Shown here: positions 1-64,000 of the stretch, piece after piece
How the letters are laid out: every line of letters begins with the position of its first letter
Numbering within the stretch: position 1 is the first letter of the stretch
Assembly: GCF_019203185.1 (NCBI RefSeq)
Contig: NZ_CP078093.1
Coordinates: 2,081,058-2,145,057 of the forward strand
DNA: 64,000 nucleotides
Source: Crassaminicella indica
GTDB taxonomy: Bacteria > Bacillota > Clostridia > Peptostreptococcales > Thermotaleaceae
Direction of reading: 5' to 3'
Translations under genes and position numbers: made by a program
The notes under the pieces: generated by a model
What the model saw: only the letters and a program-made list of their open reading frames with translations
Told to the model about the DNA's origin: nothing
Database searches by the model: none

Positions 1-117
1 ACACTTGAGGATTCCTGTTATAAAGATCAATATGAATTGTTAGGGATAAAAATGGCTAAGCTTAGTCTACAAAAAGGCGGAGACGAGATTTTAAAAAATA
101 TTGAGGCAGGTGATTAG
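1..117 (+). CDS. hemC: Hydroxymethylbilane synthase (porphobilinogen deaminase), C-terminal end
   Basis: Only the last 38 codons are in the window, read in frame 1 and ending in TAG at 115-117. The tail contains GGDEILKNI, which resembles the usual C-terminus of porphobilinogen deaminases. The gene lies directly before the uroporphyrinogen III synthase fusion and hemB, the normal hem operon order. The enzyme polymerises four porphobilinogens into hydroxymethylbilane in the cytoplasm. The identification rests mainly on context, because the dipyrromethane-binding cysteine region lies outside the window. Confidence 0.75.
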   Translation, partial: TLEDSCYKDQYELLGIKMAKLSLQKGGDEILKNIEAGD

Positions 118-119
118 AT

Positions 120-1637
120 GTGAAGGTAGGAAAAGTATTTTTGATAGGAGCAGGCCCTGGAGATTATAAGCTGATTACCCTAAAAGGGATAGAATGTATA
201 AAAAATGCTGATGTTGTATTATATGATCGATTGGCAAGCTCTAAGTTATTAAAGTTTGCAAGAGAAGATGTTGAATTGATTTATGTTGGAAAAGCTCCGA
301 ACAACCATGCTTATACACAGAAAGAGATCAATGCATTACTTGTAAAAAAAGCTTTGGAAGGAAAAAATGTTGCTAGATTAAAGGGAGGAGATCCATTTGT
401 TTTTGGTAGAGGTGGAGAAGAAGCAAAAGAATTAAAAGAAAATGGAATCAGCTTTGAAATAGTTCCCGGTATTACTTCAGCTATATCTGTACCAGCTTAT
501 GCAGGAATACCTGTAACTCATAGAAATGTAAGTTCTTCCTTTCATGTTATTACTGGAAATGAAGATCCAACAAAAGAAGAAAAGGCTGTTGATTATGAAG
601 CTTTAGCAAAATTAGAAGGAACACTTATATTCTTAATGGGTGTAAAGAATATAGAAAAAATTTGTCAAAGTCTTATAAAATACGGACAAAGTCCGAGCAG
701 ACCAGTAGCTGTGATTATGAAGGGAACTACTACCGAGCATAAAATGATTAAAGGAACTCTTAATAATATTCATGAAAAGGTAATAGAAAATGGATTAAAA
801 AATCCATCTATTATTATTGTAGGAGAAGTAGTGAATTTATCTGACGTATTAAGATGGTATGAGGATAAGCCATTATTTGGGAAAAAAGTTTTAGTTACAC
901 GGACAAGACAGCAAGCAAGTTATTTATCTAAAAAGCTTGAAGCTTTGGGTGCAAAGGCTGTAGAGTTTCCGACTATAAAAATTGAGCATCCAGAGTGCTT
1001 TGATGAAATCGATAAAGCCATAAAAGCAGTTGAGAAATACAAATGGATTATATTTACTAGTGTTAATGGTGTAACTGCATTTTTTGATCGAATGAAAAAT
1101 TTAAAAATAGATATAAGAAAGCTTCTTGGTGCAAAGCTTGTAGCAATAGGACCAGCTACTGCGAAAGCTTTAGAGGATAAAGGGTTTATTATTGAATATA
1201 TACCAGAAGAATATAGAGCAGAAGCTATTATTGATGGATTAAAAGATAAAATTAAAGAAGGAGAGCATATTCTTTTACCGAGAGCAGATATTGCTAGAGA
1301 AATTTTAATTGAAGAATTAAAAAAATTAGGGGCTATTGTAGATAATATACATATTTATCGTACGGTTATTCCTAAAAATGATCAAGATAAGCTGATTAGT
1401 ATATTAAAAGATGAAAATATCGATGTTATTACATTTACGAGTTCTTCTACTGTTAAAAACTTTATGAATATTTTAGGAGAGAACAATAAAATGCTGTTAA
1501 AAGGAAAAAGAATAGCTTCTATTGGACCTATTACTGAAAAAACTGCAAGAAAACATGGATTAGAGGTTGATATACAGGCAAAAGAATTTACAATAGATGG
1601 TCTTGTTAAAGCTATTAATAATTATTATAACAGTTAG
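120..1637 (+). CDS. cobA-hemD: Uroporphyrinogen-III C-methyltransferase / uroporphyrinogen-III synthase fusion
   Basis: This 505-residue protein joins two successive enzymes of siroheme/cobalamin synthesis. Residues about 1-245 are an SAM-dependent SUMT domain, with GAGPGD at about 10-15, GGDPFVFGRGGEE at about 89-101 and VPGITSAIS near 115. Residues about 252-505 are a HemD domain that cyclises hydroxymethylbilane, beginning at GKKVLVTRTR. The start is a GTG placed two bases after the hemC stop, so translation is probably coupled; no strong ribosome binding site is visible. Fusion of the two activities is common in clostridia. The SUMT half directs part of the uroporphyrinogen toward siroheme or vitamin B12. 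Confidence 0.93.
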   Translation: MKVGKVFLIGAGPGDYKLITLKGIECIKNADVVLYDRLASSKLLKFAREDVELIYVGKAPNNHAYTQKEINALLVKKALEGKNVARLKGGDPFVFGRGGEEAKELKENGISFEIVPGITSAISVPAYAGIPVTHRNVSSSFHVITGNEDPTKEEKAVDYEALAKLEGTLIFLMGVKNIEKICQSLIKYGQSPSRPVAVIMKGTTTEHKMIKGTLNNIHEKVIENGLKNPSIIIVGEVVNLSDVLRWYEDKPLFGKKVLVTRTRQQASYLSKKLEALGAKAVEFPTIKIEHPECFDEIDKAIKAVEKYKWIIFTSVNGVTAFFDRMKNLKIDIRKLLGAKLVAIGPATAKALEDKGFIIEYIPEEYRAEAIIDGLKDKIKEGEHILLPRADIAREILIEELKKLGAIVDNIHIYRTVIPKNDQDKLISILKDENIDVITFTSSSTVKNFMNILGENNKMLLKGKRIASIGPITEKTARKHGLEVDIQAKEFTIDGLVKAINNYYNS

Positions 1638-1652
1638 GTGGGAGGAATTATT

Positions 1653-2627
1653 ATGAATTTACTAAATAGACCAAGAAGATTAAGAAGAAATGCTGCTATA
1701 AGAGGACTAATACAAGAAACAGTATTGAATGTAAAGGATTTTATTTACCCATTATTTGTAGTAGAAGGGGAAGGGATAAAAGAGGAGATCGAAAGTCTTT
1801 CAAATAATTATCACTTTTCTATAGATATGTTAAAGGATGAAATAGATGAAATTACAAATTTGGGAATAAAAGCAGTGATTCTTTTTGGTTTGCCAGATAA
1901 AAAAGATTCTTATGGTAGTGAAGCTTACAGCGATGATGGAATTGTTCAAAGAGCAATAAGAGAAATAAAAAGAATAAATGAGGAATTGTTAGTTGTTACA
2001 GATATTTGTATGTGTCAATATACGGATCACGGACATTGTGGTATTTTAAAAGACGGTTATGTAGATAATGATGAGACATTAAAATATTTAGCTAAAATTG
2101 CTCTATCTCATGCAAAAGCAGGTGCTGATATGGTAGCTCCTTCAGATATGATGGACGGAAGAATTGCTGCTATTCGCAGTATTTTAGACGAAAATGGATT
2201 TACTGAAGTTTCAGTTATGGCTTATAGTGCAAAATATGCTTCTGCTTTTTATGGACCATTTAGGGCTGCTGCAAATTCTGCACCAGAATGTGGAGATAGA
2301 AAAAGCTATCAAATGGATCCAGCTAATAGTGACGAAGCATTAAGAGAAGTGGAGCTTGATATAAAAGAAGGAGCAGATATTGTTATGGTCAAGCCTGCAC
2401 TTTCTTATTTAGATGTTATAAGAAGAGTAAAAGATAAATTTAATATGCCTTTAGCTGTTTATAATGTAAGTGGTGAGTATGCAATGATTAAGGCAGCAGC
2501 AGAAAAAGGTTGGATAGATGAAAAAAGTATTGTTTTAGAGAAATTATTATCTATGAAAAGAGCAGGAGCAGATATAATTATTACATATCATGCAAAGGAT
2601 GCTGCTCAGTGGTTAAAGGAGGAATAA
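1653..2627 (+). CDS. hemB: Delta-aminolevulinic acid dehydratase (porphobilinogen synthase)
   Basis: The enzyme condenses two 5-aminolevulinates into porphobilinogen. An in-frame GTG at 1638 exists, but it lies in the GGGAGGA ribosome binding site, so the ATG at 1653 is taken as the start, giving 324 residues. The cysteine-rich zinc-site motif [14 protein letters not shown] is at about 117-130, indicating the zinc-dependent class. The two active-site lysine regions are [12 protein letters not shown] near 192 and [10 protein letters not shown] near 246. It lies 15 bases after the cobA-hemD stop and three bases before hemL, so the hem genes form one transcription unit. Confidence 0.96.
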
Positions 2628-2630
2628 AAA

Positions 2631-3920
2631 ATGAATTTTCAAAGATCAAAAGCATTATTTGAGGAAGCAAAACAATTTATTCCAGGTGGTGTAAATAGTC
2701 CTGTAAGAGCATTTCCATCTGTTTTTATGGATCCACTTTTTATCAGGAAGGGAAAAGGAAGCAAAATATATGATGTAGATGGGAATGAATATATTGATTA
2801 TGTTGGTTCATGGGGTCCTTTGATTTTAGGACATGCTCATGAAGAAGTGACAAATGCTTTAAAAAAAGTAATTGATATGGGAACAAGCTATGGTGCTCCT
2901 ACTGAGATAGAGACAGAGCTTGCGAAATTAGTATGTGAGGCAGTACCATCTGTTGAATTAGTAAGAATGGTTAACTCTGGTACAGAAGCTACTATGAGTG
3001 CACTAAGACTTGCAAGAGGGTATACTGGAAGAAAAATGATAGTAAAATTTGAAGGGAATTATCATGGTCATTCAGATAGTTTACTTATTAAAGCAGGTTC
3101 TGGGGCATTAACAATTGGTGTTCCTAATAGTCCAGGTGTACCAGAAGATATTGCACGAAATACGATTACTGCACAGTATAATGACATAGAAGGCTTAGAA
3201 GATATCTTTAAAGAGTATGGAGAACAAATCGCAGGGGTGATTGTTGAACCTATAGCTGGAAATATGGGGGTTGTACCAGCTAAACAAGAATTTATGGATG
3301 CGTTAAGAAAGATTACAGAGGAATATGGTGCCCTTTTGATTATTGATGAAGTAATGACTGGATTTAGAGTGTCTTATAATTGTGCACAAAGTTTATATAA
3401 TGTTAAACCAGATATTACAACTTTTGGAAAAATAATTGGAGGAGGTCTTCCTGTAGGGGCTTATGGAGGAAAAAGAGAAATAATGGAAAAAGTAGCACCG
3501 ATAGGACCTGTCTATCAAGCAGGAACTTTATCTGGAAATCCTTTAGCTATGACTGCAGGATATGTAACACTTAAGATATTAAGAGATCATCCAGAAATCT
3601 ATGAAGATTTAGAAAAGAAATCTAAAAGGTTAGTAGATGGGATAAAAGAAAATGCACAAAAATTGGGAGTAAAGGCAAGCTTTAATCGTGTAGGTGCTAT
3701 GCTTTCTATATTCTTTACAGAAAAAGAAGTTGTAGATTTCAAAACAGCTATGAGCAGTGATACAAATAAGTTTAGCATATATTTTGAAGAGATGCTAAAA
3801 TCAGGAATATATTTAGCACCCTCTCAGTTTGAGGCTTCTTTTATATCAGCTGCTCATAGTGATGAAGACATAGAAAAAACAGTTGAAGCTAGTTTCTATG
3901 CCTTGAAAAAAATTGTTTAA
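2631..3920 (+). CDS. hemL: Glutamate-1-semialdehyde 2,1-aminomutase
   Basis: A PLP-dependent class III aminotransferase-fold enzyme of 429 residues, the normal length, which makes 5-aminolevulinate from glutamate-1-semialdehyde in the C5 pathway. The N-terminal signature [13 protein letters not shown] and the PLP-lysine region [14 protein letters not shown] (lysine at about 267) are present, as is the cofactor region [16 protein letters not shown]. It follows hemB by three bases, with AAAGGAGGAA as ribosome binding site. Its position shows that heme precursor synthesis starts from glutamyl-tRNA in this organism; hemA is not in the window. Confidence 0.96.
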
Positions 3921-3996
3921 TATTTTAAGATGACATAAGAAGCATTATGTGGTAAAATGCTATGGATGAAACTTTAAGGAAAAAGGAGAAGTAAGC

Positions 3997-4494
3997 ATGA
4001 GTTTATTTGAAAATTGGAGAGAACTAGCATATCAACATGAAACAAAGCAAAGCTTTGATAAATTTTGGAATAAATATGCTGTTACTGAGAAAAAAATTTA
4101 TGAAGAGGTTTTAGAAAATCATGGACAACCATTAGAAGGTGTATTAAAGGAATTGGCGGAAAAATATGAGACTTCTAATGAATATTTTATGGGTTTTTTA
4201 GATGGAATAAATGAAAGCTTAAGGGAAGCATTAGATTTAGAAGAAATTACAGAAGATAGTATGATAAAGCTAGATATTGATTTTGAAAAGCTTTACTATA
4301 ACATGTTAGAAGCAAAAGCAGATTACTTATATACTCTTCCACAATGGGATAAAATATTAGATGAAGAAAAAAGAAAAGAAATTACTAAAGCACAAAGAAG
4401 TGCAAAAACTATTGTAAAAGAGAATAAGATAGGAAGAAATGAACCTTGTCCTTGTGGAAGTGGTAAAAAATACAAGAAATGTTGTGGAAAATAA
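3997..4494 (+). CDS. SEC-C metal-binding motif protein
   Basis: A 165-residue cytoplasmic protein. The first 130 residues are acidic and probably helical, with no motif I can name. The C-terminus carries a canonical SEC-C zinc-binding motif, [17 protein letters not shown], like that ending SecA and many small proteins of unknown role. A GGAGAAG ribosome binding site precedes the ATG. It follows hemL by 76 bases and is closed by a strong terminator. Function is not known; a role in protein targeting or nucleic-acid contact would be speculation. Confidence 0.8.
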
Positions 4495-4498
4495 TAAA

Positions 4499-4536
4499 AA
4501 ATACATTCCTTGCTAAAAAGGAATGTATTTTTTTAT
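4499..4536. terminator. Bidirectional terminator between convergent genes
   Basis: A 13-bp perfect stem (4499-4511 with 4518-4530) and a 6-base loop are followed by T-rich sequence on the plus strand and preceded by an A-run that serves the minus strand. It lies between the SEC-C gene and the convergent aminotransferase gene, overlapping the latter's stop. Confidence 0.9.
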
Positions 4537-5729
4537 TTTCTTTTAGGATATTTTTTAAGAGCGACTTTTAAAATATCCATCGCTTTTTTTAAATCATTTT
4601 CATTCAAAATATATGCTATGCGAACTTCATCTTCACCAGCATTTGGTGTAATATAGAATCCTTGAGCTGGTGCGAACATGACGGTTTCACCATTCAAATC
4701 AAAATCCTTTAATAACCATATTATAAATTCTTCAGCATTTTTAACAGGTAGCTTTGCAATTACATAAAAAGCGCCTTCAGGATTTTGACAAACTACCCCA
4801 GGTATTTCTTGAAGCTTACTATAAAGAATATCTCTTCTTTTTTGATATTCAGATAGTACTTTTTTAAAGTAATCTTCAGGAACATCATAAAGGGCTGCTG
4901 CACCAATTTGTTCAAGAGTAGGACAACACAGTCGCCCTTGACAGATCTTTAAAATCTGAGCAATCAATTTTTTGTTTTTGCTTAAAATAGCACCGATTCT
5001 TGCACCACAAGCGCTGAATCTTTTAGATACACTATCGATTAATATTACTTGATCTTTTATACTAGGAATACTTCCAAAGCTTTTAAATTTTAGACCATTA
5101 TATACAAATTCCCTATAGACTTCATCAGATATAATAAATAAATTATGTTTTTTAGCAATATCAGCCAGTAGATTTACTTCTTCTTCTGTAAAAACAGCTC
5201 CAGTTGGATTTCCTGGATTTGTTACGAGTATAGCTTTTGTTTTATTGGTAATTAATTTTTCGATTTCTTCTTTTTTAGGCAAATGAAAACCTGAAGAAGC
5301 CTCAGTTATAAGCGGAACAGTTTTTATACCTGCTATGGCATTAAAACCTGCATAATTTGTATAAAAAGGTTCAGGTATGATTACCTCATCTCCATAATCA
5401 GCAATAGCTAATAGTGTAAAAAGAAGGGCTTCGCTTCCTCCGTTTGTAATAAGCACTTCATCTTTTTCAAAATGCATATTATATTTTTTATAATATCGAA
5501 TGATTGCCTGGATCAATTGAGGGATTCCCTGTGATGCTGTATAGGCTAATACCTTTTCGTCAAAGCTTTTTATGGCTTCCATGAAATTTTTTGGCGTTTC
5601 AATATCAGGCTGTCCAATATTTAGATGATATATTTTTTTTCCATCTGCTTTTGCTTTTTCAGCATAAGGGGTTAATTTTCTAATGGGTGAGGCTTGCATA
5701 GCTGTAATTCTCTGAGAAAAATTTTCCAT
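4533..5729 (-). CDS. Pyridoxal-phosphate-dependent class I aminotransferase
   Basis: A 398-residue fold-type I aminotransferase of the aspartate aminotransferase superfamily. It has LNIGQPDIETP near the N-terminus, NPGNPTGAVF at about 171-180 and the PLP-lysine region DSVSKRFSACGARIG at about 233-247. The C-terminal substrate-carboxylate arginine lies in DEVRIAY. Substrate preference cannot be read from the sequence; aspartate, alanine and aromatic aminotransferases share these motifs. The start ATG follows TAGGAGGGAC. It is a single-gene unit convergent with the SEC-C gene. Confidence 0.9.
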   Translation of the reverse strand: MENFSQRITAMQASPIRKLTPYAEKAKADGKKIYHLNIGQPDIETPKNFMEAIKSFDEKVLAYTASQGIPQLIQAIIRYYKKYNMHFEKDEVLITNGGSEALLFTLLAIADYGDEVIIPEPFYTNYAGFNAIAGIKTVPLITEASSGFHLPKKEEIEKLITNKTKAILVTNPGNPTGAVFTEEEVNLLADIAKKHNLFIISDEVYREFVYNGLKFKSFGSIPSIKDQVILIDSVSKRFSACGARIGAILSKNKKLIAQILKICQGRLCCPTLEQIGAAALYDVPEDYFKKVLSEYQKRRDILYSKLQEIPGVVCQNPEGAFYVIAKLPVKNAEEFIIWLLKDFDLNGETVMFAPAQGFYITPNAGEDEVRIAYILNENDLKKAMDILKVALKKYPKRK

Positions 5730-5769
5730 AGTCCCTCCTATTTTGCACCATAAAATTCTTATTAATAGG

Positions 5770-5800
5770 TATATGTTTACATTATGGCGAATTGTGTCAA
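5770..5800 (-). promoter_or_regulatory. Possible sigma-A promoter for the aminotransferase gene
   Basis: The -35 box is a perfect TTGACA (minus strand). The best -10 is CATATA at 19 bases, which is weak and slightly too far, so the call is tentative. Confidence 0.35.
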
Positions 5801-5908
5801 AATTATAATAATATTATGTTAGCAGACAAATGATAGAACGTCAAGTAGTTAATGAGGTGATTTGACAAAAAATGACCAGAATATAAGCAAAAAATAAGCA
5901 AAAGGATT

Positions 5909-6014
5909 CCACTTTTTTATATTGATGTTGTTTGTCTATAGATAGTTGCTAATTATATAGATAAACAAATTCAAAACGAAATATAAAGAACAGTTCATTC
6001 CAGATAACTTCCTA
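5909..6014 (-). repeat. Partial, diverged copy of the palindromic intergenic repeat
   Basis: Two blocks match the reverse complement of the full copy at 10914-11126. One is TTTTTTATATTGATGTTGTT (about 5914-5933). The other is a stretch of about 36 bases ending in TTCCAGATAACTT (about 5973-6010). The inner terminator-like hairpin of the full copy is missing. The blocks are separated by unrelated AT-rich sequence. Confidence 0.55.
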
Positions 6015-6160
6015 TATGTTATAAAGATGGAAGTTGATGAAATGATGATATGTGATTATAGGAGTTTTCATGGAATGTTTTTTATTTAAATATTTTGGAA
6101 TGCTTAGGATATATGATACACTGTAATTGAATTTTATTTTCATAAGAAAAGGTGAGAGAT

Positions 6161-7492
6161 ATGGATTTGTTTGATATGGTAAGAGAACAAAATATAAAAA
6201 AGGATGCTCCATTAGCAGAAAGGCTAAAGCCACAAAGATTAGAGGATTTTGTTGGTCAAGAGCATATTTTAGGAAAAGGAAAACTTTTGTGGAGAGCAAT
6301 AAAGGCAGATAGAATTACATCACTTATTCTTTATGGCCCTCCAGGAACAGGAAAAACTAGTTTAGCTAGAATTATTGCTAATTCAACAAAATCAAATTTT
6401 GTTCAATTAAATGCAGTTACATCAGGAATAAAGGATTTAAAGGAGGTAGTAAAAGAAGCAGAGAATGCTCTTGGTATGTATAATAAAAAGACAATATTAT
6501 TTTTGGATGAAATTCATAGATTTAATAAGGCACAGCAAGATGGATTATTACCATATGTTGAAAATGGTACACTTGTATTGATTGGTGCTACAACAGAAAA
6601 TCCATTTTTTGAGGTGAATAATGCGTTGATTTCAAGATCTATGCTTTTTCAATTAAAGCCATTAGATGAAGCTGCTATGAAAAAAGTAATTTATAGAGCT
6701 ATAACAGATGTAGAAAATGGGTTAGGCATGTTTAGGATTGATTTAGAGGACGAAGCTGTAGATTTTTTATGTAGTGCTGCTAATGGAGATGCAAGGAAAG
6801 CATTAAATGCATTAGAGCTAGCTGTGCTGACAACAGAAAAAAATGAAGAGGGAAAGATTTATATAAGCCTTAATGTGGTAGAGGAATGTCTTCAGAAAAG
6901 ACATATAAATTATGATAAGAATTGTGATGCTCATTATGATGTGATTTCAGCTTTTATTAAAAGCATGCGAGGATCAGATCCAGATGCGACGCTACATTAT
7001 CTTGCTAGAATGCTTTATGCTGGAGAAGACCCTGTATTTATTGCTAGAAGAATTGTTATTGCAGCATCTGAAGATGTAGGAAATGCTGATCCAAATGCAT
7101 TAGTAATTGCAAATAGTGCTGCACAAGCAGTCAAGTTTATTGGAATGCCTGAAGCTAGAATTATTCTTGCACAAGCAGCTGTTTATGTAGCAACATCTCC
7201 AAAAAGTAATGCAAGCTATGTAGGAATAAATAATGCTTTAAAGGACATTGAAAATAGAGATATTGGAATAGTTCCTATGCATATTAGGGATATGACTGCT
7301 AGAAGAATAGAAAATAATTACAATCCTAAAATGAATAATAGCGTATATTTATATCCACATGATTATCCAGAAGGTTATGTAAAACAGCAGTATTTGCCAG
7401 ATCGTTTAGTGGGAACGAAATATTATTATCCTAAAGAAAATGGATACGAAAAAAATATTGTTCATAGGCTCAATGCTTTGAAAGAAAAATAA
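6161..7492 (+). CDS. rarA: Replication-associated recombination protein A (RarA/MgsA AAA+ ATPase)
   Basis: A 443-residue AAA+ ATPase of the clamp-loader-related RarA family, acting at stalled replication forks. Walker [10 protein letters not shown] lies at about 58-66, Walker [10 protein letters not shown] about 45 residues later, and sensor 1 IGATTENP follows. The C-terminal helical tetramerisation domain includes [27 protein letters not shown] at 6152 is in frame but belongs to the AAAGGTGAGA ribosome binding site, so ATG 6161 is chosen. It appears to be transcribed alone, ending at a strong terminator. Confidence 0.95.
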
Positions 7493-7528
7493 AATGTCAA
7501 CATGATGTGCTGTTGACATTTTATTTTT
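7491..7528. terminator. Bidirectional terminator after rarA
   Basis: A 12-bp perfect stem (7491-7502 with 7511-7522) and an 8-base loop are followed by a T-tract. The A-run on the left also gives a U-tract for the convergent ABC permease gene. Confidence 0.9.
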
Positions 7529-7530
7529 TT

Positions 7531-9546
7531 CTAAAAAGATGCTTTTATAAAGTCTAATGCATTTTTTTGTGAATACCATCCAATTATTGTATTTCTATTT
7601 TTCAAGTAAAAGATAACACAATATTTTCTATCCTTTAAAGAACTCATATTATAAGATTTTAAAAGCTTTTCTATATTATTTTCATCTTTGATTACTATTG
7701 CTTTGTCTTTTAGTTCTTTTATATGTGTAGGATCAAATTTTGATATTTCTTTATAAATTATATCTGGATTTGTTGAATCTTTTATTTTTGTAACAACGGC
7801 ATATTCGATATCCTTAGGCAGTATTCTTACATTTTTATAGTATCCTTTTTGTTTTAACCATTTTTCGAGTCCATTATAAGACTTTTTCAAATCTAAATAA
7901 ATCGTTTTAAAATCATCCTTTTGTTTATAAGATGCTTTTTCTAAATTTTTAGGATAAACAATACGAATCTCTGCCCACTTTGCTTGATTAGAATTCATTT
8001 CTTCATAAGTTTGATTAATTATATCTTCCTTGAGAATATCAACAAATTCTTTGATTTCATTTTGATTGAAAATTGTTATTTGTCTATCTACATTATACGC
8101 TTCTATATAAATACAATCTATGTTGTTTACATCTGTACTAAATATTTTATTATTAATAATTTTGTATTCCTTTGATTCATATATTTTCTTTATATATGGA
8201 TTTTTATATTTCATTGCATAGGGAATGGAGTATTCTCTTATTAATGTATTTCCATTTTTGTATTTATATCCTATTGCAACAGATGTTGTTCTTTCATCTC
8301 TTGTTTTTATACTGTTTTCTATTGTTTTTTGATTATTTATAATCATTTGATGAAAATTTTGTATATTTATAAGATTTTCTTTTTCATGAAATAAATGATC
8401 ATCCTCTTTAAAAGTGTTAGTATGATGATCAAAATATGCACCTTCTATGTTTTTTATATCTGGCAGGCGCTTTTCATATCCTGTTAAATCTAATTCTATA
8501 GCACCTATTAAAAGAATCATGATTATAATGAATGGTACAAATCCAAATAATCTGTGAAATATCCATATGGATTTTTGTAATATCATTTCAGCTATAATAT
8601 ATCCAAACAAAGCTCCTATGAAAAATCCAAAATATAACCAGCTTTGTGTATTATTTGTTATTTTCGAAAAATATAGTCCTCCTAATATCATTGTACAAAA
8701 TGTAACACTATATTTAAATAATGGTTTTAATATATTAAAAACAATAGTATCGGTAGCATTTTCAAGATTTCTTTTATGATATAAAACTTTTGAAGCGAAA
8801 AACAATCCAACCAACAGTATAATATACCATAGCATTAATAAATGACTTATTTCTGAATGGTCAAAAATATGTGTTATAGGCATAATATTTACAGCAAAAT
8901 TTTCTAAAATGAAATAATTAGGAACAAATCCAAATAATAGTTTATCTAAAAATAGCATAAACAATCCTGTAAAGCCTAAAGGTAAAAATAAAAATATTAA
9001 AGAAAGTATACCTTGAATAAAAGATACTCCACTTATCATTCCTGTAAAGATGGTTATGAAAAACGTTGTATAGTTAAGAAGTAAGGTAATAAAGAACCAA
9101 TGGTATATATCAGAAATAGCAATCGTTGTATTTATGTTTTTACATAGATTAGAATACGTAATAAGCATAATGATAAAGTTGAGTAAAACAGGTATTAATA
9201 GAATGATTATGCCTGATAAAATGTGACTGTTTAAGAGTATATTTCTTGTAAATGGTAAGGCATGAAGCATTCCTGATGAATTTTTTAGTTGTAAATATCT
9301 AAAAATAAGAACACCTAGTATAATTGGAATTGCTATTGTACAGATAATTTCAAGGCCATTGTGCTGTATATTGATAAAATTTTCAATGGTATAATAAACT
9401 CGATCTGGATGTTCAATATTTACTATAAAAATATATAAAGGACCTGCAAAAAGTAAAAGTAAAAAGTATAGAAGTCCCATTCCCCAAAATCTTTTTAAAT
9501 CTTCTTTTATAAGTGTTTGATTAAAAAATGATGTTTTCAATTTCAT
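7531..9546 (-). CDS. ABC-2 type exporter permease with large C-terminal domain (YtrC/D-like)
   Basis: A 671-residue membrane protein. The first half (to about residue 360) holds multiple hydrophobic segments, starting with LLYFLLLLFAGPLYIFIV at about 25-42. The last roughly 310 residues are hydrophilic and probably extracytoplasmic. The start overlaps the ATPase gene by 26 bases, so both are translated together, and the GntR gene precedes them: regulator, ATPase, permease, as in the Bacillus YtrA-type operons. Substrate is unknown; related systems respond to cell-envelope antibiotics or stress. It is transcribed toward the terminator at 7491-7528. Confidence 0.8.
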   Translation of the reverse strand: MKLKTSFFNQTLIKEDLKRFWGMGLLYFLLLLFAGPLYIFIVNIEHPDRVYYTIENFINIQHNGLEIICTIAIPIILGVLIFRYLQLKNSSGMLHALPFTRNILLNSHILSGIIILLIPVLLNFIIMLITYSNLCKNINTTIAISDIYHWFFITLLLNYTTFFITIFTGMISGVSFIQGILSLIFLFLPLGFTGLFMLFLDKLLFGFVPNYFILENFAVNIMPITHIFDHSEISHLLMLWYIILLVGLFFASKVLYHKRNLENATDTIVFNILKPLFKYSVTFCTMILGGLYFSKITNNTQSWLYFGFFIGALFGYIIAEMILQKSIWIFHRLFGFVPFIIIMILLIGAIELDLTGYEKRLPDIKNIEGAYFDHHTNTFKEDDHLFHEKENLINIQNFHQMIINNQKTIENSIKTRDERTTSVAIGYKYKNGNTLIREYSIPYAMKYKNPYIKKIYESKEYKIINNKIFSTDVNNIDCIYIEAYNVDRQITIFNQNEIKEFVDILKEDIINQTYEEMNSNQAKWAEIRIVYPKNLEKASYKQKDDFKTIYLDLKKSYNGLEKWLKQKGYYKNVRILPKDIEYAVVTKIKDSTNPDIIYKEISKFDPTHIKELKDKAIVIKDENNIEKLLKSYNMSSLKDRKYCVIFYLKNRNTIIGWYSQKNALDFIKASF

Positions 9547-10420
9547 AGCCTATACCCCCTAGCTCATATATAAATATTTCTTCTAAAGAAAGTGGCAATA
9601 TATCCAATATTATTGGTTGATATTGTCTTAATGTAGATAACACCTTTTCCTGTTCTCCTTTTATTATGAATAAGTGAACACTTCCTGTCTTTTTTTGATG
9701 CAGTATATTTAGTTTTTTATGCAGCTCTGTTGGGAAGCCGTCTTTATATACAACTTGAATCTTATGTATATCAGACTTTAAATTATCTAAATTATTTTCA
9801 ATAATCATTTTTCCTTGATGCATTATTCCCACATGATCGCATATGTTTTCCAGTTCCTTTAGATTATGAGAGGATATTAGTACAGTTGTCTGTCTTTCTG
9901 CAACATCTTCAATTACTAAATTCCATATTTTTTTTCGCATCAATGGATCAAGGCCATCGATTGGCTCGTCAAGAATCATAACTTCTGGCATCATAGATAA
10001 AATAAGCCAAAAGGCTACTTGCTTTTGCATTCCCTTTGAAAGCTTGTGAATTTTTTTGTTTTCATTTATTTCAAATACTTGTTTTAATTTTTCATAGCGT
10101 TCTTGATTCCAAGTAGGATATATGTTTTTATAAAATGTTGCCATAGCTTTAATAGTATATTGAGGAAAAAAGTATAAAGCATCTGGTATATAACCTATTT
10201 TGGCTTTTAATTGTGAATTTTCGTATACTGCTTCTCCTAAGATTTTTATTTCTCCTTGATCTTGCTTGTATATTCCTGTAAGGTGCTTTATCAATGTAGT
10301 TTTTCCAGCTCCATTTGAACCGACCAATCCGTAAATAGAACCTTTTTGTATATTTAAGTTAACATTTTTTAATGCTTGGAAATTATCAAAGTATTTATCT
10401 AGATTTCTCACATGAATCAT
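9521..10420 (-). CDS. ABC transporter ATP-binding protein (YtrB-like)
   Basis: A 299-residue nucleotide-binding subunit with Walker A GSNGAGKTT (about 34-42), signature LSKGMQKQ (about 127), Walker B VMILDEP followed by the D-loop IDGLD, and switch histidine in SSHNL. It energises the permease encoded immediately downstream (26-base overlap). Its own start overlaps the GntR gene by 26 bases, with the GGAGG of the ribosome binding site inside the upstream gene. Only one permease is encoded, so the transporter may contain two copies of it. Confidence 0.9.
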   Translation of the reverse strand: MIHVRNLDKYFDNFQALKNVNLNIQKGSIYGLVGSNGAGKTTLIKHLTGIYKQDQGEIKILGEAVYENSQLKAKIGYIPDALYFFPQYTIKAMATFYKNIYPTWNQERYEKLKQVFEINENKKIHKLSKGMQKQVAFWLILSMMPEVMILDEPIDGLDPLMRKKIWNLVIEDVAERQTTVLISSHNLKELENICDHVGIMHQGKMIIENNLDNLKSDIHKIQVVYKDGFPTELHKKLNILHQKKTGSVHLFIIKGEQEKVLSTLRQYQPIILDILPLSLEEIFIYELGGIGYEIENIIF

Positions 10421-10802
10421 TTTTTTGTCCTCCTTTCATGTTTTCGTACACTTCTTCTATCAAATTCAATAGCTCTGATTTGTCTAGACCTAAATAGATC
10501 AGCTCAGATAAGTTCTTTTTTATTTCATTTTTTAGTCGTTTCAATTTCTCTTCATCTACCTTTTCTATTTGCTTTGCAACAAAATTTCCTCTTCCTCGTA
10601 CAGTATAGATGTAGCCTTGCCTTTCTAACTCTCTATAAGCTTTTTGAATAGTATTTGGGTTTATAGTGAGTTGTTTAGCTAATTCTCTGACGGATGGTAA
10701 TTTCTCATCTTCCTTGAGTACAGTATTTATAATTAACTGTTTAAATTTTTCTACTAGCTGTTCATAGATTGGTTTTCTACTTTTTAAATCTATTTGTATC
10801 AT
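10395..10802 (-). CDS. GntR-family transcriptional regulator, YtrA subfamily
   Basis: A 135-residue repressor-type protein: an N-terminal winged helix (PIYEQLVEKFKQLI, then LPSVRELAKQLTINPNTI, about 35-60) and a short C-terminal dimerisation tail, the hallmark of the YtrA subfamily. It is the first gene of a three-gene operon with the ABC ATPase and permease. A palindromic operator candidate lies at 10837-10859, between its promoter and start, so the operon is likely autorepressed. The start ATG follows TTAAGGAGGTGT. Confidence 0.92.
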   Translation of the reverse strand: MIQIDLKSRKPIYEQLVEKFKQLIINTVLKEDEKLPSVRELAKQLTINPNTIQKAYRELERQGYIYTVRGRGNFVAKQIEKVDEEKLKRLKNEIKKNLSELIYLGLDKSELLNLIEEVYENMKGGQKNDSCEKSR

Positions 10803-10836
10803 TTTACACCTCCTTAAAAAATATTATATGTATTAT

Positions 10837-10859
10837 GTGTATTATTAATATTAATACAC
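10837..10859 (-). promoter_or_regulatory. YtrA-type operator palindrome
   Basis: Perfect inverted half-sites GTGTATTA and TAATACAC are separated by 7 AT bases, matching the shape of YtrA-subfamily GntR operators. It lies just downstream of the -10 box, where bound protein would block transcription start or escape. Confidence 0.8.
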
Positions 10860-10864
10860 TTAGG

Positions 10865-10893
10865 ATTATATTCCATTTTTATATTTTTGTCAA
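10865..10893 (-). promoter_or_regulatory. Sigma-A promoter of the gntR-ABC operon
   Basis: On the minus strand TTGACA and TATAAT, both perfect consensus, are separated by exactly 17 bases. The operator palindrome begins six bases downstream of the -10 box. Confidence 0.9.
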
Positions 10894-10913
10894 ATATATT
10901 TATTATAAATAAA

Positions 10914-11126
10914 CAACATCAATATTAAAAAAGAAATATATAAAGATAAGTGAATGACTTTGATAACTTTTGTAAAAAAACTTACTGAAATTTCATAAAA
11001 AATACGTTAAGAACCTTCATTGTTTGAACGAAGTGAGTTTTGAAGGTTTAGTATTTTTTCATGGAATGAAGTTTTGTTTTTTCAAAAGTTATCTGGAATG
11101 AACTATCTTTTATATTTCATTTTGGA
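10914..11126. repeat. Long imperfect palindromic intergenic repeat (MITE-like), full copy
   Basis: The two halves are complementary over about 90-100 bases each. The outer arms are GAAATATATAAAGATAA... and its counterpart near 11100-11120, then GATAACTTTTG (about 10961-10971) pairs with CAAAAGTTATC (about 11083-11093). The inner stem is AACCTTCA (11012-11019) with TGAAGGTT (11041-11048) around a loop containing GAACGAAGTGAG, followed by a T-run. A second, shorter copy is at about 19702-19832 and a diverged one at about 5909-6014. No transposase is encoded. Confidence 0.75.
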
Positions 11127-11143
11127 GTTAGATCCCTATATAT

Positions 11144-11184
11144 TAAAAATCAAAAATTTAACCCCCACTGTTAAAAGTGGGGGT
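11144..11184 (-). terminator. Terminator of hom
   Basis: On the minus strand the GC-rich stem ACCCCCAC/GTGGGGGT (11177-11184 with 11161-11168) has an 8-base loop and is followed by a U-rich stretch. It lies three bases after the hom stop. Confidence 0.9.
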
Positions 11185-11187
11185 GCA

Positions 11188-12474
11188 TTATGATAGATTT
11201 TCTACTCTTAATATACTTGCAATTTCATTTACAAATCTATTTTGCTTTATTTCTTCTAATGCTTTATCTAATTGATTACGTTCTACTTCGTGAGTGATAA
11301 AGATGAGCGGAACAGATTGATTTCCTCTTGCTCTTTGTACTACAGATTCTAGACTTATATTATATTTTGAAAAGGTTGATGCAATCTTTCCTAGTACTCC
11401 AGGCTTATCTACTACTTCTGTATGAATGTAATACTGGCTGATTCCTTCACCGATAATGTTTAAATTTATTTCTTTAAAAGGATCAATAGATTGATTTTTA
11501 TAATCTGTTTTAATGATTTTGCAGATCTCTAAAATGTCTCCGACTACAGCACTTCCTGTAGGCATAGAACCTGCTCCTTTGCCGTAAAGCATTAGTTCAC
11601 CTACAGCATTACCTCGAATAAAAAGAGCATTAAATTCATTGCTCACAGAAGCTAGTGGATGATGAATAGGAACTAATGTAGGATGTACGTAAAACTCGAA
11701 ATTTTTATCAAGCTTTTTTGCAGCAGCCAATAATTTTATTTTATATCCTAATTGAGAGGCGTATTCGATATCCTTTTTAGAAATTTTAGTAATCCCTTCT
11801 CTTGGAATTTCATTAGGAGAAATTCTTATGCCAAAAGCTACAGAAATTAAAATAGATAGCTTAAAGGCTGCATCTTCTCCTTCTATATCAGATGTTGGGT
11901 CTGCTTCTGCATAACCTTTTTTTTGGGCTAATTTTAAAGCTTCATTAAAATCCATTTCAAAGTCGCTCATTTGTGTAAGGATATAGTTTGTTGTTCCATT
12001 GATAATCCCGACAAGCTCATCAATTTTATTAGCAGAAAGACTTTGTGTTAAAGTATTAATAATAGGGATTCCTCCACCTACGCTTGCTTCATATCTTAAT
12101 GCCACGCCATATTTTTTTGCTAATTCATAAAGGATATCACCATAGGTTGCAATTACTGCTTTATTGGCTGTAACAACATGTTTTCCGTTTTTAAAGGATT
12201 CTTTAATATATTCAAAAGCAGTATCTATTCCTCCCATTACTTCAACGATTATATCAATTTCAGGATCTTGAATTATTTTATTAGGATCAGTAGTTAATAT
12301 TTCTTTTGGTACAGAAATATCTCTATTTTTCTGTATATCTCTAACTAAAATCTTTTTAATTTCTATGCTACTTCCAATATAGCTTTCAACTTTATTTTTA
12401 TTATTTTCTATGATATTCCATACTCCTTTACCAATATTACCAAGACCTAACAATCCTATTTTTATATGTTTCAT
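11188..12474 (-). CDS. hom: Homoserine dehydrogenase
   Basis: A 428-residue NAD(P)-dependent enzyme reducing aspartate semialdehyde to homoserine for threonine and methionine synthesis. The nucleotide-binding loop GLGNIGKGVW is at about 10-19. The family signature around INGTTNYILTQM and the catalytic/substrate region with YAEADPTSDIEGEDAAFKL follow. A C-terminal ACT domain (about 350-428, starting YYIHTEVVDKPGVLGKIAS) indicates allosteric control, probably by threonine. It stands alone; thrB, thrC and aspartokinase are not nearby. The ribosome binding site is AGGAGGAA. Confidence 0.95.
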   Translation of the reverse strand: MKHIKIGLLGLGNIGKGVWNIIENNKNKVESYIGSSIEIKKILVRDIQKNRDISVPKEILTTDPNKIIQDPEIDIIVEVMGGIDTAFEYIKESFKNGKHVVTANKAVIATYGDILYELAKKYGVALRYEASVGGGIPIINTLTQSLSANKIDELVGIINGTTNYILTQMSDFEMDFNEALKLAQKKGYAEADPTSDIEGEDAAFKLSILISVAFGIRISPNEIPREGITKISKKDIEYASQLGYKIKLLAAAKKLDKNFEFYVHPTLVPIHHPLASVSNEFNALFIRGNAVGELMLYGKGAGSMPTGSAVVGDILEICKIIKTDYKNQSIDPFKEINLNIIGEGISQYYIHTEVVDKPGVLGKIASTFSKYNISLESVVQRARGNQSVPLIFITHEVERNQLDKALEEIKQNRFVNEIASILRVENLS

Positions 12475-12503
12475 ATGTAATTCCTCCTATTTTTATTGTG
12501 TTG

Positions 12504-12534
12504 TGTTTGCGAAATAAATACAAATGTTCGCGAA
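12504..12534 (-). promoter_or_regulatory. Direct-repeat operator candidate in the hom leader
   Basis: Two near-identical 10-mers, TTCGCGAACA and TTCGCAAACA on the minus strand, are spaced 21 bases start to start (two helical turns), between the promoter and the hom start. No binding protein is known to me. Confidence 0.4.
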
Positions 12535-12551
12535 TAAAAAACTATGGCATA

Positions 12552-12580
12552 ATATTAACATATTTTTATAATGTATACAA
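12552..12580 (-). promoter_or_regulatory. Putative sigma-A promoter of hom
   Basis: On the minus strand TTGTAT and TAATAT are separated by 17 bases, about 80 bases before the hom start codon. Confidence 0.55.
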
Positions 12581-12598
12581 TATGTTTTTATAAAAATA

Positions 12599-12626
12599 TT
12601 CACATATTATTATATTTTGGTATAGA
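12599..12626 (+). promoter_or_regulatory. Putative promoter of the SDR-gcvPA-gcvPB operon
   Basis: TTCACA and TATAGA are separated by 16 bases, with the SDR start about 60 bases downstream. Moderate match only. Confidence 0.45.
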
Positions 12627-12687
12627 TTGTACGTGTATAGGAATATAAATGAAATAGACTAAATTTAAAACATATTGGGGGGATTAT

Positions 12688-13482
12688 ATGCTACAAAGAA
12701 AAGATTTTTTATCATTGGAGGGTAGGGTTGCTGTTATTTCAGGAGCGGCAAGTGGAATTGGATTAGCTACAGCACAGCTTTTATCAGCTTATGGTGCAAA
12801 AGTAGCAATGCTTGATGTAAATGAAAAGGGAGAAGAAGAAGCTGAGCTTATTAGAAAAGAAGGAAGAATAGCTAAATTCTATAAATGTGATGTAACATCT
12901 ATTAAAAATGTAAAAGAAGTTGTTGATGCTATAAAAGAAAAGTTTGGACGTATTGATATTTTATTCAATAATGCAGGTGTTACAGTTAGAAAGACAGTTG
13001 TTGGATTAAATGAGCATGAATGGGATTTTGTATTAGATGTAGGGCTAAAAGGTACATATTTATTATCTAAGCATGTGATTCCAATTATGGCAGAAGGTGG
13101 CGGTGGTAGCATTATTAATACAGGTTCTGGATGGGGATTAAAAGGAGGAGATAATGCAGCAGCTTATTGTGCTGTAAAGGGAGGAATTGTTAACTTAACT
13201 CGTGCTATGGCAATAGATCATGGAAAGCATAATATTCGTGTAAATAGTGTTAATCCTGGAGATACGGATACAGAAATGCTTAGGGAGGAAGGTCGTCAAA
13301 CAGGGATAGTTGTAGATGAAAAAACACAGAAGAAATATCTTATTGATTGTGGAAAAGACAGACCGCTAGGAAGACTTGGAACTGTAGAAGATATAGCAAA
13401 AGTAGTACTATTTTTAGCTAGTGATCTCTCAAGCTGGATGACAGGTAGTGCAGTAGTTGTTGATGGTGGTGGAATAGCATAA
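12688..13482 (+). CDS. Short-chain dehydrogenase/reductase (SDR) family oxidoreductase
   Basis: A 264-residue classical SDR with the Rossmann motif SGAASGIG (about 19-26), NNAG (about 94-97), catalytic Ser in NTGSGWG and the YxxxK pair in YCAVKGG. An aspartate after the second beta strand (AMLDVNE) suggests NAD rather than NADP. The substrate cannot be deduced. It opens an operon with gcvPA and gcvPB, 52 bases downstream, so a link to glycine, serine or a related amino-acid fermentation route is plausible but unproven. The start follows GGGGGGATT. Confidence 0.88.
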   Translation: MLQRKDFLSLEGRVAVISGAASGIGLATAQLLSAYGAKVAMLDVNEKGEEEAELIRKEGRIAKFYKCDVTSIKNVKEVVDAIKEKFGRIDILFNNAGVTVRKTVVGLNEHEWDFVLDVGLKGTYLLSKHVIPIMAEGGGGSIINTGSGWGLKGGDNAAAYCAVKGGIVNLTRAMAIDHGKHNIRVNSVNPGDTDTEMLREEGRQTGIVVDEKTQKKYLIDCGKDRPLGRLGTVEDIAKVVLFLASDLSSWMTGSAVVVDGGGIA

Positions 13483-13534
13483 TTGGTGGTTGTATAAAAG
13501 TATTAAAAGCTATAAACATATAGGAGGGAAAAAA

Positions 13535-14935
13535 ATGAGCATACAAGGATTTAAATCACATCCATATATTCCAAATTCTGTTGTAGATGTACAACAGGAG
13601 ATGTTAAAGGAAATAGGAATAAATAGTCTTGAAGAGCTTCATGCAGAAATTCCAGAAGAGATAAAGCTTAAGGGAAATATGAATCTTCCAAAGCCTTTTA
13701 GCTCTGAATATGAATTAAGACGACATGTTGAGGGATTATTGAAAAAAAATAAAACTTGTAAAGAAAATATTAACTTTTTAGGGGCTGGTTGCTGGCAGCA
13801 TTATGTACCAGCTATATGTGATGAGATTAACTCAAGAGGAGAATTTTTAACTGCTTATGGTGGAGAGCCATACAATGATTTTGGAAGATTTCAAGCATTA
13901 TTTGAATATCAAAGCTTAGTTGCAGAGCTTGTTGATATGGATGTAGTAAATGTTCCAACTATGGATGGGGCACAAGCAGCAGCTACAGCAATTAGAATGG
14001 CAGGAAGAATAACAAAAAGAAATGAAGTATTAGTGCCAAAAGCTATGGATAAGGAAAAATTTTTGATTATGAAAAATTATTGTGCAAAAGATTTAACCCT
14101 TATTAAAGTAGATTATGATATAAAAACAGGACAATTAGATATTGAAGATTTAAATAAAAAAATTTCTGAAAAAACGGCAGCAGTATTTTTTGAAAATCCT
14201 TCTTTTCTAGGATTCATTGAAGAACATGGACAAGAAATTTCTGATATTGCACATAATGCAGGAGCCCTTAGTGTTGTAGGAGTAGACCCAAGTTCGTTAG
14301 GGGTAATGATACCTCCTAGTCAATATGGTGCAGATATTATTAGTGGAGATTTGCAGCCATTAGGGATACATATGAATTATGGTGGAGGACAGTCAGGATT
14401 TATGGCTACTCGTGATGAAGAAAGATTTGTAATGGAATTTCCATCACGTTTATTTGGAATAGCACCAACTATCGTTGAAGGTGAGTATGGATTTGGAGAT
14501 GTTGCTTATGATAGAACTTCTTTTGGTCATCATAGACATGAAGGAAAAGAATATGTTGGAACGCAAACAGCACTTTGGGGGATTACAGCAGGTGTATATC
14601 TAGCAACAATGGGGCCAGTTGGTATGTTTGAATTAGGTCAAGCTATTATGCAAAAATCTCAATACGCAATAAAAAAAATTAATGCAATAAATGGTGTAAA
14701 GGGTTCATTATTTGATGCTGTAAGCTTTAAAGAGTTTGTAGTAAATTTTGATGAAACTGGAAAAACGGTAAGAGAAATCAATAAATTTTTAATAGAAAAA
14801 AACATATTTGGTGGAAAAGATTTATCAAAAGATTTTCCAGAGCTAGGAGAAAGTGCTTTGTATTGTGTGACTGAAGTGCATACAAAGGAAGATATTGATC
14901 GATTGGTAGCAGCTCTTGAAGAATGTGTGAAATAA
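13535..14935 (+). CDS. gcvPA: Glycine dehydrogenase (decarboxylating) subunit 1
   Basis: The N-terminal half of the split P-protein of the glycine cleavage system, which decarboxylates glycine and passes the aminomethyl group to lipoyl-GcvH. Recognisable features are FLGAGCWQHYVPA, the TAYGGEPYND and FEYQSLVAELVDMDVVN region, and GDLQPLGIHMNYGGGQSGF. An in-frame TTG at 13490 is rejected because AGGAGGGAA directly precedes ATG 13535, giving 466 residues. gcvPB follows after a short gap. gcvT, gcvH and lpd are not in the window, so the full system must be completed elsewhere. Confidence 0.93.
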   Translation: MSIQGFKSHPYIPNSVVDVQQEMLKEIGINSLEELHAEIPEEIKLKGNMNLPKPFSSEYELRRHVEGLLKKNKTCKENINFLGAGCWQHYVPAICDEINSRGEFLTAYGGEPYNDFGRFQALFEYQSLVAELVDMDVVNVPTMDGAQAAATAIRMAGRITKRNEVLVPKAMDKEKFLIMKNYCAKDLTLIKVDYDIKTGQLDIEDLNKKISEKTAAVFFENPSFLGFIEEHGQEISDIAHNAGALSVVGVDPSSLGVMIPPSQYGADIISGDLQPLGIHMNYGGGQSGFMATRDEERFVMEFPSRLFGIAPTIVEGEYGFGDVAYDRTSFGHHRHEGKEYVGTQTALWGITAGVYLATMGPVGMFELGQAIMQKSQYAIKKINAINGVKGSLFDAVSFKEFVVNFDETGKTVREINKFLIEKNIFGGKDLSKDFPELGESALYCVTEVHTKEDIDRLVAALEECVK

Positions 14936-14972
14936 TAAGTTGAGATTTTGGGAAGAGAAAGGATGGATAAGA

Positions 14973-16541
14973 ATGAAAAGGATCAATAGAAACTACAAAG
15001 TAAGAAACTTTCACCAAGCAAAATGGGATGAACCGATTATATTTGAATTGAGCAAAAAGGGAGAAAGAGGAGTTTTAGTTCCAAAGGCTGAAGATGAAAT
15101 TGTAGATTTGGTTGGAGATGGGATTTCAAAGCTTCCTAAAAATATGATGAGAAAGGAAGCTCCTAATTTGCCAGAAATATCTCAACCAAGAGTGTTAAGA
15201 CATTATATGCGCTTGTCTCAAATGACACTAGGTGCAGATGTAAATATAGAAATTGGGCAAGGAACTTGTACTGTAAAATATAGTCCAAAAGTAAATGAGC
15301 AATTAGCAAGAATGCCTGAAATGACAGAAATACACCCACTTCAACATGAAAGTACTGTTCAAGGTATTTTAGAAATTATGTATAAAACAGATCTTTTAAT
15401 GCGAGAAATTTCTGGTATGGATCGTTTTACATTCCAGCCGGGTGGAGGAAGTCAGGCTATTATGACTATGGCATCCGTAGTGAGAGCTTATCATCAAGCT
15501 AATGGGTGCGAAGATAAGAAAGATGAAATCATTACAACTCTTTATTCGCATCCATCAGATGCAGCAGCTCCAGCATTGATGGGATATAAAATTATTTATA
15601 TTCATCCAGATGAAAATGGGTATCCAGATTTTGAAGCTTTTAAAGCAGCCGTATCTGAAAGAACAGCAGCATTTTTTGTTGCAAATCCAGAAGATACTGG
15701 AGTATATAATACTAGGATACAGGAATTTACATCTCTTGTACATGAAAATGGAGGGCTTTGCTGCTATGATCAAGCAAATGCAAATGGCTTACTTGGTGTC
15801 ACAAGAGCAAGAGAAGCAGGCTTTGATATGTGTTTTTTCAACTTACATAAAACATTCTCAACACCTCATGGTTGCGGTGGACCTGCAACTGGAGCTATGG
15901 GAGTAACAAAAGAATTAGAAAAATTTATGCCAGCTCCACTAATAGATTTTGATGGAGAAAAATATTTTTTAAATTATGACATTACAAATAATTCATATGC
16001 TGTAGGGAAGGTTAGATTATTTAATGGTGTAGCACCTGTTGTGATGAAAGCTTATGCATGGATTATGAGCATGGGTCCAGAGGGATTGTATGAGGTTGCT
16101 AAAATAGCAGTGCTAAATAATAATTATTTATTTAAAAAGCTCATGGAGTTAGATTGTGTAGATGCACCATACATTAGAGGAAAACAACGCATAGAGCAAG
16201 TTAGATATACAATAGAAAAATTAACTAAAGATACGGGTATTAAGACGGAAGATGTACAAAGAAGGATGATGGATTTTGGTATGCACTATTGGACTAGTCA
16301 CCATCCATACTATGTTCCAGAGCCAATGACATTAGAGCCTACCGAAACCCCATCAAAAGAAGATTTAGATGAATATATTGCGACTCTTGAATATATATTT
16401 AAAGAAGCTTATGAAACACCAGAAAAATTCAAAAATGCACCATATTGTAGCTCGTGTCATAGAGTTGATGAATCATATATGGATGATCCAAATAAATGGG
16501 CAATAACTTGGAGGAGTTATCTTAAAAAATCTACTGTTTAA
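14973..16541 (+). CDS. gcvPB: Glycine dehydrogenase (decarboxylating) subunit 2
   Basis: The C-terminal, PLP-carrying half of the split P-protein, 522 residues from ATG 14973; an upstream in-frame TTG at 14940 lacks a proper ribosome binding site. The cofactor lysine lies in FFNLHKTFSTPHGCGG (about 287-302), and GAMGVTKELEKFMP follows. The C-terminus has FKNAPYCSSCHRVDE. It forms the heterotetramer with GcvPA. The operon ends at a terminator 15 bases after the stop. In a clostridium carrying glycine reductase, this enzyme supplies the oxidative half of glycine fermentation. Confidence 0.94.
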   Translation: MKRINRNYKVRNFHQAKWDEPIIFELSKKGERGVLVPKAEDEIVDLVGDGISKLPKNMMRKEAPNLPEISQPRVLRHYMRLSQMTLGADVNIEIGQGTCTVKYSPKVNEQLARMPEMTEIHPLQHESTVQGILEIMYKTDLLMREISGMDRFTFQPGGGSQAIMTMASVVRAYHQANGCEDKKDEIITTLYSHPSDAAAPALMGYKIIYIHPDENGYPDFEAFKAAVSERTAAFFVANPEDTGVYNTRIQEFTSLVHENGGLCCYDQANANGLLGVTRAREAGFDMCFFNLHKTFSTPHGCGGPATGAMGVTKELEKFMPAPLIDFDGEKYFLNYDITNNSYAVGKVRLFNGVAPVVMKAYAWIMSMGPEGLYEVAKIAVLNNNYLFKKLMELDCVDAPYIRGKQRIEQVRYTIEKLTKDTGIKTEDVQRRMMDFGMHYWTSHHPYYVPEPMTLEPTETPSKEDLDEYIATLEYIFKEAYETPEKFKNAPYCSSCHRVDESYMDDPNKWAITWRSYLKKSTV

Positions 16542-16555
16542 TAAAATTTATGAAT

Positions 16556-16583
16556 GATCCTTTTCAAAAGGGTCTTTTTTTTT
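16556..16583 (+). terminator. Terminator of the SDR-gcvPA-gcvPB operon
   Basis: A short hairpin (GATCCTTT with AAAGGGTC) is followed by nine T residues. Confidence 0.85.
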
Positions 16584-16682
16584 GAAAAAAGATCAGAAAC
16601 TAAAAGTTCGATTTTTCCAAAATTGTATAAGAATTACATAATTTTCTCATACTATGAATAAAAAATTTTATTTGAGGTGATT

Positions 16683-16784
16683 GTGTGAGAAGAGATAGGA
16701 AAGTCAGTGGATACTCATGTTATTATTATTACTGGAACAGATCCAATTGCTACGGATACAATAGGAGCAAGAAATTATATTAGA
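16683..16784 (+). pseudogene. Possible remnant of a DUF3842-like gene
   Basis: The frame starting GTG-TGA continues for 32 codons as EEIGKSVDTHVIIITGTD... and ends in TAA. The alternating hydrophobic pattern and GTDPIAT resemble the GTNAIAT segment of DUF3842 proteins as I remember them. The N-terminal half and everything after this segment are missing, so if real it is a decayed gene. The similarity is from memory and short. Confidence 0.25.
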
Positions 16785-16940
16785 TAAAAACAAAATAAAA
16801 AACATACATGGAAATCAATAGGAGATAAAAAACATAGAGAAAATTATCTAAAATATGTGAAAAATGTATAAAAAAATCATATAAATATGATATAATAACA
16901 GCAATAACCTTACACTCTAGCATAAGAAAGGAGTATTACA

Positions 16941-17402
16941 ATGAATGTAGAGTTGATAAATCCTTTTATAAAAGCCAGTAAGGATATTTTACATCAAATG
17001 GCAAACATACCATGTGAGATGGGAAAAGTGTTTACTAGAGAAGGTTCTTTTGACGGTTCAGATGTAATGATCTTTATAGGATTAACTGGTCAATTAAAAG
17101 GACAAGCAATTTTAGGAATGAATGAAGATATGGCAAGAAAAATTGCTTCTAATATGATGGGCGGTATGCCAGTTAACAATTTAGATGACATTGCGAAAAG
17201 TGCTATTTCAGAACTTGGGAATATGATTTTGGGAAACGCAGCCACACTACTTTATAATAAAGGTATTACAATAGATATTACACCACCTACTCTTTTGATT
17301 GGAGAAAAATTATCTGTATCTACAAGCTCAAAGGAAACAATTACCGTTCCATTGAATACAGATTGTGGTATAATTGAATTAGATATTGCAATAAAGGAGT
17401 AG
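16941..17402 (+). CDS. cheX: Chemotaxis protein CheX (CheY-P phosphatase)
   Basis: A 153-residue CheC/CheX/FliY-family phosphatase that dephosphorylates CheY-P. The active-site ExxN motif is visible as E91-L-G-N94 in ISELGNMILGNA, and only one such helix is present, as expected for CheX. The start follows AAAGGAGTAT. The gene is isolated from other chemotaxis genes and sits six bases before trmL. It implies that the organism is motile or uses CheY signalling. Confidence 0.92.
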   Translation: MNVELINPFIKASKDILHQMANIPCEMGKVFTREGSFDGSDVMIFIGLTGQLKGQAILGMNEDMARKIASNMMGGMPVNNLDDIAKSAISELGNMILGNAATLLYNKGITIDITPPTLLIGEKLSVSTSSKETITVPLNTDCGIIELDIAIKE

Positions 17403-17407
17403 ATAAT

Positions 17408-17878
17408 ATGTCTATAAATATAGTATTGTTTGAACCAGAAATACCACCAAATACAGGAAATATTGCGAGAACTTGTGCAGCAACAGGAAGTAGATTACAT
17501 TTAATAAAACCTTTAGGATTTTCAATTGATGATAAGCATTTAAAGAGAGCTGGATTAGATTACTGGGATTTGTTGGATTTACATATCTATGACAATATTG
17601 ATGAATTATTTGCTAAATATAAAGGTGCGAAATTCTTTTTTGCAACAACAAAAGGAAAAAATTTCTATACGGATATGAAGTATGAAGACGAATGCTTTAT
17701 TGTATTTGGAAAGGAAACGGCTGGTTTGCCAAAAGAAATACTTAATAAAAATGAAGATAATTGTATAAGAATTCCTATGGTTAAAAATGAGAGAGCAAGA
17801 TCTTTAAATTTATCAAATTCTGCTAATATCATATTATATGAAGCATTAAGACAAACAGGTTTTGTAAATTTAGTGTAA
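17408..17878 (+). CDS. trmL: tRNA (cytidine/uridine-2'-O-)-methyltransferase TrmL
   Basis: A 156-residue SPOUT-class methyltransferase modifying the 2'-O of the wobble base in certain leucine tRNAs. It has the N-terminal EPEIPPNTGNIARTCAATG, the knot segments FGKETAGLPKEIL and IPMVKNERARSLNLSNSANI, and the usual length for the family. It is read from the cheX transcript (six-base gap) and ends at a GC-rich terminator. Confidence 0.95.
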   Translation: MSINIVLFEPEIPPNTGNIARTCAATGSRLHLIKPLGFSIDDKHLKRAGLDYWDLLDLHIYDNIDELFAKYKGAKFFFATTKGKNFYTDMKYEDECFIVFGKETAGLPKEILNKNEDNCIRIPMVKNERARSLNLSNSANIILYEALRQTGFVNLV

Positions 17879-17902
17879 AGGGCGCATGTGCGCTTTTTTT
17901 TA
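17876..17902 (+). terminator. Terminator after trmL
   Basis: GCGC-ATGT-GCGC, extended by A/T and G/T pairs, followed by eight T residues. Confidence 0.88.
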
Positions 17903-17995
17903 TGAAGAAAATTTAATAAAATTAACAAAAGGCATTAAAAATGGTGTATTATATAAAAGGTGTGCATTTATTACATAATTATAGGAGGGGCATAA

Positions 17996-19627
17996 ATGGA
18001 AATCTTCTTTGGACTAATTGGAGGGCTAGGATTATTTCTTTATGGAATGACTATTATGGGTGATGGGCTGGAAAAGTCTGCTGGAGATAAGATGAAAAAA
18101 ATTATCGAAGTCCTTACAAATAATAGAATCATGGCAGTAATTGTTGGAGCATTGGTTACAATGATTATACAAAGCAGTAGTGCAACTACCGTTATGGTTG
18201 TAGGTTTTGTAAACGCAGGAATTATGAATTTAACTCAGGCTACAGGAGTTATTATGGGTGCTAATATAGGAACTACTATAACTGCTCAAATCGCCTCGTT
18301 AAAATTAAGCTATATTGCTCCTGTCGTGGTTGGAATAGGTGTTGGAATATGGCTTTTTAGCAACAATAAAAAGACAAAAAATGTAGCAGAAATTTTTATA
18401 GGGTTTGGTATTTTATTTATTGGTATGGACTTTATGAAAGATGCGGTAAAACCACTTCGTGAATATGCAGGGTTTAAAGAAATGCTACTTAGCTTTGGAA
18501 ATCCAACATTTACTGATTCATTGATGGCTATATTTACAGGATTTTTGATTACTGCAGTAGTGCAGAGTAGTAGTGCGACTACAGGTATTTTAATCGCTTT
18601 AGCGAGTGAAGGACTTTTACCTATAGAAGCTTCTTTACCCATTATATTTGGAACCAATATTGGAACTTGTGTAACAGCTATGTTATCAAGTATTGGAGCG
18701 AATAGAACAGCAAAAAGAGCAGCATTTATTCATTTTACTTTTAATGTAGTTGGTACATTATTATTTATGATATTCTTTAAAGATATAACTATTACGATTG
18801 TGAAGCATTTTTCACCAGAAAATGCAGCAAGGCAATTGGCTAATGCACATACTCTTTTCAATATTGGAAACACATTACTATTACTACCTTTTGCTACAAT
18901 ATGGGTAAAACTTGCTAATAAAGTGATCCCTATAAATGATTCTGAAAAGAGAGAAAAAAGAGGTGGTAAGTATCTTGATGATAGGATGCTAGAAACACCA
19001 TCTATTGCTATAGGACAAGTAATAAAGGAAATACTTAATATGGGTGATTTAGTTTTAGAGAGCTATCGAACCTCTATGAAAGCTTTTTTTGAGAAAAGTG
19101 AGAAATTAGCAAATGAGACCTTTAAAATGGAAAAAATTATAAATACGATGGAACGAGAAATTGCTGAATATCTAGTTAAATTATCTAGTACTAATTTATC
19201 AGGGAAGCAACATGAACTTGTGGATGGATTGTTTAATACGATTAATGATATTGAGCGGGTAGGAGATCATGCTGATAATTTAGCTGAATTAGCCATTTTT
19301 GCTTCGGAACGTAAATTAGTATTTAGCAAAGGGGCTATAGAAGAATTAAAGCTTATGCATAATCGTGTAATGAAATCATATGATCAAGCAATTCTTTCAT
19401 TAAAAACAGGAGATATGAATATGGCAAGAAAGGTTGTTGAAAGAGAAGGAGAAATTGATCATATGGAAAAATCACTTAGGACTAGTCATATTGCAAGATT
19501 AAATAAACAGGAATGTTCAGCAGGTGCAGGAATTATATTTTTAGATATTATTAGCAATCTTGAAAGAATAGGAGATCATGCTACGAAAATTGCTTTTTCT
19601 GTAATAGATGCATCTGATAAATTTTAA
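17996..19627 (+). CDS. Na/Pi cotransporter family protein with PhoU-like domain
   Basis: A 543-residue transporter of the NptA/YjbB (SLC34-like) family. Two inverted hydrophobic repeats each carry the family QSSSAT motif (IIQSSSATTVMVV near 58 and VVQSSSATTGILIA near 188). About 310-320 residues of membrane domain are followed by a cytoplasmic PhoU-like helical domain (about 345-540) with the repeats NDIERVGDHADN and SNLERIGDHATK. It probably moves phosphate with sodium, and the PhoU-like part may regulate it. It is a single-gene unit with an AGGAGGGG ribosome binding site. Export versus import is not decidable from sequence. Confidence 0.92.
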   Translation: MEIFFGLIGGLGLFLYGMTIMGDGLEKSAGDKMKKIIEVLTNNRIMAVIVGALVTMIIQSSSATTVMVVGFVNAGIMNLTQATGVIMGANIGTTITAQIASLKLSYIAPVVVGIGVGIWLFSNNKKTKNVAEIFIGFGILFIGMDFMKDAVKPLREYAGFKEMLLSFGNPTFTDSLMAIFTGFLITAVVQSSSATTGILIALASEGLLPIEASLPIIFGTNIGTCVTAMLSSIGANRTAKRAAFIHFTFNVVGTLLFMIFFKDITITIVKHFSPENAARQLANAHTLFNIGNTLLLLPFATIWVKLANKVIPINDSEKREKRGGKYLDDRMLETPSIAIGQVIKEILNMGDLVLESYRTSMKAFFEKSEKLANETFKMEKIINTMEREIAEYLVKLSSTNLSGKQHELVDGLFNTINDIERVGDHADNLAELAIFASERKLVFSKGAIEELKLMHNRVMKSYDQAILSLKTGDMNMARKVVEREGEIDHMEKSLRTSHIARLNKQECSAGAGIIFLDIISNLERIGDHATKIAFSVIDASDKF

Positions 19628-19639
19628 GATTTAAGTATA

Positions 19640-19676
19640 AGACTTCTTCATATATGGGGAGTCTATTTTCTATTTT
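19640..19676 (+). terminator. Probable terminator after the Na/Pi transporter gene
   Basis: AGACT pairs with AGTCT, extended by G/T and C/G pairs, and is followed by ATTTTCTATTTT. Confidence 0.5.
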
Positions 19677-19701
19677 ACGTATCAATATAATATTTTTATA
19701 A

Positions 19702-19832
19702 TCATCAACATAAAAAAATAAATATATAAAGATAATAACTTTTGTAAAAAAGCTTACTGAAATTACATGGAAAATATGTTAAGAACCTTCATTGTTTGAA
19801 CAAAGTGATTTTTGAAGGTTTAGTTTTTTTTA
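19702..19832. repeat. Second copy of the palindromic intergenic repeat, right arm truncated
   Basis: It aligns with the full copy at 10914-11126 through AAATATATAAAGATAA, TAACTTTTGTAAAAAA, TTACTGAAAT and the inner hairpin AAGAACCTTCATTGTTTGAA (19780-19799). The hairpin closes with TGAAGGTTTAG and then eight T residues. The right outer arm is missing. In this position it can act as a second terminator. Confidence 0.72.
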
Positions 19833-19904
19833 GTTGTAAAAACAATGTATAGATAATAAAATAATATAGATAAAATCAACTTATCATGATAGGAGGGAAT
19901 GTGA

Positions 19905-20753
19905 TTGAAGCCTATAAAAATTATAACAACAAGCTTATCTGATATTCCGAAGGAGCTTATCGATAAATATGATATTACAGTTTTACCATTAACAATAAGG
20001 TTTGGAGATAATGAATTTAAAGATAGAGAGGATTTAAGCCCAGAAGAATTTTTTAATAAACTTCAAGCTTCTGATGAATTGCCTAGTACTTCTCAAGTCA
20101 TTCCAAGTATTTTTATGAAGGAAATGAAAAATGCTTTAGAAAATGGATATGAAGTAATAGTTATTAATGGATCTTCAGGTGTTAGTGGAACTCATCAATC
20201 ATCACTAATAGCAAAGAAGGAATTGGCGTCTGATGATATAACAGTAATTGATACTTTATCACTTTCATATACTTGTGGAATGATTGCAGTAGAAGCAGCA
20301 AAAATGGCAAAGGAAGGTAAAAGCAAAAAAGAAATTATAGAAAGAGTAGAAAAAATGAAAGAGAAAGCTGATCATATTTTTTCTGTAGAAACTCTTGACT
20401 ACCTTAAAAAGGGTGGAAGGCTTAGTAATACTAAGGCAACTATTGGAAAAATATTAAATATAAAACCTATTTTGACTATAAAAAATGGAAAAGTAGAACT
20501 TTTTGATAAAGTAAGAGGAAGTAAAAAAGTAATACCTAAAATGATTCAAATTGCAAAAGAAAGAGGTTTAAAGCATGGATCAGAATATGTGTGTATAGCA
20601 CATGGGGCAAATATTGACGGATTAGAAAAGCTTAAAAAAGAGATTATGGATACTTTTGAGCCAAAAAAAATCATTACTACGGAAATAGGATGTACCATAG
20701 GGACTTATACTGGTCCAGGAATATTGGCTCTTCTTTACATGAGAGATGAATAA
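19905..20753 (+). CDS. DegV family fatty-acid-binding protein
   Basis: A 282-residue DegV/FakB-type protein. The N-terminal half contains TTSLSDIPKELIDKYDITVL and the lipid-contacting SSGVSGTHQS. The C-terminal half contains VETLDYLKKGGRL and, at the end, the GPGILALLY segment. Family members bind a fatty acid and can present it to the FakA kinase for phosphorylation; FakA is not in the window. The start is TTG, seven bases after AGGAGGG; the GTG four bases earlier is out of frame. Confidence 0.93.
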   Translation: MKPIKIITTSLSDIPKELIDKYDITVLPLTIRFGDNEFKDREDLSPEEFFNKLQASDELPSTSQVIPSIFMKEMKNALENGYEVIVINGSSGVSGTHQSSLIAKKELASDDITVIDTLSLSYTCGMIAVEAAKMAKEGKSKKEIIERVEKMKEKADHIFSVETLDYLKKGGRLSNTKATIGKILNIKPILTIKNGKVELFDKVRGSKKVIPKMIQIAKERGLKHGSEYVCIAHGANIDGLEKLKKEIMDTFEPKKIITTEIGCTIGTYTGPGILALLYMRDE

Positions 20754-20789
20754 AATGTGAAATAAATAACAAAAGTTGCCAAAAAATTG

Positions 20790-20818
20790 TTGTAAAGGTA
20801 TATTGTTTGTATTATAAT
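20790..20818 (+). promoter_or_regulatory. Sigma-A promoter of the grd operon
   Basis: TTGTAA and a perfect TATAAT are spaced 17 bases, about 60 bases before the glycine riboswitch. Confidence 0.75.
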
Positions 20819-20875
20819 GAATATATAGATAATTCTAATGATTGTTTGAAATGTATAAAAATATTCTGGTTGAAA

Positions 20876-21052
20876 AATGCGGGAGAGAATCCTAATTGGG
20901 TCGCCGAAGGGACAAGCAAAACGATATTGCCTATCTTTTTGTGAAATTCTCAGGCAAAAGGACCGTATTTGGACAGAACTCTGGAAAGCTTTTTAAAAGC
21001 ACCGAAGGAGCAATTCTATCTATTAGAAGAAACTCTCAGGTTCAAGACAGAG
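20876..21052 (+). ncRNA. Tandem glycine riboswitch (gcvT type)
   Basis: Two consecutive aptamers are visible. The first (about 20878-20968) has GTCGCCGAAGGGACAAGC and AATTCTCAGGCAAAAGGAC. The second (about 20970-21052) has AGCACCGAAGGAGCAA and AACTCTCAGGTTCAAGACAG. Both show the conserved GCCGAAGG-like and CTCAGG core segments of glycine aptamers. The tandem form binds two glycines. It precedes a terminator hairpin and the grd operon, so high glycine most likely turns on glycine reductase expression. No protein gene is called inside it. Confidence 0.95.
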
Positions 21053-21091
21053 GCATATGGCAAACATGAGTTTGTCATGTGCCTCTATTTT
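21050..21091 (+). terminator. Riboswitch expression-platform terminator
   Basis: GAGGCATATGGCAAAC pairs with GTTTGTCATGTGCCTC, followed by TATTTTC. The 5' side overlaps the closing stem of the second aptamer (ACAGAG), so glycine binding can prevent terminator formation. Confidence 0.85.
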
Positions 21092-21143
21092 CATAAGAAC
21101 AAAAAACGTTTTCCTAGCTGTATAAAAAGTGGAGTGAATGAAT

Positions 21144-21533
21144 ATGAAAAAAGTTCTAATTACAAATAATTTGAAAGTTTTTGAAGAAAATAAAGAAAAA
21201 ATGGATATAATTTATTCAAAAGATTATACATATCTTGATGTTCTTATAATTACGAGAAACAAGATACATGAGGGATATAGATTGCTTACTCACCCTCTCT
21301 CAGGAAGCGTTAAGCCTAATGAGACTCCTTTTAAATCAGTCATTATGACAAAGAAAAAAAATGAGCTTCATATTAAATCACTTGAAATAATTGAAGAAAG
21401 TATTCAGACGGCAGAGAAGTTTATAAAAGGGAAGAAAATACCTCTTTGGACAGAAAAAATATTAGAGGATTTTAAACTTATTGACTATTGTCTTATAAAG
21501 AGTGCAATAGAAAGTATGGATCAATTTTTTTGA
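21144..21533 (+). CDS. grdX: GrdX family protein
   Basis: A protein of 129 residues found at the head of glycine reductase operons; its function is not known. It carries the family segments VLIITRNKIHEGYRLLTHPL and GSVKPNETPFKSV near the middle. It is soluble, with no signal or membrane segment. ATG 21144 is preferred to ATG 21138 because the GGAG at 21131 is better spaced. It is the first gene after the glycine riboswitch, 31 bases before trxB. Confidence 0.88.
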   Translation: MKKVLITNNLKVFEENKEKMDIIYSKDYTYLDVLIITRNKIHEGYRLLTHPLSGSVKPNETPFKSVIMTKKKNELHIKSLEIIEESIQTAEKFIKGKKIPLWTEKILEDFKLIDYCLIKSAIESMDQFF

Positions 21534-21564
21534 TTATTTTAAACAATTAAAAAGGAGGATTAAA

Positions 21565-22506
21565 ATGGAAAAACTATATGACGTAATCATAATAGGAGCA
21601 GGGCCTGCTGGACTTGCAGCAGGTCTATATGCAGCAAGAGCGAAAATGAAAACATTGATTTTAGAAAAGGATAAAACAGGAGGTCAGATTGTTACGACAA
21701 ATGAAGTAGCAAATTATCCAGGTTCTATTCAAAATGCTACAGGGCCAAGCCTTATTGCAAGGATGGTAGAACAGGCAGAGGAATTTGGTGCAGAAAGAAA
21801 GAAGGATACAGTAATAGATGTTGATTTTACTGAAAAAGTAAAGGTAATAAAGGGAGAGAAGGAAGTATATAAGTCTAAGACAGTAATAATTGCAAGTGGT
21901 GCTACACCAAAACAAATTGGTTGTCCAGGAGAAAAGGAATTAATAGGAAAAGGAGTATCCTATTGTGCAACTTGTGATGCAGACTTTTTTACAGGTTTAG
22001 AAGTATTTGTAATAGGAGGAGGAGATTCTGCATTAGAAGAAGCTATGTATCTAACGAAATTTGCCAAAAAGGTTACGATTGTACATAGGAGAGATGAGTT
22101 AAGAGCTGCAAAATCAATTCAAGAGAAAGCATTTAAAAATGAAAAAATAGATTTTATGTGGGATACAGTAGTAGAAGAAATAAAAGGAGATGGAATTGTA
22201 GAAGCTATTGTATTTAAGAACAAAAAAACAGGTAAAATTACAGAATATCATGCAGATGAAAATGATGGAACATTTGGGATATTCCCGTTTGTAGGATATA
22301 AACCTCAAAGTGATGTATATAAAGGAAAAATTGAATTAACAGATGATGGATATGTTATAACAGATGCAGACATGAGAACAAGTGTAGCAGGTGTATTTGC
22401 TGCTGGAGATATTAGAGTAAAATCCTTAAGGCAGGTAGTAACTGCTACAGCAGATGGTGCAATTGCAGCTGTTGCAGCAGAAAAATATATTGAAAATCAT
22501 TATTAA
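21565..22506 (+). CDS. trxB: Thioredoxin-disulfide reductase of the glycine reductase operon
   Basis: A 313-residue FAD-dependent reductase. The FAD motif [10 protein letters not shown] is at about 12-21, the redox-active pair C134-A-T-C137 in [10 protein letters not shown], and the nucleotide-binding [10 protein letters not shown] at about 152-161. The C-terminal FAD motif is [11 protein letters not shown]. It passes electrons to the thioredoxin encoded next, which in turn reduces the glycine reductase selenoprotein. The ribosome binding site is AAGGAGG. Confidence 0.95.
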
Positions 22507-22526
22507 AGATAGGGGGAGGAATTTAT

Positions 22527-22847
22527 ATGTTAGCACTTGATAAAAATACTTTTCAAAAAGAAGTTTTAGAGGCATCTGGATATGTGCTTGTGGATTATTG
22601 GAGTGATGGCTGTGAGCCATGCAAAGCATTAATGCCAGATATAGAAGAGCTTGCAGCTGAATATGAAGGAAGAGTAAAATTTGCAAAATTAAATACTATG
22701 AAAGCAAGAAGGCTTGCTATATCACAAAGAGTATTAGGACTTCCAACAATTGCATTATACAAAGATGGTGAAAAAGTAGATGAAGTGACAAAGGAAGCTG
22801 CAACAAAAGCTAATATTCTTGCTATGCTTCAAAAACATGTAGGATAG
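22527..22847 (+). CDS. trxA: Thioredoxin (glycine-reductase type, CEPC active site)
   Basis: A 106-residue thioredoxin fold protein with active-site cysteines 29 and 32 in DGCEPCKAL instead of the usual WCGPC. Such variant thioredoxins are typical of grd operons and are the electron donor that re-reduces oxidised selenoprotein A. It retains the cis-proline region [12 protein letters not shown]. It lies 20 bases after trxB with the site GGGGGAGGAA. Confidence 0.94.
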
Positions 22848-22858
22848 TTTACAACTCA

Positions 22859-22880
22859 CGCTGGTGAGTAAGTCACCAGT
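22859..22880 (+). promoter_or_regulatory. Intercistronic hairpin between trxA and grdE
   Basis: CTGGTGA-GTAAG-TCACCAG forms a 7-bp perfect stem, extended outside by ACAACT/AGTTGT-type pairing with a small bulge. No T-run follows, so transcript processing, stability or partial attenuation is more likely than termination. Confidence 0.55.
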
Positions 22881-22911
22881 TGTGGGTAAAATATAAAGGG
22901 AGGTGAATGAT

Positions 22912-24198
22912 GTGCGCCTAGAATTGGGGAAAATTAATATTAGCGATGTTCAATTTGGTGATATGACCAAAGTAGAAAATGGAACATTATATGTAAATAA
23001 GGAAGAAATCATCAACATTATCATGGAAGATGATCATATCAAAAGCGCACAGGTAGAACTTGCCAAGCCAGGGGAAGCAACTAGAATAACTCCTGTAAAG
23101 GATGTTATTGAGCCAAGAGTAAAAGTTGAAGGGCAAGGTGGCATATTTCCTGGAGTAATAAATAAAGTTACTACTGTAGGTTCAGGCCGCACGCATGTAT
23201 TAAAGGGAGCTGCAGTTGTTACTTGCGGCAAAATTGTTGGATTTCAGGAAGGTATCATTGATATGAGTGGTCCTGGAGCCGAGTATACTCCATTTTCAAA
23301 GCTAAACAATATTTGTTTAGTAATTGAACCAATAGATGGTTTAAAACAACATGAATATGAAGCTGCTGTAAGAATGGCAGGATTAAAAGTAGCTAGCTTT
23401 ATTGGTAAAGCTGGTAGAGAATTGGTACCAGATGAAGTAGAAGTTTATGAAACAAAACCATTATTTGAGAGTGTCAAAGAGTATCCTGATTTACCAAAAG
23501 TAGCATATGTATACATGCTTCAAACACAAGGGTTGCTTCATGATACTTATGTTTATGGAGTAGATGCAAAAAAAATTGTTCCTACAATTCTTTATCCAAC
23601 AGAGATAATGGATGGAGCAATACTTAGTGGTAATTGTGTATCTGCTTGTGATAAAAATACAACTTATCATCATCAAAATAATCCAATTATTCATGACTTA
23701 TATGAAAGACATGGTAAGGATATAAATTTTGTAGGAGTAATTATTACAAATGAAAATGTATATCTTGCAGATAAAGAAAGATCATCAAATTGGACTGCTA
23801 AGCTTTGCAAATATTTAGGTCTTGAGGGAGTAATTGTATCTCAAGAGGGCTTTGGAAATCCAGACACAGATCTTATTATGAATTGCAAGAAAATAGAAGA
23901 CGAAGGTGTAAAAACTGTAATTGTAACAGATGAATATGCAGGTCGTGATGGGGCATCTCAATCTCTTGCAGATGCAGATCCAAAAGCAGATGCTGTAGTA
24001 ACAGGTGGAAATGCAAATGAAATCATTATTCTTCCACCGATGAAGAAAATAATAGGTATGCTAGATTATGTTGATAAAATTGCTGGAGGATTTGATGGCA
24101 GTTTAAGACATGATGGAAGTATTGAAGTGGAACTTCAAGTGATTACTGGTGCAACAAATGAATTAGGATTTAATAAGTTATCTGCTACAGGCTTTTAA
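22912..24198 (+). CDS. grdE: Glycine reductase complex component B subunits alpha and beta (proprotein)
   Basis: A 428-residue proprotein of the substrate-specific component B. It has the SGNCVSACDK motif with Asn241-Cys242. In the characterised GrdE of Eubacterium acidaminophilum the proprotein is cleaved at Cys242, yielding two subunits and a carbonyl (pyruvoyl-type) group that binds the glycine amino group. GTG 22912 is chosen because AAAGGGAGGTGA precedes it at normal spacing; the GTG at 22903 is part of that site. With GrdB it forms the glycine-activating protein; grdA follows 45 bases downstream. Confidence 0.94.
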   Translation: MRLELGKINISDVQFGDMTKVENGTLYVNKEEIINIIMEDDHIKSAQVELAKPGEATRITPVKDVIEPRVKVEGQGGIFPGVINKVTTVGSGRTHVLKGAAVVTCGKIVGFQEGIIDMSGPGAEYTPFSKLNNICLVIEPIDGLKQHEYEAAVRMAGLKVASFIGKAGRELVPDEVEVYETKPLFESVKEYPDLPKVAYVYMLQTQGLLHDTYVYGVDAKKIVPTILYPTEIMDGAILSGNCVSACDKNTTYHHQNNPIIHDLYERHGKDINFVGVIITNENVYLADKERSSNWTAKLCKYLGLEGVIVSQEGFGNPDTDLIMNCKKIEDEGVKTVIVTDEYAGRDGASQSLADADPKADAVVTGGNANEIIILPPMKKIIGMLDYVDKIAGGFDGSLRHDGSIEVELQVITGATNELGFNKLSATGF

Positions 24199-24243
24199 TA
24201 AGAACTATTTTAAAATGAAAAACAAAGGGAAAGGATGGTAACC

Positions 24244-24714
24244 ATGGGTTTATTTGAAGGTAAGAAAGTCATCATCATTGGTGACAGAGATGGGATACCA
24301 GGTCCTGCTATTGAAGAATGTTTAAAAGGCACAGGCTGTGAAGTAGTTTTTTCTGCTACAGAGTGCTTTGTCTGAACGGCAGCAGGAGCAATGGACCTAG
24401 AAAATCAAAATAGGGTTAAAAATTTAACAGAAAAGTATGGTGCAGAAAATATTATAGTAATTTTTGGAGCAGCAGAAGCAGAAGCTGCAGGATTAGCTGC
24501 TGAAACTGTAACAAATGGAGACCCTACTTTTGCAGGTTCATTAGCGGGAGTCCAGTTAGGACTTAGAACATACCATGCTGTAGAGCCAGAATTTAAAGAT
24601 GCTGTAGATCCAGAGGTGTATGAAGAGCAAATTGGTATGATGGAAATGGTATTAGATGTTGATGCAATTGTCGAAGAAATGAGATCGATGAGAGAACAAT
24701 TCTGTAAATATTAA
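24244..24714 (+). CDS. grdA: Glycine/sarcosine/betaine reductase selenoprotein A
   Basis: A 156-residue selenoprotein whose frame contains one in-frame TGA at 24373-24375, at codon 44, in the redox motif CFVU. Position 44 and the C-x-x-U arrangement are those of known GrdA proteins. Downstream the frame is intact to TAA at 24712-24714. It receives the carboxymethyl group from component B as a selenoether and hands an acetyl unit to component C, then is reduced by thioredoxin. The N-terminus [20 protein letters not shown] is typical. The start follows AAAGGATGG. Automatic callers will truncate this gene at the UGA. SelA/B/C/D must be encoded elsewhere. Confidence 0.96.
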
Positions 24715-24752
24715 AAAGAATTTCCCATTTAAAATACGAGAGGGGGGGAAAT

Positions 24753-26063
24753 ATGAGCACTATTAGAGTTGTTCATTATATAAACCAATTCTTTGCAGGT
24801 ATTGGAGGAGAAGAAAAAGCAGATATAAAACCTGAGGTAAGAGAAGGAGTTGTAGGGCCTGGAATGGCTTTAAAAGCAGCTTTTAAGGATGAAGCCGAAA
24901 TTGTTGCTACAGTTATTTGTGGTGACTCCTATTTTAATGAAAATATTGAAGAAGCAAAAGCTGTTATTATTGATATGGTGAAAAAGTATCATCCGGATAT
25001 GTTTATTGCAGGTCCAGCTTTTAATGCAGGTAGATACGGTGTAGCGTGTGGAACGATTAGTAAAGCTGTAAAAGAAGAGCTAAATATTCCTGTTGTAACA
25101 GCTATGTATCCAGAAAATCCTGGAGCAGATATGTTTAAAAAGGATATTTATATTATAGAAACAGGAAATTCTGCTGCTACAATGAGAAAAGCTATTCCAG
25201 CATTAGCAAAGCTTGCATTAAAACTTGGAAAAGGTGAAGAAGTAAAAGCGCCTAGTATTGAAGGATATATTCCGAGAGGAATAAGAAAAAATATATTTAG
25301 AGAAGAAAGAGGCTCAAAGAGAGCTGTAGATATGTTGATTAAAAAGCTTAATGGTGAAGATTATGTTACAGAATATCCGATGCCTGAGTTTGATCATGTT
25401 ACACCAGGTAAAGCTATTAAAGATATATCAAAAGCAAAATTAGCAATAGTTACTTCTGGAGGGATTGTACCGAAAGGAAATCCAGACCATATCGAATCAT
25501 CAAGTGCATCTAAATATGGCAAATATGATATAGCTGATTTTAGTGATTTAACATCTGAAACCCATGAAACAGCACATGGTGGTTATGACCCTGTTTATGC
25601 AAATGAAGATGCTGATAGAGTATTACCTGTTGATGTATTAAGGGAATTAGAAAAAGAAGGGAAAATCGGAGAACTTCATAGATACTTCTATACAACTGTA
25701 GGGAATGGTACATCTGTTGCAAATGCTAAGAAATTTGCAGAACAATATGCACAAGAATTGGTGGCAGATGGTGTAGAAGCTGTTATTCTAACATCTACCT
25801 GAGGAACTTGTACGCGTTGCGGTGCAACAATGGTAAAAGAAATAGAAAGAACAGGAATTCCTGTTGTGCATATGTGTACTGTTGTTCCTATTTCATTAAC
25901 AGTTGGAGCAAATAGAATCGTACCTACAATAGCTATTCCTCATCCGCTAGGGAATCCAGCGCTAGACCTAGAGGAAGAGAAAAAATTAAGAAAAAGATTG
26001 GTTGAAAAAGCATTAAAAGCATTAGAAACAGAAATAGAAGATCAAACTGTTTTTGAAGATTAA
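24753..26063 (+). CDS. grdB: Glycine reductase complex selenoprotein B subunit gamma
   Basis: A 436-residue selenoprotein with an in-frame TGA at 25800-25802 encoding Sec350, in the motif U350-G-T-C353-T-R-C356. This is the position and UxxCxxC pattern of known glycine-specific GrdB. The N-terminal part has VHYINQFFAGIGGEEKAD and GPAFNAGRYGVACG; the part after Sec runs MVKEIERTGIPVVHMC to a TAA at 26061-26063. It activates glycine together with GrdE. A hairpin just after the UGA may be the selenocysteine insertion element. A strong AGAGGGGGG site precedes the ATG. Confidence 0.96.
25816..25828 (+). promoter_or_regulatory. Candidate SECIS apical hairpin of grdB
   Basis: GTTGC-GGT-GCAAC, a 5-bp stem with a GGU loop, begins 14 bases after the UGA, so the loop lies about 19-21 bases downstream. 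Distance and the GU in the loop resemble bacterial SECIS elements recognised by SelB. Gram-positive SECIS elements are poorly conserved, so this is tentative. Confidence 0.5.
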
Positions 26064-26069
26064 GTCTTT

Positions 26070-26091
26070 GCCAGCTGTTGATGCAGCTGGC
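26070..26091 (+). promoter_or_regulatory. Hairpin after grdB
   Basis: GCCAGCTG-TTGATG-CAGCTGGC is a perfect 8-bp GC-rich stem, seven bases after the grdB stop, with no T-run. It probably protects or processes the grdXEAB part of the transcript. Confidence 0.55.
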
Positions 26092-26103
26092 AGCTGCTTA
26101 CTA

Positions 26104-26135
26104 TAAATGGGTGGTGAAGATCACCCATTTATTTA
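26104..26135 (+). terminator. Terminator-like hairpin between grdB and grdC
   Basis: TAAATGGGTG pairs perfectly with CACCCATTTA around an 8-base loop, then TTTAAAATTA. The weak T-tract suggests partial termination, leaving grdC and grdD at a lower level or under their own promoter. Confidence 0.55.
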
Positions 26136-26332
26136 AAATTATACAATAGTTTTAGTGATTGTATTATATTTATTAAAAGTTTTAATAAAATAGCGATCAT
26201 CATAAACATTTTTTATATCTATACAATGTATTTATGTTTGTAATATACTAAAAATAGATTATGGAATAGTCTGTAGCTGCGAGCTGCATAAGACTTGTGG
26301 CAAATTTTTTAAAATTATGTGGAGGTGGAAAA

Positions 26333-27865
26333 ATGAGTTATCCAGTAATTAAAGGTGCAGGATATGTTCTTGTACATACTCCTGATATGATCATTCATAA
26401 TGGAACAACTCAGACTACAGAAAGAGTTACAAACCCTGATTCAGAATACCTTAAAAAGCTTCCAGAGCATATTAGAAGCTATGAAGAGGTTTTAAATTAT
26501 GCTCCTAATCAAGTGTACATAGGGAATATGCATCCAGAGGAATTAAGAGAATATGCTTTGCCGTGGTGTAGTAAAGATGCTAATTGCAAGGATCGTTTTG
26601 GGAAATTTGGAGAAATTATGCCTCAGGATGAGTTCATTGCGCTTATGAAGATTGTAGATGCATTTGATCTTGTAAAAATAGAAAAGGGCTTTAATAAAAT
26701 ATTAAAAGAAAAGCTTAGGCATCATCATTTATTGAAGGATGATGTAGCAAGGCTAAAGGAAGGAGAAGAATTATCTGAAATTGAGAAGTTTATAAATGAG
26801 CAGAATGCTGAAGCTATTTATCATGAGGGAAATTTAGTTGGTTGTGTAAAAAGAGCTCATGATGTAGATGCAAATTTAACTTCACATATTCTTTTTGAAA
26901 ATTTAGTAGTAAAAGCTTCTGGTGTTCTTGCGTTTAAACATCTTGTTGATAAGAATAATCTCAATGTAGCAGATATTGACTATATTATAGAGTGTTCAGA
27001 GGAAGCTTGTGGAGATATGAATCAAAGAGGTGGAGGAAACTTTGCAAAGGCTATTGCAGAATGTTCAGGTGCTATAAATGCAACAGGTTCAGATACAAGA
27101 GGCTTTTGTGCAGCACCAACTCATGCATTGATTCAGGCAGCATCTCTTGTAAAGGCTGGAACCTATGAGAATGTAGTTATAGTAGCAGGAGGAGCTACAG
27201 CAAAGCTTGGAATGAATGGAAAAGACCATGTAAAAAAAGAATTGCCTATATTAGAAGATGTAGTAGGTGCATTTGCAATACTTGTTAGTAAAAATGACGG
27301 TATAAATCCAATCATTAGAACGGATTTAGTAGGAAGACATACAGTAGGTACAGGTTCATCTCCACAAGCAGTAATCACTTCATTAGTTACAGCACCTCTT
27401 GATAAGGGAGGACTAAAGATTACAGATATTGATAAATATTCTGTTGAAATGCAGAATCCAGATATTACAAAACCAGCAGGAGCAGGAGACGTGCCAGAAG
27501 CAAACTACAAAATGATTGGTGCTTTAGGAGTTAAAAGAAAAGAATTAGATAGAAAAGAGCTTCTAAATTTCGTGAAAGAACATGGTATGCCTGGTTGGGC
27601 ACCAACACAAGGACATATTCCGTCAGGAGTTCCTTATATAGGCTTTGCTAAGGAGGATTTAACAGAAGGTAAATTAAATAGAGTGATGATTATAGGAAAG
27701 GGAAGCTTATTTTTAGGGCGTATGACAAACCTGTTTGATGGTGTATCTGTAGTTATTGAAAGAAATTCAGGAGTAGAAGAAACAGTAGGGGTATCAAAAG
27801 AAGAGATAAAAAATATGATAGCGGAGGCTATGAAAGATTTCGCATCACATCTACTAAAGGAATAG
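26333..27865 (+). CDS. grdC: Glycine/sarcosine/betaine reductase component C subunit beta
   Basis: A 510-residue ketoacyl-synthase-fold (thiolase-like) subunit of component C, which releases acetyl phosphate from the GrdA-bound acetyl thioester. It has the N-terminal YPVIKGAGYVLVHTPDM and a conserved central region IIECSEEACGDMNQRGGGNF with the reactive cysteine area NATGSDTRGFCAAPTH. The TTG at 26297 is rejected in favour of ATG 26333, which follows GGAGGTGG. It is separated from grdB by 269 bases with hairpins and lies two bases upstream of the earliest grdD start. Confidence 0.95.
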   Translation: MSYPVIKGAGYVLVHTPDMIIHNGTTQTTERVTNPDSEYLKKLPEHIRSYEEVLNYAPNQVYIGNMHPEELREYALPWCSKDANCKDRFGKFGEIMPQDEFIALMKIVDAFDLVKIEKGFNKILKEKLRHHHLLKDDVARLKEGEELSEIEKFINEQNAEAIYHEGNLVGCVKRAHDVDANLTSHILFENLVVKASGVLAFKHLVDKNNLNVADIDYIIECSEEACGDMNQRGGGNFAKAIAECSGAINATGSDTRGFCAAPTHALIQAASLVKAGTYENVVIVAGGATAKLGMNGKDHVKKELPILEDVVGAFAILVSKNDGINPIIRTDLVGRHTVGTGSSPQAVITSLVTAPLDKGGLKITDIDKYSVEMQNPDITKPAGAGDVPEANYKMIGALGVKRKELDRKELLNFVKEHGMPGWAPTQGHIPSGVPYIGFAKEDLTEGKLNRVMIIGKGSLFLGRMTNLFDGVSVVIERNSGVEETVGVSKEEIKNMIAEAMKDFASHLLKE

Positions 27866-27876
27866 GGGTGATGATT

Positions 27877-29064
27877 ATGGGACAAAAAAGAGCGGTGAAA
27901 CAAATAATAGGAAAAACCTTTATAGAAATTGCTGATGCTATAAAAAGTGGCGAATTTGGAGAAAAAATAAGGATAGGCCTTACAATATTAGGAAGTGAGC
28001 ATGGCACAGAAAATTTAGTAAAGGGTGCTGAAATAGCAGCAAAAAAAGGAGAAAACTTTGATATTGTTCTTATTGGACCAAAGGTGGATACATATTTAGA
28101 AATTGTAGAAGTAGAATCAGAGAAGGATATGCATAAAAAAATGGAGGAATTATTAGATAGTGGATACATAAAAGCATGTGTAACTATGCACTACAGCTTT
28201 CCAGTTGGTGTGTCAACAGTAGGAAGAGTAATCACGCCAGGGTATGGAAAAGAAATGTTTATAGGAACAACAACAGGAACATCATCAGTAAATAGAACAG
28301 AGGCAATGGTAAAAAATGCATTGTATGGAATAATTACAGCAAAAGCGATGGGGATAGAAAATCCAACAGTAGGAATATTAAATGTAGATGGAGCAAGACA
28401 GGTAGAAAGAGCATTAAAGGAACTAAGAGATAATGGATATAATATTAACTTTGCAGAATCCATGCGTTCAGATGGCGGAGCCATAATGAGAGGAAATGAT
28501 CTTCTTGCAGGAACAGCAGATGTGATGGTAATAGATACGCTTACAGGAAATATTATGATGAAAGTATTTTCATCATTCACAACGGGAGGAAGCTATGAAG
28601 GCTTAGGATATGGATATGGTCCGGGTGTAGGAGAAGATTATGATAAAATCATTCTTATCCTATCAAGAGCATCAGGAATACCAGTAGTATCAAATGCCCT
28701 TAGCTATGCGGCAAAGGTAACAAAAGGAAAAATACTAGAAATAGCAAAGGAAGAATTTGAAAAAGCAAAGAAAGCAAAGCTTGATGAAATATTAAAGCAT
28801 TTAAGAAAAGACTATAAAAAAGAAACAGAAAGCGAAGAAGGAGTAGTTGCACCTTCTAAGGAAGTAGTAACAGGCTCTATATCTGGAATAGATATAATGG
28901 ATTTAGAAGCTGCTGTAAAGGTGCTATGGAAAACAGGAATTTATGCAGAAAGTGGAATGGGGTGTACAGGACCAATTGTTCTTGTAAATGAAGAAAGAAT
29001 AGATATTGCAACAGAAGTGCTAGCAAAAGCTGGTTTTATTGAAAAGGAAAGAGATATTTGTTAG
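27877..29064 (+). CDS. grdD: Glycine/sarcosine/betaine reductase component C subunit alpha
   Basis: A 395-residue PlsX-like (phosphate acetyltransferase-related) subunit that, with GrdC, forms acetyl phosphate in the last step of glycine reduction, allowing ATP synthesis by acetate kinase. Features are RIGLTILGSEHGTENLVKGA near the N-terminus, FIGTTTGTSSVNRTEAMV, and a C-terminal AESGMGCTGPIV. Among GTG 27868, ATG 27871 and ATG 27877, the last is best placed after GGGGTG. It is the last gene of the glycine reductase cluster; no clear terminator was found after it. Confidence 0.93.
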   Translation: MGQKRAVKQIIGKTFIEIADAIKSGEFGEKIRIGLTILGSEHGTENLVKGAEIAAKKGENFDIVLIGPKVDTYLEIVEVESEKDMHKKMEELLDSGYIKACVTMHYSFPVGVSTVGRVITPGYGKEMFIGTTTGTSSVNRTEAMVKNALYGIITAKAMGIENPTVGILNVDGARQVERALKELRDNGYNINFAESMRSDGGAIMRGNDLLAGTADVMVIDTLTGNIMMKVFSSFTTGGSYEGLGYGYGPGVGEDYDKIILILSRASGIPVVSNALSYAAKVTKGKILEIAKEEFEKAKKAKLDEILKHLRKDYKKETESEEGVVAPSKEVVTGSISGIDIMDLEAAVKVLWKTGIYAESGMGCTGPIVLVNEERIDIATEVLAKAGFIEKERDIC

Positions 29065-29250
29065 AAGTTTAAGTATAATCTTGATAATAAAATGGAAATA
29101 TAAATATGAAAAGAAACTGTAAATATTTAATTTTATTTACCATTAAAAAATTCAAAAAATATGGTGTTATGATAAAGGAATTTTGAATATTTTAGCGAAT
29201 ACATAATATTATTCTTTTTGTGGGAAATCAAAATAGAGGAGGAATTCAAA

Positions 29251-30270
29251 ATGTTTAAAAAGGGATTAGCAATTTTATTGACAGTAATACTTGTTGCTGG
29301 ATTACTAGCAGGTTGTGGACAAAAAACACCAGAGCAAGCGGAAAAAACAAAATTAAAAATTGCTATGGTAACAGATGTAGGTGGAGTAAATGATCAATCG
29401 TTCAATCAATCAGCTTGGGAAGGCTTAAAAAGAGCTGAAGATGAATTAGGAATTAAAGTTTCTTATAAAGAATCTAGACAAGATGCTGACTACGGTCCAA
29501 ACATGGAATCTTTATTAGATGAAGAGAATGATTTAATCTGGGGTATAGGATATAAAATGGGTAATTTAGTAAAAGAAGAAGCTGAAAAAAATCCTGAGCA
29601 AAAATATGCTATTGTTGACTATGCTTATGAAAAAACACCAGAAAATTTAGTAGGTGTAGTATTTAAAGCTGAGCAATCATCATTCCTTGTAGGTTATATA
29701 GCAGGGAAAATGACAAAAACTGGAAAAGTTGGATTTGTTGGTGGAGTTAAAGGAAATGTTATTGACGGATTTGAATATGGATACAGAGCAGGTGTAAAAA
29801 AAGCAAACAAAGATGTAAAAGTTTTAGTTCAATATGCTGATTCTTTTACAGATGCAGCTAAAGGTAAAGCAATTGCTAATCAAATGTATAAAGATGGCGC
29901 AGATATTGTATTCCATGCTGCTGGTGGTGTTGGTGATGGTATTATAGAAGCTGCTAAGGAACAAAATAAATTTGCAATTGGTGTAGATAGAGATCAAAGT
30001 AATCTAGCACCTGAAAACGTACTTACATCAGCAATGAAGCATGTAGATACTGCAGTTTTTGATATAGCAAAGAGTTTAAAAGAAGGAAAATTCCCAGGAG
30101 GAACAACAGTTGTTTATGGACTTAAAGAGGGTGGTGTAGATATTGCTCCAACTTCTAACAAGCATGTACCAGCTGATATTTTGAAAGAAGTAGAAGATCT
30201 AAAGCAACAAATTATAGATGGAAAAATTGTAGTTCCTTATAATGAAAAAACTTTTAGTGAATTTAAATAA
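29251..30270 (+). CDS. BMP family ABC transporter substrate-binding lipoprotein (nucleoside type)
   Basis: A 339-residue lipoprotein. The N-terminus has lysines, a hydrophobic segment and the lipobox LLAGC, so Cys at about 22 is lipidated. The mature part is a BmpA/Med-type periplasmic-binding fold with KIAMVTDVGGVNDQSFNQSA and GKVGFVGGVKGNVIDGFEYG. Such proteins bind purine nucleosides for the ATPase and permeases encoded next. ATG 29251 follows GAGGAGGAATT; a TTG at 29218 is rejected. No purine riboswitch was found upstream. Confidence 0.92.
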   Translation: MFKKGLAILLTVILVAGLLAGCGQKTPEQAEKTKLKIAMVTDVGGVNDQSFNQSAWEGLKRAEDELGIKVSYKESRQDADYGPNMESLLDEENDLIWGIGYKMGNLVKEEAEKNPEQKYAIVDYAYEKTPENLVGVVFKAEQSSFLVGYIAGKMTKTGKVGFVGGVKGNVIDGFEYGYRAGVKKANKDVKVLVQYADSFTDAAKGKAIANQMYKDGADIVFHAAGGVGDGIIEAAKEQNKFAIGVDRDQSNLAPENVLTSAMKHVDTAVFDIAKSLKEGKFPGGTTVVYGLKEGGVDIAPTSNKHVPADILKEVEDLKQQIIDGKIVVPYNEKTFSEFK

Positions 30271-30302
30271 AAAAAGTGATATAATAATATAAAATGAAAA
30301 TC

Positions 30303-30333
30303 AAGTAGCTCAGGCAAATAGTCTGGGCTGCTT
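30303..30333 (+). promoter_or_regulatory. Hairpin between the BMP lipoprotein and ATPase genes
   Basis: AAGTAGCTCAG pairs with CTGGGCTGCTT (11 bp with G-U pairs) around a 9-base loop, without a T-run. It may stabilise the lipoprotein mRNA and so give more binding protein than transporter, a frequent arrangement in ABC importer operons. Confidence 0.55.
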
Positions 30334-30362
30334 CGGTATTAAGTGATTAGGAGGTTATTCTA

Positions 30363-31904
30363 TTGAATCACATCAAGTTTGATGAAAAAGCTGTGGAAAT
30401 GAAAAATATCACAAAGGTTTTTGGTAATTTCACTGCAAACGATAACATTAATTTGACGGTTCATAAAGGGGAAGTACATGCTTTATTAGGAGAAAATGGA
30501 GCAGGAAAAACTACGCTTATGAACATTTTGTATGGTCTATATCAGCCTACCTTTGGTGAAATAAGAATCAATGGGAAAACGGTAACAATGACAGATCCGA
30601 ATGTAGCTATTCAACATGGAATAGGTATGGTACACCAGCATTTTATGCTTGTGGAGCCTTTTACAGTAGCAGAGAATATCATATTGGGAAAGGAAACGAC
30701 TACTAGCTTTGGAAAGCTGGATATTAAGGAAGCGGTTTCACATGTGGAAGAATTGTCTAAAAAATATGGTCTTTATGTTGATCCTTATGCGAAAATAGAG
30801 GATATTACTGTAGGGATGCAACAAAGAGTAGAGATTTTAAAAGCATTATATAGGGGAGCTGAAATCTTAATCTTAGATGAGCCAACAGCTGTATTAACAC
30901 CACAAGAAATTCAAGATTTAATAGATATAATTAGAAATCTTACTAAGCAGGGCAAATCTATAATTATAATTACTCATAAATTAAAAGAAATAAAACAAAT
31001 TGCTGATTATTGTACAATTATTCGTAGAGGAAAGCATATTGATACAGTAGATGTTAGTGTAACTACTAAGGAAGAACTAGCAAATAAAATGGTTGGAAGA
31101 GAAGTAAATTTTGTTGTAGAAAAAAAAGAAAGAGAAAGGGGAGACGTTGTACTAGAAATAAATAATTTAGTAGTTAAGGATAATCGTGGGATTAATGCAG
31201 TAGATGGATTGTCTCTTAAAGTACATGCTGGAGAAATTTTAGGGATAGCAGGAGTTGATGGAAATGGACAAAGTGAATTAATTGAAGGGATTACAGGACT
31301 TAGAAAGATAGAATCAGGAAAAATAATTATGCAGGGAAAGGATATTACAGGAAGGACACCAAAAGAGATTTTAGAGCATAAGATTTCAACAATTCCAGAA
31401 GATAGACAAAAAAGAGGGTTAGTATTAGATTTTAGTGTTGAGGAAAATATGATATTAGAAAATTATTACAAAGCACCTTTTGCTAAAAATGGAATTCTTC
31501 AAAAAGATAAAATAAAAAGCTTTGCAAAAAAATTAGTAGAGAGGTTTGATGTTCGTCCTCAGGATGAGACGTTAAAGGCTCGTGCTTTATCAGGTGGAAA
31601 TCAACAAAAGGTAATTATAGCAAGGGAAGTAACTAATAATCCAGAATTATTAATTGCAGCTCAACCTACTAGAGGTTTAGATGTAGGAGCTATTGAATAT
31701 GTTCATAAGGCACTTGTAGAACAAAGAGATAAAAATAAGGCTGTGTTGCTTGTATCTCTAGAATTAGATGAGATAATGAATGTATCCGATAGAATTGCAG
31801 TAATTTATGAGGGAAAAATAGTAGGGATTGTAGAAGCAAATAAAACAGATGAAAATACGCTTGGTCTCATGATGGCAGGAGGAGGTACAGGCAATGAAAA
31901 ATAA
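30363..31904 (+). CDS. Nucleoside ABC transporter ATP-binding protein (two ABC domains)
   Basis: A 513-residue protein with two tandem nucleotide-binding domains. The first has Walker A GENGAGKTT (about 42-50), signature segment VGMQQRVEIL and Walker B ILILDEPTAVL. The second has a degenerate Walker A GVDGNGQSE (about 293-301), signature LSGGNQQK and AAQPTRGLDVGA, as usual for this NupO/YufO/MglA-like group. The start is TTG, eight bases after AGGAGG. It overlaps the following permease gene by 11 bases. Confidence 0.94.
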   Translation: MNHIKFDEKAVEMKNITKVFGNFTANDNINLTVHKGEVHALLGENGAGKTTLMNILYGLYQPTFGEIRINGKTVTMTDPNVAIQHGIGMVHQHFMLVEPFTVAENIILGKETTTSFGKLDIKEAVSHVEELSKKYGLYVDPYAKIEDITVGMQQRVEILKALYRGAEILILDEPTAVLTPQEIQDLIDIIRNLTKQGKSIIIITHKLKEIKQIADYCTIIRRGKHIDTVDVSVTTKEELANKMVGREVNFVVEKKERERGDVVLEINNLVVKDNRGINAVDGLSLKVHAGEILGIAGVDGNGQSELIEGITGLRKIESGKIIMQGKDITGRTPKEILEHKISTIPEDRQKRGLVLDFSVEENMILENYYKAPFAKNGILQKDKIKSFAKKLVERFDVRPQDETLKARALSGGNQQKVIIAREVTNNPELLIAAQPTRGLDVGAIEYVHKALVEQRDKNKAVLLVSLELDEIMNVSDRIAVIYEGKIVGIVEANKTDENTLGLMMAGGGTGNEK

Positions 31905-33021
31905 AAAAAATTCATTAAAAGAAATGTTATTTAGTGGAAATTTTACGATTACATTAATATCTATTTTGTTAGGACTTGCTGTAGGAGCTATTGCTTTAAA
32001 GATAGCAGGATATAGTCCAATAGAGGCATATTCAGTAATATTAAATGGTATATTTGGAAAGCCTAAATATATTTCATATACAATTATTTATGCTACACCT
32101 CTAATTATGACAGGGCTTTCAGTAGCATTTGCTTTTAAGACAGGATTGTTCAATATTGGTGCAGAAGGACAGTTTATTGTTGGAGCTTTAGTAGCGACAT
32201 TAGTAGGTTATTTTGTGAAACTACCTATAGTGCTTCATGCTATTGTAGTATTTGCTGCGGCTATAACTGCTGCAGGTATATGGGGGGCAGTTGCAGGCTT
32301 TTTAAAGGCTAGATTTGGAGTTCATGAGGTTATTGCAACTATTATGTTAAACTGGATTGCTTTGTATTTAAATAATTATGTTATTATGCTAGAAGGTTTT
32401 AAAAGACCTAATAGTGAAGCATCTTATAAAATATGGGATACTGCAACAGTTGGAATTTTAGAGAAGTGGCGTTATACAGATGCAGGAAGAGTTTGGTTAA
32501 AAGCTCATCCAATACTGCAGAGTATTTTTAAAACACCTATAAATTTAGGAATTATTTGTGCTATTTTATTGGCTGTTTTGGTTTGGTTTATATTGAGCAA
32601 AACTACATTAGGATATGAATTAAGAGCTGTTGGTTCTAATAAATATGCTGCTGAATATGGTGGAATCAATGTAAATAAAAGTATAATTATTTCAATGAGT
32701 ATAGCTGGAGCATTAGCAGGTGCTGCAGGTGCGATGCAAGTAATGGGTATATCAAAACAGGTTTCAATTTTAGCAGCTATGGAAGGATATGGATTTGATG
32801 GAATTGCAGTTTCTTTGATTGGTAGTAATGGAGCGTTTGGATGTATTTTTGCAGGATTACTTTTTGGGGCACTAAAATATGGAGGACCTAAAATACAATC
32901 TGCTATGGGAGCACCATCAGAGATTGTAAGTATTGTAATGGGAACGATTGTATACTTTATTGCTATGCCAAAATTCATCAAGATGCTTTTAGATGCAAGA
33001 AAAAGAAAAGAGGTGAAATAG
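31894..33021 (+). CDS. Nucleoside ABC transporter permease 1
   Basis: A 375-residue BPD-transp-2 type permease with roughly nine to ten hydrophobic segments and the family regions AFKTGLFNIGAEGQFI (about 82-97) and GANGAFG-like GSNGAFGCIFAGLLFG. It pairs with the next gene's product and the double ATPase in a NupP/NupQ-type importer. The start lies inside the ATPase gene (11-base overlap), so expression is coupled. Confidence 0.93.
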   Translation: MKNKKNSLKEMLFSGNFTITLISILLGLAVGAIALKIAGYSPIEAYSVILNGIFGKPKYISYTIIYATPLIMTGLSVAFAFKTGLFNIGAEGQFIVGALVATLVGYFVKLPIVLHAIVVFAAAITAAGIWGAVAGFLKARFGVHEVIATIMLNWIALYLNNYVIMLEGFKRPNSEASYKIWDTATVGILEKWRYTDAGRVWLKAHPILQSIFKTPINLGIICAILLAVLVWFILSKTTLGYELRAVGSNKYAAEYGGINVNKSIIISMSIAGALAGAAGAMQVMGISKQVSILAAMEGYGFDGIAVSLIGSNGAFGCIFAGLLFGALKYGGPKIQSAMGAPSEIVSIVMGTIVYFIAMPKFIKMLLDARKRKEVK

Positions 33022-33954
33022 GTGATTGATAATATAGGTTTTATTCTTGGGACGACATTAATGTATTCAACGCCACTTATTTTTGCAGCTTTAGGAGGGG
33101 TTATTTCTGAAAATTCAGGAGTTGTTAATATAGGTCTTGAAGGGATGATGACTCTAGGAGCGTTGGTAGGTGCAACAGTAGGGTATTTCACAGGAAATCC
33201 ATGGTTAGGGCTACTCTGTGCAGGACTGGCAGGAGGATTATTAGCTATATTACACGCTATTGCATCTATTACATTTGGAGCAGATCAAGTAGTATCAGGG
33301 ATTGCGATTAACTTTTTAGGACCAGGAATTGCATTGTTTTTAAGTCGTATATTTTTTGAAGGTGCTACTATGACAAAGTCTATTGATTTAGATAATAAAA
33401 TCCCTAGACCTTTAGATGGAATATTTCAACAGAATTCATTCTTTGACTTGGTATTTAATCAGTATGCAACTGTATATATTGCATTGCTTTTAGTGTTTAT
33501 TGTATGGTATATGCTTTATAAGACGAAGCTAGGGCTTAGAATTAGAGCTGTAGGAGAACATCCAAAAGCAGCAGATACATTAGGAATTAATATTTATAAA
33601 ATTAGATATTTTAGTGTTATTTTGTCTGGTATATTTGCAGGCTTTGGAGGAGCGGCAATGAGTCTTGCAGTAGTTTCTAACTTTCGTCCTACATTGATTT
33701 CTGGACAAGGCTTTATTGCCCTTGCTGCTATGATTTTTGGAAAATGGAAGCCTCAAGGTGCTATGTGGGCTTGTTTATTGTTTGGTGCTGCTCAAGGTAT
33801 AGTAGTATTCTTAGGTAGTACAGCTATTTCAATATCATCACAGATTTTAGCTATGCTGCCATATATCATAACATTATTAGTTTTAATAGGTTTTGTTGGA
33901 AAGTCTGCAGGTCCTGCAGCAAATGGTGTACCATATGAAAAAGGAGAGAGATAG
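33022..33954 (+). CDS. Nucleoside ABC transporter permease 2
   Basis: A 310-residue BPD-transp-2 type permease with the conserved SENSGVVNIGLEGMMTLGA (about 28-46) and GQGFIALAAMIFGKW near 235. It starts with GTG immediately after the stop of permease 1 and ends at a terminator that overlaps its stop codon region. Together with the lipoprotein, ATPase and permease 1 it completes a nucleoside uptake system; the exact nucleoside is not readable. Confidence 0.93.
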   Translation: MIDNIGFILGTTLMYSTPLIFAALGGVISENSGVVNIGLEGMMTLGALVGATVGYFTGNPWLGLLCAGLAGGLLAILHAIASITFGADQVVSGIAINFLGPGIALFLSRIFFEGATMTKSIDLDNKIPRPLDGIFQQNSFFDLVFNQYATVYIALLLVFIVWYMLYKTKLGLRIRAVGEHPKAADTLGINIYKIRYFSVILSGIFAGFGGAAMSLAVVSNFRPTLISGQGFIALAAMIFGKWKPQGAMWACLLFGAAQGIVVFLGSTAISISSQILAMLPYIITLLVLIGFVGKSAGPAANGVPYEKGER

Positions 33955-33980
33955 ACAAGGTATATGCCTTGTCTTTTTCC
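33953..33980 (+). terminator. Terminator of the nucleoside importer operon
   Basis: AGACAAGG-TATATG-CCTTGTCT is a perfect 8-bp stem followed by TTTTCCTTT. Confidence 0.88.
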
Positions 33981-34001
33981 TTTGGATTGAATGGATGTAG
34001 C

Positions 34002-34030
34002 TTTATTTCCTTAAAAATTAATGATATAAT
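34002..34030 (+). promoter_or_regulatory. Putative promoter of rpoN
   Basis: A perfect TATAAT at 34025-34030 has a weak TTTATT 17 bases upstream. It lies about 65 bases before the rpoN start. Confidence 0.45.
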
Positions 34031-34096
34031 GAGAGAAAAAGAAGACCAAAAATTTAAATAAATACTTATAGACAAGAGAGAAGGTGAAGGTTTGAG

Positions 34097-35485
34097 ATGA
34101 AATTAGGGTTTAATTTAAACATCGAACAAGTCCAAAAGCTAGTGATGACTCCTGAGCTAAAGCAGGCTATTCAGATATTACAATTTAATTATCAAGAATT
34201 GAATCAGTTTATTGATGAGCAAGTATTAATCAACCCTCTTCTCGAAATAGGTTCTTCTAAAGAGAGCGAATTAAGGAAAAAACAAGAAGAAAAAACGGAT
34301 CAGAATGAAGTTGATTGGAAAGAATATTTTAAGGAATATGATGATATTAGCTACAAACAATATAATTTTAATAAAGATAGAGAAGAAGTATCCTTTGAGC
34401 AATTTGTATCTTCAGATATTACATTAACAGAGCATTTGTTGTTTCAATTGCAATTTGCTGTTTTAAAAGAGCAATATATCAATATAGGAAAGTATATTAT
34501 AGAAAGCCTAGATGTAAATGGATATTTAAATACAAATATTTCTGAAATTGCATCATTTTTTTATGTAAATGAAGAAACAGTAGAAGATGTATTATCTGTT
34601 ATTCAAACCTTTGATCCCCCAGGAATTGCTGCTAGAAGTTTAAAGGAATGCTTAATTATTCAGGTAAAGCAAAAAGGAATAGAAGATGATAAAATTCTAA
34701 AAGTTATATCAGAGCATCTAGATGATGTTGCAGAAAATAGGTTAATGAATATTTCAAAAGCTTTAAATATATCTACGAAGAAGGTTCAGGCTATTACAGA
34801 TTTTATTAAGACTTTAGAACCAAAACCAGGAAGAGCTTTTAGTTCAGGAGAAGAAATAAAGTATATTACACCAGATGTAAATGTAGAAAAGATCGATGGG
34901 GAATACGTTGTCATTGTTAATGATACTACAGCGCCAAGGTTGTCTATTAGTTCATATTATAGAAAAATGCTTTTGCACGAAAATAAAGACTCAAACACAT
35001 CAAAATTTCTTACAGGTAAGTTAAATTCAGCCATGTGGCTTTTAAAAAGCATAGAGCAAAGAAGACAGACTATCTATAATGTTGTAAAAGCGATTGTTGA
35101 TTATCAAATTGATTTTTTTGAAAAAGGGAGACAACATCTAAAGCCTTTAACGCTAAGACAGATTGCTGATGAAGTAGGAGTTCATGAATCTACTGTAAGC
35201 AGAGCAATAAATGGAAAGTATATGCAGTGCCCTAGGGGTGTTTTTGAAATAAAGTTCTTCTTTACTAGTGGAGTATCAAATCGTTTAGGAGAAGGAATTG
35301 CTTCAGAAAGCATTAAAAGCATGATTAAGGATATGATTGATCATGAAGATAGTAAAAAACCTCTAAGTGATCAAGAAATATCTAACAGATTAAAGGAAAA
35401 AGGAATAAAAATTTCAAGAAGAACAGTTGCAAAATATAGAGATGAAATGAAAATTTTATCTTCTTCAAAGAGAAAAAGATTTTAA
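34097..35485 (+). CDS. rpoN: RNA polymerase sigma-54 factor
   Basis: A 462-residue sigma-54. It has the glutamine-rich region I (VQKLVMTPELKQAIQILQFN region, about 11-30), the core-binding region, the HTH segment TLRQIADEVGVHESTVSRAI (about 352-371) and the C-terminal RpoN box ISRRTVAKYRDEM, a near-complete family signature. It directs RNA polymerase to -24/-12 promoters with the help of enhancer-binding proteins; none is encoded in this window and I saw no convincing -24/-12 promoter. It is a single-gene unit ending at its own terminator. Confidence 0.96.
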   Translation: MKLGFNLNIEQVQKLVMTPELKQAIQILQFNYQELNQFIDEQVLINPLLEIGSSKESELRKKQEEKTDQNEVDWKEYFKEYDDISYKQYNFNKDREEVSFEQFVSSDITLTEHLLFQLQFAVLKEQYINIGKYIIESLDVNGYLNTNISEIASFFYVNEETVEDVLSVIQTFDPPGIAARSLKECLIIQVKQKGIEDDKILKVISEHLDDVAENRLMNISKALNISTKKVQAITDFIKTLEPKPGRAFSSGEEIKYITPDVNVEKIDGEYVVIVNDTTAPRLSISSYYRKMLLHENKDSNTSKFLTGKLNSAMWLLKSIEQRRQTIYNVVKAIVDYQIDFFEKGRQHLKPLTLRQIADEVGVHESTVSRAINGKYMQCPRGVFEIKFFFTSGVSNRLGEGIASESIKSMIKDMIDHEDSKKPLSDQEISNRLKEKGIKISRRTVAKYRDEMKILSSSKRKRF

Positions 35486-35510
35486 AAGACGTGAAATTCA
35501 CGTCTTTTTT
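35484..35510 (+). terminator. Terminator of rpoN
   Basis: AAAAGACGTG-AAATT-CACGTCTTTT followed by T residues; the hairpin starts at the rpoN stop. Confidence 0.92.
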
Positions 35511-35511
35511 G

Positions 35512-35540
35512 TTGATATTTATATGAATTTATGCTATTCT
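35512..35540 (+). promoter_or_regulatory. Promoter of the cggR-gap glycolytic operon
   Basis: TTGATA and TATTCT are spaced 17 bases. The predicted start site falls about 20 bases upstream of the CggR operator, the geometry known from Bacillus subtilis where CggR acts as a roadblock. Confidence 0.65.
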
Positions 35541-35566
35541 ATAGCTGGATATTTTTTTAACCCAAA

Positions 35567-35603
35567 TGGGACAAAAAATGTCTACGGGGACAAAAAACGT
35601 CCC
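35567..35603 (+). promoter_or_regulatory. CggR operator (tandem half-sites)
   Basis: Two direct repeats are seen: TGGGAC-N6-TGTC at 35567-35582 and CGGGAC-N6-CGTC at 35586-35601. The B. subtilis operator reads CGGGAC-N6-TGTC-N4-CGGGAC-N6-TGTC, so this copy matches with one base less between the repeats. It lies in the 5' leader of cggR. Confidence 0.9.
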
Positions 35604-35646
35604 AAAGAGTAAATATATAGGAAATTATAAAAGGGGCATGTAACTG

Positions 35647-36690
35647 ATGTGGATAAGAGAAAACGCTGAAATCGATGAATGGATTGAGATACAAAAAAGA
35701 ATTGTACCAGAATTTGTAGAAACTTTAATCAATCGATACAAAATGCTTAGACTCATCCAGCATCATCAGCCAATTGGCAGAAGAAATTTGGCAAATGCAT
35801 TGGGAATGGGAGAAAGAATTGTACGTAGAGAAGCAAATATTTTAAAAAAACAGGGATTTATAGAAATTAAAGCTGAAGGAATGAATGTTACAAGATTTGG
35901 ATATACTAGTTTGGAAATGCTAAGAAGCTATATACATAGGTTTAAAGGACTTAATAGCATGGAAGAAGAAGTAGCCAAAAAATTAAATATTCATAAGGTG
36001 TTAATTGTACCTGGTTCCTATGATGAAGATGAACTTGTTTTAAGAGAAATTGGTCGTGTTGCATCAGTTTACCTTAAATCTATATTAAAAAATGATATTG
36101 TCATAGGTATTACAGGTGGTCAAACAATGGCTATGGTTGCTGAAGAAATGAGTGAAGATGATTTAAAACACTCCAATATAGCTGTTATCCCAGCTCGTGG
36201 AGGGTTAGGAAAAAATGTAGAAAAGCAATCTAATACCATTGCAGCAAAAATTGCCAAAAAGCTTAATGCATCTTATAATCTTCTTCATATGCCTGACAAC
36301 ATATCAAAAGAGCTTTTAAAAAGCTTATCAGAGGATCCAAATATAAAGGAAGTAGTAGATTATATTCAAAAAATAGGAATACTTGTTTTTGGGATAGGTA
36401 GAGCTGATAAGATGTCTGTAAGAAGAGGATTAAGCGAAGAAAAAATAAATACTTTAAAGCAGCATGGTGCTGTAGCAGAAGCTTTTGGGTATTATTTCAA
36501 TAAAGATGGAGAAATAATACAAGAAGTAAATACTGTAGGTGTAAGCTTAGATCATTATAAAGGATTACAGCATATTATTGGTGCAGCTGCTGGAACTGAA
36601 AAGGCTGAGGCAATTATTGCAATAAGCAAGTTGAATGAGAATCTTACATTAGTGATTGATGAGGGCTTAGCAAAAAAAATTTTAATATAA
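35647..36690 (+). CDS. cggR: Central glycolytic genes regulator CggR
   Basis: A 347-residue SorC/DeoR-type repressor: an N-terminal winged helix (GRRNLANALGMGERIVRREANIL region, about 41-62) and a C-terminal sugar-phosphate-binding domain beginning near residue 105, with GITGGQTMAMVAEEM and PARGGLGKNVEKQSNTI. In Bacillus, fructose-1,6-bisphosphate releases CggR from its operator. Here the operator lies just upstream, and gap, pgk, tpiA and eno follow, so glycolytic induction is expected. The start ATG at 35647 follows AAAAGGGGCATG. Confidence 0.95.
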   Translation: MWIRENAEIDEWIEIQKRIVPEFVETLINRYKMLRLIQHHQPIGRRNLANALGMGERIVRREANILKKQGFIEIKAEGMNVTRFGYTSLEMLRSYIHRFKGLNSMEEEVAKKLNIHKVLIVPGSYDEDELVLREIGRVASVYLKSILKNDIVIGITGGQTMAMVAEEMSEDDLKHSNIAVIPARGGLGKNVEKQSNTIAAKIAKKLNASYNLLHMPDNISKELLKSLSEDPNIKEVVDYIQKIGILVFGIGRADKMSVRRGLSEEKINTLKQHGAVAEAFGYYFNKDGEIIQEVNTVGVSLDHYKGLQHIIGAAAGTEKAEAIIAISKLNENLTLVIDEGLAKKILI

Positions 36691-36710
36691 AAAATACATA
36701 TATATATTAA

Positions 36711-37736
<1,026 letters not shown>

Positions 37737-37750
37737 AGGTTGTAGATGAT

Positions 37751-37778
37751 GGGTTCGATCTTATATCAGATTGAACCC
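37751..37778 (+). promoter_or_regulatory. Hairpin between gap and pgk
   Basis: GGGTTCGATCT pairs with AGATTGAACCC around a 6-base loop (11 bp with one G-U). It is followed by CTATTC rather than a T-run, which fits an mRNA stabiliser or processing site, or a weak terminator that leaves gap more expressed than pgk. Confidence 0.6.
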
Positions 37779-37806
37779 TCTATTCAAAATCATATAAGAT
37801 CAATCG

Positions 37807-37835
37807 TTGACGAATAGAAAATAGTATGTTACATA
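37807..37835 (+). promoter_or_regulatory. Possible internal promoter before pgk
   Basis: TTGACG is followed after 17 bases by TACATA. The -35 box is good and the -10 box poor. Confidence 0.3.
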
Positions 37836-37879
37836 TATTAGAGGAGCATTATAATATAAGGATTAGAGGTGAAAGGATA

Positions 37880-39070
37880 TTGAATAAAAAAAATATCGAG
37901 GATATTCAAGTAAAAGGGAAGAAGGTACTTGTTCGTTGTGACTTTAATGTACCTATGGATGAAAATAAGAATATAACAGATGACATTCGTATCCGAGCAG
38001 CGCTTCCAACAATCAAGTATCTTATTGATCATGAAGCAAAAGTGATTTTAATGTCTCACTTAGGCAGACCAAAAGGCGAACCAAATAAAAACTTTAGTCT
38101 TGAGCCAGTAGCAAAAAGACTTGCAGAGTTATTAGGAAAAGAAGTAGTTTTTGCAGCAGATGATGAAGTTGTTGGTGAAATGGCAAAAAAAGCTGTTTCA
38201 GAAATGAAAGATGGAGAAGTTGTATTGCTTCAAAATGTTAGATTTAGAAAAGAAGAGACAAAAAATAATCCTGAATTTGCAAAGGAATTGGCAAGTCTAG
38301 GTGAAGTTTTTGTTAACGATGCTTTTGGTACAGCTCATAGAGCACATGCTTCAACAGCAGGAGTAGCGGATTATCTACCATGTGTATCGGGTTATTTGAT
38401 TCAAAAGGAAATCGATATAATGGGTAAAGCTTTAATGAACCCAGAAAGACCTTTTGTTGCTATATTAGGAGGAGCCAAAGTTTCTGATAAGATTGGTGTA
38501 ATTAATAATTTATTAGAAAAGGTTGACACCTTGATTATCGGTGGTGGAATGGCATATACTTTCTTAAAAGCAAAAGGACTTGAAATAGGAAAATCATTAC
38601 TTGAAGAAGATAAGATAGAGCTTGCAAAAGAATTGATGAAAAAAGCAGAAGATAAAGGTATAAATTTATTATTACCTGTAGACGTAGTTGTAGCAAAGGA
38701 ATTTAAAGCAGATGCAGAACATGAAACTGTAAAAGTTGAAAATATTTCTGCAGATGTAATGGGACTTGATACAGGAAAAGAAAGTATCGAGCTATTTAGC
38801 AAGGTAATAAAGAATGCAAAAACAGTTGTTTGGAACGGCCCTATGGGAGTATTTGAAATGCCAGCCTTTGCATTAGGTACAAAAGGTATAGCTGAAGCTA
38901 TGGCAGCGTGTGACGGTACAACTATTATTGGTGGAGGAGATAGTGCAGCAGCAGTAGAACAACTTGGATTTGCTGATAAAATGACACATATATCAACAGG
39001 TGGTGGAGCAAGCTTAGAATTCCTAGAAGGAAAAGAACTACCTGGTATTGCTGCGATTAATGATAAGTAA
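37880..39070 (+). CDS. pgk: Phosphoglycerate kinase
   Basis: A 396-residue enzyme, the normal length, when started at TTG 37880 after GAGGTGAAAGG; the longer frame from ATG 37826 has no ribosome binding site and would add 18 unrelated residues. Signatures are [15 protein letters not shown] (about 10-24), [11 protein letters not shown], the hinge region and the C-terminal [13 protein letters not shown] with [15 protein letters not shown]. It makes ATP and 3-phosphoglycerate from 1,3-bisphosphoglycerate. tpiA follows after 18 bases. Confidence 0.96.
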
Positions 39071-39088
39071 TTCACAGGGGGTAAAATT

Positions 39089-39835
39089 ATGAGAATGCCT
39101 ATTATTGCAGGGAACTGGAAAATGAATAAAACTATAAAAGAGGCAGTTGAATTTGTAAAAAGCATTAAAGACCGTGTAGCAGGAACAGATGTAGAAGTAG
39201 TATTATGTGTACCTTATACATTACTTCAACCTGTAAAAGAAGCTGCAAATGGTACAAATATAAAGGTTGGAGCTCAAAATATGCATTGGGAAGAAAGTGG
39301 TGCATTTACAGGAGAGATTTCACCTTTAATGCTAAAAGAAATTGGTGTAGATTACTGTGTAATCGGTCACTCAGAAAGAAGACAATATTTTAACGAAACT
39401 GATGAAACAGTAAATAAAAAAATCCATACCGCTTTAAAACATGGAATAAAACCTATTGTTTGTGTGGGTGAAACATTAGAAGAAAGAGAAAGCGGAAAAA
39501 TGGAAGAAGTAGTAAAAAACCAAGTAGTAAAAGCTTTTAAAGATGTAAAAGGTGAAAGCGTAAAAGATATTGTAATTGCTTATGAGCCTATATGGGCAAT
39601 AGGAACAGGTAAAACAGCTACAGCTCAGCAAGCTAATGATGCAATCTATAAAATTCGAGAAATTGTAAAAGAATTATACGGGGAAGAAATTTGTACAGAA
39701 ATACGTATTCAATATGGTGGAAGTGTAAAGCCGAATAATGTAGAGGAAATTATGAATCAAGAAGATATAGATGGTGCTTTAGTGGGTGGAGCAAGCTTAA
39801 AGCCTGATGATTTTGTACAACTTGTAAACTTTTAA
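39089..39835 (+). CDS. tpiA: Triose-phosphate isomerase
   Basis: A 248-residue TIM-barrel enzyme with GNWKMNKT near the N-terminus, catalytic His in [12 protein letters not shown] (about 93-104), catalytic Glu and loop 6 in [14 protein letters not shown] (about 164-177) and GGSVKPNN. It lies between pgk and eno, 18 bases from each, in the glycolytic operon. Confidence 0.97.
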
Positions 39836-41146
<1,311 letters not shown>

Positions 41147-41176
41147 AGTGTATACTTTTAGAAAAAAATGGAAACC

Positions 41177-41206
41177 ATAAAAGGGTAGAATGATCTACCC
41201 TTTTAT
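41177..41206 (+). terminator. Terminator of the glycolytic operon
   Basis: ATAAAAGGGTAGA-ATGA-TCTACCCTTTTAT is a 13-bp perfect stem. Terminal T-tract is inside the stem and continues only weakly. Confidence 0.8.
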
Positions 41207-41299
41207 TGATGTTATTGAAGAAAATTATCTTATAAATGATGATAAAACAAGGTATTTGTACTTATGAAGTTCTAAAGGTATAGTATGCTGCAATATGTG

Positions 41300-41328
41300 T
41301 TGATTTTCAAAAATAGCTGTGTTAAAAT
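41300..41328 (+). promoter_or_regulatory. Putative promoter of secG
   Basis: TTGATT and TAAAAT are spaced 17 bases, about 30 bases before the secG start. Confidence 0.6.
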
Positions 41329-41360
41329 AGGTATGTTAAATAGATAGAGGAGGTGGAAAC

Positions 41361-41594
41361 ATGGAAACAGTGTTTATGATTATACAAGTTATTGCTAGCA
41401 TTATACTGATAGCAAGTATTCTTTTACAATCTGGTAAGAGTGCAGGATTATCAGGTTCAATTGCTGGTGGTGCTGAACAGCTTATGGGAAAACAAAAAGG
41501 AAGAAGTTATGAAACACTACTAAGTAAAGTAACTAGTATTGGAGCAGGTGTTTTTATAATAACTTCTATCGTTTTGGTTTATCTTCAAAAGTAA
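41361..41594 (+). CDS. secG: Preprotein translocase subunit SecG
   Basis: A 77-residue membrane protein with two transmembrane segments (about 4-22 and 53-74) and the conserved loop LLQSGKSAGLSGSIAGGAEQLMGK between them. It is an accessory subunit of the SecYEG channel. It lies downstream of the glycolytic operon, behind its own promoter, as in many Firmicutes where secG and rnr lie near eno. Confidence 0.95.
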   Translation: METVFMIIQVIASIILIASILLQSGKSAGLSGSIAGGAEQLMGKQKGRSYETLLSKVTSIGAGVFIITSIVLVYLQK

Positions 41595-41650
41595 TCAATG
41601 AAAGAAATACTAGAGCCATTTGGTTAGATTACAAAGGAGGCATATGACAA

Positions 41651-43660
41651 ATGAATTTTGAAATACTCGCACCTATTTTAGGTGTTGTTGCGTTAATTTT
41701 TGCTTATACACTTTCTGCAAAAATTAACAAAGTTGATGTAGGAACAGATAGAATGAAAGAAATCTCTACATATATTCATGAAGGAGCTATGGCTTTCTTA
41801 ACAAGAGAGTATAAAATTTTGATTCCATTTGCAGTTATAATATGTATTGTAGTAGGCGTTAGTATTAGCTGGAAATCAGCAATATGTTTCATTATTGGAG
41901 CATTTTTCTCTGCTTTAGCAGGATTTTTTGGAATGCAAGTTGCAACAAAGGCAAATGTTAGAACAGCTAATGCGGCAAGAGAAAGTGGTATGAATAAAGC
42001 ATTAAGCGTTGCTTTCAGCGGTGGAGCTGTTATGGGGATGGCTGTTGTTGGTTTGGGTATTTTGGGACTCGGTACATTATATTATATCTTTAAAGACCCT
42101 GAAATTATTACAGGATTTGGTTTAGGTGCATCATCTATTGCGTTATTTGGACGTGTTGGTGGTGGTATTTATACAAAGGCTGCTGACGTAGGTGCAGACC
42201 TTGTTGGTAAAGTAGAGGCAGGAATTCCAGAGGATGACCCAAGAAACCCGGCAGTTATTGCAGACAATGTTGGAGACAACGTTGGTGACGTTGCTGGTAT
42301 GGGTGCAGACCTTTTTGAATCTTATGTTGGTTCTATTATTTCAGCAGTTACACTAGGGCTTGTAACAGTTGGTGCTGCAAATGGGGATTTATTCCCAACA
42401 GTTGATGCTGTAAACGGAGCGATATTCCCATTAGCTTTATCAGCATTAGGAATTATTGCATCTATTATTGGTACAATGTTTGTTAGAGGAGATGAAAATG
42501 TAAATCCTGCAGTAGCATTACATAGAGGTACTTATGTAGCTGGGGCAATCGTTATTATTGGAGCATTTTTCTTAAGTAAAAATCTTCTTGGTAACTTAAA
42601 TGCGTTTTGGGCAATTGTTGCTGGTCTAGTTGTAGGAATGGCAATTGGTAAAATTACAGAAGTATATACTTCTAGTGAATATGCTTCTGTTAAAAAAATT
42701 GCACAGCAATCAGAAACTGGTCCTGCTACAACAATCATTAGTGGTTTAGCAGTAGGTATGTATTCAACTGCATGGCCATTATTACTTATTTCTGTTGGTA
42801 TTTTAGTTGCACATAAATTTGCTGGATTATATGGTATTGCATTAGCAGCTGTAGGAATGTTATCTACAACAGGAATTACTGTAGCAGTAGATGCTTATGG
42901 TCCAATTGCAGACAACGCTGGTGGTATTGCTGAAATGTGTGAACTTCCAAGTGCTGTAAGAGAAATTACAGATAAATTAGATGCAGTTGGAAATACTACA
43001 GCAGCAATCGGTAAAGGATTTGCTATCGGTTCAGCTGCATTAACAGCATTAGCTTTATTTGCTTCTTATTCTAAAGTAGTCGGATTAAAAGCAATAGATA
43101 TATTAGATCCTTTAGTAGTTATTGGTTTATTAATTGGTGGAATGCTTCCATTCTTATTCTCAGCTCTAACAATGGAATCAGTTGGTAAAGCTGCTTTCCA
43201 AATGATTGAAGAGGTAAGAAGACAATTCAAGGAAATTCCTGGAATTATGGAAGGTAAGGGAAAACCTGATTATGCTAGATGTGTAGACATCAGTACAGGA
43301 GCAGCTTTAAAAGAAATGCTTGTGCCAGGTATTATGGCAGTTGCTGCACCAATCGCAACAGGAATTATTCTTGGACCGGCAGCATTAGGTGGATTGCTTG
43401 CTGGAGCATTAGTTTCAGGAGTACTTATGGCGATCATGATGGCAAATGCTGGTGGTGCTTGGGATAATGCGAAAAAATATGTTGAAGAAGGACACCACGG
43501 TGGAAAAGGTAGTGAAGCACACAAGGCAGCAGTTGTTGGAGATACAGTAGGGGATCCATTTAAAGATACATCTGGTCCATCTATCAATATTTTAATCAAG
43601 CTTATGACAATTGTTGCAGTTGTTTTCGCACCATTATTCGTAAACGGTGGATTATTATAA
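41651..43660 (+). CDS. hppA: Membrane-bound ion-pumping pyrophosphatase (K+-dependent type)
   Basis: A 669-residue integral membrane pump with about 15-16 hydrophobic segments that couples pyrophosphate hydrolysis to sodium or proton export. Catalytic motifs are [19 protein letters not shown] (about 196-214) and [14 protein letters not shown] near the C-terminus. The [13 protein letters not shown] segment carries alanine where K+-independent enzymes have lysine, so potassium dependence is expected. In K+-dependent clostridial homologues sodium pumping is common, but the ion cannot be fixed from motifs alone. An AAAGGAGG site precedes the start. Confidence 0.95.
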
Positions 43661-43666
43661 GATGAT

Positions 43667-43706
43667 TTAAAATACCATCTGTGATATAATACAGGTGGTA
43701 TTTTTT
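43667..43706 (+). terminator. Terminator of hppA
   Basis: AAATACCATCTG pairs with CAGGTGGTATTT (two G-U pairs) around a 10-base loop, followed by T residues. Confidence 0.88.
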
Positions 43707-43729
43707 TATATATGGAGGAAAAAATTAAA

Positions 43730-44035
43730 ATGACAGTTGAAAATTTATGTAAATTACCAGTGTTTTATTTTTTATTATATTTAGGATTAATAAATTTATA
43801 TGGATTGATAATCACAGCAGTTGACAAATATAAGGCGAAAAAAGAAAAGTGGAGAATACGAGAAAGGACTTTTTTTATAATTGCAATAATTGGTGGAGCA
43901 GCAGGGGTAATGATGGGAATGACAATGTTTCGTCATAAGACGCAACATAAAATTTTTTATATAGGGATACCTATTTTATATGTATGTAATATAATTTTTA
44001 TTTTACTTTTAATATATTTTATATATGTAAAATAA
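43730..44035 (+). CDS. DUF1294 family membrane protein
   Basis: A 101-residue protein with three hydrophobic segments: an N-terminal one (about 8-28), the middle IAIIGGAAGVMMGMTMF and the C-terminal IFILLLIYFIYV. The DUF1294 core RIRERTFFIIAIIGGAAGVM with MTMFRHKTQHKIF is clear. Function is unknown. The ATG at 43712 lies across the GGAGG of the ribosome binding site, so 43730 is preferred. The gene follows the hppA terminator closely and precedes rnr. Confidence 0.82.
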   Translation: MTVENLCKLPVFYFLLYLGLINLYGLIITAVDKYKAKKEKWRIRERTFFIIAIIGGAAGVMMGMTMFRHKTQHKIFYIGIPILYVCNIIFILLLIYFIYVK

Positions 44036-44139
44036 TGTGATTTATAGACTGTTCAGAATATGTGATGGTTTTAAAAAATATTATGATGGGTAAAATAAAG
44101 ATAAGAATAATAGTGTCTACAATGATTGGAGGAATTATA

Positions 44140-46257
44140 TTGGCTATTAAAGAAAAAATCCTTGAATTTATGAGAGAAAGTGCATATAATCCTATGCTAG
44201 ACGTAGAACTTGCAAATGTATTTCAAATCGAACCACAACAAATGGGTGAATTTTATGCTGTGCTAGATGAAATGGAGAAAGCAGGACAAATTATTAAAAC
44301 AAAAAAACATAGATATGCAGCACCTGAAAGGATGAATTTGATAGTAGGAAAATTACAACAGCATCAAAAAGGTTTTGGTTTTATTTTATCTGAGGTAGAA
44401 GGTTATGATGATGTTTTTATTGCGTCTACGGATATGAATGGTGCTATGCATAATGACCGTGTAATTGGCAGGATTACTAAAAAAGGTGGAGATGGTAAGC
44501 GGGCGGAAGGAGAAATCATTCGCATTTTAGAGCGTGCAAATACAGAAATCGTAGGAACGTTTGAAAGTAGTAAAAATTTTGGTTTTGTAGTTCCTGATGA
44601 TGCTAGAATTAAAATGGATATATATATACCAAAGAGTGAGATCAATGGGGCAAAGGAAGGTTATAAGGTTGTTGCTCGTATTACAAAATGGCCTCAGCCT
44701 AGAAGAAATCCAGAAGGGAAAATTATAGAAGTTTTAGGACATAAAGATGATGTAGGAACCGATATAATATCTATTATGAAAAAATATAAGCTACCTGAAG
44801 GCTTTCCTAAAAAGGTGGAAGAAGAAGCGGCTAGAATTATAGAGGAAATCCCAATTGAAGAAATAAATAGAAGAATAGATTTAAGAGATAAAAAAATTGT
44901 AACTATTGATGGAAAAGATGCAAAGGATTTAGATGATGCAGTATCTGTAGAAATATTGCCAAATGGAAATTATCTTTTAGGAGTACATATAGCAGATGTT
45001 ACCCATTATGTAAAGGAATATAGTAAATTGGATAAAGAAGCTTTTAAGAGAGGAACTAGTGTATATTTAGTAGATCGTGTTATTCCTATGCTTCCTAAAA
45101 AATTATCTAATGGCGTATGTAGTTTAAATCCAAAAGTAAATCGTTTGACTTTATCTGTAGATATGGAAATTGATAAAAAAGGCAAGGTAGTAAATCATAA
45201 AATTTATGAAAGCGTTATTAAAACTTGTGAGAGAATGACTTATACAGATGTATCGAATATTTTAGAAAATGGTGATGAAGAGCTTAAAAGTAGATATGCA
45301 TATTTACTAGATGATTTTAAGAGAATGGAACAGCTTGCCAAAATACTTAGAAAGCGAAGAGAAGACAGAGGCAGCATAGATTTTGATTTTGATGAATCTA
45401 AGATTGTATTAGATGAACAGGGGATACCTATTGAAATAAAAAAAGCAGAAAGAAGAATCGCTAATAGAATCATAGAAGAATTTATGCTTATCTGTAATGA
45501 AACAGTAGCAGAACATTTCTATTGGGCTGATTTACCATTTGTTTATAGAATCCATGAAGATCCTGATATGGAGAAAATAGAAAGTTTCAATAAATTTATT
45601 CATAATTTTGGATATCATTTAAAAGGTGTAACTAATGATATTCATCCTCGTGCATTGCAGGATTTGCTTAAAAAGGTAGAAGGAAGAAAAGAAGAAAGAA
45701 TCATTAATACAATTATGCTAAGATCTTTAAAAAAGGCTAGGTATTCACCTGAGAATTCAGGACATTTTGGATTGGCAGCACAAAATTATTGTCATTTTAC
45801 ATCTCCAATTAGAAGATATCCAGATTTACAGATTCATCGTATTATAAAAGAGTCTTTATCGGGAAATTTAACTGGAAAGAGAATAAAAAAATTAAAAGGA
45901 ATAGTTGAAAAGGCAGCAGAACAATCTTCAGAAAAAGAAAGAATAGCTGTTGAAGCAGAAAGAGAGACTGAGGATTTGAAGAAAACGGAATATATGAGTC
46001 ATCATATAGGAGAGGAATTTGAAGGGATTATAAGTAGTGTAGTGTCTTTTGGGATGTTTGTTGAGTTGGAAAATACTATCGAAGGATTAGTAAGAATTAG
46101 TTCTTTGGTAGATGATTACTATATTTATGATGAGGAAAATTATTGTTTTACTGGTGAGAGAACAAAGAAAACCTATAGAATTGGTGATGAAGTAAGGGTA
46201 AAGGTTATTAGGGCAGATATTTCTCAAAAGGAAATTGATTTTATGTTGATTCAATAG
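44140..46257 (+). CDS. rnr: Ribonuclease R
   Basis: A 705-residue 3'-5' exoribonuclease of the RNB family. Two cold-shock/OB domains (about 60-215) precede the catalytic RNB domain, with its aspartate cluster in DGKDAKDLDDAVSVE near 255, and a C-terminal S1 domain starts at about 622 (GEEFEGIISSVVSFGMFVEL). TTG 44140 is chosen as start, seven bases after GGAGG; the longer frame from 44062 would add 26 residues without a ribosome binding site. RNase R works with tmRNA/SmpB, encoded 1-2 kb downstream, in degrading non-stop mRNAs. Confidence 0.95.
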   Translation: MAIKEKILEFMRESAYNPMLDVELANVFQIEPQQMGEFYAVLDEMEKAGQIIKTKKHRYAAPERMNLIVGKLQQHQKGFGFILSEVEGYDDVFIASTDMNGAMHNDRVIGRITKKGGDGKRAEGEIIRILERANTEIVGTFESSKNFGFVVPDDARIKMDIYIPKSEINGAKEGYKVVARITKWPQPRRNPEGKIIEVLGHKDDVGTDIISIMKKYKLPEGFPKKVEEEAARIIEEIPIEEINRRIDLRDKKIVTIDGKDAKDLDDAVSVEILPNGNYLLGVHIADVTHYVKEYSKLDKEAFKRGTSVYLVDRVIPMLPKKLSNGVCSLNPKVNRLTLSVDMEIDKKGKVVNHKIYESVIKTCERMTYTDVSNILENGDEELKSRYAYLLDDFKRMEQLAKILRKRREDRGSIDFDFDESKIVLDEQGIPIEIKKAERRIANRIIEEFMLICNETVAEHFYWADLPFVYRIHEDPDMEKIESFNKFIHNFGYHLKGVTNDIHPRALQDLLKKVEGRKEERIINTIMLRSLKKARYSPENSGHFGLAAQNYCHFTSPIRRYPDLQIHRIIKESLSGNLTGKRIKKLKGIVEKAAEQSSEKERIAVEAERETEDLKKTEYMSHHIGEEFEGIISSVVSFGMFVELENTIEGLVRISSLVDDYYIYDEENYCFTGERTKKTYRIGDEVRVKVIRADISQKEIDFMLIQ

Positions 46258-46268
46258 TAGAATAATGA

Positions 46269-46296
46269 GAAGATACTTTTATGTATCTTCTTTTTT
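46269..46296 (+). terminator. Terminator after rnr
   Basis: GAAGATAC-TTTTAT-GTATCTTC followed by six T residues. Confidence 0.9.
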
Positions 46297-46330
46297 CGAG
46301 AATTATTATAAGAAAGGCGGAAATTAAATC

Positions 46331-47149
46331 ATGTACAAATTAGTAGTAAGTGATATGGATGGTACCTTGCTAAATAGTGAGAATGAAGTATCAGAGGGTA
46401 ATAAAAGAGCATTTAAGGATTTATTAGATAATGATATTCATGTTGCTATTGCGACAGGAAGAATTTATACATCTGCAAGGGTATATGCAAAGCATTTAGG
46501 TATTGTTACTCCTGTAATTGCATGCAATGGTGCAATAGTTAGGAATTTAAAAAATGATGAAATTATATATGAAAGTCATATAGACAAAGAAGATTGTTTG
46601 AAGGTATTAGAAGTAGCAAAAAAATATGATGTGTATTTTCATTTTTATACTGCAAATACATTTTATACAGAAAGGTTAGCTCATAGTTCTTTAAAATATT
46701 CAGAATGGAATAAGACTTTAAAAGAGGAAGATAGAATTGATATTAGGATAATTGATAATGCATATAAGCATATTGAAAGAAGCAAGGAAAATATCTACAA
46801 AATACAAATGATTAGTGATGATCAAGCTTTATTAAGCAATGTAAGAAAAGAACTAGAAGCATTAGGGACAATCGAAATCTGCAAGTCATGGCATAACAAT
46901 ATTGAGATCATGAATAAAGGTGTTTCAAAAGGAAATGCTCTCCATCAACTAGCACAGTCTTTAGGAATCAAAAGAGAAGAGATAATATCCTTTGGAGATA
47001 ATGAAAATGATATTAGTATGCTTACATATGCAGGACTTGGTGTAGCTATGGGAAATGCAGAAGAATTTGTAAAGAGCAGTGCAGATTATGTGACAGATAC
47101 AAATGATAAAGATGGTGTTGCAAAGGCATTAAGAAAATTTGTTTTATAA
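46331..47149 (+). CDS. Cof-type HAD-IIB family hydrolase
   Basis: A 272-residue haloacid-dehalogenase phosphatase with motif I DMDGTLLNSE (Asp at about 8 and 10), motif II ATGRIY, the lysine region NKGVSKGNAL and motif IV SFGDNENDISML. The C2B cap in the middle places it in the Cof subfamily, acting on small sugar or nucleotide phosphates. The substrate is not identifiable. An AAAGGCGG site precedes the start. Confidence 0.93.
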   Translation: MYKLVVSDMDGTLLNSENEVSEGNKRAFKDLLDNDIHVAIATGRIYTSARVYAKHLGIVTPVIACNGAIVRNLKNDEIIYESHIDKEDCLKVLEVAKKYDVYFHFYTANTFYTERLAHSSLKYSEWNKTLKEEDRIDIRIIDNAYKHIERSKENIYKIQMISDDQALLSNVRKELEALGTIEICKSWHNNIEIMNKGVSKGNALHQLAQSLGIKREEIISFGDNENDISMLTYAGLGVAMGNAEEFVKSSADYVTDTNDKDGVAKALRKFVL

Positions 47150-47173
47150 ATTTTGCTGGGTAGTAATAGATGC

Positions 47174-47202
47174 TTGACATGAAATTTGTTTCATGCTATG
47201 AT
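47174..47202 (+). promoter_or_regulatory. Promoter of smpB-ssrA
   Basis: A perfect TTGACA is spaced 17 bases from TATGAT. The spacer contains the palindrome ATGAAA-TTTG-TTTCAT, which may be an operator. Confidence 0.85.
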
Positions 47203-47247
47203 ATATATCTAGTACAGGTATAGATTACTTTAAAAGTGGGTGTTTGC

Positions 47248-47715
47248 ATGGGACAAGGAAAAGTAGTTGCAAATAATAAAAAGGCGAGACATGACTATTT
47301 TATTGAAGAAACCTATGAGGCAGGGATTGTACTGACAGGAACAGAAGTAAAATCCATTCGAATGGGTAGAATCAATTTAAAGGATAGTTATGCTCGCGTA
47401 GAAAATGGTGAAGTATTTGTTTATAACATGCATATTAGTCCCTATGAAAAAGGAAATATATACAATGTTGAACCTGTAAGACCTAGGAAGCTATTACTGC
47501 ATAAAAAAGAAATAACAAAATTAATAGGATATACAACACAAAAAGGGTTGACATTAGTACCTATAAAGGTTTATATCAATAGTAGAGGCTTAGTAAAGCT
47601 TGAGCTTGCAGTAGCAAAAGGGAAAAAGCTTTATGATAAGCGAAGTGATATAGCAAAAAAAGAAGCAAATCGCCGCATTCAAAAAGAAATACGTCAGCGA
47701 CAAAAGTCTTATTAG
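47248..47715 (+). CDS. smpB: SsrA-binding protein SmpB
   Basis: A 155-residue tmRNA-binding protein with the conserved [39 protein letters not shown] and the basic C-terminal tail beginning [14 protein letters not shown], needed to read the empty A site. ATG 47248 is preferred to GTG 47236; the ribosome binding site is weak. ssrA begins 12 bases after the stop, so protein and RNA partner may share a transcript. Confidence 0.96.
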
Positions 47716-47727
47716 ACTTTTATATAT

Positions 47728-48088
47728 GGGGGCGTACAGGTTTCGACGGGGGTTTGGAGTCAATAGTAGCGAGTGGAGGTTTTTCCTTGGGGTCCGCCTT
47801 AAAAAACTGGGGAATTAAATATAAACGCAAACGATAATTACGCTTTAGCAGCTTAATAAACAGCTGCTCGTTCTACCTAAGCTTCCCACGGTTTAGGATA
47901 GAACGTCATCAAGGTGGGGAACTGCTTTGGGGGTGTCTCGACCCAAAAGTGGATTAATTGAGACTGGTCTGATCAAAAGCCTGTCATTGGGCGTTTGTGA
48001 AGATGAGAATTTAAAACAATGACTGCACTCGGAGAAGCTGTTGATGAAGGACTTTCGGACAGGGGTTCGATTCCCCTCGCCTCCACCA
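47728..48088 (+). ncRNA. ssrA: Transfer-messenger RNA (tmRNA)
   Basis: The 5' end GGGGGCG pairs with CGCCTCC at the 3' end, which is followed by A-CCA encoded in the DNA. The 5' side has the typical GTACAGGTTTCGACGGG and the 3' side the T-arm GGGGTTCGATTCCCC. The tag reading frame starts at GCA 47827 and reads ANDNYALAA, stop TAA at 47854-47856, ending in the LAA degradation signal. It is a one-piece tmRNA, downstream of smpB. Confidence 0.97.
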
Positions 48089-48101
48089 ATAAAAGAAAAG
48101 G

Positions 48102-48150
48102 AGCTGTTGGTTAATCAATTTAATGATTAACCAACAGCTTCTTTTTTATG
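48102..48150 (+). terminator. Terminator of ssrA
   Basis: A 16-bp perfect stem (48102-48117 with 48124-48139), 6-base loop, then TCTTTTTT. Confidence 0.95.
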
Positions 48151-48236
48151 TTTAGCGTGAAAGTATGTGTTATTGAAAATGAAGTAATACAGTATGGTTT
48201 AGACGCATAAACTTAATTGTAAAGGGGGAGTGTTTT

Positions 48237-48512
48237 ATGAAAAGCAAAACAAAAGAAATAAAAGAAAGCTTATCTGAGCTATTAGAACTTCCCAAGGATA
48301 TTATGTTAGATCTTCCTAGAATTACTTTGATTGGAAATTTACAACTGTATATAGAGAATCACAAAGGAATTATTGAGTATTCTAAGACTATAATAAGAGT
48401 GAATACAAAAAGTGGAGTTATTAGGGTAACAGGAAGAGAACTTTCAATAAAAACCATTATTACTGAAGAAATGATTATATGTGGTAAAGTTGAAAATGTT
48501 GAATTTATATAG
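48237..48512 (+). CDS. yqfC: Sporulation protein YqfC
   Basis: A 91-residue YabP/YqfC-family protein with LPKDIMLDLPRITLIGN (about 18-34), the LYIENHKGIIEYS strand region and RVTGRELSIKTIITEEMII. In Bacillus it is a mother-cell (sigma-E) sporulation protein. It is followed 14 bases later by yqfD, as in other spore formers. A possible sigma-E-like promoter segment with AATACAGT lies near 48186, but the -35 is unconvincing. The ribosome binding site is AAAGGGGGAGTG. Confidence 0.93.
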   Translation: MKSKTKEIKESLSELLELPKDIMLDLPRITLIGNLQLYIENHKGIIEYSKTIIRVNTKSGVIRVTGRELSIKTIITEEMIICGKVENVEFI

Positions 48513-48526
48513 TAGGGGGGATAATA

Positions 48527-49720
48527 TTGCTTGTTGTAAAGCTATGGAACTTCTTCAGAGGATATGTTCTAATTAAAATAGAAGGCCTTTGTCTTGAAAA
48601 GTTCATAAATTATGCTATTGCAAGAGGGATATATCTTTGGGATATTGTTAGAATAGATTACACTACACTTGAGGCAAAGGTAAGCCTTAGAGGATATAAG
48701 GAGTTAAGACATATTGTAAAAAGAGCAGGTTGTAAAGTAAGAATTAGAGAAAAAATAGGGTATCCTTTTTTTATGCATAAAATTAAAGCAAGAAAAATGT
48801 TTACTATTGGATTTGTTGTCTCTATGTTTATTATCGTTCTTATGACATCTTTTATATGGAATGTTGAAATTAAAGGAAATGATAAGATACCGAAAGAAGC
48901 TATACAAAAATATTTGACGAAGCTTGGATTATATGAAGGTGTATTTAAATATAAATTAGATATATCTGATATTGAAAACAGTATGATGATAGAAATGAAA
49001 AATTTAGCGTGGGTAGGAATACAAATACAAGGGACAAAAGCAATTGTAGAAATTGTAGAAAATACAGATCCACCAGAAAATATACCTAAAAGTATTCCTT
49101 GCGATATTGTCGCCGCTAAAAAAGGAGTTGTTGAAAAATTTATTGCTAAGAATGGAGATGCACTGGTTGAAAAGGGAGACATAGTAGAAAAAGGACAAAT
49201 ATTAATAACAGGAGTCATTACAAGAGAGGGATTAGATACAAGGTATGTGCATGCATTGGGAGAGGTTTTTGCAAAAACATATTATGAAGAAAATGATGAA
49301 ATGTCTTTGATAAAAATAAGAAAAATTAAAACAGGGAATAAGTTTACAAGAAGAATTATAAAAATTGGAAATAATCAAATTATATTAAGTTTAGGAGAAA
49401 TACCTTATAATAATGTTATAATTGAGAAAAAGAATAAAAGTCTTCCAGAGTGGAGGAATATTAAAGTTCCTGTCGAAATTATAATAGAAGAATATTATGA
49501 AGCTATGGATCAGAAGGATGCGATAGATAAAAATACTGCTAAAAAAGCATTAAGGGAAAATATGATGGTAAACATTATGAAAAAGATGCCCAAAAATATC
49601 AAGATTTTAAATAAGCATATAAAATTTATTGAAGAAAAGAATAAAATTAAGGCAAAACTTATTATTGAAGCATTAGAGCAAATTGGAAGACAACAAAGAA
49701 TACAGACAATCATTAAGTAA
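48527..49720 (+). CDS. yqfD: Sporulation protein YqfD
   Basis: A 397-residue protein with an N-terminal YqfD domain (about 1-85), one transmembrane helix (GFVVSMFIIVLMTSFIW, about 93-109), then a POTRA-like extracellular domain (VEIKGNDKIPKEAIQKYL) similar to stage IV/FtsQ-type proteins. It is required at a late sporulation stage in Bacillus. TTG 48527 is the start, after AGTAGGGGGG. It is followed closely by phoH. Confidence 0.93.
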   Translation: MLVVKLWNFFRGYVLIKIEGLCLEKFINYAIARGIYLWDIVRIDYTTLEAKVSLRGYKELRHIVKRAGCKVRIREKIGYPFFMHKIKARKMFTIGFVVSMFIIVLMTSFIWNVEIKGNDKIPKEAIQKYLTKLGLYEGVFKYKLDISDIENSMMIEMKNLAWVGIQIQGTKAIVEIVENTDPPENIPKSIPCDIVAAKKGVVEKFIAKNGDALVEKGDIVEKGQILITGVITREGLDTRYVHALGEVFAKTYYEENDEMSLIKIRKIKTGNKFTRRIIKIGNNQIILSLGEIPYNNVIIEKKNKSLPEWRNIKVPVEIIIEEYYEAMDQKDAIDKNTAKKALRENMMVNIMKKMPKNIKILNKHIKFIEEKNKIKAKLIIEALEQIGRQQRIQTIIK

Positions 49721-49733
49721 GGAGGACTATTGC

Positions 49734-50732
49734 TTGGAACAAAAATTAACAGAAAAAAGAATAAGCATGAATGAAATGGATTACACCAAAGAATTATTTG
49801 GTAATTTTGATACAAATATTAAAATTATCGAAAAGACATTCAACGTAGATGTTGTATCTAGACAAGGTGAAATTGTTATTATAGGAAATTCTAAAGAAGC
49901 TGATATGACTAAAAAGCTTATTAACAGACTTATTAAAGCACTAGAAGCAGGGGAAATATTAGATAGCCAAAAAATTAATTACTATATTACGCTTTTTAAA
50001 GAAGGAAAAGAAAATGAAATCGAAGGGTTATTAGATGATATTATTTGTATAAGTGCTAGGGGAAAGCAAATAAAGCCCAAAACATTAGGACAAAAAAAAT
50101 ATGCTGAAAGTATAAAAAGGAATGATGTAGTCTTTGGTATTGGACCTGCTGGAACAGGAAAGACTTATTTGGCAATGGCAATGGCGGTAAGTGCTTTCAA
50201 AAATAAAGAGGTAAGCAAAATTATTCTTACAAGACCTGCTGTTGAAGCTGGGGAAAGCTTAGGCTTTTTACCAGGAGATTTACAAGAAAAGGTAGATCCT
50301 TATTTAAGACCTCTTTATGATGCTTTATATGATATATTAGGTGGTGAAACTTTCTTAAAATATAAAGAAAGGGGAATGATAGAAGTAGCACCTCTTGCAT
50401 ACATGAGGGGGAGAACATTAAACGATTGCTTTATTATTTTAGATGAAGCACAAAACACTACAAAAGAACAGATGAAAATGTTTTTGACAAGATTAGGTGT
50501 AGGATCAAAAGCTGTTATAACTGGAGATATTACACAAATAGACTTGCCAAAAGGAAAAGCTTCTGGTCTGAAACAGGCAGTAGAAATATTATCTGATGTG
50601 GTAGGTATAGGCTTTATCTTTTTAAATGAAAATGATGTAGTAAGACATGCATTAGTACAAAGAATAATTAAAGCATATGATAAATATGAAAAAAAGAAAG
50701 AAACAGCAATTAAGAGCAAAGAGAAACGATAG
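49734..50732 (+). CDS. PhoH family ATPase (PhoL/YbeZ-like)
   Basis: A 332-residue P-loop ATPase with Walker A GIGPAGTGKTYL (about 135-146), Walker B FIILDEAQN (about 234-242) and the TRPAVEAGESLGFLPGD region. Such proteins work with YbeY and RNases in RNA processing, and ybeY lies two genes downstream. TTG 49734, seven bases after AAGGAGG, is chosen over the ATG 49683, which overlaps yqfD by 38 bases and has no proper site. It is part of the conserved yqfD-phoH-pgpH-ybeY order. Confidence 0.92.
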   Translation: MEQKLTEKRISMNEMDYTKELFGNFDTNIKIIEKTFNVDVVSRQGEIVIIGNSKEADMTKKLINRLIKALEAGEILDSQKINYYITLFKEGKENEIEGLLDDIICISARGKQIKPKTLGQKKYAESIKRNDVVFGIGPAGTGKTYLAMAMAVSAFKNKEVSKIILTRPAVEAGESLGFLPGDLQEKVDPYLRPLYDALYDILGGETFLKYKERGMIEVAPLAYMRGRTLNDCFIILDEAQNTTKEQMKMFLTRLGVGSKAVITGDITQIDLPKGKASGLKQAVEILSDVVGIGFIFLNENDVVRHALVQRIIKAYDKYEKKKETAIKSKEKR

Positions 50733-50773
50733 CTAAAGGCTATTCCTATTGGATAAACTAGGAGGAAATATAT

Positions 50774-52870
50774 ATGACTTTTTTTAAGAATGTCATGAAT
50801 AAAATGAATGAAACGGTTCTTTTAAAATTTTTTCAAAAAAAAGTTGTAAATAAGATTATGTTAGCAAGTATTTTTTTTCTTTTGATTTTTTTTAGTATGA
50901 TTACTAGTCTTGCACCTCAAAAATATGAATTGCAAGTAGGACAAAAAGCACCTGCTGATTTGAGGGCTCCTCGAGATATTGAAAATAAAATAGCGACTGA
51001 TAGATTAATTGAAAAAGCTATGGAAGCTGTTGAGCCAAGAGAAAAAGTTGATCCGATGATTCAGATCGATATAAATAAAAAAATTGAAAAATTCTTTGAA
51101 AATGCTTATGAAGTTCGCAATATGTCAGAGACTACAAATGAAGAAAAATTATCCTTGTTAAAAGAAAAAAATGATATTAATTTAAATGATGAAGAACTTA
51201 GATTGGTACTTTTAGCTCCTGAAAAGCAGCTAAAAGGAATTGAAAGTTATATATATGAAATTATTACACGTGTTATGTCTACAGGGATTAAAAAAGAAGA
51301 AATCGAAGAAGAAAAAACAAATATAGAAAATTATTTTAAAGGGCTTAAAGATTTTTCAAAGGAAATTCGATTATTAGGAAGAAAAATAGTAAATTCATCT
51401 ATACAGCCAAATCGATTTTTAGATGTAGAAAGAACTCAACAAAAGAAGGAAGAGGTAAAACAAAGCATTGAAAAGGTTATTGTTAAAAAAGGAAATATTA
51501 TTGTAAATGAAGGAGAAATCATCACAGAAGAACAATTCCAGCTCTTAAAGGATGCAGGAATGACAAAACAAAATGGCAAAAAGGATTTTTCATTGCATTT
51601 TGGAGTGATGATTATAGTTCTAATAACACAAGGATTATTGATTGGGTATATGTATGTATTTCATAAAGAAATGCTTTCATCTGTATCGAAGCTTTATCTA
51701 ATCTTTATCATATTTTTATCGGTTTACTTAGCTTCTAAAACAACATACATTATTTCTCCATACATTGCACCGATAGCAGGAGCTGCAATGCTTATAGGGA
51801 TTTTAATTGATACAAGATTAGCCATAGCAGTTAATTTAGTAATGACAATTCTTCTTACATTAAGCAGTGGTAATGATATGGATTTTTTTGTTACTGCATT
51901 AGTAGGGGGAACAGTAGGTGCTTTTGGTGTTACACATACTCATCAAAGGTCAAATATATTTTTATCAGGGCTAATGGTTAGCTTTAGTAATATGATGATA
52001 ATTATTGGACTAGGACTTATGAATCACTATGAACTGTCAAAGATTGTTTCTAATGCTTCTTATGGAATAGTAAATGGAATATTTTGTGCTATTCTGACTA
52101 TAGGATCACTACCATTATGGGAATCTGCTTTTCAGATTTTAACACCTCTGAGGTTATTAGAATTATCTAATCCTAATCAGCCAGTTTTAAAAAAATTATT
52201 GGTTGAGGCACCAGGGACTTATCATCACTGCATAATTGTTGGGAACTTGAGTGAAGCAGCAGCAGATGCGATAGGGGCAAATGGATTATTGGCAAGAGTA
52301 AGTGCATATTATCATGATATTGGAAAATTAAAGAGACCTTATTTATTTAAGGAAAATCAATTGACAAGTGATAATCCTCATGACAAGCTTACTGCTAGTT
52401 TAAGTGCAATGATTATAACAAGTCATGTAAAAGATGGAAAAGAAATAGCAAAACAGTATAAACTGCCTCAAGAAATTATTGATGTTATCGAACAGCATCA
52501 TGGAAATACATTAGTCAAATATTTTTATCATAAAGCTATGAATGAAGATAGTGTTGAAGAAATAAAAGAGGAAGATTATAGATATAAAGGAAGAAGACCA
52601 CAGTCTAAAGAAGCTGCTATTGTTATGTTAGCTGATTCAGTAGAAGCAGCTGTAAGAAGTATGCCGGGACCTAATAATGAAAAGATCAAACATTTAATTG
52701 ATAAGATAGTAGAGGACAAGCTTAGCGATGGTCAATTAGATGAATGTGATATTACTTTAAGAGATTTGGAAAAAATTAAGACATCTTTTCAAACTGTTTT
52801 GATGGGAATTTTCCATGAACGTATAGAGTATCCAGAAATTAACACTAAAAAGGTTGAGGTGACAGAATAA
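50774..52870 (+). CDS. pgpH: 7TM-HD cyclic-di-AMP phosphodiesterase (PgpH/YqfF-like)
   Basis: A 698-residue membrane protein: one N-terminal helix (about 27-46), an extracellular 7TMR-HDED domain (to about 275), seven membrane helices (about 275-465) and a cytoplasmic HD domain with TYHHCIIVGNLSEAAA and YYHDIGK (about 515-521) and the later VIEQHHG. In Listeria the homologue PgpH hydrolyses c-di-AMP. Its stop overlaps nothing, but ybeY starts at the next base, so translation is coupled. The ribosome binding site is AGGAGGAAA. Confidence 0.93.
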   Translation: MTFFKNVMNKMNETVLLKFFQKKVVNKIMLASIFFLLIFFSMITSLAPQKYELQVGQKAPADLRAPRDIENKIATDRLIEKAMEAVEPREKVDPMIQIDINKKIEKFFENAYEVRNMSETTNEEKLSLLKEKNDINLNDEELRLVLLAPEKQLKGIESYIYEIITRVMSTGIKKEEIEEEKTNIENYFKGLKDFSKEIRLLGRKIVNSSIQPNRFLDVERTQQKKEEVKQSIEKVIVKKGNIIVNEGEIITEEQFQLLKDAGMTKQNGKKDFSLHFGVMIIVLITQGLLIGYMYVFHKEMLSSVSKLYLIFIIFLSVYLASKTTYIISPYIAPIAGAAMLIGILIDTRLAIAVNLVMTILLTLSSGNDMDFFVTALVGGTVGAFGVTHTHQRSNIFLSGLMVSFSNMMIIIGLGLMNHYELSKIVSNASYGIVNGIFCAILTIGSLPLWESAFQILTPLRLLELSNPNQPVLKKLLVEAPGTYHHCIIVGNLSEAAADAIGANGLLARVSAYYHDIGKLKRPYLFKENQLTSDNPHDKLTASLSAMIITSHVKDGKEIAKQYKLPQEIIDVIEQHHGNTLVKYFYHKAMNEDSVEEIKEEDYRYKGRRPQSKEAAIVMLADSVEAAVRSMPGPNNEKIKHLIDKIVEDKLSDGQLDECDITLRDLEKIKTSFQTVLMGIFHERIEYPEINTKKVEVTE

Positions 52871-53326
52871 ATGGAGATAATGATTGATAATAGACAAAAG
52901 ATAGTATCATATGATCAAGAAATTGAAACATTAATACGAAAAGCTGTTGATTTGTGTTTGGAAAAAGAGGGAATAAGTAAGGAGATAGAGGTGAGTATAT
53001 CTTTTGTAGATAATGAAGAAATTCATATATTAAATAGAGATTTTAGGGGAGTAGATCGGCCTACAGATGTTTTATCATTTCCTCAATATGTAAATATTAA
53101 AGAAATAGAAGAACCAATTTGTATTGGAGATATTGTTATTTCTTTAGAAAGAGCAAAAGAGCAAGCTGATGAGTATGGGCATAGCTTTGAGAGAGAAGTA
53201 TTATTTTTAACAGTGCATAGTATGTTTCATCTCTTTGGATATGATCATGATACAGAAGAAAATAGAAAGATTATGAGAAAAAAAGAAGAAGAGGTATTAG
53301 AAGAAATGGGTATACTAAGAGAATAA
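52871..53326 (+). CDS. ybeY: Endoribonuclease YbeY (rRNA maturation factor)
   Basis: A 151-residue zinc-dependent RNase with the signature HSMFHLFGYDHD (about 116-127), whose three histidines bind the metal, and the upstream RDFRGVDRPTDVLSFPQ. It acts in 16S rRNA 3'-end maturation and ribosome quality control. It begins directly after the pgpH stop with GAGGTGACAG as ribosome binding site. Confidence 0.95.
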   Translation: MEIMIDNRQKIVSYDQEIETLIRKAVDLCLEKEGISKEIEVSISFVDNEEIHILNRDFRGVDRPTDVLSFPQYVNIKEIEEPICIGDIVISLERAKEQADEYGHSFEREVLFLTVHSMFHLFGYDHDTEENRKIMRKKEEEVLEEMGILRE

Positions 53327-53338
53327 GTGAGGTACTTT

Positions 53339-54037
53339 ATGCGAGTAAGAAAATTAATAGATAGTTTCAACTATGCTATTGATGGGATTATTTATACCAT
53401 TAAGACTCAGCGAAATATGAGAATTCATTTTGCTATGGCTATTATAGTATTGTTTTTAAGTTTGTTTTTTAATCTATCAAAGCTTGAAATAATTATTTTA
53501 TTTTTTACTATATCATTAGTAATTATTGCAGAAATGATTAATACATCTATTGAAGCAGCCATAGATTTGGTTACAAAAGAGTATCATGAATTAGCAAAAA
53601 TTGCAAAAAATGTGGCAGCAGGAGCAGTGTTTATATCTGCTTTAAACAGTATTATAGTTGCTTATATGATTTTTTTTGATAAATTCAACTTTGTTACCGA
53701 GCTGGTTATTCAAAAAGTGAGAAGGATGCCAGTTCATACTACATTTATTAGTTTATTTATTGTAAGTTTAATAGTTGTTAGTATAAAAGCATATATAGGG
53801 GAAGGAACTCCTCTAAGAGGTGGAATGCCTAGTGGACATACAGCTATTGCCTTTTCAATTTTAACTTCTATTGCTTTTATATCTGAAAATACATTGGCTA
53901 TTTCGTTATGTCTTCTGTTAGCTATTTTAGTTGCTCAAAGTAGAATCGAAGCAGGAATTCATGATATTTTTCAGGTTTTAGTTGGTGCAATTTTGGGTAT
54001 ATTTATTACTGTATTTATTTTTCAAGTGATTTATTAG
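53339..54037 (+). CDS. Undecaprenol/diacylglycerol kinase fused to PAP2 phosphatase
   Basis: A 232-residue membrane protein of two parts. Residues about 1-115 are a DgkA-type kinase with the signature AEMINTSIEAAIDLV. Residues about 130-232 are a PAP2 phosphatase with PSGHTA and the later SRIEAGIHDIFQVLVG. The pair could phosphorylate undecaprenol and dephosphorylate undecaprenyl pyrophosphate, or handle diacylglycerol; both are lipid-carrier recycling steps. ATG 53339 is preferred to GTG 53327, which lies in the ribosome binding site GTGAGG. Free-standing dgkA is usual in Bacillus at this position. Confidence 0.9.
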   Translation: MRVRKLIDSFNYAIDGIIYTIKTQRNMRIHFAMAIIVLFLSLFFNLSKLEIIILFFTISLVIIAEMINTSIEAAIDLVTKEYHELAKIAKNVAAGAVFISALNSIIVAYMIFFDKFNFVTELVIQKVRRMPVHTTFISLFIVSLIVVSIKAYIGEGTPLRGGMPSGHTAIAFSILTSIAFISENTLAISLCLLLAILVAQSRIEAGIHDIFQVLVGAILGIFITVFIFQVIY

Positions 54038-54087
54038 GGGAGTATATCAATACATCCCCTTAATAAACCATATTGGGAGGAATTATT

Positions 54088-55404
54088 TTGTTTACATATA
54101 ATGAAGGCATCAAGCTTACCTTTCTCATTATATTGCTTATTTTATCAGGGTTGTTTTCAAGTGCTGAAACAGCATTTACTTCAATGAATATCATTAAAAT
54201 AAAACAGCTTAAAAATAAGGGAAACAAAGATGTAGAGATTTTAGAAAGATTGATAAACAAAATTCCCAAAATGCTAGCTACAATTTTAATTGGAAATAAT
54301 ATTGTTAATATTGCTGCAACAGCGATTGCTACAGAACTTATAATGAAAATTATTTCTGGAAAAAATGCTACTGTATTTGCTACTGTTGTGATGACTTTAT
54401 TAATATTGATTTTTGGGGAAATCACACCTAAAACTTATTCTTCTCAGTATCCTGAAAAAGTAGCTATGAAGCTAGGAAGAGGATTGGAGATATTATCTTT
54501 TATTTTTTATCCAATTTTAAAAATCCTAACAGCTATTACAAATTTTATTATGAGGCTATTTGGAGTCGATATAAAAAAAACAAAAGCATTAGTCTCTGAA
54601 GAAGAAATAAAGACATTAGTAGATGTAGGTGAGGAAGCAGGGATTATTGAACGAGATGAAAGGGAAATGATTAATAGTATATTTGAAATAGGAGATATTG
54701 AAGTTACACAAGTAATGGTGCCAAGAATTGATATGGTTTATCTTGAAGAAGAAGCTACTCTTGAAGAAACATTGAATGTAGTCATGAAATATGGCTATTC
54801 AAGAATTCCTGTTATAAAGGATACAATAGATAATGTTGTTGGTATTTTATACGCAAAAGATTTATTGATATATTCAAAAAAAAATGCGTCTGAATTTGAT
54901 ATTATTAAATTAATAAGAAGTGCATATTATGTGCCTGAAAGTAAAAAGGTTAGTGATCTATTAAAAGAAATGCAAAAAGAAAAGATCCATATGGCGATTA
55001 TTTTAGATGAATATGGTGGGACATTAGGATTAGTTACTATAGAAGATATTCTAGAAGAAATTGTTGGAGATATATTAGATGAGTATGACAATGAAATAGA
55101 ATTTATAGAGCATTTAGGAGAAAATTCATTAATTGTAAATGCTAAAGCATCTATCGAAGAAATCAATGATATACTTAAAATAGACCTTTCTGAAGAGGAA
55201 TATGAATCTATCGGAGGATTTGTATTTAATTTACTAGGCAGAGTTCCTGTTAAGGGAGATGAGATTGAATTAGGGGATATAAAAATTAAGGTTTTAAATG
55301 TACAAAATAGAAGAATAAAGCAATTAGAAATCAAAAAAACTGATGAAGATAAGCTTTGTATCAAAAAAGGGGAGCCGAAAAATGAAGGGAAAAGAACTTA
55401 TTGA
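54088..55404 (+). CDS. CNNM/CorC (hemolysin) family protein with CBS domains
   Basis: A 438-residue membrane protein: a DUF21/CNNM domain with four hydrophobic segments (about 1-180), then two CBS domains (about 205-325, including VPRIDMVYLEEEATLEE and DEYGGTLGLVTIEDILEEIVG) and a C-terminal CorC/HlyC domain (about 345-425). The family is linked to magnesium or cobalt efflux. TTG 54088 is chosen, after GGGAGGA. The frame continues open for 37 codons past its TGA stop (55402-55404), discussed separately. Confidence 0.92.
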   Translation: MFTYNEGIKLTFLIILLILSGLFSSAETAFTSMNIIKIKQLKNKGNKDVEILERLINKIPKMLATILIGNNIVNIAATAIATELIMKIISGKNATVFATVVMTLLILIFGEITPKTYSSQYPEKVAMKLGRGLEILSFIFYPILKILTAITNFIMRLFGVDIKKTKALVSEEEIKTLVDVGEEAGIIERDEREMINSIFEIGDIEVTQVMVPRIDMVYLEEEATLEETLNVVMKYGYSRIPVIKDTIDNVVGILYAKDLLIYSKKNASEFDIIKLIRSAYYVPESKKVSDLLKEMQKEKIHMAIILDEYGGTLGLVTIEDILEEIVGDILDEYDNEIEFIEHLGENSLIVNAKASIEEINDILKIDLSEEEYESIGGFVFNLLGRVPVKGDEIELGDIKIKVLNVQNRRIKQLEIKKTDEDKLCIKKGEPKNEGKRTY

Positions 55405-55518
55405 AATTATTTTACTGGAACCTTAGAACAATTTAAAAACAGAGTAGAAGAAGCACATAAAAATGACAATAAAAAATATTATGATGAATATATGGCATTT
55501 ATAGAAAAATGCATATAA
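55382..55518 (+). pseudogene. Small frameshifted ORF after the CBS-protein gene
   Basis: ATG 55382, with GGGGAG nine bases upstream, encodes MKGKELIEIILLEP and stops at 55424-55426. A -1 shift near 55411 joins it to an open stretch reading FTGTLEQFKNRVEEAHKNDN (55411-55470), which continues KKYYDEYMAFIEKCI to TAA at 55516-55518. The second part has strong coding character (acidic/basic amphipathic helix) but no usable start codon. The joined product would be about 45 residues. It could be a decayed gene, a sequencing error or a shifted gene; I do not recognise the family. Confidence 0.45.
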
Positions 55519-55542
55519 AAAGGGAGGTAAATCCATAGCTAA

Positions 55543-56154
55543 ATGTTTTCTATGAAAACAATAAGAAAGATTTTTTTAACAGGGTTATTCGTATTCATTC
55601 CTATTGGTGTGACAATATCTGTAATTATATGGATATTTAATGTGGTGGATTCTATATTTCGAGTTCCTTTAGAAAGAATCATTGGTTTTCGTATTATAGG
55701 CATAGGATTTATTTTAACAATACTGATCATTTTTGGTACAGGTGTTTTTGCTACCAATTATTTAGGAAAGGAATTTATTGACCTTATTGAGAGAACATTA
55801 AGTAAAATTCCGATAGTAAAGACAGTATATTTATCTATTAAGCAGTTAATTGATACAATTTTTATGAAGCAACGGTATGCTTTTAAAAACACAGTCCTTG
55901 TAGAGTATCCTTCTAAAGGAATTTTTACAATAGGATTTGTTACAGCAGATGCACCTTTAGAGGTTTCAGAAAAGGTTGGAGAAAATATGAAGAGTATTTT
56001 TATTCCAACTACACCAAATCCAACATCAGGGATGTTTGTTATGATATCGCAAAAAAATATTACACCATTAAATATATCTGTTGAAGCAGCTTTAAAGTTA
56101 GTTATCTCTGGTGGTATTTTACTTCCAGAAAAGACAAATGAAATGAAAGGATGA
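55543..56154 (+). CDS. DUF502 family membrane protein
   Basis: A 203-residue protein with two N-terminal transmembrane helices (about 7-29 and 50-70) and a cytoplasmic remainder containing the DUF502 segments RTLSKIPIVKTVYLSIKQ and IPTTPNPTSGMFVMI. Function is unknown. The start ATG is the first possible one after an in-frame stop; the GGGAGGT lies about 16 bases upstream, unusually far. It is placed between the CBS protein and cdd. Confidence 0.85.
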   Translation: MFSMKTIRKIFLTGLFVFIPIGVTISVIIWIFNVVDSIFRVPLERIIGFRIIGIGFILTILIIFGTGVFATNYLGKEFIDLIERTLSKIPIVKTVYLSIKQLIDTIFMKQRYAFKNTVLVEYPSKGIFTIGFVTADAPLEVSEKVGENMKSIFIPTTPNPTSGMFVMISQKNITPLNISVEAALKLVISGGILLPEKTNEMKG

Positions 56155-56160
56155 AGGATT

Positions 56161-56556
56161 TTGTTAGAAAGAGAATTATTTCAAAAAGCAGTACAAGCAA
56201 AGGAAAATGCTTATGCACCTTATTCAAATTTCAAAGTAGGAGCAGCATTACTTACTAAGGATGGAAAAATCTATACGGGCTGCAATGTGGAATGTGCTTC
56301 TTTTGGGGGAACGAACTGTGCAGAAAGAACTGCTATTTTTAAAGCGATTTCAGAGGGAAGTAAAGATTTTGAAGCTATTGCCATAGCTAGTGATAATGAT
56401 ACTTTTACATTTCCATGTGGTATTTGCAGACAAGTTATTTTTGAATTTGGGAAAGATATTAAAATTATTGTAGGAGATAAAGATGGAAAAATAAAGGTAG
56501 TTCCTATAAAGGAGCTTTTACCACATGGTTTTTCAGGACAAGATTTGAATAAATAG
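56161..56556 (+). CDS. cdd: Cytidine deaminase
   Basis: A 131-residue enzyme converting cytidine and deoxycytidine to uridines in pyrimidine salvage. The zinc site is complete: CAERTAIFKA with the catalytic Glu (Cys at about 54) and PCGICRQVIFEF (Cys at about 87 and 90). The start is TTG, six bases after the DUF502 stop, with AAGGAT as a modest site. cdd-era-recO order is the same as in Bacillus. Confidence 0.96.
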   Translation: MLERELFQKAVQAKENAYAPYSNFKVGAALLTKDGKIYTGCNVECASFGGTNCAERTAIFKAISEGSKDFEAIAIASDNDTFTFPCGICRQVIFEFGKDIKIIVGDKDGKIKVVPIKELLPHGFSGQDLNK

Positions 56557-56571
56557 AAAGAAGGTTAAAAG

Positions 56572-57462
56572 ATGAAGTTTAAATCAGGATTTGTAACAAT
56601 TATTGGAAGACCTAATGTAGGAAAATCAACACTAATGAATCAAATTATTGGAGAAAAAATTGCAATTATGTCTGATAAGCCTCAGACAACTAGAAATAAA
56701 ATTCAAACCATTTATACAGAAAAAGATTTTCAGATTATATTTTTAGATACGCCAGGTATGCATAAACCTAAAAATAAATTAGGCGAATTTATGCAAAAAT
56801 CTGCTCAGCAAACACTAAATGAAGTAGATGTGATTTTATTGGTAATTGATGATACAGCTGATATGGGACCAGGAGATCAATATATTTTAGAAATGCTTAA
56901 AAACATTAAAACACCTATTATCCTTGTAGTAAATAAGATGGATAAAATCACTCCAAAAAAATTTGAAGAAATTTACAATATGTATCATGATAAAGAAATA
57001 TTTAAAGATATAGTGGCTATATCTGCACAGGAAAATAAAAATGTTCAAAAGCTGATTGAAAAAATTGTAGACTTTTTGCCTGATGGCCCACAGTATTTTC
57101 CAGCAGATATGATTACAGACCAGCCAGAAAAAGTTATTGTTAGCGAAATTATAAGAGAAAAGCTTCTTCATTATTTACATGAAGAGGTTCCTCATGGAGT
57201 GGCAGTAGAGGTAATGAGCATGAAAAGAAGAGAAAATAAAGATATTGTAGACATTAATGCAACTATTTATTGTGAAAAAAAGTCTCATAAAGGAATAATT
57301 ATAGGAAAAAATGGAAGGAAATTAAAAGGAGTAGGAAAAAGTGCAAGACAAGATATTGAAAATCTTTTAGGATCAAAAGTTTTTCTAGAGTTGTGGGTGA
57401 AGGTCAAAGAAGATTGGAGAGATCAACAAAATATATTAAATACTTTAGGATATAAGCTGTAG
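56572..57462 (+). CDS. era: GTPase Era
   Basis: A 296-residue GTPase for 16S rRNA 3'-end binding and 30S maturation. G1 is GRPNVGKST (about 12-20), G3 DTPGMHKP, and G4 NKMD (about 123-126). A KH RNA-binding domain occupies about 200-290, with IIGKNGRKLKGVG. It follows cdd by 15 bases. The partners ybeY and recO flank it in the same cluster. Confidence 0.97.
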   Translation: MKFKSGFVTIIGRPNVGKSTLMNQIIGEKIAIMSDKPQTTRNKIQTIYTEKDFQIIFLDTPGMHKPKNKLGEFMQKSAQQTLNEVDVILLVIDDTADMGPGDQYILEMLKNIKTPIILVVNKMDKITPKKFEEIYNMYHDKEIFKDIVAISAQENKNVQKLIEKIVDFLPDGPQYFPADMITDQPEKVIVSEIIREKLLHYLHEEVPHGVAVEVMSMKRRENKDIVDINATIYCEKKSHKGIIIGKNGRKLKGVGKSARQDIENLLGSKVFLELWVKVKEDWRDQQNILNTLGYKL

Positions 57463-57547
57463 CAGAATAGTAAAATTTACAATGTATATGAACACCCTAA
57501 TAAAGAAAAAAATAAGATATGAAACATATTTTAGAGAGGTGATTAGG

Positions 57548-57688
57548 GTGTTAGAAAAAATATTATGGAATTTGTTTTTTGCTACAGGAGATATTAACTT
57601 TTATTTAGATTATAAAAAGGTTGAGAAAACAACAGAAGTAGATCAGAATGAGGGGGTTGTTTTTTTAGATACCTATTCTTTGAGGTGA
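57548..57688 (+). CDS. YqzL family small protein
   Basis: A 46-residue protein, MLEKILWNLFFATGDINFYL at the N-terminus, similar to the short YqzL proteins found between era and recO in Firmicutes. GTG 57548 follows AGAGAGGTGA at good spacing; the longer frame from 57482 would add 22 unrelated residues. Function is unknown. recO begins four bases downstream. Confidence 0.75.
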   Translation: MLEKILWNLFFATGDINFYLDYKKVEKTTEVDQNEGVVFLDTYSLR

Positions 57689-57692
57689 TGGA

Positions 57693-58439
57693 ATGCTTTT
57701 AAAGACAGATGCTGTGGTCTTAAAGCAAAAAAAGTTTGGTGAAGGGGATGCGGTTATTACATTATTCTCTAAAAAATTAGGAAAATTACAAGCAGTAGCA
57801 AAAGGCTTTAAAAGACCTAGAGGGAAATATTCTGTAGGTACTCAGCCATTTTGTTATGGAGAATTTGTATTATTTAAGGGAAAAGAATTGTATCAGATTT
57901 CTCAAGTAGATTTAAAGCAGTCATTTTATAAGCTTAGAGAAGATGTTATAAAATTAACTTATGCTTCATATATATTAGAATTAACTGAAAGTATTATTAC
58001 AGAGGGTCAGACAAACAACAGATTGTTTACGCTACTAATTGAGTATTTACATATTTTTTCTAAAATGAATAAGGAATATGAAACATTGACAAAAGCATAT
58101 GAATTAAAATCTTTGATGTATTCAGGCTTCAAACCGCAAATAGAAAGCTGTGTTCATTGTGGTAGTTTAGGGAGCGAAAATGTTAAATTTAGTGCTAGAG
58201 AAGGTGGAATTTTATGTAGCAATTGTTTGAGTGAAGATCCATACAGCATGAAAATTTCAAGAGTTACAATCAATGTGATGCAATATTTAATGTATGCGGA
58301 TTTAGCTCAAATAGCAAGATTTAAAATTAAGCCATATGTGTTAAAGGAACTAGAAAAAATTGTGAAGCATTATATTAATATACACATAGAAAAAAGTAAA
58401 TTTAAAAGTTTGCAGTTTTTAGAAGCTGTAAAAAAATAA
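57693..58439 (+). CDS. recO: DNA repair protein RecO
   Basis: A 248-residue recombination mediator: an N-terminal OB fold (about 1-80, with VVLKQKKFGEGDAVITLFSK), a helical part and a zinc site from CVHC (about 153-156) to CSNC (about 174-177). It loads RecA onto SSB-covered DNA with RecR. It closes the conserved era-yqzL-recO segment. Confidence 0.95.
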   Translation: MLLKTDAVVLKQKKFGEGDAVITLFSKKLGKLQAVAKGFKRPRGKYSVGTQPFCYGEFVLFKGKELYQISQVDLKQSFYKLREDVIKLTYASYILELTESIITEGQTNNRLFTLLIEYLHIFSKMNKEYETLTKAYELKSLMYSGFKPQIESCVHCGSLGSENVKFSAREGGILCSNCLSEDPYSMKISRVTINVMQYLMYADLAQIARFKIKPYVLKELEKIVKHYINIHIEKSKFKSLQFLEAVKK

Positions 58440-58456
58440 TAAAAGGTGGTGTTATT

Positions 58457-58999
58457 ATGGAAATTACATTAGAAAGTATTGACCAAGTAAGAGATCGAAC
58501 AGGTGTAAGTTATAAGGAAGCAAAAGAAGCTTTAGAAGAAGCAAATGGAAATGTGATTGATGCAATTATTCATATCGAAGAAAGGCAAAATACAAGGTGG
58601 ACAGATAATATTTCTGGGTTCGGTAATGAAATAGTAGAAAGAATCAAAGAGGTTGTTAGAAAAGGAAATGTGACAAAAATTATTTTAAAAAGAGATGGAG
58701 AAGTAATTATGAATATTCCTATAACTGCAGGAGCTGTAGGAGCGGTTTTATCTCCACCAATAGCTATGTTTGGTACAATGGCTGCTTTGGCAACTAAATG
58801 CAAAATAGAAATTGTAAAAACGGATGGTCAAATTGTAGATATTAATGAAATGGCAGAAGAAGCTTTAGAAAATATGAAAAGCGTTGCAGAAGATACTTTT
58901 GAGGGAGTAAAATCAAAAGTAAATGAATATACAAATAAAGAAAAATCACAAAAAAAAGATGAAAATATTCATTTGGATAAAGATCATGACGAAGAATAA
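58457..58999 (+). CDS. DUF4342 protein with UBA/EF-Ts-like N-terminus
   Basis: A 180-residue protein. Residues about 1-42 form a UBA-like helical domain (RDRTGVSYKEAKEALEEANG) like that of EF-Ts. The middle, about 50-120, is the DUF4342 core with IILKRDGEVIMNIPITAG and a glycine/alanine-rich hydrophobic segment that could touch the membrane. The tail is charged and helical. Function unknown. It follows recO by 17 bases with AAAGGTGGTG. Confidence 0.82.
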   Translation: MEITLESIDQVRDRTGVSYKEAKEALEEANGNVIDAIIHIEERQNTRWTDNISGFGNEIVERIKEVVRKGNVTKIILKRDGEVIMNIPITAGAVGAVLSPPIAMFGTMAALATKCKIEIVKTDGQIVDINEMAEEALENMKSVAEDTFEGVKSKVNEYTNKEKSQKKDENIHLDKDHDEE

Positions 59000-59007
59000 A
59001 AATAACC

Positions 59008-59036
59008 TTTACATGAATGCATGAATGTGGTAAAAT
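59008..59036 (+). promoter_or_regulatory. Promoter of the glycyl-tRNA synthetase gene
   Basis: TTTACA and TAAAAT are spaced 17 bases, about 30 bases upstream of the T-box leader. Confidence 0.65.
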
Positions 59037-59074
59037 TACGTAAAAACATATTTTTGCTATGATAGAGAGGAGTA

Positions 59075-59204
59075 ATCAAAGAGTATTATAAGAGAGAGTC
59101 GGTGTTGGTGGAAATCCGATATAATCCTTTGATGAAGGGCGCTCTTGAGCAAATTGATGAAAGTGGATACCTTTGTATCAACTAGGGTGGAACCGCGGAA
59201 GAAT
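59075..59204 (+). ncRNA. T-box leader (glycine)
   Basis: The T-box sequence AGGGTGGAACCGCGG is at 59184-59198, preceded by a stem I region with AGAGAGTCGGTG and GGTGGAAATCC. GGGC near 59137-59140 in the descending part of stem I offers a GGC glycine specifier, which fits the downstream gene. Uncharged tRNA-Gly would stabilise the antiterminator and allow glyQS transcription. Confidence 0.92.
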
Positions 59205-59205
59205 A

Positions 59206-59247
59206 GCCTTTCGTCCCTTACTATGGGACGAGGGGTTTATTTTTTTA
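59206..59247 (+). terminator. T-box regulated terminator
   Basis: CCTTTCGTCCC pairs with GGGACGAGGGG around TTACTAT, followed by TTTATTTTTTT. It is mutually exclusive with the antiterminator that contains the T-box sequence. Confidence 0.92.
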
Positions 59248-59272
59248 CAGTAAATTAGAAGGAGGATTTGAA

Positions 59273-60661
59273 ATGACTACAGAAAAGACAATGGACAAAA
59301 TCGTTGCACTGGCAAAAGGAAGAGGATTTATATTTCCAGGATCTGAAATATATGGAGGATTAGCAAATACATGGGATTATGGACCGTTGGGAGTTGAATT
59401 AAAGAATAATGTTAAAAAAGCGTGGTGGAAAAAATTTATTCAAGAATCTCCTTATAATGTAGGTCTTGACGCTGCGATTTTAATGAACCCACAAACATGG
59501 GTAGCTTCTGGTCATGTTGGAGGATTTAATGATCCATTACTAGATTGTAAAAAGTGTAAAACAAGATTTAGAGCTGACAAGCTTATTGAAGATTATTTAA
59601 GAGAAAAAGGAGAAGAAGCAGTAATAGATGGTTGGTCAAATGAAAGAATGGAAAGCTTTATCAATGAAGAAGGCATAAGATGTCCAGAATGTGGAGAATT
59701 GGATTATACAAATATTAGACAATTCAATCTTATGTTTAAGACTTATCAAGGGGTAACAGAAGATTCAAAATCTGAAATATTTTTAAGACCAGAAACAGCT
59801 CAAGGGATATTTGTAAACTTTAAAAACGTACAAAGAAGTTCAAGGAAGAAAGTGCCTTTTGGAATTGGACAAATAGGTAAATCCTTTAGAAATGAAATTA
59901 CACCAGGAAACTTTACTTTTAGAACTCGTGAATTTGAGCAAATGGAGCTTGAGTTTTTCTGTAAACCTGGAGAAGACTTAGAGTGGTTTGATTACTGGAA
60001 AAATTATTGTAAAAATTGGTTATTATCTTTAAATATGAAACCTGAAAATATTAAAATGAGAGATCACGATAAAGAAGAATTATCTCATTATAGTAATGCA
60101 ACAACAGACATTGAATACAAGTTCCCATTTGGTTGGGGTGAGCTGTGGGGAATTGCAGATAGAACAGACTTTGATTTAAAACAGCATAAGGAGCATTCAG
60201 GTGTTGATTTAAGCTATCAAGATCCAGTAACAAACGAAAAATATATACCATATTGTATAGAACCATCTCTAGGAGCAGATAGAGTAACTCTAGCATTTTT
60301 GATAGATGCTTATGAAGAAGAGGTATTAGATGATGGAAGCAGTAGAACAGTTTTAAAATTACATCCAGCATTATCACCATATAAAGTGGCAGTATTACCA
60401 TTGACAAAGAAATTAAGTGAAGGTGCAGAAAGCTTGTATTCAAAACTTGCTAAGAAATTTATGGTTGATTATGATGTGTCTGGTAGTATTGGAAAAAGAT
60501 ATAGAAGACAAGATGAAATTGGTACACCTCTTTGTATTACTTATGACTTTGATACGCTAGAAGACAATTCAGTTACTGTAAGAGATAGAGATACAATGGA
60601 GCAAGTAAGAATAAAAATAGAAGATTTGGAAAGATACATTGAAGAAAGAATTGATTTTTAA
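59273..60661 (+). CDS. glyQS: Glycine--tRNA ligase (homodimeric type)
   Basis: A 462-residue class II synthetase of the single-chain alpha2 type. Features are [15 protein letters not shown] near the N-terminus, a zinc-type insertion with CKKC (about 92) and CPEC, the motif 2 region [20 protein letters not shown] and motif 3 [10 protein letters not shown]. The C-terminal anticodon-binding domain begins near 365. It charges tRNA-Gly and is controlled by the T-box upstream. An AGAAGGAGG site precedes the ATG. A terminator follows. Confidence 0.96.
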
Positions 60662-60680
60662 TAGAGAGTGAGTTTAAAGG

Positions 60681-60727
60681 AGACAATAGAGGCGAAGAGA
60701 TATGATATTCTCTCTATTGTCTTTTAT
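60681..60727 (+). terminator. Terminator of the glycyl-tRNA synthetase gene
   Basis: AGACAATAGAG pairs perfectly with CTCTATTGTCT (60712-60722); the inner loop can pair further (AGAGATATGATATTCT). TTTT follows. Confidence 0.85.
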
Positions 60728-60902
60728 TATAGAATAGTAGTGATTCATACCTAAAACATAAAAAACACACCCAATATTCATAATATTTATAAAAAAGCAT
60801 TAAAAAGTATAGCAAAAATAAGAAATATTTGTTACAATTATATATATAATATAGCATAAAGGATTATTAGTATAACACATTAAAGAAAATTCTATAAAAG
60901 AG

Positions 60903-61541
60903 GTGATTCCTATAGAATTCACAGAACGTCAACAAAAAATCATTCAAATTGTAAAAGAACATGAACCAATTACGAGTGAACAAATTGCAAAGCTTTTGAA
61001 AGTTACAAGGGCTACATTAAGACCAGATTTAGCAATACTTACAATGACTGGGATGTTAGATGCAAGACCGAAGGTAGGGTATTTATATTCTGGAAATAAA
61101 CCAGTGAATTTAATTTCTGAAGAAATTCATCGTATAAAAGTAAGAGATATAAAATCTATGCCTGTAGTGGTTGAAGAACAGACTACGCTTTATGATGCGA
61201 TTGTAACATTATTTCTTGAAGATGTTGGAACAATTTTTGTTGTATCCAATGGATTTCTTACAGGTGCGGTATCTAGAAAGGATTTTTTAAAAAATATTAT
61301 GGGAGGCACAGATATCAATAAGGTGCCGGTAGGTTTAATTATGACTAGAATGCCCAATATCGTTATGACTTATCCAAATGAAACTGCACTAGAGGCTGCT
61401 ATAAAAATTATAGAGCATGAAGTTGACAGTCTTCCAGTAGTTGAAAAAGTTCAAAAAGGCGAAAAAGAATATTACAAAGTAGTAGGAAAAGTATCAAAGA
61501 CTAACATCACAAAATTATTTGTTGAGCTTGGGAGTCAATAA
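60903..61541 (+). CDS. ccpN: CcpN-like transcriptional repressor (HTH plus CBS domains)
   Basis: A protein of about 212 residues: an N-terminal HTH (ERQQKIIQIVKEHEPITSEQ, about 8-27, then LLKVTRATLRPDLAIL) and two CBS domains (about 80-205). In Bacillus CcpN represses gluconeogenic genes and is co-transcribed with the PPDK-regulator homologue, exactly as here. The start is uncertain: GTG 60903 overlaps the AGAGGTGAT ribosome binding site, and no ATG, GTG or TTG follows at normal spacing, so an ATT or ATA start is possible. Confidence 0.92.
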   Translation: MIPIEFTERQQKIIQIVKEHEPITSEQIAKLLKVTRATLRPDLAILTMTGMLDARPKVGYLYSGNKPVNLISEEIHRIKVRDIKSMPVVVEEQTTLYDAIVTLFLEDVGTIFVVSNGFLTGAVSRKDFLKNIMGGTDINKVPVGLIMTRMPNIVMTYPNETALEAAIKIIEHEVDSLPVVEKVQKGEKEYYKVVGKVSKTNITKLFVELGSQ

Positions 61542-61562
61542 TTGAAAAGGGGGCATGAAAGC

Positions 61563-62372
61563 ATGAATAGCAGATTAGTAGTATATGTAATTTCTGATTC
61601 AATAGGAGAAACAGGAGAACAGGTAGTAAAGGCAGCTATTAGCCAATTTGTATGTAAGGATTGTGAAATAAGAAGATTTCCATATATATCAGAAGAAGAA
61701 CAGATATTGGAAATTATAAATGAAGCAAAAAATGAAAAATCTATGATTGTTTTTACAATAGTGATACCTAGTTTAAGAAAAATACTTCTTGAAAAAGCAA
61801 AAGAGCATAATATTATTGCTGTAGATGCGATGACGCCTATTGTAGAAGCATTGGAGAAATCATTAAATGAGCAGCCTAAAAATGAACCTGGATTAATAAG
61901 AAAATTAGACGAAAAATATTTTAAAAAGATTGAAGCCATTGAATTTGCAGTAAAATATGATGATGGAAAAGATCCTAGAGGTTTAAAAAAAGCAGATATT
62001 GTCTTAATCGGTATATCAAGAACTTCTAAAACACCTTTAAGCATGTATCTTGCACATAAAAATATAAAAGTAGCAAATGTTCCATTAGTTCCAGAAGTTG
62101 TAGTACCAGATGAATTATTTGAAATTTCGCCTAGAAAAATAATAGGACTTACAACAAATCCTATTAAGCTTAATGAAATAAGACAAGAAAGATTAAAAGC
62201 TTTAGGGCTTAGAAATGAAGCAAATTATGCGAGTATGGATAGAATATTAAAGGAATTAGATTATGCTGAAAATCTAATGAAGCGAATAGGCTGTCCAATT
62301 ATTGATGTGTCTAGTAAAGCAATAGAAGAAAGTGCACGTATCATTTTAGAAATAATCAAAGAAAACGATTAA
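61563..62372 (+). CDS. ppsR: Pyruvate phosphate dikinase regulatory protein (kinase/pyrophosphorylase)
   Basis: A 269-residue DUF299 bifunctional enzyme that inactivates PPDK by ADP-dependent phosphorylation of a threonine and reactivates it by phosphate-dependent removal. Features are VYVISDSIGETGEQVVKAA near the N-terminus and the P-loop-like GISRTSKTPLSMYLAHKN (about 150-167). ATG 61563, after AAAGGGGGC, is preferred to TTG 61542, which follows the ccpN stop directly. The target, ppdK, is the next gene. Confidence 0.95.
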   Translation: MNSRLVVYVISDSIGETGEQVVKAAISQFVCKDCEIRRFPYISEEEQILEIINEAKNEKSMIVFTIVIPSLRKILLEKAKEHNIIAVDAMTPIVEALEKSLNEQPKNEPGLIRKLDEKYFKKIEAIEFAVKYDDGKDPRGLKKADIVLIGISRTSKTPLSMYLAHKNIKVANVPLVPEVVVPDELFEISPRKIIGLTTNPIKLNEIRQERLKALGLRNEANYASMDRILKELDYAENLMKRIGCPIIDVSSKAIEESARIILEIIKEND

Positions 62373-62408
62373 GGGATCAGGGTGTGTTATAGGAAAGGAG
62401 TTTTGGGT

Positions 62409-64000
62409 ATGAAAAAATATGTATATGCTTTTCATGAAGGGAATAAGGAAATGAAATCTTTGTTGGGAGGAAAAGGAGCAAATTTAGCAGAAATGATAAA
62501 AATTGGACTCCCTGTTCCTCCTGGATTTACTGTTACTACTGAAGCTTGTAATAAATATTATGATGATGGTCAAAAAATTAGCCAAGATATTATAGATGAA
62601 ATCTTTTGCCATTTACATGAATTAGAAAATAATACTCAAAAAAGGTTTGGAGATTATAATAATCCTTTGCTTGTATCAGTAAGGTCTGGTGCTGTTGTTT
62701 CTATGCCGGGAATGATGGATACAATTCTTAATTTAGGACTTAATGATGAATCTGTAATAGGACTAGCAAAAGCAACTGGCAATGAAAGATTTGCATATGA
62801 TAGCTACAGAAGATTTATTCAGATGTTTAGTGATGTAGTTTTAAACATTCAGAAATATAAATTTGATAATATTTTAGAAAAAGAAAAGCGCTCAAGTAAA
62901 GTTCAGCTAGATACAGATTTAACTGTTGATAATTTAAAAAATATTATTAAAGAATATAAAAAAATTGTTAAAAAAGAAACAAAAAAAGCTTTTCCACAAG
63001 AACCTAAAAAACAATTATTGATGGCTATTGAAGCTGTGTTTGGTTCATGGAATAATGCACGTGCTATTATTTATAGAGATATTAATGATATACCTAATCA
63101 CTATGGAACAGCTGTAAATGTACAGTCTATGGTTTTTGGAAATATGGGAGAAAAATCAGGTACAGGAGTAGCATTTACAAGAAATCCTGCAACAGGTGAG
63201 AAAAAATTATTTGGTGAGTTTTTAATGAATGCACAAGGAGAAGATGTTGTAGCAGGGATTAGAACGCCTCAACCAATTTGTGAGCTTAAAAATACGATGC
63301 CGAAGGTTTATGAGCAATTTGTAAATGTTGCAAATCTTTTAGAAAAGCATTATAAAGATATGCAGGATATTGAATTTACTATTGAAAATGAAAAATTATA
63401 TTTACTTCAAACAAGAAATGGTAAAAGAACAGCAGCAGCAGCTATTAATATAGCTGTAGATATGGTAGAAGAAAATATTATAGATAAAGAAACAGCTATT
63501 ATGAGAATCGAACCTGCTCAATTAGATCAGCTATTACATCCAACCTTTGAAGAAGAAGCTATGCAAAAAATAGAAAAAATTACACAAGGCTTACCTGCAT
63601 CTCCGGGGGCTGCTACAGGTAGGATATATTTTAATGCAAATGATCTTGTAAAAGCTGCTAATGAAGGAGAAATGACAATCCTTGTAAGACTTGAGACTTC
63701 TCCTGAAGATATTGAGGGAATGGTAGCTGCACAGGGAATTTTAACTGCAAGAGGAGGAATGACTTCTCATGCTGCAGTTGTAGCAAGAGGAATGGGTAAA
63801 TGCTGTGTAGCAGGCTGTGGAGAAATTAAAGTTGATGAGATAAATAAAGTATTTAAGATAGATGGGAAAATTTTCAAAGAAGGAGATTATCTATCATTAG
63901 ATGGAAATACAGGAAATGTTTATGCAGGCAAGCTTCCAACTAAAGAACCAGAACTATCTGGGAATTTTGCAAAGCTAATGAGTTGGGCTGATGAGATCAG
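62409..64000 (+). CDS. ppdK: Pyruvate, phosphate dikinase (partial, N-terminal 530 residues)
   Basis: The frame opens at ATG 62409 (AAAGGAG upstream) and is still open at the window end. The ATP-grasp domain has LLGGKGANLAEMIKIGLPVP (about 18-37) and VRSGAVVSMPGMMDT. The phosphohistidine domain has GGMTSHAAVVARGMGKCC with the swivelling His at about 454, next to the regulatory Thr of the same motif. It interconverts pyruvate and phosphoenolpyruvate with ATP/AMP and pyrophosphate/phosphate. The PEP/pyruvate-binding barrel lies beyond the window. With the membrane pyrophosphatase upstream it suggests pyrophosphate-based energy economy. Confidence 0.96.
   Translation, partial: MKKYVYAFHEGNKEMKSLLGGKGANLAEMIKIGLPVPPGFTVTTEACNKYYDDGQKISQDIIDEIFCHLHELENNTQKRFGDYNNPLLVSVRSGAVVSMPGMMDTILNLGLNDESVIGLAKATGNERFAYDSYRRFIQMFSDVVLNIQKYKFDNILEKEKRSSKVQLDTDLTVDNLKNIIKEYKKIVKKETKKAFPQEPKKQLLMAIEAVFGSWNNARAIIYRDINDIPNHYGTAVNVQSMVFGNMGEKSGTGVAFTRNPATGEKKLFGEFLMNAQGEDVVAGIRTPQPICELKNTMPKVYEQFVNVANLLEKHYKDMQDIEFTIENEKLYLLQTRNGKRTAAAAINIAVDMVEENIIDKETAIMRIEPAQLDQLLHPTFEEEAMQKIEKITQGLPASPGAATGRIYFNANDLVKAANEGEMTILVRLETSPEDIEGMVAAQGILTARGGMTSHAAVVARGMGKCCVAGCGEIKVDEINKVFKIDGKIFKEGDYLSLDGNTGNVYAGKLPTKEPELSGNFAKLMSWADEI

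Follow-up and report, generated by a model that had tools for sequence, protein, structure and literature searches.

The selenocysteine codon of grdA in Crassaminicella indica and other bacteria: a probable split SECIS with a distal hairpin

Bacterial SECIS elements typically lie directly after the UGA codon. The available part of a review (PMC13188914) gives a model for them, bSECIS, with 16–37 nt from the UGA to the apical loop, a loop of 3–9 nt, a stem of 4–16 bp, G[G/U] and an energy of −7.5 kcal/mol or lower, and adds that a subset of selenoprotein genes misfits this model. According to the accessible sections of PMC12013277, atypical SECIS elements have been overlooked, and unknown mechanisms acting beyond 300 nt are possible. 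The search of Chaudhuri and Yeates, as far as the accessible text of PMC1242214 describes it, was limited to −10 to +100 nt, and two of the four known selenoproteins of Photobacterium profundum failed its SECIS criterion. We found no description of a distant or 3′ UTR SECIS in bacteria in the open-access literature, including the available text of PMC1914089, PMC10838667 and PMC1794560; subscription papers lay outside the scope of this search, so that priority is not established.

The window that we analysed is a stretch of 64,000 nt from the genome of Crassaminicella indica (a single contig of 2.76 Mb). It carries a glycine reductase operon in the order grdX-trxB-trxA-grdE-grdA-grdB-grdC-grdD, downstream of a tandem glycine riboswitch, with the following features.

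20870–21052, plus strand: tandem glycine riboswitch aptamers (RF00504; 20870–20975, 68.6 bits; 20979–21052, 47.2 bits)
21138–21533, plus strand: grdX (NF038093, 144.9 bits)
21565–22506, plus strand: trxB, thioredoxin reductase (TIGR01292, above cut-off)
22527–22847, plus strand: trxA, clostridial-type thioredoxin (NF047697, above cut-off)
22903–24198, plus strand: grdE-like protein B subunit, adjoining grdA (best model NF040793, GrdG, 720.6 bits, below its cut-off of 780)
24244–24714, plus strand: grdA, glycine reductase selenoprotein A (NF040748), the sole grdA of the genome
24373–24375, plus strand: Sec codon UGA 44 of grdA (CFVU, residues 41–44)
24753–26063, plus strand: grdB, glycine reductase selenoprotein B (TIGR01917)
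25800–25802, plus strand: Sec codon UGA 350 of grdB (U350 followed by GTCTRC)
26297–27865, plus strand: grdC (NF040746, 841.4 bits; coordinates of the listed ORF; translation may in fact begin at an internal ATG)
27868–29064, plus strand: grdD (NF040747, 605.9 bits)

Several observations concern the surroundings of the operon. Two ORFs upstream of it (13490–16541) are presumably gcvPA and gcvPB, and their position suggests that glycine cleavage is linked to glycine reduction. Genes for a BMP-type lipoprotein and an ABC transporter come after grdD (29218–33954). The grdB–grdC gap (26064–26296, ∼230 bases) contains, by visual inspection, inverted repeats bearing AGCUG motifs, which may serve as a processing site or an attenuator. 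In the nearest named relative, a Marinisporobacter metagenome-assembled genome (locus L021, 1727–6744), lipoprotein and ATPase genes likewise lie downstream of grdB; the operon beside this grdB is without most of trxB, retains only 25 residues of grdA and has neither grdC nor grdD, while one full grdA is present at another location in that genome. These gaps reflect either gene loss or an assembly fault.

The GrdA and GrdB sequences gave full-length family matches spanning an in-frame TGA (GrdA to NF040748 with 276.8 bits, cut-off 130; GrdB to TIGR01917 with 784.7 bits, cut-off 602.2); GrdB scored below the cut-offs of the sarcosine and betaine models. The original prediction had placed selenocysteine (Sec) at residue 44 of GrdA and residue 350 of GrdB, which we take to be the Sec positions of the characterised enzymes. 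Read through, 24244–24714 indeed gives a 156-aa GrdA with U44 in CFVU, and 24753–26063 a 436-aa GrdB with U350 in STUGTCTRC. Standard gene calling had been expected to truncate GrdA and split GrdB, and this is what a table-11 ORF listing (minimum 80 aa) does, yielding only the C-terminal 107 aa of the former and only the N-terminal 349 aa of the latter. A separate gene beginning at the alternative start 24391 was ruled out, since the GrdA family match runs through the TGA. The redox motifs claimed at the outset, CxxU in GrdA and UxxCxxC in GrdB, match those of glycine reductase selenoproteins in the accessible part of PMC6778437.

The TGA of grdB stands in the motif STUGTCTRCGA at all 80 loci compared (the window and 79 named relatives). 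That of grdA was found at the equivalent position in 228 of 228 genes, although the collection pattern also permitted Cys; no Cys-containing GrdA was among these 228, and the accessible part of PMC12013277 reports that some exist. The genome has selA, selB, selD and one tRNA-Sec (anticodon UCA), clustered within ∼10 kb, so that the Sec machinery, whose absence was to count against the original prediction, is complete. The redox motifs, the conservation across the TGA, the full operon and this machinery therefore support the reading of both TGA codons as Sec; as a finding it is ordinary, and there is nothing unusual in the two proteins, which resemble known GrdA and GrdB in sequence, operon, redox motifs and Sec positions. 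A PDB sequence search with GrdB gave no match, an IMG/VR scan for grdA gave two pattern matches, neither of them a relative, and among the longest further TGA-readthrough ORFs of at least 120 codons in the six frames of the window we saw, by visual inspection, no convincing case.

The selD gene itself runs through an in-frame TGA (ASGUAAK). After its UGA, a hairpin is found at canonical distance, UGGCACAA-GUU-UUGUGUCA, with the loop at +36 (offsets are counted with the U of UGA as 0). With regard to the tRNA-Sec (locus L001, 1501–1593; genome 2366698–2366790), we observed that its Rfam alignment is without one acceptor-stem position; this tRNA may therefore have an unusually short acceptor branch. 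The match had the identical length of 93 nt in 15 of 16 genomes of the family.

The signal of the grdB UGA is, by sequence and predicted structure, an ordinary SECIS hairpin directly downstream.

25803–25840, plus strand: SECIS_4, the canonical SECIS of grdB, directly after the UGA (RF01990, 55.3 bits, gathering threshold 38)

As a local hairpin directly 3′ of the UGA that Rfam recognizes as SECIS_4, this element belongs to the bSECIS class. In 80 grdB genes, codons +3 to +14 were the most synonymously constrained stretch, with a ratio of observed to expected codon entropy of 0.34 at +3 to +10.

In grdA we saw no such match. With grdA and grdB searched against Rfam at E-values up to 5, the sole SECIS match was the SECIS_4 in grdB. 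Segments of 45 and 61 nt around or after the grdA UGA of the window folded like shuffled sequences (z = 0.24 and −1.01), and no hairpin fitting the bacterial SECIS model was present 16–37 nt after this UGA. Codon entropy, compared across 70 grdA genes, showed no deep dip immediately past the UGA (0.72 at codons −2 to +5); a deep dip, 0.49, was observed at codons +58 to +65, inside a broader low from +46 to +69. This is where the window has a bSECIS-like hairpin.

24548–24564, plus strand: distal hairpin GAGUCC-AGUUA-GGACUU, loop starting 178 nt past the UGA, apical GUU

All six pairs of this hairpin or its close variants are possible in 55 of the 70 genes. Its stem of 6 bp and its AGUUA loop agree with the loop and stem rules of the bSECIS model, and the energy of the 36-nt window segment, −7.7 kcal/mol, is barely within the energy rule. 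The spacing of 178 nt is far from the 16–37 nt of the model; therefore we do not file the hairpin under bSECIS, though we read it as working like one. The same rule bears on the simplest account of the locus, that of two ordinary selenoprotein genes with canonical signals and nothing more. The two Sec codons are real and grdB does have its SECIS_4, yet no hairpin of grdA satisfies the published distance rule, and we regard this account as very improbable. Compared with SECIS_4, which is local and has the apical loop GGU, the grdA element shares the operon and the decoding machinery. That the UGA codons of grdA and grdB are signalled differently was something the original prediction could not see.

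Overlapping sense ORFs were also considered as a source of the distal constraint and rejected, since both other frames of the window contain, by visual inspection, a TAG within the stretch of the hairpin.

We collected grdA genes by a class search (48 of 391 genomes with a match) and a phylum search (109 of 398); the sample excludes the weakest or partial matches and a few full-length ones. Of the genes collected, 228 were readable, 218 with distinct DNA (loci L178 and L286 gave none). Hairpins were required to have at least 5 bp, G[GU] in the first loop positions and an energy of −5 kcal/mol or lower. Among the 218 genes, 177 had only the distal hairpin, 21 only a canonical near hairpin, four both and 16 neither; two of these 16 (L177 and L283) comprise one gap of N and one register-shifted distal form. 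The distal hairpin was situated ∼181 nt past the UGA in 181 of the 218 genes. Position bins held on average 2.2 genes; apart from the distal position, those at 27 and 120 nt held 23 and 26, and no other bin held at least 12. Among the near hairpins, UGGAUC-UGGA-GAUCCA accounted for 22 of 25.

The in-ORF distal hairpin is present in Peptoclostridium acidaminophilum DSM 3953, Enterococcus raffinosus, E. gilvus and both grdA genes of Photobacterium sp. DA100; the grdA of Acetoanaerobium noterae is without it and has a hairpin at +117 instead. These five organisms represent five of the six plasmid records, a second E. raffinosus having been left out. Experimental work on the selenoproteins of Eubacterium acidaminophilum reportedly exists. 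A hairpin of the type AGCUGC-GGUC at ∼+117, in genes with neither a near hairpin nor the GUU hairpin at +181, was observed at loci L288, L096, L147, L149, L155, L156, L160, L161, L298 and L301; this is possibly a further SECIS position. About 12 grdA genes, that of A. noterae among them, fit no class, and some (e.g. L307, L267, L274 and L278) are without any recognised element.

In the distal class, the synonymous codons that deviated most included +58 to +63 (the hairpin), +53 to +56, +7, +8 and −1. Since this class was chosen by its hairpin, hairpin figures inside it are circular; the hairpin frequency of 181 of 218 at one position is not, and two long-range helices, H1 and H2, played no part in the class definition. 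H1 joins +17..26 with +160..169, its strands being the deviant codons +7, +8 and +53 to +56. In the window the strands are as follows.

24390–24398, plus strand: H1 5′ strand AAUGGACCU, 15–23 nt past the UGA
24411–24417, plus strand: H2 5′ strand UAGGGUU
24520–24526, plus strand: H2 3′ strand GACCCUA, pairing with UAGGGUU
24534–24542, plus strand: H1 3′ strand AGGUUCAUU, pairing with AAUGGACCU

We compared the H1 duplex with synonymous shuffles that preserve the protein and the codon usage of each gene, in 125 distal-class representatives below 88% identity. Its energy was −16.0 kcal/mol against −8.7 in the shuffles (z = −25.9), and it was below the null median in 125 of 125; outside the distal class z was −2.4 (near class) and −0.7 (no-hairpin class). 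When 1275 pairs of 16-nt windows were scanned in 60 representatives, H1 ranked first (z = −18.9), and the pair 32 × 144 (z = −9.0) led to H2, +39..44 with +147..152. When a partner for the near strand was sought from +60 up to the hairpin, the best one was located at +150 to +170 in 187 of 188 distal-class genes. Single-sequence folding gave pairing probabilities above 0.5 for H1 in 124, for H2 in 60 and for the hairpin in 123 of the 125 representatives; the shuffle control gave 40, 10 and 32 of 500, and the genes of the near and both classes 3, 1 and 2 of 19. The predicted fold of the window RNA has an energy of −47.9 kcal/mol (z = −3.1) and contains the long-range stem in both the MFE and the centroid structure; the ensemble pairing probabilities in the window are 0.9999 for H1, 0.996 for H2 and 0.9999 for the distal hairpin.

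H2 was found in the same data as H1; its covariation is separate information. Across 124 representatives, the pair 42–149 showed two-sided covariation between codons (GC 53, AT 39, GT 25, AC 7; Fisher p = 1e-8, ignoring relatedness), and so did the pair 39–152, which, with four types tested, was AT in 41, AG in 10, CT in two and CG in 14 (Fisher p = 1.6e-6, likewise ignoring relatedness); in 30 genes outside the distal class we saw no H2 covariation. In a tree-based covariation test the H2 pairs ranked 20 and 29 of 21 945 and no pair passed; the null appeared to be badly calibrated and was heavy-tailed, therefore we used ranks alone. The independent-pair test of H2 could draw on only four to five supported pairs. 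RNAalifold on 65 sequences returned the hairpin and a few weak local pairs, and neither H1 nor H2. There is little room for covariation in H1 because of the coding constraint; its pairs 17, 19, 25 and 26 are broken in many genes, and in P. acidaminophilum and Photobacterium it looks weaker by visual inspection. Taken together, the structure of hairpin, H1 and H2 is strongly supported as a prediction.

These data bear on whether the distal signal could arise from codon bias or protein constraint, with no function at RNA level. Amino acids at +46 to +67 are strongly conserved, as such an explanation would have it. However, it is the choice of synonymous codons that is constrained, and this constraint is gone in genes without the distal hairpin; synonymous shuffles keeping protein and codon usage destroy the signal, and complementary strands with a similar hairpin recur in non-coding 3′ UTRs (see below). 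We consider this explanation improbable in the extreme.

The codon preceding the grdA UGA (window 24370–24372) is GTC in 105 of the 125 representatives of the distal class and in 24 of the 32 others, and this context of the UGA is, judged by codon choice, constrained. It was also observed that 24365–24380 of the window (GUCUGAAC), around the UGA, could pair in part with the 3′ arm of the distal hairpin (24549–24564), a pair, −8 × 176, which in the window-pair scan had z = −12. The complementarity may be a switch or a coincidence, the latter because most genes, whatever their class, have GTC as codon −1.

The near and distal modules have a common 5′ strand, AUGGAYCU, and each replaces the other. 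On a grdA tree built with the trait columns removed, the near state changes five times and the distal state nine times. In four well-supported independent pairs the two states were opposite in 3.4 on average and the same in 0.0, which is not significant, as the supported pairs are too few.

One could argue that an unrecognised SECIS exists directly after the grdA UGA and that the distal module is another conserved RNA element, concerned for instance with mRNA stability, grdA–grdB stoichiometry or selenium regulation. The constraint on codon −1 in all classes indicates that the surroundings of the UGA matter too, and the −8 × 176 pairing would allow an alternative structure. Nevertheless, the 45 and 61 nt around or after the UGA of the window fold like shuffles, genes with the near hairpin are mostly without the distal module, the distal loop conforms to the bSECIS rule for loops and is the same as that of the selD hairpin with its apical GUU, and the distal module pairs with the very segment from which, in the other class, the near hairpin is built. 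We think a hidden local SECIS unlikely.

A wider set of 246 distinct grdA genes with at least 60 nt behind the stop codon contained 188 genes with the distal hairpin, 21 with the near hairpin, four with both and 33 with neither. In 17 of these 33, a hairpin with a G[GU] loop was found in the non-coding stretch past the grdA stop codon, ∼370–470 nt after the UGA; the 17 were picked after the hairpins were seen, and the count omits hairpins at the start of grdB (several genes). The best partner of the near strand ended 8–12 nt before the loop in 14 of the 17; the exceptions had gaps of 19, 24 and 106 nt, the last one (L309) measured to a hairpin other than its GUU hairpin. In Petromonas (L025/L321) the near strand GCAAUGGACUUAG pairs with AUAAGUCCAUUGA and the hairpin is GAAUCUC-GUU-GGGAUUC; in Maledivibacter (L029/L322) the partner is AUAAGUCUAUUGA and the hairpin GAGUUCA-GUU-UGGACUC; in genes of the G353 family near AUGGAUUUGG pairs with CCAAAUCCAU. 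The partner strand is here free of coding constraint, and in the best cases GAC in the near strand goes with GUC in the partner and GAU with AUC. Against dinucleotide shuffles, the duplex of the near strand with the 3′ UTR had modest z values, below −2 in 10 of 33 no-hairpin genes, eight of 188 distal genes and none of 21 near genes. Two genomes, G817 and G819, each have one in-ORF and one 3′ UTR grdA paralogue.

The comparison thus shows, at the level of sequence, conservation of the hairpin, H1 and H2, their predicted folding, an anticorrelation with the near hairpin and a recurrence in 3′ UTRs. The explanation that we favour, and hold to be very probable, is that the grdA signal is a split SECIS, with a long-range stem that brings a SelB-binding hairpin up to the UGA. 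The segment 15 nt past the UGA, AAUGGACCU, would pair with AGGUUCAUU ∼136 nt further (H1), H2 would lengthen this stem, and the hairpin with the apical GUU would stand separately just behind the 3′ strand of the stem. A segment 15 nt past the UGA should be near the mRNA entry of a ribosome with the UGA in its A site. Through the stem, the GUU hairpin would come close to the ribosome waiting at this codon; there SelB, together with GTP and Sec-tRNA-Sec, would bind the hairpin like a canonical SECIS loop. Binding of the hairpin by SelB, the role of the element in driving UGA decoding and its geometry on the ribosome are what we infer from this structure.

The putative element differs from the bacterial SECIS described so far in its spacing, 178 nt in grdA and ∼370–470 nt in the 3′ UTR class compared with the published 16–37 nt, as well as in having a hairpin separate from the long-range stem, whose 5′ strand is near the UGA. 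It is like archaeal and eukaryotic SECIS elements, as the available part of PMC13188914 presents them, in acting at a distance and, for genes of the 3′ UTR class, from beyond the stop codon. There is no structural resemblance to them; the bridge to the UGA would be pairing with the UGA-proximal mRNA. More generally, it is likely that bacteria have a class of SECIS acting at a distance, in which a stem anchored ∼15 nt past the UGA delivers a GUU/GGU hairpin located 180 nt (in the gene) or ∼370–470 nt (in the 3′ UTR) away, its position having moved within a single gene family and even from one paralogue to another in the same genome.

If most of the collected grdA genes have a split SECIS, this would explain misses of SECIS searches such as those in P. 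profundum and would give a route to selenoproteins with distant signals. If true, bacterial Sec decoding would differ from archaeal and eukaryotic decoding less in SECIS position than is taught. The split SECIS would show how a SECIS could move towards the 3′ UTR, and the question of how a distantly bound SelB reaches its ribosome becomes testable.
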